The notes under the pieces were generated by a model. The model was not told the DNA's origin, did not search any database, and saw only the letters and a list, made by a program, of their open reading frames with translations. Positions 1-40,460 of a stretch of 40,460 bases of DNA are shown in pieces; position 1 is the stretch's first letter, and the number at the start of each line of letters is the position of its first letter. The translations under genes and the position numbers were made by a program. This stretch comes from Saccoglossus kowalevskii (taxonomy: Eukaryota > Hemichordata > Enteropneusta > Harrimaniidae): assembly GCF_000003605.2 (NCBI RefSeq), contig NW_003134155.1, forward strand, positions 1-40,460, read 5' to 3'.

Positions 1-1480
1 GTTATCACCCATGGCTGTATTTGAAGTAAGGTTTTCTGGTTACCACCCATGGCTGTGCTTGGAGTGCGATTTGCTGTTTACCACTCATGGGTGTGTTTGA
101 AGTAAGGTTTTCTGGTTACCACTCATGGCTGTGTTTGAAGTGAGGTTTTCTGGTTACCACCCATGGCTGTATTTGAAGTAAGGTTTTCTGTTTACCACTC
201 ATGGCTGTGTTTGAAGTGAGGTTTGCTGGTTACCACCTATGGCTATGTTTGAAGTAAGGTTTGCTGGGGACCACCCATGGCTGTATTTGAAGTAAAGTTT
301 TCTGGTTACCACTCATGGCTATAATTAAAGTGAGGTTTGCTGGTTGCCACCCATGGCTGTGTTTGAAGTGAGGTTTTCTGGTTACCACCCATGGCTGTGT
401 TTGAAGTAAGGTTTTCTGGTTACCACCCATGGCTGTGTTTGAAGTAAAGTTTTCTGGTTACCACTCATGGCTGTAATTAAAGTGAGGTTTGCTGGTTGCC
501 ACCCATGGCTGTGTTTGAAGTGAGGTTTTCTGTTTACCACCCATGGCTGTATTTGAAGTAAGGTTTTCTGGTTACCACTCATGGCTGTGTTTGAAGTGAG
601 ATTTGCTGGTTACCACTCATGGCTATATTTGAAGTGAGGTTGTCTGGTTACCACCCATGGCTATATATTGAAGTGAGGTTTGTTGGTTACCACTCATGGC
701 TGTGTTTGGAGTGAGATTTGCTGGTTACCACTCATGGCTGTGTTTGGAGTGAGGTTTGCTGGTTACCACCCATGGCTGTGTTTGAAGTGAGGTTTGCTGG
801 TTACCAATCATGGCTGTATTTGAAGTTAGGTTTGCCGGTTACCACTCATGGCTGTATTTGAAGTGAGGTTTGCTGGTTACCACTCATGATTGTGTTTGAA
901 GTGAGGTTTGCTGGTTACCACTCATGGCTGTATTTGAAGAGAGGTTTGCTGGTTACCACTCATGGTTGTGATTGAAGTGAGATTTGCTGGTAACTACTCA
1001 TGGCTGTATTTGAAGTGAGGTTTGCTGGTTACCACTCACGGCTGTGTTTGAAGTGAGGTTTGCTGGTTACCAACCATGGCTGTGTTTGAAGTGAGATTTG
1101 CTGGTTACCACCCATGGCTGTATTTGAAGTGGCGTTTGCTGGTTACCACTCATGGCTGTATTTGAAGTGAGGTTTACTGGTTACCACCCATGGCTGTGTT
1201 TGGAGTGAGGTTTGCTGGCTACCACTCATCGCTGTATTTGGAGTGAGGTTTTTTGGTTACCACCCATGGCTGTGTTTGAAGTGAGGTTTGCTGGTTACCA
1301 CTCATGGCTGTGTTTGAAGTGAGATTTGCTGGTTACCACCCATGGCTGTGTTTGGAGTGAGGTTTGCTGGTTATCACTCATGGCTGTATTTGGAGTGAGG
1401 TTTGCTGGTTACCACTCATGGCTGTATTTGGAGTGAGGTTTTCTGGTTACCACCCATGGTTGTGTTTGGAGTGAGATTTG
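1..1480. repeat. Satellite block E, copy 1 (with a partial D block)
   Basis: This stretch matches 19222-20700 as an ordered series of variant monomers, not just as generic satellite. Shared markers include the ATATATTG monomer followed by GTTTGTTGG (about 661-690), the CAATCATGG monomer (about 806), the GTGATTGAAG monomer with TAACTACTC (about 968-1000), and the ATCGCTG monomer followed by a TTTTTTGG end (about 1228-1256). The offset changes from 18,992 bp near 230 to 19,068 at 963 and 19,220 at 1441, so whole monomers were gained or lost between the copies. Position 230-430 carries a D-like run with GGGGACC and GGTTGCC variants. No gene is present. Confidence 0.85.
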
Positions 1481-2125
1481 CTGGTTACCACTCATGGGTG
1501 TGTTTGAAGTAAGGTTTTCTGGTTACCACCCATGGCTGTATTTGAAATAAGGTTTTCTGGTTACCACTCATGGCTGTGTTTGAAGTAAGGTGTTCTGGTT
1601 ACCACTCATGGCTGTGTTTACAGTGAGGTTTTCTGGTTACCACCCATGGCTGTATTTGAAGTAAGGTTTTCTGGTTACCCCTCATGGCTGTGTTTGAAGT
1701 GAGGTTTGCTGGTTACCACCTATGGCTATGTTTGAAGTGAGGTTTGCTGGGGACCACCCATGGCTGTATTTGAAGTAAAGTTTTCTGGTTACCACTCATG
1801 GCTATAATTAAAGTGAGGTTTGCTGGTTGCCACCCATGGCTGTGTTTGAAGTGAGGTTTTCTGGTTACCACCCATGGCTGTGTTTGAAGTAAGGTTTTCT
1901 GGTTACCACCCATGGCTGTGTTTGGAGTGATATTTGCTGGTTACTACTCATGGGTCTGTTTGAAGTAAGGTTTTCTGGTTACCACTCATGGCTGTGTTTG
2001 AAGTAAAGTTTTCTGGTTACCACTCATGGCTGTAATTAAAGTGAGGTTTGCTGGTTGCCACCCATGGCTGTGTTTGAAGTGAGGTTTTCTGTTTACCACC
2101 CATGGCTGTGTTTGAAGTAAGGTTT
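1480..2125. repeat. Satellite block D, copy at left end
   Basis: This run matches 23091-23736 at an offset of 21,611 bp, and its part from about 1645 also matches 19150-19640 at 17,509 bp. Shared rare variants are a TTTGAAATAAGG monomer (about 1541), GTTTACAGTGAGG (about 1616), TTACCCCTCATGG (about 1675), an ACCTATGGCTATG monomer (about 1720), GGGGACC (about 1749) and CTATAATTAAAG (about 1801). The ordered series of rare variants makes common descent of the blocks clear. No gene is present. Confidence 0.88.
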
Positions 2126-2449
2126 TCTGGTTACCACCCATGGCTGTGTTCGGAGTGAGATTTGCTGGTTACCTCTCATGGGTGTGTTTGAAGTAAGGTT
2201 TTCTGTTTACCACTCATGGCTGTGTTTGATGTGAGGTTTTATGGTTACCACCCATGGCTGTGTTTGAAGTGAGGTTTTCTGGTTACCGCTCATGGCTGTA
2301 TTTGAAGTGAGGTTTTCTGGTTACCACTCATGGCTGTGTTTGAAGTGAGGTTTGCCGGTTACCACCCATGGCTGTATTTGAAGTGAGGTTTGCTGGTTAC
2401 CACCCATGGCTGTATTTGAATTGAGGTTTGCTGGTTACCATCCATGGCT
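2126..2449. repeat. Unassigned satellite mosaic
   Basis: These are ordinary 38-bp monomers with no long ordered match that I could find elsewhere in the window. They include a GTTCGGAG variant (about 2148), a TTTTATGG end (about 2240) and a TTACCGCTC variant (about 2284). Nothing other than satellite is visible. Confidence 0.7.
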
Positions 2450-3753
2450 ATGTTTGGAGTGAGGTTTGCTGGTTACCACACATGGCTGTGTTTGAAGTGA
2501 AATTTCCTGGTTACCACCCATGGCTGTATTTGACGTGAGGTTTGCTGGTTACCACCATGGCTGTTTTAGAAGTGAGGTTTGCTGGTTACCACCCATGGCT
2601 GTGTTTGGAGTGAGGTTTGCTGGTTACCACTCATGGCTGTATTTGGAGTGAGGTTTGCTGGTTTCCACTCATGGCTGTATTTGGAGTGAGGTTTTCTGGT
2701 TACCACCCATGGCTGTGTTTGAACTGAGGTTTTCTGGTTACCACTCATGGCTGTAATTGAAGCGAGGTTTGCTGGTTGCCACCCATGGCTGTGTTTGAAG
2801 TGAGGTTTTCTGGTTACCACCCATGGCTGTGTTTGAAGTAAGGTTTTCTGGTTACCACCCATGGCTGTGTTCGGAGTGAGATTTGCTGGTTACCACTCAT
2901 GGGTGTGTTTGAAGTAAGATTTTCTGGTTACCACTCATGGCTGTGTTTGATGTGAGGTTTTCTGGTTACTACCCATGGCTGTATTTGAAGTAAGGTTTTC
3001 AGGATACCGCTCATGGCTGTATTTGAAGTGAGGTTTTCTGGTTACCACCCATGGCTGTGTTTGAAGTGAGGTTTTCTGGTTACCACCCATGGCTGTATTT
3101 GAAGTAAGGTTTTCTGGTTACCACTCATGGCTGTGTTTGAAGTAAGGTGTTCTGGTTACCACCCATGGCTGTGTTTTAAGTGAGGTTGTCTGGTTACCAC
3201 CCATGGCTGTATTTGAAGTAAGGTTTTCTGGTTACCGCTCATGGCTGTATTTGAAGTGAGGTTTTCTGGTTACCATCCATGGCTGTATTTGAAGTAAGGT
3301 TTTCTGGTAACCACTCATGGCTGTATTTAAAGTGAGGTTTGCTGGTTGCCACCCATGGCTGTGTTTGAAGTGAGGTTTTCTGATTACCACCCATGGCTGT
3401 GTTTGAAGTGAGGTTTTCTGGTTACCACCCATGGCTGTATTTGAAGTAAGGATTTATGGTTACCACCCATGGCTGTGCTTGGAGTGCGATTTGCTGGTTA
3501 CCACTCATGGGTGTTTTTGAAGAAAGGTTTTCTGGTTACCACTCATGGCTGTGTTTGAAGTGAGGTTTTCTGGTTACCACCCATGGCTGTATTTGATGTA
3601 AGGTTTTCAGGTTACCGATCATGGCTGTATATGAAGTGAGGTTTTATGGTTACCACCCATGGCTGTGTTTGAAGTGAGGTTTTCTGGTTACCACCCATGG
3701 CTGTATTTGAAGTAAGGTTTTCTGGTTACCACTCATGGCTGTGTTTGAAGTAA
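2450..3753. repeat. Segmental duplication A, copy A1
   Basis: A1 matches A2 at 9286-10627, at an offset of 6,836 bp up to about 3698 and 6,874 bp afterwards. The change of exactly 38 bp means A2 carries one extra monomer near 10535. Private markers shared by both copies are ACCACCATGG with one base missing (2551 and 9387), TGTTTTAGAAG next to it, TTTCAGGATACC (about 2997), AAGGATTTATGG (about 3449) and TACCGATCATGG (about 3614). The last monomer before the break has AAGTAAGTTTTC, one G short. Only scattered differences separate the copies. Confidence 0.92.
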
Positions 3754-3770
3754 GTTTTCTGGTTACCACT

Positions 3771-6329
3771 CATGGCTGTGTTTGAAGTGAGGTTTTCTGG
3801 TTACCACTCATGGCTGTATTTGAAGTGAGGTTTGCCGGTAACCACTCATGGCTGTATTTGAAGTGAGGTTTGCTGGTTACCACTCATGGCTGTGTTTGAA
3901 GTGAGGTTTGCTGGTTACCACCCATGGCTGTGTATGAAGTAAGGTTTTCTGGTTACCACCCATGGCTGTGTTTGGAGTGAGATTTGCTGGTTACCACTCA
4001 TGGGTGTGTTTTAAGTAAGGTTTTCTGGTTGCCACTCATGGCTGTGTTTGAAGTGAGGTTTTCTGGTTACCACCCTTGGCTGTATTTGAAGTGAAATTTG
4101 CTGGTTACCACTCATGGCTGTATTTGGAGTGAGGTTGTCTGGTTACCACCCATGGCTGTATTTGAAGTAAGGTTTTCTGTTTACCACTCATGGCTGTGTT
4201 TGAAGTGAGCTTTGCTGGTTACCACTCATGGCTGTGTTTGAAGTGAGGTTTGCTGGTTACCACTCATGGCTGTATTTGAAGTGAGGTTTGCCGGTTACCA
4301 CTCATGGCTGTATTTGAAGTGAGGTTTGCTGGTTACCACTCATGGCTGTATTTGAAGTGAGGTTTGCTGGTTACCACCCATGGCTGTATTTGAAGTAAGG
4401 TTTTCTGTTTACCACCCATGGCTGTGCTTGGAGTGCGATTTCCTGGTTATCACTCATGGGTGTGTTTGAAGTAAGGTTTTCTGGTTAGCACTCATGGCTG
4501 TGTTTGAAGTGAGGTTTTCTGTTTACCACCCATGGCTGTATTTGAAGTAAGGTTTTCTGTTTACCACTTATGGCTGTGTCTGAAGTGAGGTTTGCTGGTT
4601 ACCACCTATGGCTGTGTTTGAAGTGAGGTTTGCTGGGGACCACCCATGGCTGTATTTGAAGTGATGTTTGCTGGTTACCACCCATGTCTGTGTTTGGAGT
4701 GAGGTTTGCTGGTTACTACTCATGGCTGTGTTTCAAGTAAGGTGTTCTGGTTACCACTCATGGCTGTGTTTGAAGTGAGGTTGTCTGGTTACCACCCATG
4801 GCTGTATTTGAAGTAAGGTTTTCTGGTTACCGCTCATGGCTGTATTTGAAGTGAGGTTTTCTGGTTACCACCCACGGCTGTATTTGAAGTAAGGTTTTCT
4901 GGTTACCGCTCATGGCTGTATTTGAAGTGAGGTTTTCTGGTTACCACCCATGGCTGTATTTGAAGTAAAGTTTTCCGGTTACCACTCATGGCTGTCATTA
5001 AAGTGAGGTTTGCTGGTTGCCACCCATGGCTTTGTTTGATGTGAGTTTTTCTGGTTACCACCCATGGCTGTGTATGAAGTAAGGTTTTCTGGTTACCACC
5101 CATGGCTGTGTTTGGAGTGAGATTTGCTGGTTTCCACTCATGGGTGTGATTTAAGTAAGGTTTTCTGGTTGCCACTCATGGCTGTGTTTGAAGTGAGGTT
5201 TTCTGGTTACCACCCTTGGCTGTATTTGAAGTGAAATTTGCTGGTTACCACTCATGGCTGTATTTGGAGTGAGGTTGTCTGGTTACCACCCATGGCTGTA
5301 TTTGAAGTAAGGTTTTCTGTTTACCACTCATGGCTGTGTTTGAAGTGAGGTTTGCTGGTTACCACCCATGGCTGTGTTTGAAGTGAGGTTTGCTGGGGAC
5401 CACCCATGGCAGTATTTGAAGTGAGGTTTGCTGGTTACCACCCATGGCTGTGTTTGGAGTGAGGTTTGCTGGTTACTACTCATGGCTGTGTTTCAAGTAA
5501 GGTGTTCTGGTTACCACTCATGGCTGTGTTTGAAGTGAGGTTGTCTGGTTACCACCCATGGCTGTATTTGAAGCAAGGTTTTCTGGTTACCGCTCATGGC
5601 TGTATTTGAAGTGAGGTTTTCTGGTTACCACCCATGGCTGTATTTGAAGTAAAGTTTTCTGGTTACCACTCATGGCTGTAATTAAAGTGAGGTTTGCTGG
5701 TTACCACGCATGGCTGTGTTTGGAGTGAGATTTGCTGGTTACCACTCATGGCTGTGTTTGGAGTGAGGTTTGCTGGTTACCACCCATGGCTGTATTTGAA
5801 GTGAGGTTTTCTGGTTACCACCCATGGCTGTGTTTGAAGTGAGGTTTGCTGGTTACCACTCATGGCTGTATTTGAAGTGAGGTTTGCCGGTTACCACTCA
5901 TGGCTGTATTTGAAGTGAGGTTTGCTGGTTACCACTCATGGCTGTATTTGAAGTGAGGTTTGCTGGTTACCACTCATGGCTGTATTTGAAGAGAGGTTTG
6001 CTGGTTACCACTCATGGCTGTGTTTGAAATGAGGTTTGCTGGTTACCACTCATGGCTGTATTTGAAGAGAGGTTTGCTGGTTACCACTCATGGCTGTGTT
6101 TGAAGTGAGATTTGCTGGTTACCACTCATGGCTGTATTTGAAGTGAGGTTTGCTGGTTACCACTCATGGCTGTGTTTGAAGTGAGGTTTGCTGCTTACCA
6201 CCCATGGCTGTGTTTGAAGTAAGATTTGCTGGTTACCACCCATGGCTGTATTTGAAGTGAGGTTTGCTGGTTACCACCCATGGCTGTATTTGAAGTGAGG
6301 TTTGCTGGTTACCACCCATAGCTGAGTTT
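3771..6329. repeat. Segmental duplication B, copy B1
   Basis: B1 and B2 (6771-9291) match almost base for base over about 2.5 kb. The offset is exactly 3,000 bp up to about 4590 and 2,962 bp afterwards, because B1 holds one additional monomer around 4597-4634. Apart from this I counted about half a dozen substitutions. Markers include CCACCCTTGG (about 4070), GTGAGCTTTGC (about 4205), TCTGAAGTG with CACTTATGG (about 4567), ACCCATGTCTG (about 4680) and ACCACGCATGG (about 5703). B1 has internal duplication too: 3911-4260 resembles 5051-5390 at 1,140 bp, and 4621-4800 resembles 5381-5560 at 760 bp (30 and 20 monomers). Confidence 0.94.
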
Positions 6330-6770
6330 CAAGTGAGGTTTGCTGGTTACCACCCATGGCTGTGTTTCAAGTGAGGTTTGCTGGTTACCACCCATGGCTG
6401 TGTTTGGAGTGAAGTTTGTTGATTACCACCCATGGCTGTATTTGAAGTGAGGTTTGCTGGGTACCACTCATGGCTGTGTTTGAAGTGAGGTTTTATGGTT
6501 ACCACCCATGGCTGTATTTGGAGAGGTTTTCTGGTTACCATTCATGGCTGTGTTTACCGTGAGGTTAGCTGGTTACTACCCATGGCTGTATTTGGAGTGA
6601 GGTTTGCTGGCTACCACCCATGTCTGTGTTCTGAGTGAGGTTTGCTGGTTACCACCCATGGCTGTGTTTCAAGTGAGGTTTGCTGGTTACTACTCATGGC
6701 TGTGTTTCAAGTAAGGTGTTATGGTTACCACTCATGGCTGTGTTTGAAGTGAGGTTGTCTGGTTACCACC
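6330..6770. repeat. Satellite spacer between B1 and B2
   Basis: About 11-12 monomers lie between the two B copies and match neither A nor B over any length. They include several TTTCAAGTGAGG variants (about 6327, 6365, 6667) and a monomer two bases short (TTTGGAGAGG, about 6516). The array remains continuous and in register otherwise. Nothing but satellite is seen. Confidence 0.75.
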
Positions 6771-9291
6771 CATGGCTGTGTTTGAAGTGAGGTTTTCTGG
6801 TTACCACTCATGGCTGTATTTGAAGTGAGGTTTGCCGGTAACCACTCATGGCTGTATTTGAAGTGAGGTTTGCTGGTTACCACTCATGGCTGTGTTTGAA
6901 GTGAGGTTTGCTGGTTACCACCCATGGCTGTGTATGAAGTAAGGTTTTCTGGTTACCACCCATGGCTGTGTTTGGAGTGAGATTTGCTGGTTACCACTCA
7001 TGGGTGTGTTTTAAGTAAGGTTTTCTGGTTGCCACTCATGGCTGTGTTTGAAGTGAGGTTTTCTGGTTACCACCCTTGGCTGTATTTGAAGTGAAATTTG
7101 CTGGTTACCACTCATGGCTGTATTTGGAGTGAGGTTGTCTGGTTACCACCCATGGCTGTATTTGAAGTAAGGTTTTCTGTTTACCACTCATGGCTGTGTT
7201 TGAAGTGAGCTTTGCTGGTTACCACTCATGGCTGTGTTTGAAGTGAGGTTTGCTGGTTACCACTCATGGCTGTATTTGAAGTGAGGTTTGCCGGTTACCA
7301 CTCATGGCTGTATTTGAAGTGAGGTTTGCTGGTTACCACTCATGGCTGTATTTGAAGTGAGGTTTGCTGGTTACCACCCATGGCTGTATTTGAAGTAAGG
7401 TTTTCTGGTTACCACCCATGGCTGTGCTTGGAGTGCGATTTCCTGGTTATCACTCATGGGTGTGTTTGAAGTAAGGTTTTCTGGTTAGCACTCATGGCTG
7501 TGTTTGAAGTGAGGTTTTCTGTTTACCACCCATGGCTGTATTTGAAGTAAGGTTTTCTGTTTACCACTTATGGCTGTGTCTGAAGTGAGGTTTGCTGGGG
7601 ACCACCCATGGCTGTATTTGAAGTGATGTTTGCTGGTTACCACCCATGTCTGTGTTTGGAGTGAGGTTTGCTGGTTACTACTCATGGCTGTGTTTCAAGT
7701 AAGGTGTTCTGGTTACCATTCATGGCTGTGTTTGAAGTGAGGTTGTCTGGTTACCACCCATGGCTGTATTTGAAGTAAGGTTTTCTGGTTACCGCTCATG
7801 GCTGTATTTGAAGTGAGGTTTTCTGGTTACCACCCACGGCTGTATATGAAGTAAGGTTTTCTGGTTACCGCTCATGGCTGTATTTGAAGTGAGGTTTTCT
7901 GGTTACCACCCATGGCTGTATTTGAAGTAATGTTTTCCGGTTACCACTCATGGCTGTCATTAAAGTGAGGTTTGCTGGTTGCCACCCATGGCTTTGTTTG
8001 ATGTGAGTTTTTCTGGTTACCACCCATGGCTGTGTATGAAGTAAGGTTTTCTGGTTACCACCCATGGCTGTGTTTGGAGTGAGATTTGCTGGTTTCCACT
8101 CATGGGTGTGTTTTAAGTAAGGTTTTCTGGTTGCCACTCATGGCTGTGTTTGAAGTGAGGTTTTCTGGTTACCACCCTTGGCTGTATTTGAAGTGAAATT
8201 TGCTGGTTACCACTCATGGCTGTATTTGGAGTGAGGTTGTCTGGTTACCACCCATGGCTGTATTTGACGTAAGGTTTTCTGTTTACCACTCATGGCTGTG
8301 TTTGAAGTGAGGTTTGCTGGTTACCACCCATGGCTGTGTTTGAAGTGAGGTTTGCTGGGGACCACCCATGGCAGTATTTGAAGTGAGGTTTGCTGGTTAC
8401 CACCCATGGCTGTGTTTGGAGTGAGGTTTGCTGGTTACTACTCATGGCTGTGTTTCAAGTAAGGTGTTCTGGTTACCACTCATGGCTGTGTTTGAAGTGA
8501 GGTTGTCTGGTTACCACCCATGGCTGTATTTGAAGCAAGGTTTTCTGGTTACCGCTCATGGCTGTATTTGAAGTGAGGTTTTCTGGTTACCACCCATGGC
8601 TGTATTTGAAGTAAAGTTTTCTGGTTACCACTCATGGCTGTAATTAAAGTGAGGTTTGCTGGTTACCACGCATGGCTGTGTTTGGAGTGAGATTTGCTGG
8701 TTACCACTCATGGCTGTGTTTGGAGTGAGGTTTGCTGGTTACCACCCATGGCTGTATTTGAAGTGAGGTTTTCTGGTTACCACCCATGGCTGTGTTTGAA
8801 GTGAGGTTTGCTGGTTACCACTCATGGCTGTATTTGAAGTGAGGTTTGCCGGTTACCACTCATGGCTGTATTTGAAGTGAGGTTTGCTGGTTACCACTCA
8901 TGGCTGTATTTGAAGTGAGGTTTGCTGGTTACCACTCATGGCTGTATTTGAAGAGAGGTTTGCTGGTTACCACTCATGGCTGTGTTTGAAATGAGGTTTG
9001 CTGGTTACCACTCATGGCTGTATTTGAAGAGAGGTTTGCTGGTTACCACTCATGGCTGTGTTTGAAGTGAGATTTGCTGGTTACCACTCATGGCTGTATT
9101 TGAAGTGAGGTTTGCTGGTTACCACTCATGGCTGTGTTTGAAGTGAGGTTTGCTGCTTACCACCCATGGCTGTGTTTGAAGTAAGATTTGCTGGTTACCA
9201 CCCATGGCTGTATTTGAAGTGAGGTTTGCTGGTTACCACCCATGGCTGTATTTGAAGTGAGGTTTGCTGGTTACCACCCATGGCTGAGTTT
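6771..9291. repeat. Segmental duplication B, copy B2
   Basis: This is the second copy of the B segment, in direct orientation relative to B1 (3771-6329). It lacks the B1 monomer at about 4597-4634. Its differences from B1 are few and scattered, for example ACCATTCATGG near 7717 where B1 has ACCACTCATGG, and TTTGACGTAAGG near 8264 where B1 has TTTGAAGTAAGG. It ends at the monomer with GCTGAGTTT (9283-9291), where A2 begins at once. Confidence 0.94.
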
Positions 9292-10627
9292 GGAGTGAGG
9301 TTTGCTGGTTACCACCCATGGCTGTGTTTGAAGTGAAATTTTCTGGTTACCACCCATGGCTGTATTTGACGTGAGGTTTGCTGGTTACCACCATGGCTGT
9401 TTTAGAAGTGAGGTTTGCTGGATACCACCCATGGCTGTGTTTGGAGTGAGGTTTGCTGGTTACCACTCATGGCTGTATTTGGAGTGAGGTTTGCTGGTTT
9501 CCACTCGTGGCTGTATTTGGAGTGAGGTTTTCTGGTTACCACCCATGGCTGTGTTTGAACTGAGGTTTTCTGGTTACCACTCATGGCTGTAATTGAAGCG
9601 AGGTTTGCTGGTTGCCACCCATGGCTGTGTTTGAAGTGAGGTTTTCTGGTTACCACCCATGGCTGTGTTTGAAGTAAGGTTTTCTGGTTACCACCCATGG
9701 CTGTGTTCGGAGTGAGATTTGCTGGTTACCACTCATGGGTGTGTTTGAAGTAAGATTTTCTGGTTACCACTCATGGCTGTGTTTGATGTGAGGTTTTCTG
9801 GTTACTACCCATGGCTGTATTTGAAGTAAGGTTTTCAGGATACCGCTCATGGCTGTATTTGAAGTGAGGTTTTCTGGTTACCACCCATGGCTGTGTTTGA
9901 AGTGAGGTTTTCTGGTTACCACCCATGGCTGTATTTGAAGTAAGGTTTTCTGGTTACCACTCATGGCTGTGTTTGAAGTAAGGTGTTCTGGTTACCACCC
10001 ATGGCTGTGTTTTAAGTGAGGTTGTCTGGTTACCACCCATGGCTGTATTTGAAGTAAGGTTTTCTGGTTACCGCTCATGGCTGTATTTGAAGTGAGGTTT
10101 TCTGGTTACCATCCATGGCTGTATTTGAAGTAAGGTTTTCTGGTAACCACTCATGGCTGTATTTAAAGTGAGGTTTGCTGGTTGCCACCCATGGCTGTGT
10201 TTGAAGTGAGGTTTTCTGATTACCACCCATGGCTGTGTTTGAAGTGAGGTTTTCTGGTTACCACCCATGGCTGTATTTGAAGTAAGGATTTATGGTTACC
10301 ACCCATGGCTGTGCTTGGAGTGCGATTTGCTGGTTACCACTCATGGGTGTTTTTGAAGAAAGGTTTTCTGGTTACCACTCATGGCTGTGTTTGAAGTGAG
10401 GTTTTCTGGTTACCACCCATGGCTGTATTTGATGTAAGGTTTTCAGGTTACCGATCATGGCTGTATATGAAGTGAGGTTTTATGGTTACCACCCATGGCT
10501 GTGTTTGAAGTGAGGTTTTCTGGTTACCACCCATGGCTGTGTTTGAAGTGAGGTTTTCTGGTTAACACCCATGGCTGTATTTGAAGTAAGGTTTTCTGGT
10601 TACCACTCATGGCTGTGTTTGAAGTAA
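9286..10627. repeat. Segmental duplication A, copy A2
   Basis: A2 is the second copy of A (2450-3753) and starts within a few bases of the B2 end. It carries one extra monomer with a GTTAACACCC variant near 10561. Because A1 is followed by B1 and B2 is followed by A2, the order across 2450-10627 is A, B, spacer, B, A, all in direct orientation. The array continues in phase on both sides. Confidence 0.92.
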
Positions 10628-10959
10628 GGTGTTCTGGTTACCACTCATGGCTGTGTTTGAAGTGAGGTTGTCTGGTTACCACCCATGGCTGTATTTGAAG
10701 TAAGGTTTTCTGGTTACCGCTCATGGCTGTATTTGAAGTGAGATTTTCTGGTTACCACCCATGGCTGTATTTGAAGTAAGGTTTTCTGGTTACCACTCAT
10801 GGCTGTATTTGAAGTGAGGTTTGTTGGTTGCCACCCATGGCTGTGTTAGAAGTGAGGTTTTCTGGTTACCACCCATGGCTGTATTTGAAGTAAGGTTTTC
10901 TGGTTACCACCCATGGCTGTGTTTGAAGTGAGGTTTGCTGGTTACCACCCATGGCTGTG
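10628..10959. repeat. Unassigned satellite mosaic
   Basis: About nine ordinary monomers join A2 to C1. They include a TTACCGCTC monomer (about 10715), a GTTGGTTGCC variant (about 10823) and a GTTAGAAGTG variant (about 10844). No long ordered match elsewhere was found and nothing other than satellite is visible. Confidence 0.7.
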
Positions 10960-12550
10960 TTTGAAGTGAGGTTTTCTGGTTACCACCCATGGCTGTGTTT
11001 GAAGTGAGGTTTGCTGGTTACCAATCATGGCTGTATTTGAAGTGAGGTTTTCTGGTTACCACTCATGGCTGTGTTTGAAGTGAGGTTTTCTGGTTACCAC
11101 CCATGGCTGTATTTGAAGTAAGGTTTTCTGGTTACCACTCATGGCTGTGTTTGGAGTGAGGTTTGCTGGTTACCACCCATGGCTGTGTTTGAAGTGAGGT
11201 TTTCTGGTTACTACTCATGGCTGTATTTGAAGTGAGGTTTGCTGGTTACCACTCATGGCTGTGTTTGAAGTGAGGTTTGCTGGTTACCAACCATGGCTGT
11301 GTTTGAAGTAAGATTTGCTGGTTACCACCCATGGCTGTATTTGAAGTGAGGTTTGCTGGTTACCACTCATGGCTGTATTTGGAGTGAGGTTTGCTGGTTA
11401 CCACCCATGGCTGTGTTTGGAGTGAGGTTTGCTGGTTACCACTCATGGCTGTATTTGGAGTGAGGTTTGCTGGTTACAACTCATCGCTGTAATTGGATTG
11501 AGGTTTTTGCTTACCAACCATGGCTGTGTTTGAAGTGAGGTTTGCTGGTTACCACTCATGGCTGTGTTTGAAGTGAGGTTTGCTGGTTACCACCCATGGC
11601 TGTGTTTGAAGTGAGATTTGCTGGTTACCACACATGGCTGTATTTGAAGTGAGGTTTGCTGGTTACCACCCGTGGCTGTATTTGAAGTGAGGTTTGCTGG
11701 TTACCATCCATGGCTATGTTTGGAGTGAGGTTTGCTGGTTACCACCCATGGCTGTGTTTGAAGTGAGGTTTTCTGGTTACCACCCATGGCTTTATTTGAC
11801 GTGAGGTTTGCTGGATACCACCCATGGCTGTTTTTGAAGTGAGGTTTGCTGGTTACCACCCATGGCTGTGTTTGGAGTGAGGTTTGCTGGTTAACACTCA
11901 TGGCTGTATTTTGAGTAAGGTTTGCTGGTTACCACTCATGGCTGTATTTGGAGTGAGGTTTTCTGGTTGCCACCCATGGCTGTGTTTGAAGTGAGGTTTT
12001 CTGTTTACCACTCATGGCTGTATTTGAAGTGAGGTTTGCTGGTTGCCACCCATGGCTGTGTTTGAAGTGAGGTTTTCTGGTTACCACCCATGGCTGTGTT
12101 TGAAATTAGGTTTTCTGGTTACCACCCATAGCTGTGTTTGGAGTGAGATTTGCTGGTTACTACTCATGGCTGTGTTTGAAGTGAGGTTTGCTGGTTACCA
12201 CCCATGGCTGTGTTTGAAGTGAGGTTTGCTGGGGACCACCCATGGCTGTGTTTGGAGTGGAGTGTGCTGGTTACTACTCATGGCTGTGTTTCAAGTAAGG
12301 TGTTCTGGTTACCACTCATGGCTGTGTTTGTAGTGAGGTTGTCTGGTTACCACCCATGGCTGTATTTGAAGTAAGGTTTTCTGGTTACCGCTCATGGCTG
12401 TATTTGAAGTGAGGTTTTCTGGTTACCACCCATGGCTGTATTTGAAGTAAAGTTTTCTGGTTACCACTCATGGCTGTAATTGAAGTGAGGTTTGCTGGTT
12501 GCCACACATGGCTGTGTTTGAAGTGAGGTTTTCTGGTTACCACCCATGGC
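10960..12550. repeat. Segmental duplication C, copy C1
   Basis: C1 matches C2 (15972-17563) at an offset of 5,012 bp, becoming 5,013 bp after a single T gained in a homopolymer (AGGTTTTTGC near 11511 against AGGTTTTTTGC near 16513). Shared markers are CAATCATGG (11022), ACAACTCATCGC (about 11476), CACCCGTGG (about 11668), TTTATTTGACGTG (about 11791), GGTTAACACTC (about 11888) and CACCCATAGC (about 12123). The match to the third copy at 17561-18700 continues further right, to about 12735. Confidence 0.92.
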
Positions 12551-13957
12551 TGTGTTTGAAGTAAGGTTTTCTGGTTACCACCCATGGCTGTGTTTGGAGT
12601 GAGATTTGCTGGTTACCACTCATGGGTGTGTTTGAAGTAAGGTTTTCTGGTTACCACTCATGGCTGTGTTTGAAGTGAGGTTTCTGGTTACCACCCATGG
12701 CTGTATTTGAAGTAAGGTTTTCTGGTTACCACTCATGGCTGTGTTTGAAGTAAGGTGTTCTGGTTACCACTCATGGCTGTGTTTGAAGTGAGGTTGTCTG
12801 GTTACCACCCATGGCTGTATTTGATGTAAGGTTTTCTGGTTACCGCTCATGGCTGTATTTGAAGTGATGTTTTCTGGTTACCACCCATGGCTGTATTTGA
12901 AGTAAGGTTTTCTGGTTTCCACTCTGGCTGTATTTAAAGTGAATTTTGCTGGTTGCCACCCATGGCTGTGTTTGAAGTGAGGTTTTCTGATTACCACCCA
13001 TGGCTGTGTTTGAAGTGAGGTTTTCTGGTTAGCACCCATGGCTGTATTTGAAGTAAGGATTTATGGTTACCACCCATGGCTGTGCTTGGAGTGCGATTTG
13101 CTGGTTACCACTCATAGCTGTATTTGAAGTGAGGTTTGCTGGTTACCAATCATGGCTGTATTTGAAGTTAGGTTTGCTGGTTACCACCCTTGGCTGTGTT
13201 TGAAGTGAGATTTGCTGGTTACCACCCATAGCTGTATTTGAAGTGAGGTTTGCTGGTTACCACCCATGGCTGTATTTGCAGTGAGGTTTGCTGGTTACCA
13301 TCCATGGCTATGTTTGGAGTGAGGTTTGCTGGTTACCACCCATGGCTGTGTTTGAAGTGAGGATTTCTGGTTACCACCCATGGCTGTATTTGACGTCAGG
13401 TTTGCTGGTTACCACCCATGGCTGTTTTTGAAGTGAGGTTTGCTGGTTACAACCCATGGCTGTGTTTGGAGTGAGGTTTGCTGGTTACCACTCATGGCTG
13501 TATTTGGAGTGAGGTTTGCTGGTTACCACTCATGGCTGTATTTGGAGTGAGGTTTTCTGGTTACCACCCATGGCTGTGTTTGAAGTGAGGTTTTCTGGTT
13601 ACCACCCATGGCTGTATTTGAAGTAAGGTTTTCTGGTTACCACTCATGGCTGTGTTTGAAGTAAGGTGTTCTGGTTACCACTCATGGCTGTGTTTGAAGT
13701 GAGGTTTTCTGGTTAACACCCATGGCTGTATTGAAGTAAGGTTTTCTGGTTACCACTCATGGCTGTATTTAAAGTGAGGTTTGCTGGTTGCCACCCATGG
13801 CTGTGTTTGAAGTGAGGTTTGCTGGTTACCACCCATGGCTGTGTTTGAAGTGAGGTTTTCTGGTTACCACTCATGGCTGTATTTGAAGTAAGGTTTTCTG
13901 GTTACCACCCATGGCTGTGTTTGGAGTTCGATTTGCTGGTTACCACTCATTGGTGTT
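12551..13957. repeat. Satellite mosaic holding blocks J and K
   Basis: Block J (about 12790-13100) contains a monomer three bases short (ACTCTGGCTG, 12921) and the AAGGATTTATGG plus GTGCTTGGAG pair. It matches 31630-31940 at an offset of 18,839 bp, including the three-base loss at 31760. Block K (about 13240-13570) contains TTTGCAGTG, TTTGACGTCAGG (13390) and TTACAACCC, and matches 34666-35000 at an offset of 21,426 bp. The rest is ordinary satellite, with monomers one base short near 12680 and 13732. Confidence 0.8.
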
Positions 13958-14540
13958 TTTGAAGTAAGGTTTTCTGTTTACCACTCATGGCTGTGTTTGA
14001 AGTGAGGTTTGCTGGTTACCACTCATGGCTGTGTTTGAAGTGAGGTTTGCTGGGGACCACCCATGGCTGTATTTGAAGTGAGGTTTGCTGGTTACCACCC
14101 ATGGCTGTGTTTGGAGTGCGGTTTGCTGGTTACTACTCATGGCTGTGTTTCAAGTAAGGTGTTCTGGTTACCACTCATGGCTGTGTTTGGAGTGCGATTT
14201 GCTGGTTACCACTCATGGGTGTTTTTGAAGTAAGGTTTTCTGGTTACCACTCATGGCTGTGTTTGAAGTGAGGTTTTCTGGTTACCACCCATGGCTGTAT
14301 TTGAAGTCAGGTTTTCTGTTTACCACTCATGGCTGTGTTTGAAGTGAGGTTTGCTGGTTACCACCCATGGCTGTGTTTGAAGTGAGGTTTGCTGGGGACC
14401 ACCCATGGCTGTATTTGAAGTGAGGTTTGCTGGTTACCACCCATGGCTGTGTTTGGAGTGCGGTTTGCTGGTTACTACTCATGGCTGTGTTTCAAGTAAG
14501 GTGTTCTGGTTACCACTCATGGCTGTGTTTGAAGTGAGGT
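13955..14540. repeat. 342-bp (9-monomer) local duplication
   Basis: The series from about 13955 to 14190 recurs at about 14297-14536, an offset of exactly 342 bp or nine monomers. Both copies carry GGGGACC (about 14053 and 14395) followed two monomers later by the rare GGAGTGCGG variant (about 14113 and 14455), then TTACTACTC and TTTCAAGTAAGG. The rare GTGCGG monomer makes the match specific rather than generic. Confidence 0.8.
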
Positions 14541-14649
14541 TGTCTGGTTACCACCCATGGCTGTATTTGAAGTAAGGTTTTCTGGTTACCGCTCATGGCT
14601 GTATTTGAAGTGAGGTTTTCTGGTTACCACCCATGGCTGTATTTGAAAT

Positions 14650-15880
14650 AAAGTTTTCTGGTTACCACTCATGGCTGTAATTAAAGTGAGGTTTGCTGGT
14701 TGCCACCCATGGCTGTGTTTGAAGTGAGGTTTTCTGGTTACCACCCATGGCTGTGTTTGAAGTAAGGTTTTCTGGTTACCACCCATGGCTGTGTTTGGAG
14801 TGAGATTTGCTGGTTACCACTCATGGGTGTGTTTGAAGTAAGGTTTTCTCGTTACCACTCATGGCTATGTTTGAAGTGAGGTTTTCTGGGCACCACCCTT
14901 GGCTGTATTTGAAGTGAGATTTGCTGGTTACCACTCATGGCTGTATTTGGAGTGAGGTTGTCTGGTTACCACCCATGGCTGTGTTTGGAGTGAGGTTTGC
15001 TGGTTATCACCCATGGCTGTATTTGAAGTGAGGTTTGCCGGTTACCACTCATGGCTGTATTTGAAGTGTGGTTTGCTGGTTACCACTCATGGCTGTGTTT
15101 GAAGTGAGGTTTGCTGGTTACCACTCATGGCTGTATTTGAAGTGAGGTTTGCTGGTTACCACTCATGGCTGTATTTGAGTTGAGGTTTGCTGGTTACCAC
15201 TCATGGCTGTATTTGAAGTGAGATTTGCTGGTTACCACTCATGGCTGTATTTGAAGTCAGGTTTGCTGGTTACCACTCATGGCTGTAATTAAAGTGAGGT
15301 TTGCTGGTTACCACCCATGGCTGTGTTTGAAGTGAGGTTTTCTGGTTACCACCCATGGCTGTGTTTGAAGTAAGGTTTTCTGGTTACCACCCATGGCTGT
15401 GTTTGGAGTGAGATTTGCTGGTTACCACTCATGGGTGTGTTTGAAGTAAGGTTTTCTCGTTACCACTCATGGCTGTGTTTGAAGTGAGGTTTTCTGGTTA
15501 CCACCCTTGGCTGTATTTGAAGTGAGATTTGCTGGTTACCACTCATGGCTGTATTTGGAGTGAGGTTGTCTGGTTACCACCCATGGCTGTGTTTGGAGTG
15601 AGGTTTGCTGGTTATCACCCATGGCTGTATTTGAAGTGAGGTTTGCCGGTTACCACTCATGGCTGTATTTGAAGTGTGGTTTGCTGGTTACCACTCATGG
15701 CTGTGTTTGAAGTGAGGTTTGCTGGTTAACACTCATGGCTGTATTTGAAGTGAGGTTTGCCGGTTACCACTCATGGCTGTATTTGAATTGAGATTTGCTG
15801 GTTACCACTCATGGCTGTATTTGAAGTGAGGTTTGCTGGTTACCACCCATGGCTGTGTTTGGAGTGAGGTTTGCAGGTTA
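14650..15880. repeat. 608-bp (16-monomer) tandem duplication
   Basis: Position 14821 onwards repeats at 15429 onwards, an offset of 608 bp or 16 monomers. Both copies have the rare TTTTCTCGTTACC monomer (about 14845 and 15453), CACCCTTGG (about 14893 and 15501), GGTTATCACCC (about 15002 and 15610), GTTTGCCGG and GAAGTGTGG (about 15063 and 15671). Similarity fades after about 15700. The first copy has a CTGGGCACCACCC variant that the second lacks. A monomer with AATTAAAG marks the start of both copies. Confidence 0.85.
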
Positions 15881-15971
15881 CCACTCATGGCTGTATTTGA
15901 AGTAAGGTTTCCTGGTTACCACTCATGGCTGTATTTGAAGTAAGGTTTTCTGGTTACCGCTCATGGCTGTA

Positions 15972-17563
15972 TTTGAAGTGAGGTTTTCTGGTTACCACCC
16001 ATGGCTGTGTTTGAAGTGAGGTTTGCTGGTTACCAATCATGGCTGTATTTGAAGTGAGGTTTTCTGGTTACCACTCATGGCTGTGTTTGAAGTGAGGTTT
16101 TCTGGTTACCACCCATGGCTGTATTTGAAGTAAGGTTTTCTGGTTACCACTCATGGCTGTGTTTGGAGTGAGGTTTGCTGGTTACCACCCATGGCTGTGT
16201 TTGAAGTGAGGTTTTCTGGTTACTACTCATGGCTGTATTTGAAGTGAGGTTTGCTGGTTACCACTCATGGCTGTGTTTGAAGTGAGGTTTGCTGGTTACC
16301 AACCATGGCTGTGTTTGAAGTGAGATTTGCTGGTTACCACCCATGGCTGTATTTGAAGTGAGGTTTGCTGGTTACCACTCATGGCTGTATTTGGAGTGAG
16401 GTTTGCTGGTTACCACCCATTGCTGTGTTTGGAGTGAGGTTTGCTGGTTACCACTCATGGCAGTATTTGGAGTGAGGTTTGCTGGTTACAACTCATCGCT
16501 GTAATTGGATTGAGGTTTTTTGCTTACCAACCATGGCTGTGTTTGAAGTGAGGTTTGCTGGTTACCACTCATGGCTGTGTTTGAAGTGAGGTTTGCTGGT
16601 TACCACCCATGGTTGTGTTTGAAGTGAGATTTGCTGGTTACCACACATGGCTGTATTTGAAGTGAGGTTTGCTGGTTACCACCCGTGGCTGTATTTGAAG
16701 TGAGGTTTGCTGGTTACCATCCATGGCTATGTTCGGAGTGAGGTTTGCTGGTTACCACCCATGGCTGTGTTTGAAGTGAGGTTTTCTGGTTACCACCCAT
16801 GGCTTTATTTGACGTGAGGTTTGCTGGATACCACCCATGGCTGTTTTTGAAGTGAGGTTTGCTGGTTACCACCCATGGCTGTGTTTGGAGTGAGGTTTGC
16901 TGGTTAACACTCATGGCTGTATTTTGAGTAAGGTTTGCTGGTTACCACTCATGGCTGTATTTGGAGTGAGGTTTTCTGGTTGCCACCCATGGCTGTGTTT
17001 GAAGTGAGGTTTTCTGTTTACCACTCATGGCTGTATTTGAAGTGAGGTTTGCTGGTTGCCACCCATGGCTGTGTTTGAAGTGAGGTTTTCTGGTTACCAC
17101 CCATGGCTGTGTTTGAAATAAGGTTTTCTGGTTACCACCCATAGCTGTGTTTGGAGTGAGATTTGCTGGTTACTACTCATGGCTGTGTTTGAAGTGAGGT
17201 TTGCTGGTTACCACCCATGGCTGTGTTTGAAGTGAGGTTTGCTGGGGACCACCCATGGCTGTGTTTGGAGTGGACTGTGCTGGTTACTACTCATGGCTGT
17301 GTTTCAAGTAAGGTGTTCTGGTTACCACTCATGGCTGTGTTTGTAGTGAGGTTGTCTGGTTACCACCCATGGCTGTATTTGAAGTAAGGTTTTCTGGTTA
17401 CCGCTCATGGCTGTATTTGAAGTGAGGTTTTCTGGTTACCACCCATGGCTGTATTTGAAGTAAAGTTTTCTGGTTACCACTCATGGCTGTAATTGAAGTG
17501 AGGTTTGCTGGTTGCCACACATGGCTGTGTTTGAAGTGAGGTTTTCTGGTTACCACCCATGGC
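15972..17563. repeat. Segmental duplication C, copy C2
   Basis: This is the second C copy, about 5.0 kb to the right of C1 and in direct orientation. From about 16421 to its end it is the left half of a 1,140-bp tandem duplication. It differs from C1 in a few bases, for example GTTCGGAG (about 16732) where C1 has GTTTGGAG (about 11719), and TGGACTGTGC (about 17271) where C1 has TGGAGTGTGC. Both C2 and C3 share these differences, so they predate the tandem step. Confidence 0.92.
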
Positions 17564-18700
17564 TGTGTTTGGAGTGAGGTTTGCTGGTTACCACTCATGG
17601 CAGTATTTGGAGTGAGGTTTGCTGGTTACAACTCATCGCTGTAATTGGATTGAGGTTTTTTGCTTACCAACCATGGCTGTGTTTGAAGTGAGGTTTGCTG
17701 GTTACCACTCATGGCTGTGTTTGAAGTGAGGTTTGCTGGTTACCACCCATGGCTGTGTTTGAAGTGAGATTTGCTGGTTACCACACATGGCTGTATTTGA
17801 AGTGAGGTTTGCTGGTTACCACCCGTGGCTGTATTTGAAGTGAGGTTTGCTGGTTACCATCCATGGCTATGTTCGGAGTGAGGTTTGCTGGTTACCACCC
17901 ATGGCTGTGTTTGAAGTGAGGTTTTCTGGTTACCACCCATGGCTTTATTTGACGTGAGGTTTGCTGGATACCACCCATGGCTGTTTTTGAAGTGAGGTTT
18001 GCTGGTTACCACCCATGGCTGTGTTTGGAGTGAGGTTTGCTGGTTAACACTCATGGCTGTATTTTGAGTAAGGTTTGCTGGTTACCACTCATGGCTGTAT
18101 TTGGAGTGAGGTTTTCTGGTTGCCACCCATGGCTGTGTTTGAAGTGAGGTTTTCTGTTTACCACTCATGGCTGTATTTGAAGTGAGGTTTGCTGGTTGCC
18201 ACCCATGGCTGTGTTTGAAGTGAGGTTTTCTGGTTACCACCCATGGCTGTGTTTGAAATAAGGTTTTCTGGTTACCACCCATAGCTGTGTTTGGAGTGAG
18301 ATTTGCTGGTTACTACTCATGGCTGTGTTTGAAGTGGGGTTTGCTGGTTACCACCCATGGCTGTGTTTGAAGTGAGGTTTGCTGGGGACCACCCATGGCT
18401 GTGTTTGGAGTGGACTGTGCTGGTTACTACTCATGGCTGTGTTTCAAGTAAGGTGTTCTGGTTACCACTCATGGCTGTGTTTGTAGTGAGGTTGTCTGGT
18501 TACCACCCATGGCTGTATTTGAAGTAAGGTTTTCTGGTTACCGCTCATGGCTGTATTTGAAGTGAGGTTTTCTGGTTACCACCCATGGCTGTATTTGAAG
18601 TAAAGTTTTCTGGTTACCACTCATGGCTGTAATTGAAGTGAGGTTTGCTGGTTGCCACACATGGCTGTGTTTGAAGTGAGGTTTTCTGGTTACCACCCAT
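16421..18700. repeat. 1,140-bp (30-monomer) near-perfect tandem duplication
   Basis: Positions 16421-17560 are repeated directly at 17561-18700. Comparing line by line I found only two differences: GGTTGTG against GGCTGTG near 16613/17753, and GAAGTGAGG against GAAGTGGGG near 17196/18336. That is about 99.8% identity. The right flank of the second copy continues like C1 after 12550, whereas the first copy jumps back to the start of the duplicated unit. This fits one unequal exchange out of register by 30 monomers. It is the youngest clear rearrangement in the window by identity. Confidence 0.95.
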
Positions 18701-19149
18701 GGCTGTGTTTGAAGTAAGGTTTTCTGGTTACCACCCATGGCTGTGTTTGGAGTGAGATTTGCTGGTTACCACTCATGGGTGTGTTTGAAGTAAGGTTTTC
18801 TGGTTACCACTCATGGCTGTGTTTGAAGTGAGGTTTTCTGGTTACCACCCATGGCTGTATTTGAAGTAAGGTTTTCTGTTTACCACTCATGGCTGTGTTT
18901 GAAGTGAGGTTTGCTGGTTACCACCTATGGCTGTGTTTGAAGTGAGGTTTGCTGGGGACCACCCATGGCTGTATTTGAAGTGAGGTTTGCTGGTTACCAC
19001 CCATGGCTGTATTTGGAGTGAGGTTTGCTGGTTACCACTCATGGCTGTGTTTGAAGTGAGGTTGTCTGGTTACCACCCATGGCTGTATTTGAAGTAAGGT
19101 TTTCTGGCTACCGCTCATGGCTGTATTTGAAGTGAGGTTTTCTGGTTAC
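18701..19149. repeat. Right flank of C3, shared with the right end of the window
   Basis: From about 18540 to 19160 the series matches 36129-36749 at a constant offset of 17,589 bp. The rare variant TTCTGGCTACCGCTC occurs at about 19102 and 36691 in both. A CACCTATGG monomer and GGGGACC (about 18957) are also shared. This is one of several matches that tie 18.5-23.1 kb to 36.1-40.5 kb. No gene is present. Confidence 0.88.
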
Positions 19150-20935
19150 CACTCATGGCTGTATTTGAAGTAAGGTTTTCTGGTTACCCCTCATGGCTGT
19201 GTTTGAAGTGAGGTTTGCTGGTTACCACCTATGGCTATGTTTGAAGTGAGGTTTGCTGGGGACCACCCATGGCTGTATTTGAAGTAAAGTTTTCTGGTTA
19301 CCACTCATGGCTATAATTAAAGTGAGGTTTGCTGGTTGCCACCCATGGCTGTGTTTGAAGTGAGGTTTTCTGGTTACCACCCATTGCTGTGTTTGAAGTA
19401 AGGTTTTCTGGTTACCACCCATGGCTGTATTTGGAGTGATATTTGCTGGTTACCACTCATGGGTGTGTTTGAAGTAAGGTTTTCTGGTTACCACTCATGG
19501 CTGTGTTTGAAGTAAAGTTTTCTGGTTACCACTCATGGCTGTAATTAAAGTGAGGTTTGCTGGTTGCCACCCATGGCTGTGTTTGAAGTGAGGTTTTCTG
19601 TTTACCACCCATGGCTGTATTTGAAGTAAGGTTTTCTGGTTACCACTCATGGCTGTGTTTGAAGTGAGATTTGCTGGTTACCACTCATGGCTGTATTTGA
19701 AGTGAGGTTGTCTGGTTACCACCCATGGCTATATATTGAAGTGAGGTTTGTTGGTTACCACTCATGGCTGTGTTCGGAGTGAGATTTGCTGGTTACCACT
19801 TATGGCTGTGTTTGGAGTGAGGTTTGCTGGTTACCACCCATGGCTGTGTTTGAAGTGAGGTTTGCTGGTTACCAATCATGGCTGTATTTGAAGTTAGGTT
19901 TGCCGGTTACCACTCATGGCTGTATTTGAAGTGAGGTTTGCTGGTTACCACTCATGGTTGTGTTTGAAGTGAGGTTTGCTGGTTACCACTCATGGCTGTA
20001 TTTGAAGAGAGGTTTGCTGGTTACCACTCATGGTTGTGATTGAAGTGAGATTTGCTGGTAACTACTCATGGCTGTATTTGAAGTGAGGTTTGCTGGTTAC
20101 CACTCATGGCTGTGTTTGAAGTGAGGTTTGCTGTTTACCAACCATGGCTGTGTTTGAAGTGAGATTTGCTGGTTACCACCCATGGCTGTATTTGAAGTGA
20201 TGTTTGCTGGTTACCACTCATGGCTGTATTTGAAGTGAGGTTTACTGGTTACCACCCATGGCTGTGTTTGGAGTGAGGTTTGCTGGTTACCACTCATCGC
20301 TGTATTTGGAGTGAGGTTTTTTGGTTACCACCCATGGCTGTGTTTGAAGTGAGGTTTGCTGGTGACCACTCATGGCTGTGTTTGAAGTGAGGTTTGCTGG
20401 TTACCACCCATGGCTGTGTTTGAAGTCAGATTTGCTGGTTACCACCCATGGCTGTGTTTGAAGGGAGGTTTTCTGGTTACCACCCATGGCTGTATTTGAC
20501 GTGAGGTTTGCTGGTTACCACCAATGGCTGTTTTTGAAATGAGGTTTGCTGGTTACCACTCATGGTTGTGTTTGGAGTGAGGTTTGCTGGTTACCACTCA
20601 TGGCTGTATTTGGAGTGAGGTTTGCTGGTTACCACTCATGGCTGTATTTGGAGTGAGGTTTTCTGGTTACCACCCATGGTTGTGTTTGGAGTGAGATTTG
20701 CTGGTTACCACTCATGGGTGTGTTTGAAGTAAGGTTTTCTGGTTACCACCCATGGCTGTATTTGAAATAAGGTTTTCTGGTTACCACTCATGGCTGTGTT
20801 TGAAGTAAGGTGTTCTGGTTACCACTCATGGCTGTGTTTACAGTGAGGTTTTCTGGTTACCACCCGTGGCTGTATTTGAAGTGACGTTTCCTGGTTACCA
20901 CTCATGGCTGTATTTAAAGTGAAATTTGCTGGTTG
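19150..20935. repeat. Satellite blocks D and E, copy 2
   Basis: Positions 19150-20204 match 23252-24306 at a constant offset of 4,102 bp. Positions 19740-20930 match 38120-39315 at an offset of 18,385 bp, and 19222-20880 matches the left end of the window. Markers in order are TTACCCCTC (19185), CTATAATTAAAG, CCATTGCTG (19382), ATATATTG (19732), GTTCGGAG, CACTTATGG (19797), GTGATTGAAG (20036), ATCGCTG (20287), GAAGGGAGG (20459), CACCAATGG (20519) and GTTTACAGTG (20836). It is the best-preserved reference copy for this block. Confidence 0.92.
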
Positions 20936-22207
20936 CCACCCATGGCTGTATTTGAAGTAAGGTTTCTGGTTACCACTCATGGCTGTGTTTGAAGTAAGGT
21001 GTTCTGGTTATCACTCATGGCTGTGTTTGAAGTGAGGTTGTCTGGTTACCATCCATGGCTGTATTTGAAGTAAGGTTTTCTGGTTACCACTCATGGCTGT
21101 GTTTGGAGTGAGGTTTGCTGGTTACCACCCATGGTTGTATTTGAAGTGAGATTTTCTGGTTACCACCCATGCCTGTGTTTGAAGTGAGGTTTGCTGGTTA
21201 CCACTCATGGCTGTATTTGAAGTAAGGTTTGCCGGTTACCACTCATGGCTGTATTTGAAGTGAGGTGTGCTGGTTACCACTCATGGCTGTGTTTGAAGTG
21301 AGGTTTGCTGGTTACCACTCATGGCTGTATTTGAAGTAAGGTTTGCCGGTTACCACTCATAGCTGTATTTGAAGTGAGGTTTGCTGGTTACCACTCATGG
21401 CTGTATTTGAAGTGAGGTTTGCTGGTTACCCCATGGCTGTGTTTGGAGTGAGGTTTGCTGGTTACCACTCATGGCTGTATTTGAAGTAAGGTTTTCTGGT
21501 TACCACTCATGGCTGTGTTTGACGTTAGGTTTGCTGGTTACCACCCATGGCTGTGTTTGAAGTGAGATTTACTGGTTACCACCCATGGCTGTATTTGAAG
21601 TGATGTTTGCTGGATACCACCCATGGCTGTATTTGATGTGAGGTTTGCTGGTTACCACCCATGGCTGTGTTTGGTGTGAGGTTTGCTGGTTACCACTCAT
21701 GGCTGTGTTTCAAGTAAGGTGTTCTGGTTACCACTCATGGTTGTGTTTGAAGTTAGGTTGTCTGGTTAACACCCATGGCTATATTTGAAGTAAGGTTTTC
21801 TGGTTACCGCACATGGCTGTATTTGAAGTGAGGTTTTCTGCTTAAAACCCATGGCTGTATATTGAAGTGAGGTTTGTTGGTTACCACTCATGGCTGTGTT
21901 TGAAGTAAGGAATTCTGGTTACCACTCATGGCTGTGTTTGAAGTGAGGTTGTCTGGTTACCACCCATGGCTGTATTTGAAGTAAGGTTTTCTGGTTACCG
22001 CTCATGGCTGTATTTGAAGTGAGGTTTTCTGGTTACCACTCATGGCTGTATTTGAAGTAAGGTTTTCTGGGTATCAAACATGGCTGTATTTAAAGTGAGG
22101 TTTGCTGGTTGCCACCCATGGCTGTGTTTGAAGTGAGGTTTTCTGGTTAACACCCATGGCTGTGTTTGAAGTGAGGTTTTCTGGTTATCACCCATGGCTG
22201 TATTGAA
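20936..22207. repeat. Unassigned satellite mosaic with F- and G-type variants
   Basis: This stretch lies where the right-end copy has only about 270 bp (39316-39582), so it was either deleted there or inserted here. It has F/G-type markers: AAGGTTTCTGG one base short (20961), CCCATGCCTGTG (about 21167), GAGATTTACTGG (about 21565), CTGGATACC and TTTGGTGTGAGG (about 21671), and GTTAACACCC with a TATATTTG monomer. One monomer is two bases short (GGTTACCCCATGG, about 21424). An AAGGAATTCTGG variant at about 21907 carries the GAATTC hexamer. Only satellite is seen. Confidence 0.78.
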
Positions 22208-23100
22208 GTGAGGTTTGCTGGTTACCACTCATGGGTGTGTTTGAAGTAAGGTTTTCTGGTTACCACCCATGGCTGTATTGAAAGTAAGGTTTTCTGGTTA
22301 CCACTCATGGCTGTGTTTGAAGTAAGCTGTTCTGGTTACCACTCATGGCTGTGTTTGAAGTGAGGTTTTCTGGTTAACACCCATGGCTGTATTTGAAGTA
22401 AGGTTTTCTGGTTACCACTCATGGCTGTATTTAATGTGAGGTTTGCTGGTTGCCACCCATGGTTGTGTTTGAATTGAGGTTTGCTGGTTACCACCCATGG
22501 CTGTGTTTGAAGTGAGGTTTTCTGGATACCACTCATGGCTGTATTTGAAGTAAGGTTTTCTGGTTACCACCCATGGCTGTGTTTGGAGTGCGATTTGCTG
22601 GTTACCACTCATTGGTGTTTTTGAAGTAAGGTTTTCTGTTTACCACTCATGGCTGTGTTTGAAGTGAGGTTTGCTGGTTACCACCCATGGCTGTGTTAGA
22701 AGTGAGGTATGCTGGGGACCACCCATGGCTGTGTTTGGAGTGAGGTTTGCTGGTTACCACTCATCGCTGTATTTGGAGTTATGTTTTTTGGTTACCACCC
22801 ATGGCTGTGTTTGAAGTGAGGTTTGCTGGTTACCACTCATGGCTGTGTTTGAAGTGAGATTTGCTGGTTACCACCCATGGCTGTGTTTGAAGTGAGATTT
22901 GCTGGTTACCACCCATGGCTGTGTTTGAAGTGAGGTTTTTTGGTTACCACCCATGGCTGTATTTGACGTGAGGTTTGCTGGTTACCACCCATGGCTGTTT
23001 TTGAAGTGAGGTTTGCTGGTTACCACCCATGGTTGTGTTTGGAGTGAGGTTTGCTGGTTACCACTCATGGCTGTATTTGGAGTGAGGTTTGCTGGTTACC
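22208..23100. repeat. Segmental duplication H, copy 1
   Basis: H1 matches H2 (39570-40460) at a constant offset of 17,362 bp with about five differences. Shared rare variants are GTATTGAAAGTAAGG (about 22275), AAGTAAGCTGTTC (about 22321), GTTAACACCC, TTTAATGTGAGG (about 22431), CTGGATACCACTC (about 22524), CTCATTGGTG (about 22609), GTTAGAAGTGAGGTATGC (about 22695) and GGAGTTATG (about 22775). The ordered run of rare monomers makes the relationship certain. Confidence 0.93.
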
Positions 23101-24306
23101 ACTCATGGGTGTGTTTGAAGTAAGGTTTTCTGGTTACCACTCATGGCTGTATTTGAAATAAGGTTTTCTGGTTACCACTCATGGCTGTGTTTGAAGTAAG
23201 GTGTTCTGGTTACCACTCATGGCTGTGTTTACAGTGAGGTTTTCTGGTTACCACCCATGGCTGTATTTGAAGTAAGGTTTTCTGGTTACCCCTCATGGCT
23301 GTGTTTGAAGTGAGGTTTGCTGGTTACCACCTATGGCTATGTTTGAAGTGAGGTTTGCTGGGGACCACCCATGGCTGTATTTGAAGTAAAGTTTTCTGGT
23401 TACCACTCATGGCTATAATTAAAGTGAGGTTTGCTGGTTGCCACCCATGGCTGTGTTTGAAGTGAGGTTTTCTGGTTACCACCCATTGCTGTGTTTGAAG
23501 TAAGGTTTTCTGGTTACCACCCATGGCTGTATTTGGAGTGATATTTGCTGGTTACCACTCATGGGTGTGTTTGAAGTAAGGTTTTCTGGTTACCACTCAT
23601 GGCTGTGTTTGAAGTAAAGTTTTCTGGTTACCACTCATGGCTGTAATTAAAGTGAGGTTTGCTGGTTGCCACCCATGGCTGTGTTTGAAGTGAGGTTTTC
23701 TGTTTACCACCCATGGCTGTATTTGAAGTAAGGTTTTCTCGTTACCACTCATGGCTGTGTTTGAAGTGAGATTTGCTGGTTACCACTCATGGCTGTATTT
23801 GAAGTGAGGTTGTCTGGTTACCACCCATGGCTATATATTGAAGTGAGGTTTGTTGGTTACCACTCATGGCTGTGTTCGGAGTGAGATTTGCTGGTTACCA
23901 CTTATGGCTGTGTTTGGAGTGAGGTTTGCTGGTTACCACCCATGGCTGTGTTTGAAGTGAGGTTTGTTGGTTACCAATCATGGCTGTATTTGAAGTTAGG
24001 TTTGCCGGTTACCATTCATGGTTGTATTTGAAGTGAGGTTTGGTGGTTTCCACTCATGGTTGTGTTTGAAGTGAGGTTTGTTGGTTACCACTCATGGTTG
24101 TATTTGAAGAGAGGTTTGGTGGTTACCACTCATGGTTGTGATTGAAGTGAGATTTGTTGGTAATTACTCATGGATGTATTTGAAGTGAGGTTTGTTGGTT
24201 ACCATTCATGGCTGTGTTTGAAGTGAGGTTTGCTGTTTACCAACCATGGCTGTGTTTGAAGTGAGATTTGCTGGTTACCACCCATGGCTGTATTTGAAGT
24301 GATGTT
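23091..24306. repeat. Satellite blocks D and E, copy 3
   Basis: From 23252 this copy follows 19150-20204 at an offset of 4,102 bp. From 23256 to 23966 I found one difference in 711 bp (GTTTTCTCG at 23740). Then come 13 substitutions in 23967-24205, and none in the last 100 bp to 24305. The series stops matching near 24306. Upstream, 23091-23736 also matches 1480-2125. Only satellite is present. Confidence 0.93.
23967..24205 (+). other. Strand-biased substitution cluster inside one satellite copy
   Basis: Compared with 19865-20103, and with two further copies near 787-1030 and 38247-38486, this stretch has C to T at 23967, 24015, 24022, 24081, 24098, 24157, 24164, 24195 and 24205, C to G at 24043 and 24119, C to A at 24174, and A to T at 24049. 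The three other copies keep the unmutated base at all these positions, so the changes are derived here. Twelve of 13 fall on + strand C, a base making up only about a fifth of the monomer. Six lie in the TGCT context of the GTTTGCTGG end. The cause could be deamination of exposed single-stranded DNA or a local sequence-quality fault. Confidence 0.85.
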
Positions 24307-24409
24307 TTCTGGTTACCACTCATGTCTGTATTGGAAGTGAGGTTTTCTGGTTACCACCCATGGCTGTATTTGAAGTAAGGTTTTCTGTTTACCACTCATG
24401 GCTGTGTTT
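24307..24409. repeat. Satellite junction between E copy 3 and F1
   Basis: Fewer than three monomers join the two blocks. They include CTCATGTCTGTATTGGAAG (about 24320), a combination I did not see elsewhere. The array stays continuous and in the same orientation. Confidence 0.65.
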
Positions 24410-25740
24410 GAAGTGAGGTTTGCTGGTTACTACCTATGGCTGTGTTTGAAGTGAGGTTTGCTGGGGACCACCCATGGCTGTATTTGAAGTGAGGTTTGCT
24501 GGCTACCACCCATGGCTGTGTTTGGAGTGAGGTTTTCTGGCTACCACTCATGGCTGTGTTTGAAGTGAGGTTGTCTGGTTACCACCCATGGCTGTATTTG
24601 AAGTAAGGTTTTCTGGTTACCGCTCATGGCTGTATTTGAAGTGAGGTTTTCTGGTTACCACTCATGGCTGTGTTTGAAGTGAGGTTTGCTGGTTACCACT
24701 CATGGCTGTATTTGAAGTGAGGTTTGCCGGTTACCACTCATGGCTGTATTTGAAGTGAGGTTTGCTGGTTACCACTCATGGCTGTATTTGAAGGGAGGTT
24801 TGCTGGTTACCATACATGGCTGTGTTTGGAGTGAGGTTTGCTGGTTACCACTCATGGCTGTATTTGAAGTAAGGTTTTCTGGTTACCACTCATGGCTGTG
24901 TTTGAAGTTAGGTTTGCTGGTTACCACCCATGGCTGTGTTTGAAGTGAGATTTACTGGTTACCACCCATGGCTGTATTTGAAGTGAGGTTTGCTGGATAC
25001 CACCCATGGCTGTATTTGAAGTGAGGTTTGCTGGTTACCACCCATGGCTGTGTTTGGTGTGAGGTTTGCTGGTTACCACTCATGGCTGTGTTTCAAGTAA
25101 GGTGTTCTGGTTATCACTCATGGCTGTGTTTGAAATTAGGTTTTCTGGTTACCACTCATGGCTGTGTTTGAAGTGAGTTTTTCTGGTTACCACTCATGGC
25201 TGTATTTGGAGTGAGGTTGTCTGGTTACTACCCATGGCTGTATTTGAAGTGATGTTTGTTGGTTACCACTCATGGCTGTGTTTGAAGTGAAATTTGCTGG
25301 TTACCACCCATGGCTGTATTTGAAGTAAGGTTTCTGGTTACCACTCATGGCTGTGTTTGAAGTAAGGTGTTCTGGATATCACTCATGGCTGTGTTTGAAG
25401 TGAGGTTGTCTGGTTACCACCCATGGCTGTATTTGAAGTAAGGTTTTCTGGTTACCGCTCATGGCTGTATTTGAAGTGAGGTTTTCTGGTTACCACCCAT
25501 GGCTGTATTTGAAGTAAGGTTTTCTGGTTACCACTCATGGCTGTATTTAAAGTGAGGTTTGCTGGTTGCCACCCATGGCTGTATTTGAAGTGACGTTTGT
25601 TGGTTACCACTCATGGCTGTGTTTGAAGTGAGATTTGCTGGTTACCACTCATGGCTGTGTTTGGAGTGAGGTTTGCTGGTTACCACCCATGGCTGTATTT
25701 GAAGTGAGATTTTCTGGTTACCACCCATGCCTGTGTTTGA
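24410..25740. repeat. Segmental duplication F, copy F1
   Basis: F1 matches F2 at an offset of 1,329 bp, which is 35 monomers less one base, and the two copies abut. Markers are GGGGACC (24471), GAAGGGAGG (24791), CATACATGG (24812), GAGATTTACTGG (24948), CTGGATACC (24993), TTTGGTGTGAGG (25052), TTGAAATTAGG (25130), GTGAGTTTTTC (25171), AAGGTTTCTGG one base short (25327) and CCATGCCTG (25727). The + strand reading frame at 24740-24943 exists only because GAAGGGAGG removes the usual stop. It is not a gene. Confidence 0.88.
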
Positions 25741-27320
25741 AGTGAGGTTTTCTGGTTACCACCTATGGCTGTGTTTGAAGTGAGGTTTGCTGGGGACCAC
25801 CCATGGCTGTATTTGAAGTGAGGTTTGCTGGTTACCACCCATGGCTGTGTTTGGAGTGAGGTTTTCTGGTTACCACTCATGGTTGTGTTTGAAGTGAGGT
25901 TGTCTGGTTACCACCCATGGCTGTATTTGAAGTAAGGTTTTCTGGTTACCGCTCTTGGCTGTATTTGAAGTGAGGTTTTCTGGTTACCACTCATGGCTGT
26001 GTTTGAAGTGAGGTTTGCTGGTTACCACTCATGGCTGTATTTGAAGTGAGGTTTGCTGGTTACCACTCATGGCTGTATTTGAAGTGAGGTTTGCTGGTTA
26101 CCGCTCATGGCTGTATTTGAAGGGAGGTTTGCAGGTTACCATACATGGCTGTGATTGGAGTGAGGTTTGCTGGTTACCACTCATGGCTGTATTTGAAGTA
26201 AGGTTTTCTGGTTACCACTCATGGCTGTGTTTGAAGTTAGGTTTGCTGGTTACCACCCATGGCTGTGTTTGAAGTGAGATTTACTGGTTACCACCCATGG
26301 CTGTATTTGAAGTGCGGTTTGCTGGATACCACCCATGGCTGTATTTGAAGTGAGGTTTGCTGGTTACCACCCATGGCTGTGTTTGGTGTGAGGTTTGCTG
26401 GTTACCACTCATGGCTGTGTTTCAAGTAAGGTGTTCTGGTTACCACTCATGGCTGTGTTTGAAATTAGGTTTTCTGGTTACCACTCATGGCTGTGTTTGA
26501 AGTGAGTTTTTCTGGTTACCACTCATGGCTGTATTTGGAGTGAGGTTGTCTGGTTACCACCCATGGCTGTATTTGAAGTGACGTTTGTTGGTTACCACTC
26601 ATGGCTGTTTTTGAAGTGAAATTTGCTGGTTACCACCCATGGCTGTATTTGAAGTAAGGTTTCTGGTTACCACTCATGGCTGTGTTTGAAGTAAGGTGTT
26701 CTGGTTATCACTCATGGCTGTGTTTGAAGTGAGGTTGTCTGGTTACCACCCACGGCTGTATTTGAAGTAAGGTTTTCTGGTTACCGCTCATGGCTGTATT
26801 TGAAGTGAGGTTTTCTGGTTACCACCCATGGCTGTATTTGAAGTAAGGTTTTCTGGTTACCACTCATGGCTGTATTTAAAGTGAGGTTTGCTGGTTGCCA
26901 CCCATGGCTGTATTTGAAGTGACGTTTGTTGGTTACCACTCATGGCTGTGTTTGAAGTGAGATTTGCTGGTTACCACTCATGGCTGTGTTCGGAGTGAGG
27001 TTTGCTGGTTACCACCCATGGCTGTATTTGAAATGAGATTTTCTGGTTACCACCCATGCCTGTGTTTGAAGTGACGTTTGCTGGTTACCACTCATGGCTG
27101 TATTTGAAGTGAGGTTCGCCGGTTACCACTCATGGCTGTATTTGAAGTGAGGTTTGCTGGTTACCACTCATGGCTGTGTTTGAAGTGAGGTTTGCTGGTT
27201 ACCACTCATGGCTGTATTTGAAGTAAGGTTAGCCGGTTACTACTCATGGCTGTATTTGAAGTGAGGTTTGCTGGTTACCACTCATGGCTGTATTTGAAGT
27301 GAGGTTTGCTGGTTACCATC
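25741..27320. repeat. Segmental duplication F, copy F2
   Basis: F2 is tandem to F1 and also matches F3 (27563-29143) at an offset of 1,823 bp, or 48 monomers less one base. F2 and F3 share variants that F1 lacks, such as TTACCGCTCATGG followed by GAAGGGAGG (about 26099), GTGACGTTTG (about 26578), TTTTTGAAGTGAAATTTG (about 26608), TTGAAATGAG (about 27029) and GAGGTTCGCCGG (about 27112). F2 and F3 are therefore closer to each other than to F1 by position of shared changes. Confidence 0.88.
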
Positions 27321-27562
27321 CATGGCTGTGTTTGAAGTGAGGTTTTCTGGTTACCACCCATGGCTGTATTTGAAGTAAGGTTTTCTGGTTACCACCCATG
27401 GCTGTGCTTGGAGTGCGAGTTGCTGGTTACCACACATGGGTGTGTTTGAAGTAAGGTTTTCTGGTTACCACTCATGGCTGTGTTGGAAGTGAGGTTTTCT
27501 GGTTACCACCCATGGCTGTATTTGAAGTAAGGTTTTCTGTTTACCACTCATGGCTGTGTTTG
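27321..27562. repeat. Satellite insert between F2 and F3
   Basis: About six monomers separate the F2 and F3 copies. They contain GTGCTTGGAGTGCGAG (about 27410), CACACATGGG (about 27430) and GTTGGAAG (about 27482). The GTGCTTGG plus TGCGA combination is typical of the A, B and J blocks, so this looks like a patch from another part of the array. Nothing but satellite is present. Confidence 0.72.
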
Positions 27563-29143
27563 AAGTGAGGTTTGCTGGTTACCACCTATGGCTGTGTTTG
27601 AAGTGAGGTTTGCTGGGGACCACCCATGGCTGTATTTGAAGTGAGGTTTGCTGGTTACCACCCATGGCTGTGTTTGGAGTGAGGTTTTCTGGTTACCACT
27701 CATGGTTGTGTTTGAAGTGAGGTTGTCTGGTTACCACCCAAGGCTGTATTTGAAGTAAGGTTTTCTGGTTACCGCTCATGGCTGTATTTGAAGTGAGGTT
27801 TTCAGGTTACCACTCATGGCTGTGTTTGAAGTGAGGTTTGCTGGTTACCACTCATGGCTGTATTTGAAGTGAGGTTTGCCGGTTACCACTCATGGCTGTA
27901 TTTGAAGTGAGGTTTGCTGGTTACCGCTCATGGCTGTATTTGAAGGGAGGTTTGCTGGTTACCATACATGGCTGTGTTTGGAGTGAGGTTTGCTGGTTAC
28001 CACTCATGGCTGTATTTGAAGTAAGGTTTTCTGGTTACCACTCATGGCTGTGTTTGAAGTTAGGTTTGCTGGTTACCACCCATGGCTGTGTTTGAAGTGA
28101 GATTTACTGGTTACCACCCATGGCTGTATTTGAAGTGAGGTTTGCTGGATACCACCCATGGCTGTATTTGAAGTGAGGTTTGCTGGTTACCACCCATGGC
28201 TGTGTTTGGTGTGAGGTTTGCTGGTTACCACTCATGGCTGTGTTTCAAGTAAGGTGTTCTGGTTACCACTCATGGCTGTGTTTGAAATTAGGTTTTCTGG
28301 TTACCACTCATGGCTGTGTTTGAAGTGAGTTTTTCTGGTTACCACTCATGGCTGTATTTGGAGTGAGGTTGTCTGGTTACCACCCATGGCTGTATTTGAA
28401 GTGACGTTTGTTGGTTACCACTCATGGCTGTTTTTGAAGTGAAATTTGCTGGTTACCACCCATGGCTGTATTTGAAGTAAGGTTTCTGGTTACCACTCAT
28501 GGCTGTGTTTGAAGTAAGGTGTTCTGGTTATCACTCATGGCTGTGTTTCAAGTGAGATTGTCTGGTTACCACCCATGGCTGTATTTGAAGTAAGGTTTTC
28601 TGGTTACCGCTCATGGCTGTATTTGAAGTGAGGTTTTCTGGTTACCACCCATGGCTGTATTTGAAGTAAGGTTTTCTGGTTACCACACATGGCTGTATTT
28701 AAAGTGAGGTTTGCTGGTTGCCACCCATGGCTGTATTTGAAGTAACGTTTGTTGATTACCACTCATGGCTGTGTTTGAAGTGAGATTTGCTGGTTACCAC
28801 TCATGGCTGTGTTTGGAGTGAGGTTTGCTGGTTACCACCCATGGCTGTATTTGAAATGAGATTTTCTGGTTACCACCCATGCCTGTGTTTGAAGTGAGGT
28901 TTGCTGGTTACCACTCATGGCTGTATTTGAAGTGAGGTTCGCCGGTTACCACTCATGGCTGTATTTGAAGTGAGGTTTGCTGGTTACCACTCATGGCTGT
29001 GTTTGAAGTGAGGTTTGCTGGTTACCACTCATGGCTGTATTTGAAGTAAGGTTTGCCGGTTACCACTCATGGCTGTATTTGAAGTGAGGTTTGCTGGTTA
29101 CCACTCATGGCTGTATTTGAAGTGAGGTTTGCTGGTTACCATC
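27563..29143. repeat. Segmental duplication F, copy F3
   Basis: F3 is the third F copy. It has the same order of markers: GGGGACC (27615), GAAGGGAGG (27943), CATACATGG (27964), GAGATTTACTGG (28099), CTGGATACC (28145), TTTGGTGTGAGG (28205), AAGGTTTCTGG (28480), CCATGCCTG (28879) and GAGGTTCGCCGG (28932). Only a few substitutions separate it from F2, for example CACACATGG at about 28683 where F2 has CACTCATGG, and TTCAAGTGAGATTG near 28547. Confidence 0.88.
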
Positions 29144-31600
29144 CATGGCTGTGTTTGGAGTGAGGTTTGCTGGTTACCACTCATGGCTGTATTTGAAGTG
29201 AGGTTTTCTGGTTACCACTCATGGCTGTGTTGACGTTAGGTTTGCTGGTTACCACCCATGGCTGTGTTTGAAGTGAGATTTACTGGTTACCACCCATGGC
29301 TGTATTTGAAGTGATGTTTGCTGGATACCACCTATGGCTGTATTTGAAGTGAGGTTTGCTGATTACCACCCATGGCTGTGTTTGGTGTGAGGTTTGCTGG
29401 TTACCACTCATGGCTGTGTTTCAAGTAAGGTGTTCTGGTTACCACTCATGGCTGTGTTTGAAGTTAGGTTGTCTGGTTAACACCCATGGCTATATTTGAA
29501 GTAAGGTTTTCTGGTTACCACTCATGGCTGTGTTTGAAGTTAGGTTTGCTGGTTACCACCCATGGCTGTGTTTGAAGTGAGATTTACTGGTTACCACCCA
29601 TGGCTGTATTTGAAGTGAGGTTTGCTGGATACAACCCATGGCTGTATTTGAAGTGAGGTTTGCTGGTTACCACCCATGGCTGTGTTTGGTGTGAGGTTTG
29701 CTGGTTACCACTCATGGCTGTGTTTCAAGTAAGGTGTTCTGGTTACCACTCATGGCTGTGTTTGAAGTTAGGTTTTCTGGTTACCACTCATGGCTGTGTT
29801 TGAAGTGAGTTTTTCTGGTTACCACCCATGGCTATATTTGAAGTGAGATTTGCTGGTTACCACTCATGGCTGTATTTGGAGTGAGGTTGTCTGGTTACCA
29901 CCCATGGCTGTATTTGAAGTGACGTTTGTTGGTTACCACTCATGGCTGTGTTTGAAGTGAGATTTGCTGGTTACCACTCATGGCTGTGTTTGGAGTGAGG
30001 TTTGCTGGTTACCACCCATGGTTGTATTTGAAGTGAGAATTTCTGGTTACCAGCCATGCCTGTGTTTGAAGTGAGGTTTGCTGGTTACCACTCATGGCTG
30101 TATTTGAAGTAAGGTTTGCCGGTTACCACTCATGGCTGTATTTGAAGTGAGGTTTGCTGGTTACCACTCATGGCTGTGTTTGAAGTGAGCTTTGCTGGTT
30201 ACCACTCATGGCTGTATTTGAAGTGAGGTTTGCCGGTTACCACTCATTGCTGTATTTGTAGTGAGGTTTGCTGGTTACCACTCATGGCTGTGTTTGAAGT
30301 GAGGTTTGCTGGTTACCACTCATGGCTGTATTTGAAGTAAGGTTTGCCGGTTACCACTCATGGCTGTATTTGAAGTGAGGTTTGCTGGTTACCACTCATG
30401 GCTGTATTTGAAGTGAGGTTTGCTGGTTACCATCCATGGCTGTGTTTGGAGTGAGGTTTGCTGGTTACCACTCATGGCTGTATTTGAAGTAAGGTTTTCT
30501 GGTTACCACTCATGGCTGTGTTTGACGTTAGGTTTGCTGGTTACCACCCATGGCTGTGTTTGAAGTGAGATTTACTGTTTACCACCCATGGCTGTATTTG
30601 AAGTGAGGTTTGCTGGTTACCACTCATGGCTGTATTTGAAGTGAGGTTTGCTGGTTACCCCTTGGCTGTGTTTGGAGTGAGGTTTGCTGGTTACCACTCA
30701 TGGCTGTATTTGAAGTAAGGTTTTCTGGTTGCCACTCATGGCTGTGTTTGACGTTAGGTTTGCTGGTTACCACCCATGGCTGTGTTTGAAGTGAGATTTA
30801 CTGGTTACCACCCATGGCTGTATTTGAGGTGATGTTTGCTGGATACCACCCATGGCTGTATTTGAAGTGAGGTTTGCTGGTTACCACCCATGGCTGTGTT
30901 TGGTGTGAGGTTTGCTGGTTACCACTCATGGCTGTGTTTCAAGAAAGGTGTTCTGGTTACCACTCATGGCTGTGTTTGAAGTTAGGTTGTCTTGTTAACA
31001 CCCATGGCTATATTTGAAGTAAGGTTTTCTGGTTACCACTCATGGCTGTGTTTGAAGTTAGGTTTGCTGGTTACCACCCATGGCTGTGTTTGAAGTGAGA
31101 TTTACTGGTTACCACCCATGGCTGTATTTGAAGTAAGGTTTTCTGGATACCACCCATGGCTGTATTTGAAGTGAGGTTTGCTGGTTACCACCCATGGCTG
31201 TGTTTGGTGTGAGGTTTGCTGGTTACCACTCATGGCTGTGTTTCAAGTAAGGTGTTCTGGTTACCACTCATGGCTGTGTTTGAAGTTAGGTTGTCTGGTT
31301 ACCACCCATGGCTGTGTTTGAAGTAAGGTTTACTGGTTACCACTCATGGCTGTATTTGAAGTAAGGTTTTCTGGTTACCACCCATGGCTGTGTTTGAAGT
31401 TAGGTTTTCTGGTTACCACTCATGGCTGTGTTTGAAGTGAGTTTTTCTGGTTACCACCCATGGCTATATTTGAAGTGAGATTTGCTGGTTACCACTCATG
31501 GCTGTATTTGGAGTGAGGTTGTCTGGTTACCACCCATGGCTGTATTTGAAGTGACGTTTGTTGGTTACCACTCATGGCTGTGTTTGAAGTGAGATTTGCT
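29144..31600. repeat. G-type satellite mosaic
   Basis: This stretch is built from repeated use of one short ordered cassette: GAGATTTACTGG, then CTGGATACC, then TTTGGTGTGAGG, then TTTCAAGTAAGG. The cassette starts at about 29275, 29580, 30790 and 31097. Positions 29240-29530 and 30750-31040 share GTGATGTTTGCTGGATACC and GTTAACACCC with a TATATTTG monomer, at about 1.5 kb. One monomer is two bases short (GGTTACCCCTTGG, about 30653). Other parts resemble F (CCATGCCTG at 30055). No gene is present. Confidence 0.82.
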
Positions 31601-31847
31601 GGTTACCACTCATGGCTGTATTTGGAGTGAGGTTGTCTGGTTACCACCCATGGCTGTATTGATGTAAGGTTTTTTGGTTACCGCTCATGGCTGTATTTGA
31701 AGTGATGTTTTTCTGGTTACCACCCATGGCTGTATTTGAAGTAAGGTTTTCTGGTTACCACTCTGGCTGTATTTAAAATGAGGTTTGCTGGTAGCCACCC
31801 ATGGCTGTGTTTGAAGTGAAGTTTTCTGATTACCACCCATGGCTGTG
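31601..31847. repeat. Satellite segment with block J, copy 2
   Basis: This part carries the second copy of block J (about 31630-31940, against 12790-13100). The shared three-base loss ACTCTGGCTG (31760) is specific to the pair. The copy also has private length changes: GTATTGATG one base short (about 31667) and GATGTTTTTCTGG one base long (about 31704). Only satellite is visible. Confidence 0.82.
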
Positions 31848-33291
31848 TTTGAAGTGAGGTTTTCTGGTTACCACCCATGGCTGTATTTGAAGTAAGGATT
31901 TATGGTTACCACCCTTGGCTGTGCTTGGAGTGCGATTTGCTGGTTACCACTCATGGGTGTTTTTGAAGTAAGGTTTTCTGGTTACCACTCATGGCTGTGT
32001 TTGAAGTGAGGTTTTCTGGTTACCACCCATGGCTGTATTTGAAGTAAGGTTTTCTGTTTATCAACAATGGGTGTGTTTGAAGTGAGGTTTGCTGGGGACC
32101 ACCCATGGCTGTATTTGAAGTGAGGTTTGCTGGTTACCACCCATGGCTGTGTTTCAAGTAAGGGGTTCTGGTTACCACTCATGGCTGTGTTTGAAGTGAG
32201 ATTGTCTGGTTACCACCCATGGCTGTATTTGAAGTAAGGTTTTCTGTTTACCACTCATGGCACTGTTTGAAGTGAGGTTTGCTGGTTACCACCTATGGCT
32301 GTGTTTGAAGTGAGGTTTGCTGGGGACCACCCATGGCTGTGTTTGGAGTGAGGTTTGCTGGTTACTACTCATGGCTGTGTTTCAAGTAAGGTGTTCTGGT
32401 TACCACTCATGGCTGTGTTTGAAGTGAGGTTGTCTGGTTACCACCCATGGCTGTGTTTGAAGTGAGGTTTTCTGGTTACCACCCATGGCTGTATTTGAAG
32501 TAAGGTTTTCTGGTTACCACTCATGGCTGTGTTTGAAGTAAGGCGTTCTGGTTACCACTCATGGCTGTGTTTGAAGTGAGGTTTTCTGGTTACCACCCAT
32601 GGCTGTATTTGAAGTAAGGATTTATGGTTACCACCCTTGGCTGTGCTTGGAGTGCGATTTGCTGGTTACCACTCATGGGTGTTTTTGAAGTAAGGTTTTC
32701 TGGTTACCACTCATGGCTGTGTTTGAAGTGAGGTTTTCTGGTTACCACCCATGGCTGTATTTGAAGTAAGGTTTTCTGTTTACCAACAATGGCTGTGTTT
32801 GAAGTGAGGTTTGCTGGGGACCACCCATGGCTGTATTTGAAGTGAGGTTTGCTGGTTACCACCCATGGCTGTGTTTCAAGTAAGGGGTTCTGGTTACCAC
32901 TCATGGCTGTGTTTGAAGTGAGATTGTCTGGTTACCACCCATGGCTGTATTTGAAGTAAGGTTTTCTGTTTACCACTCATGGCACTGTTTGAAGTGAGGT
33001 TTGCTGGTTACCACCTATGGCTGTGTTTGAAGTGAGGTTTGCTGGGGACCACCCATGGCTGTGTTTGGAGTGAGGTTTGCTGGTTACTACTCATGGCTGT
33101 GTTTCAAGTAAGGTGTTCTGGTTACCACTCATGGCTGTGTTTGAAGTGAGGTTGTCTGGTTACCACCCATGGCTGTGTTTGAAGTGAGGTTTTCTGGTTA
33201 CCACCCATGGCTGTATTTGAAGTAAGGTTTTCTGGTTACCACTCATGGCTGTGTTTGAAGTAAGGTGTTCTGGTTACCACTCATGGCTGTG
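31848..33291. repeat. 722-bp (19-monomer) tandem duplication
   Basis: Positions 31848-32569 recur directly at 32570-33291, an offset of exactly 722 bp. Both copies carry AAGGATTTATGG (about 31894 and 32616), CACCCTTGGCTGTGCTTGG, a CAACAATGG monomer (about 32062 and 32784), AAGGGGTTCTGG (32160 and 32882) and the unusual CATGGCACTGTTTG (about 32258 and 32980). I found only about three or four differences, for instance TATCAACAATGGG against TACCAACAATGGC. This is a recent unequal exchange. Confidence 0.93.
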
Positions 33292-33779
33292 TTTGAAGTG
33301 AGGTTGTCTGGTTACCACCCATGGCTGTATTTGCAGTAAGGTTTTCTGGTTACCGCTCATGGCTGTAATTGAAGTGAGGTTTTCTGGTTACCACCCATGG
33401 TTGTATTTGAAGTAAGGTTTTCTAGTTACCACTCATGGGTGTGTTTGAAGCAAGGTTTACTGGTTACCACTCATGGCTGTGTTTGAAGTGAGGTTTTCTC
33501 CTTACCACCTATGGCTGTGTTTGAAGTGAGGTTTGCTGGTTACCACCCATGGCTGTGATTAAAGTGAGGTTTGCTGGTTGCCACCTATGGCTGTGTTTGA
33601 AGTGAGGTTTTCTGGTTACCACCCATGACTGTCTTTGAAGTAAGGTTTTCTGGTTACCACTCATGGCTGTATATTGAAGTGAGGTTTTCTGGTTACCACC
33701 CATGGCTGTGTTTGAAGTGAGGTTTGCTGGTTACCAATCATGGCTGTATTTGAAGTAAGGTTTTCTGGTTACCACTCAT
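33292..33779. repeat. Unassigned satellite mosaic
   Basis: About 13 ordinary and variant monomers. They include TTTGCAGTAAGG (about 33331), TTTTCTCCTTACC (about 33495), CCATGACTGTC (about 33627) and TATATTGAAG (about 33670). The reverse-strand frame at 33509-33703 is broken satellite, not a gene. No long ordered match was found. Confidence 0.7.
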
Positions 33780-34560
33780 GGCTGTATTTGAAGTGAGATT
33801 TGCTGGTTACCACTCATGGCTGTATTTGAAGTGAGGTTGTCTGGTTACCACCCATGGCTGTATATTGAAGTGAGGTTTGTTGGTTACCACTCATGGCTGT
33901 GTTCGGAGTGAGATTTGCTGGTTACCACTCATGGCTGTGTTTGGAGTGAGGTTTGCTGGTTACCACCCATGGCTGTGTTTGAAGTGAGGTTTTCTGGTTA
34001 CCACCCATGGCTGTGTTTGAAGTGAGGTTTGCTGGTTACCAATCATGGCTGTATTTGAAGTTAGGTTTGCTGGTTACCACTCATGGCTGTATTTGAAGTG
34101 AGGTTTGCTGGTTACCACTCATGGCTGTGTTTGAAGTGAGGTTTGCTGGTTACCACTCATGGCTGTATTTGAAGAGAGGTTTGCTGGTTACCACACATGG
34201 CTGTGATTGAAGTGAGATTTGCTGGTTACTACTCATGGCTGTATTTGAAGTGAGGTTTGCTGGTTACCACTCATGGCTGTGTTTGAAGTGAGGTTTGCTG
34301 GTTACCAACCATGGCTGTGTTTGAAGTGAGATTTGCTGGTTACCACCCATGGCTGTATTTGAAGTGAGGTTTGCTGGTTACCACTCATGACTGTATTTGA
34401 AGTGAGGTTTGCTGGTTACCACCCATGGTTGTGTTTGGAGTGAGGTTTGCTGGTTACCACTCATGGCTGTATTTGGAGTGATGTTTGCTGGTTACCACTC
34501 ATCGCTATATTTGGAGTGAGGTTTTTTGGTTACCACCCATGGCTGTGTTTGAAAGTGAAG
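33780..34560. repeat. Satellite block E, diverged copy
   Basis: This run follows block E in order: TATATTGAAG with GTTTGTTGG (about 33861-33885), GTTCGGAG (33901), CAATCATGG (about 34040), GAAGAGAGG (about 34169), GTGATTGAAG (about 34202), CAACCATGG, then ATCGCTATATTTGG with a TTTTTTGG end (34502-34528). It contains one extra monomer compared with 19740-20340 and several substitutions, so it is an older or patched relative. A one-base gain (TTTGAAAGTGAAG) lies near 34549. Confidence 0.82.
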
Positions 34561-36128
34561 TTTGCTGGTTACCACTCATGGCTGTGTTTGAAGTGAGGTT
34601 TGCTGGTTACCACCCATGGCTGTGTTTGAAGTGAGATTTGCTGGTTACCACCCATGGCTGTATTTGAAGTGAGGTTTGCTGGTTACCACCCATGGCTGTA
34701 TTTGCAGTGAGGTTTGCTGGTTACCATCCATGGCTATGTTTGGAGTGAGGTTTGCTGGTTACCACCCATGGCTGTGTTTGAAGTGAGGTTTTCTGGTTAC
34801 CACCATTGGCTGTATATGACGTCAGGTTTGCTGGTTACCACCCATGGCTGTTTTTGAAGTGAGGTTTGCTGGTTACAACCCATGGCTGTGTTTGGAGTGA
34901 GGTTTGCTGGTTACCACTCATGGCTGTATTTGGAGTGAGGTTTGCTGGTTACCACTCATGGCTGTATTTGGAGTGAGGTTTTCTGGTTACCACCCATGGT
35001 TGTGTTTGAAGTGAGGTTTTCTTGTTACCACTCATGGCTGGAATTGAAGTGAGGTTTGCTGGTTGCCTCCCATGGCTGTGTTTGAAGTGAGGTTATCTGG
35101 TTACCACCCATGGCTAAATTTGAAGTAATGTTTTCTGGTTACCACCCATGGCTGTGTTTGGAGTGCGATTTGCTGGTTACCACTCATGGGTATGTTTGAA
35201 GTAAGGTTTTCTGGTTACCACTCATGGCTGTGTTTGAAGTGAGGTTTTCTGGTTACAACCCATGGCTGTATTTGTAGTAAGGTTTTCTGTTTACCACTCA
35301 TGGCTGTGTTTGAAGTGAGGTTTGCTGGTTACCACCCATGGCTGTGTTTGAAGTGAGGTTTGCTGGGGACCACCCATGGCTGTATTTGAATTGAGCTTTG
35401 CTGGTTACCACTCATGGCTGTATTTGAAGTGAGGTTTGCCGGATACCACCCATGACTGCGCTTGGAGTGTGATTTGCTGGTTACCACTCATGGGTGTGTT
35501 TGAAGTAAGATTTTCTGGTTACCACTCATGGCTGTGTTTGAAGTGAGGTTTGCTGGTTACCACCTATGGCTGTGTTTGAAGTGAGGTTTGCTGGGGACCA
35601 CCCATGGCTGTATTTGAAGTGAGGTTTGCTGGTTACCACCCATGGCTGTGTTTGGAGTGAGGTTTTCTGGTTACCACTCATGGCTGTGTTTGAAGTGAGG
35701 TTGTCTGGTTACCACCCATGGCTGTATTTGAAGTAAGGTTTTCTGGTTACCGCTCATGGCTGTATTTGAAGTGAGGTTTTCTAGTTACCACCCATGGCTG
35801 TATTTGAAGTAAAGTTTTCTGGTTACCACTCATGGCTGTAATTAAAGTGAGGTTTGCTGGTTGCCACCCATGGCTGTGTTTGAAGTGAGGTTTTCTGGTT
35901 ACCACCCATGGCTGTGTTTGAAGTAAGGTTTTCTGGTTACCACCCATGACTGTGTTTGAAGTGAGATTTGCTGGTTACCACTCATGGCTGTATTTGGAGT
36001 GAGGTTGTCTGGTTACCACCCATGGCTGTATTTGAAGTGACGTTTGTTGGTTACCACTCATGGCTGTGTTTGAAGTGAGATTTGCTGGTTACCACTCATG
36101 GCTGTGATTGGAGTGAGGTTTGCTGGTT
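34561..36128. repeat. Satellite mosaic with block K, copy 2
   Basis: Block K copy 2 (34666-35000) shares TTTGCAGTG, CATCCATGGCTATG, GACGTCAGG (34818) and TTACAACCC with 13240-13570. After it come patches with GCTGGAATTG (about 35037), GCTAAATTTG (about 35113), CATGACTGCGCTTGG (about 35450) and two GGGGACC monomers (about 35366 and 35594). Positions 35600-36128 use common D, F and C-like variants in a new order. No gene is present. Confidence 0.75.
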
Positions 36129-36749
36129 ACCACCCATGGCTGTATTTGAAGTGAGGTTTTCTGGTTACCACCCATGGCTGTATTTGAAGTAAAGTTTTCT
36201 GGTTACCACTCATGGCTGTAATTGAAGTGAGGTTTGCTGGTTGCCACACATGGCTGTGTTTGAAGTGAGGTTTTCTGGTTACCACCCATGGCTGTGTTTG
36301 AAGTAAGGTTTTCTGGTTACCACCCATGGCTGTGTTTGGAGTGAGATTTGCTGGTTACCACTCATGGGTGTGTTTGAAGTAAGGTTTTCTGGTTACCACT
36401 CATGGCTGTGTTTGAAGTGAGGTTTTCTGGTTACCACCCATGGCTGTATTTGAAGTAAGGTTTTCTGTTTACCACTCATGGCTGTGTTTGAAGTGAGGTT
36501 TGCTGGTTACCACCTATGGCTGTGTTTGAAGTGAGGTTTGCTGGGGACCACCCATGGCTGTATTTGAAGTGAGGTTTGCTGGTTACCACCCATGGCTGTA
36601 TTTGGAGTGAGGTTTGCTGGTTACCACTCATGGCTGTGTTTGAAGTGAGGTTGTCTGGTTACCACCCATGGCTGTATTTGAAGTAAGGTTTTCTGGCTAC
36701 CGCTCATGGCTGTATTTGAAGTGAGGTTTTCTGGTTACCACTCATGGCT
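36129..36749. repeat. Copy of 18540-19160 at the right end
   Basis: The match is at a constant offset of 17,589 bp and includes GGTTGCCACACATGG (about 36240 and 18651), a CACCTATGG monomer, GGGGACC (36543) and TTCTGGCTACCGC (about 36691 and 19102). It is the left part of the rearranged copy of 18.5-23.1 kb. Confidence 0.88.
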
Positions 36750-38119
36750 GTGGTTGAAGTGAGGTTTGCTGGTTTCCACTCATGGCTGTATTTGAAGTGA
36801 GGTTTGCCGGTTACCACTCATGGCTGTATTTGAAGTGAGGTTTGCTGGTTACCACTCATGGCTGTATTTGAAGTGAGGTTTGCTGGTTACCATCCATGGC
36901 TGTGTTTGGAGTGAGGTTTGCTGGTTACCACTAATGGCTGTATTTGAAGTAAGGTTTTCTGGTTTCCACTCATGGCTGTGTTTGAAGTGAGGTTTTCTGA
37001 TTACCACCCATGGCTGTGTTTGAAGTGAGGTTTTCTGATTACCACCCATAGCTGTATTTGAAGTAAGGATTTATGGTTACCACCCATGGCTGTGCTTGGA
37101 GTGCGATTTGCTGGTTACCACTCATGGGTGTGTTTGAAGTAAGGCTTTCTGGTTACCACTCATGGCTGTGTTTGAAGTGAGGTTTTCTGGTTACCACCCA
37201 TGGCTGTATTTGAATTAAGGTTTTCTGTTTACCACTCATGGCTGTGTTTGAAGTGAGGTTTGCTGGTTACCACCTATGGCTGTGTTTGAAGTGAGGTTTG
37301 CTGGGGACCACCCATGGCTGTGTTTGGAGTGAGGTTTGCTGGTTACTACTCATGGCTGTGTTTCAAGTAAGGTGTTCTGGTTACCACTCATGGCTGTGTT
37401 TGAAGTGAGGTTGTCTGGTTACCACCCATGGCTGAATTTGAAGTAAGGTTTTCTGGTTACCGCTCATGGCTGTATTTGAAGTGAAGTTTTCTGGTTACCA
37501 CTCATGGCTGTAATTAAAGTGAGGTTTGCTTGATGCCACCCATGGCTGTGTTTGAAGTGAGGTTTTCTGGTTACCACCCATGGCTGTATTTGAAGTGAGG
37601 TTTTCTGGTTACCACCCATGGCTGTATTTTAAGTAAAGTTTTCTGGTTACCACTCATGGCTGTAATTGAAGTGAGGTTTGCTGGTTGCCATCCATGGCTG
37701 TGTTTGAAGTGAGGTTTTCTGGTTACCACCCATGGCTGTGTTTGAAGTAAGGTTTTCTGGTTACCACCCAAGGCTGTGTTTGGAGTGAGATTTGCTGGTT
37801 ACCACTCATGGGTGTGTTTGAAGTAAGGTTTTCTGGTTTCCGCTCATGGCTGTGTTTGAAGTGAGATTTTCTGGTTACCACCCATGGCTGTATTTGAAGT
37901 GAGATTAGCTGGTTACCACTCATGGCTGTATTTGGAGTGAGGTTGTCTGGTTACCACCCATGGCTGTATTTGAAGTGAGGTTTGTTGGTTACCACTCGTG
38001 GCTGTGTTTGGAGTGAGATTTGCTGGTTACCACCTATGGCTGTGTTTGAAGTGAGATTTGCTGGTTACACTCATGGCTGTATTTGAAGTGAGTTTGCCGG
38101 TTACCACCCATGGCTGTAA
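36750..38119. repeat. Satellite mosaic inserted in the right-end copy
   Basis: In the left counterpart only about 580 bp (19160-19740) lie between the flanking matches, while here there are about 1,370 bp. The extra sequence is satellite with AAGGATTTATGG (37067), GGGGACC (37305), TTACTACTC with TTTCAAGTAAGG, a TTGATGCCACCC variant (about 37530), CACTCGTGG (about 37993) and two adjacent monomers each one base short (GGTTACACTC at 38063 and GTGAGTTTGCC at 38089). No gene is present. Confidence 0.75.
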
Positions 38120-39315
38120 TTTGAAGTGAGGTTTGTTGGTTACCACTCATGGCTGTGTTCGGAGTGAGATTTGCTGGTTACCACTTATGGCTGTGTTTGG
38201 AGTGAGGTTTGCTGGTTACCACCCATGGCTGTGTTTGAAGTGAGGTTTGCTGGTTACCAATCATGGCTGTATTTGAAGTTAGGTTTGCCGGTTACCACTC
38301 ATGGCTGTATTTGAAGTGAGGTTTGCTGGTTACCACTCATGGTTGTGTTTGAAGTGAGGTTTGCTGGTTACCACTCATGGCTGTATTTGAAGAGAGGTTT
38401 GCTGGTTACCACTCATGGTTGTGATTGAAGTGAGATTTGCTGGTAACTACTCATGGCTGTATTTGAAGTGAGGTTTGCTGGTTACCACTCATGGCTGTGT
38501 TTGAAGTGAGGTTTGCTGTTTACCAACCATGGCTGTGTTTGAAGTGAGATTTGCTGGTTACCACCCATGGCTGTATTTGAAGTGATGTTTGCTGGTTACC
38601 ACTCATGGCTGTATTTGAAGTGAGGTTTACTGGTTACCACCCATGGCTGTGTTTGGAGTGAGGTTTGCTGGTTACCACTCATCGCTGTATTTGGAGTGAG
38701 GTTTTTTGGTTACCACCCATGTCTGTGTTTGAAGTGAGGTTTGCTGGTGACCACTCATGGCTGTGTTTGAAGTGAGGTTTGCTGGTTACCACCCATGGCT
38801 GTGTTTGAAGTGAGATTTGCTGGTTACCACCCATGGCTGTGTTTGAAGGGAGGTTTTCTGGTTACCACCCATGGCTGTATTTGACGTGAGGTTTGCTGGT
38901 TACCACCAATGGCTGTTTTTGAAATGAGGTTTGCTGGTTACCACTCATGGTTGTGTTTGGAGTGAGGTTTGCTGGTTACCACTCATGGCTGTAATTGGAG
39001 TGAGGTTTGCTGGTTACCACTCATGGCTGTATTTGGAGTGAGGTTTTCTGGTTACCACCCATGGTTGTGTTTGGAGTGAGATTTGCTGGTTACCACTCAT
39101 GGGTGTGTTTGAAGTAAGGTTTTCTGGTTACCACCCATGGCTGTATTTGAAATAAGGTTTTCTGGTTACCACTCATGGCTGTGTTTGAAGTAAGGTGTTC
39201 TGGTTACCACTCATGGCTGTGTTTACAGTGAGGTTTTCTGGTTACCACCCGTGGCTGTATTTGAAGTAAGGTTTCCTGGTTACCACTCATGGCTGTATTT
39301 AAAGTGAGGTTTGCT
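38120..39315. repeat. Satellite block E, copy at right end
   Basis: This copy matches 19740-20930 at an offset of 18,385 bp with few differences. All 13 positions altered in 23967-24205 have the unmutated base here. Its ending retains GTAAGGTTTCC near 39262, where the other copy has GTGACGTTTCC near 20882. The run continues to GGTTGCC at about 39315 before the match fails. Confidence 0.92.
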
Positions 39316-39582
39316 GGTTGCCACCCATGGCTGTGTTTGAAGTGAGGTTTTATGGTTACCACCCATGGCTGTGTTTGAAGTGAGGTTTTCTGGTTACCAC
39401 TCATGGCTGTATTTGAAGTAAGGTTTTCTGGTTACCACCCATGGCTGTGTTTGGAGTGCGATTTGCTGGTTACCACTCATTGGTGTTTTTGAAGTAAGGT
39501 TTTCTGGTTACCACCCATGGCTGTATTTGAAGTGAGGTTTGCTGGTTGCCACCCATGGCTGTGTTTGGAGTGAGTTTTGCTG
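39316..39582. repeat. Short satellite junction before H2
   Basis: About seven monomers stand here in place of the roughly 1.27 kb present at 20936-22207. They include a TTTTATGG end (about 39347) and CTCATTGGTG (about 39477). The array is continuous across both joins. Confidence 0.75.
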
Positions 39583-40460
39583 GTTACCACTCATGGGTGT
39601 GTTTGAAGTAAGGTTTTCTGGTTACCACCCATGGCTGTATTGAAAGTAAGGTTTTCTGGTTACCACTCATGGCTGTGTTTGAAGTAAGCTGTTCTGGTTA
39701 CCACTCATGGCTGTGTTTGAAGTGAGGTTTTCTGGTTAACACCCATGGCTGTATTTGAAGTAAGGTTTTCTGGTTACCACTCATGGCTGTATTTAATGTG
39801 AGGTTTGCTGGTTGCCACCCATGGCTGTGTTTGAAGTGAGGTTTGCTGGTTACCACCCATGGCTGTGTTTGAAGTGAGGTTTTCTGGATACCACTCATGG
39901 CTGTATTTGAAGTAAGGTTTTCTGGTTACCACCCATGGCTGTGTTTGGAGTGCGATTTGCTGGTTACCACTCATTGGTGTTTTTGAAGTAAGGTTTTCTG
40001 TTTACCACTCATGGCTGTGTTTGAAGTGAGGTTTGCTGGTTACCACCCATGGCTGTGTTAGAAGTGAGGTATGCTGGGGACCACCCATGGCTGTGTTTGG
40101 AGTGAGGTTTGCTGGTTACCACTCATCGCTGTATTTGGAGTTATGTTTTTTGGTTACCACCCATGGCTGTGTTTGAAGTGAGGATTGCTGGTTACCACTC
40201 ATGGCTGTGTTTGAAGTGAGATTTGCTGGTTACCACCCATGGCTGTGTTTGAAGTGAGATTTGCTGGTTACCACCCATGGCTGTGTTTGAAGTGAGGTTT
40301 TTTGGTTACAACCCATGGCTGTATTTGACGTGAGGTTTGCTGGTTACCACCCATGGCTGTTTTTGAAGTGAGGTTTGCTGGTTACCACCCATGGTTGTGT
40401 TTGGAGTGAGGTTTGCTGGTTACCACTCATGGCTGTATTTGGAGTGAGGTTGCTGGTTAC
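39583..40460. repeat. Segmental duplication H, copy 2 (cut by window end)
   Basis: This is the second H copy, matching 22221-23100 at an offset of 17,362 bp. Its rare variants follow the same order: AAGTAAGCTG, TTTAATGTG, CTGGATACC, CTCATTGGTG, GAGGTATGC and GGAGTTATG. Private changes include GAGGATTGC near 40183, TTACAACCC near 40307 and a lost T in the last monomer (GAGGTTGCTGG, about 40445). The copy runs off the end of the window. Confidence 0.92.

Follow-up and report, generated by a model that had tools for sequence, protein, structure and literature searches.

One block of a 38-bp satellite array was found to carry 13 base changes within 239 bp, twelve of them at cytosines of the + strand. 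They are derived changes, private to this one copy. We lean towards the explanation that cytosine-directed damage hit the + strand of the block in a single burst while it was exposed as single-stranded DNA, which would make the cluster a kataegis-like mutation shower. The window, that is, the whole stretch of DNA that was analysed, is 40,460 nucleotides long and comprises the entire contig C2585 (C2585:1-40460). The array, the two blocks and the cluster are located as follows:

1..40460, + strand, 38-bp tandem repeat array (Tandem Repeats Finder, unit parsing, place in the assembly)
23256..24307, + strand, block bearing the cluster, a copy of 19154-20205 at offset 4102 (14 differences in 1,052 bp)
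19154..20205, + strand, unmutated sister block (gapless comparison with 23256-24307)
23967..24205, + strand, mutation cluster with 13 changes, 12 at + strand C and one A to T (sister comparison; derived state from five other copies)

Tandem Repeats Finder and unit parsing showed that the 38-bp satellite extends throughout the window, in about 1,065 units with 88% matches. The assembly in which it was searched for consists of 4,830 contigs (572 Mb). A second array of the same repeat makes up contig C125 (22,943 bases, in reverse orientation), and the order of blocks in C125 (1-22943) differs from that in C2585. Of the 107 occurrences of the exact 32-base unit core in the 572 Mb, 62 lie on C2585 and 45 on C125, which leaves none for a third contig. 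Together, the two contigs gave about 1,670 parsed units in 63.4 kb of array. A search of Rfam returned no match. When the mutated tract was used in a DNA search, only the end of C2585 came back; common words are skipped by this search, which leaves it little power here.

Copied blocks, which in the window measure 0.5-1.8 kb each, make up the array like a patchwork. Very recent block duplications were observed at 18546-19162 and 36135-36751 (0 differences in 617 bp), at 3771-4598 and 6771-7598 (1 difference in 828 bp), and at 16422-17571 and 17562-18711 (2 differences in 1,150 bp). Such near-identical pairs, with 0-2 differences, show a fast turnover of the array by block copying.

The block bearing the cluster aligns with its sister without gaps over 1,052 bp, and the two differ at 14 positions. 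One difference, a private base, lies at 23740, and the other 13 lie within 23967-24205, at positions 23967, 24015, 24022, 24043, 24049, 24081, 24098, 24119, 24157, 24164, 24174, 24195, and 24205. The density is 13 changes per 239 bp in the cluster versus 1 per 813 bp in the remaining block. Both the counts and the spectrum given in the original prediction were reproduced: the 711 bp that precede 23967 contain 1 difference, the 239 bp of the cluster 13 and the 102 bp after it (24206-24307) none, and the changes from the sister to the focal copy are 9 C to T, 2 C to G, 1 C to A, and 1 A to T. Cytosines of the + strand thus account for 12 of the 13 changes and guanines for none, despite the 68 G versus 37 C in the 239 bases of the sister tract. 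Twelve of these 37 cytosines were altered. In two respects by which kataegis-like clusters are recognized, namely changes at the same base of the same strand and a density far above the local background, the tract behaves as such a cluster.

When 14 changes were placed at random, 13 fell within 239 bp in 0 of 200,000 trials, and the probability that at least 12 of 13 changes hit C, given 15.5% C, is 2e-9; both values were computed on a tract chosen by eye, and a count of lost cytosines across the whole array is a fairer test. In that count, 16 cytosines are lost relative to the unit consensus in the seven units of the tract, 12 of them new and 4 already lost in the sister. Seven units lose at most 6 cytosines anywhere else in the window, and likewise at most 6 in C125; when the order of the units was shuffled 20,000 times, 16 was reached in 0 cases. 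Further clusters were also looked for, as had been suggested together with the original prediction, and no second case was found in the window or in C125. In the window, 65 pairwise block matches of at least 500 bp were scanned, as was the density at which C or G had been lost; for C125 the density scan alone was used, and small clusters would escape both approaches. The other dense patches among the 65 pairwise matches have mixed spectra, as inspected by eye without a test for each row. The only other C-dominated row (offset 23170) is the cluster tract again, aligned against another copy. A cytosine-only cluster was therefore found once in 63.4 kb of array on two contigs.

The direction of the changes was read from further copies of the region 23900-24260, three of which are listed here:

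730..1090, + strand, unmutated copy (old base at 13 of 13 sites)
33965..34325, + strand, unmutated, more distant copy (old base at 13 of 13 sites)
38183..38543, + strand, unmutated copy, identical to 19798-20158 across 361 bp (old base at 13 of 13 sites)

The old base is present at all 13 sites in the four other copies in the window (starting at 730, 19798, 33965, and 38183) and in a sixth copy of the block, located on C125. The original prediction had named three unmutated copies; the unmutated base is indeed kept, and the count rises to four in the window plus one on C125. With the old base present at every site in five other copies, the changes are derived and private to one copy. Two of the variants are also private at the level of units. 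Of 1,065 window units, 2 have G at unit column 5 and 1 has A at unit column 22; on C125 the counts are 0 of 602 and 0 of 604 units, respectively. All three cases lie in the tract. At every position other than the 13 sites, the tract agrees with the sister block, private bases included. Microconversion from known units was rejected, since the tract equals the sister outside the 13 sites and carries two variants seen in no other parsed unit. The changes are derived in one copy with five others ancestral, and they would have arisen on one molecule in a single event.

Within the tract, the affected cytosines share a context. Those followed by T were mutated in 12 of 17 cases and all others in 0 of 20 (p = 3e-6, a value that is pseudo-replicated, like all p-values over cytosines of this tract). 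By four-base context, the hits are TGCT 6/6, GGCT 3/4, CACT 2/5, AACT 1/1, and TACT 0/1; CTG was mutated in 9 of 10 cases. Besides TACT, the spared contexts include TACC (0/6), TGCC (0/1), TC (0/6), C before C (0/7), and CpG (0/1). UV damage at dipyrimidines does not fit the sparing of TC and of C before C, and CpG decay was rejected as the one CpG is unchanged. Each unit repeats the same contexts, and the context counts therefore rest on a few unit columns, in which the mutated fractions are 6/7 (column 5), 3/4 (column 22), 2/6 (column 15), 1/7 (column 12), 0/6 (columns 13 and 17 each), and 0/1 (column 6).

The + strand of the sister was folded with DNA parameters. The mean predicted probability of being unpaired was 0.51 for cytosines mutated in the focal copy versus 0.18 for spared ones, in a comparison where accessibility, context, and unit column are confounded. 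The two most mutated columns, 5 and 22, were the two least paired in 5 of 5 folding windows, and within column 22 the single spared site was predicted to be the most paired of the four. Within columns 12 and 15, in contrast, predicted pairing does not separate mutated from spared sites. Position 24164 was mutated despite a predicted probability of being unpaired of only 0.03-0.06, and column 17 was predicted to be paired almost as column 15, yet it was hit in 0 of 6 rather than 2 of 6 cases. Owing to the periodicity of the array, each context goes with a unit position and largely with the pairing predicted for the single strand, so that an effect of motif cannot be separated from one of accessibility. 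The predicted folding fits an attack on a folded single strand, which it does not prove, and mostly follows the unit columns; we take it only as a hint.

On its right-hand side, the block ends at a junction with another copied block:

24304..24332, no strand, right-hand junction of the block, where matching at offset 4102 gives way to matching at offset -3152 (block alignments)

The end of the cluster lies 99-127 bp from this junction, with the C-coordinated cluster on the 5' side. In yeast expressing APOBEC3A, bidirectional resection is described as leaving mutated C 5' of a break and mutated G 3' of it (PMC6786661). The position of a C-coordinated cluster 5' of the junction matches the side and strand expected for a resected 3' end. 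No G-coordinated cluster was found 3' of the junction, where the comparison of 24333-25745 at offset -3152 gave 18 mixed differences, one of them at G. Bidirectional resection was dropped for this reason, and a one-sided version remains. With copied blocks of 0.5-1.8 kb, every position has some junction within a short distance and nearness by chance is not rare, so that the support is modest; we see about an even chance that cluster and junction are causally linked. Two further private changes were noted in this region, G to T at 24325, just inside the junction zone, and C to T at 24431, beyond it; at both, the base is shared with none of seven compared block alignments.

According to the explanation that we favour, the + strand of one block would have become single-stranded, most likely as a 3' end resected from a break at the right-hand junction (24304-24332) during rearrangement or copying of the array. 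A single cytosine-directed burst may then have damaged the exposed strand, mainly at C followed by T at mostly unpaired unit positions. Bypass of the damaged or excised bases would have fixed C to T, C to G, and C to A together; such a mixture is expected when uracil or abasic sites are bypassed.

As the original prediction had already cautioned, the tract may instead be a local fault of consensus or base calling, which we consider possible but rather unlikely. One poor or damaged read, or a strand-specific fault of the caller, would have stayed unpolished because reads from repeats map ambiguously, and contigs consisting wholly of repeats are presumably hard to polish. The last 142 bp of C125 in the window orientation (C125rc 22802-22943) hold five unit-length irregularities, denser than in the interior, and raw-read-like sequence thus seems to be present at one contig end of this assembly. 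Between 23838 and 25333, however, there are zero unit-length irregularities; noisy reads err mostly through indels. Column 5 is C in 95.5% of the 1,065 window units, so that a systematic fault of the caller would need to have passed over almost every other unit. A damaged library is disfavoured by the C to G and C to A changes that stand beside C to T, since deaminated library DNA gives C to T only. Strand-specific miscalling of telomeric tandem repeats is documented for nanopore callers and was not seen in HiFi reads (PMC9414165). The likeness to those errors lies in strand-specific substitution within tandem repeats, whereas here a single tract among about 1,670 units is affected, no unit-length irregularity is present, and C is replaced by three different bases.

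An AID/APOBEC-type deaminase acting on the array in the germ line with a WRCY preference appears improbable. The original prediction had read the cluster as the mark of a cytidine deaminase or other damage on exposed single-stranded DNA and had pointed to the AID-type preference. Of this, it is supported that the changes are strand-coordinated, cytosine-directed, derived, private, and confined to one tract. Its statements on contexts (six sites in TGCT, one in AACT, none in TC) are literally correct; the preference itself was not supported, as cytosines in WRC were mutated in 7 of 15 cases versus 5 of 22 for the others (Fisher p = 0.16). The enrichment falls short of significance because TACC, TACT, and TGCC were spared while GGCT and CACT were mutated. 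The complete mutation of TGCT and AACT sites and the mixture of C to T with C to G would suit such an enzyme, and the excess of G over C on the + strand of the tract would favour R-loops, but TACC and TACT together gave 0 of 7. The APOBEC3-type preference for TC was likewise absent from the six TC sites of the tract, which sets the cluster, with its GCT/ACT contexts, apart from APOBEC3A/B. A profile search of the genome for APOBEC_N (PF08210) gave 0 matches, and it matched 0 of 14 control genomes as well, so that this result is no sign of absence; AID/APOBEC-like enzymes do occur in invertebrates, according to one report (PMC5956068). The label of AID is not earned by this cluster.

We consider it quite improbable that the tract was made elsewhere and copied in by conversion from an unassembled donor array with the same variants. 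The patchwork structure of C2585 would accommodate such a transfer, and satellite arrays are usually under-assembled. A donor would, however, have to match the sister at every base outside the 13 sites, private bases included, and to supply two variants that no other parsed unit of either contig carries, and the exact 32-base core lies on no third contig of the 572 Mb assembly. Moreover, a donor would shift the need for a cytosine-only burst and not abolish it.

Deamination or miscalling of methylated CHG cytosines is very improbable: CTG, the context mutated in 9 of 10 cases, is a CHG site, but CHG sites are symmetric and zero G of the tract changed, 5mC deamination does not yield C to G or C to A, and the genome is animal-like, CHG methylation being, to our knowledge, not general in animals. 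The animal-like character follows from the presence of homeodomains, for which a profile search of the genome listed at least 95 places (150 of 209 candidates scored; control genomes silent), together with the absence of a match to the chlorophyll-binding family in a profile search of the genome whose control worked (one control genome matched). Profile searches for the cuticle family and for MHC class I gave zero matches as well, though their control genomes also stayed silent.

For the damage burst that we favour, the kind of event is already known and its place is unusual. Kataegis and mutation showers from damaged single-stranded DNA in yeast and tumours, as described in one report (PMC6786661), resemble the cluster in being tight and confined to a single base on a single strand, and perhaps also in lying close to a rearrangement junction with C-coordinated changes on its 5' side; here, the cluster is a single 239-bp case in assembled satellite DNA without a known mutator, and its context is GCT/ACT. 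In a complete human pancreatic cancer genome, somatic clusters (kataegis) are enriched in satellites (PMC13174521). Those clusters are somatic, from a human tumour, and backed by reads, and neither a cytosine-strand nor a GCT pattern is given in the available part of that work (PMC13174521). The same paper reports 481 false omikli and kataegis events that arose from germline-somatic interactions, which is a warning for a satellite cluster such as the present one (PMC13174521). Oxidative damage to single-stranded DNA in yeast has cytosine as its main target and gives mostly C to T, as does our cluster, but at a low reported cluster density (PMC3799438), whereas 12 of 37 cytosines are hit here. 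In the limited literature searched, and to the extent that its sources were available, no single-copy C-only satellite cluster outside tumours was met, which does not prove that none has been published.

The known system of AID somatic hypermutation and switch-region targeting shares with the tract a tandem repeat whose + strand is richer in G than in C, hits at TGCT sites, and C to T together with C to G. It differs in that, here, WRC is not significantly preferred, GGCT and CACT are mutated, and TAC is spared.

The novelty would lie in a cluster with a GCT/ACT pattern that is inherited and comes from an unstudied animal; inheritance is an assumption. A broader proposal, which we regard as speculative and unlikely to hold, is that, during their rearrangement, the satellite arrays of this animal go through extended single-stranded stages, and that a cytosine agent preferring GCT/ACT, an uncharacterised deaminase or a damage process, produces heritable kataegis in the germ line once uracil excision and translesion bypass have followed. 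If real, the tract would cleanly document a cytosine shower that arose in one event within a tandem array; five unmutated copies would serve as built-in controls, and a junction adjoins it. Such arrays could then be used to gauge the exposure of single-stranded DNA and the mutational signature in satellite turnover beyond yeast and humans. If it is an artefact, it would show that a satellite consensus can carry strand-biased patches of substitutions that resemble biology.

A separate observation concerns the relation between the two array contigs. Two near-identical homeodomain ORFs, which we take to be Barx-like, were found on separate contigs, C1367 and C3684, and they may represent haplotypes that the assembly did not collapse. 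In that case, C125 might correspond to the second allele of a part of the C2585 array.
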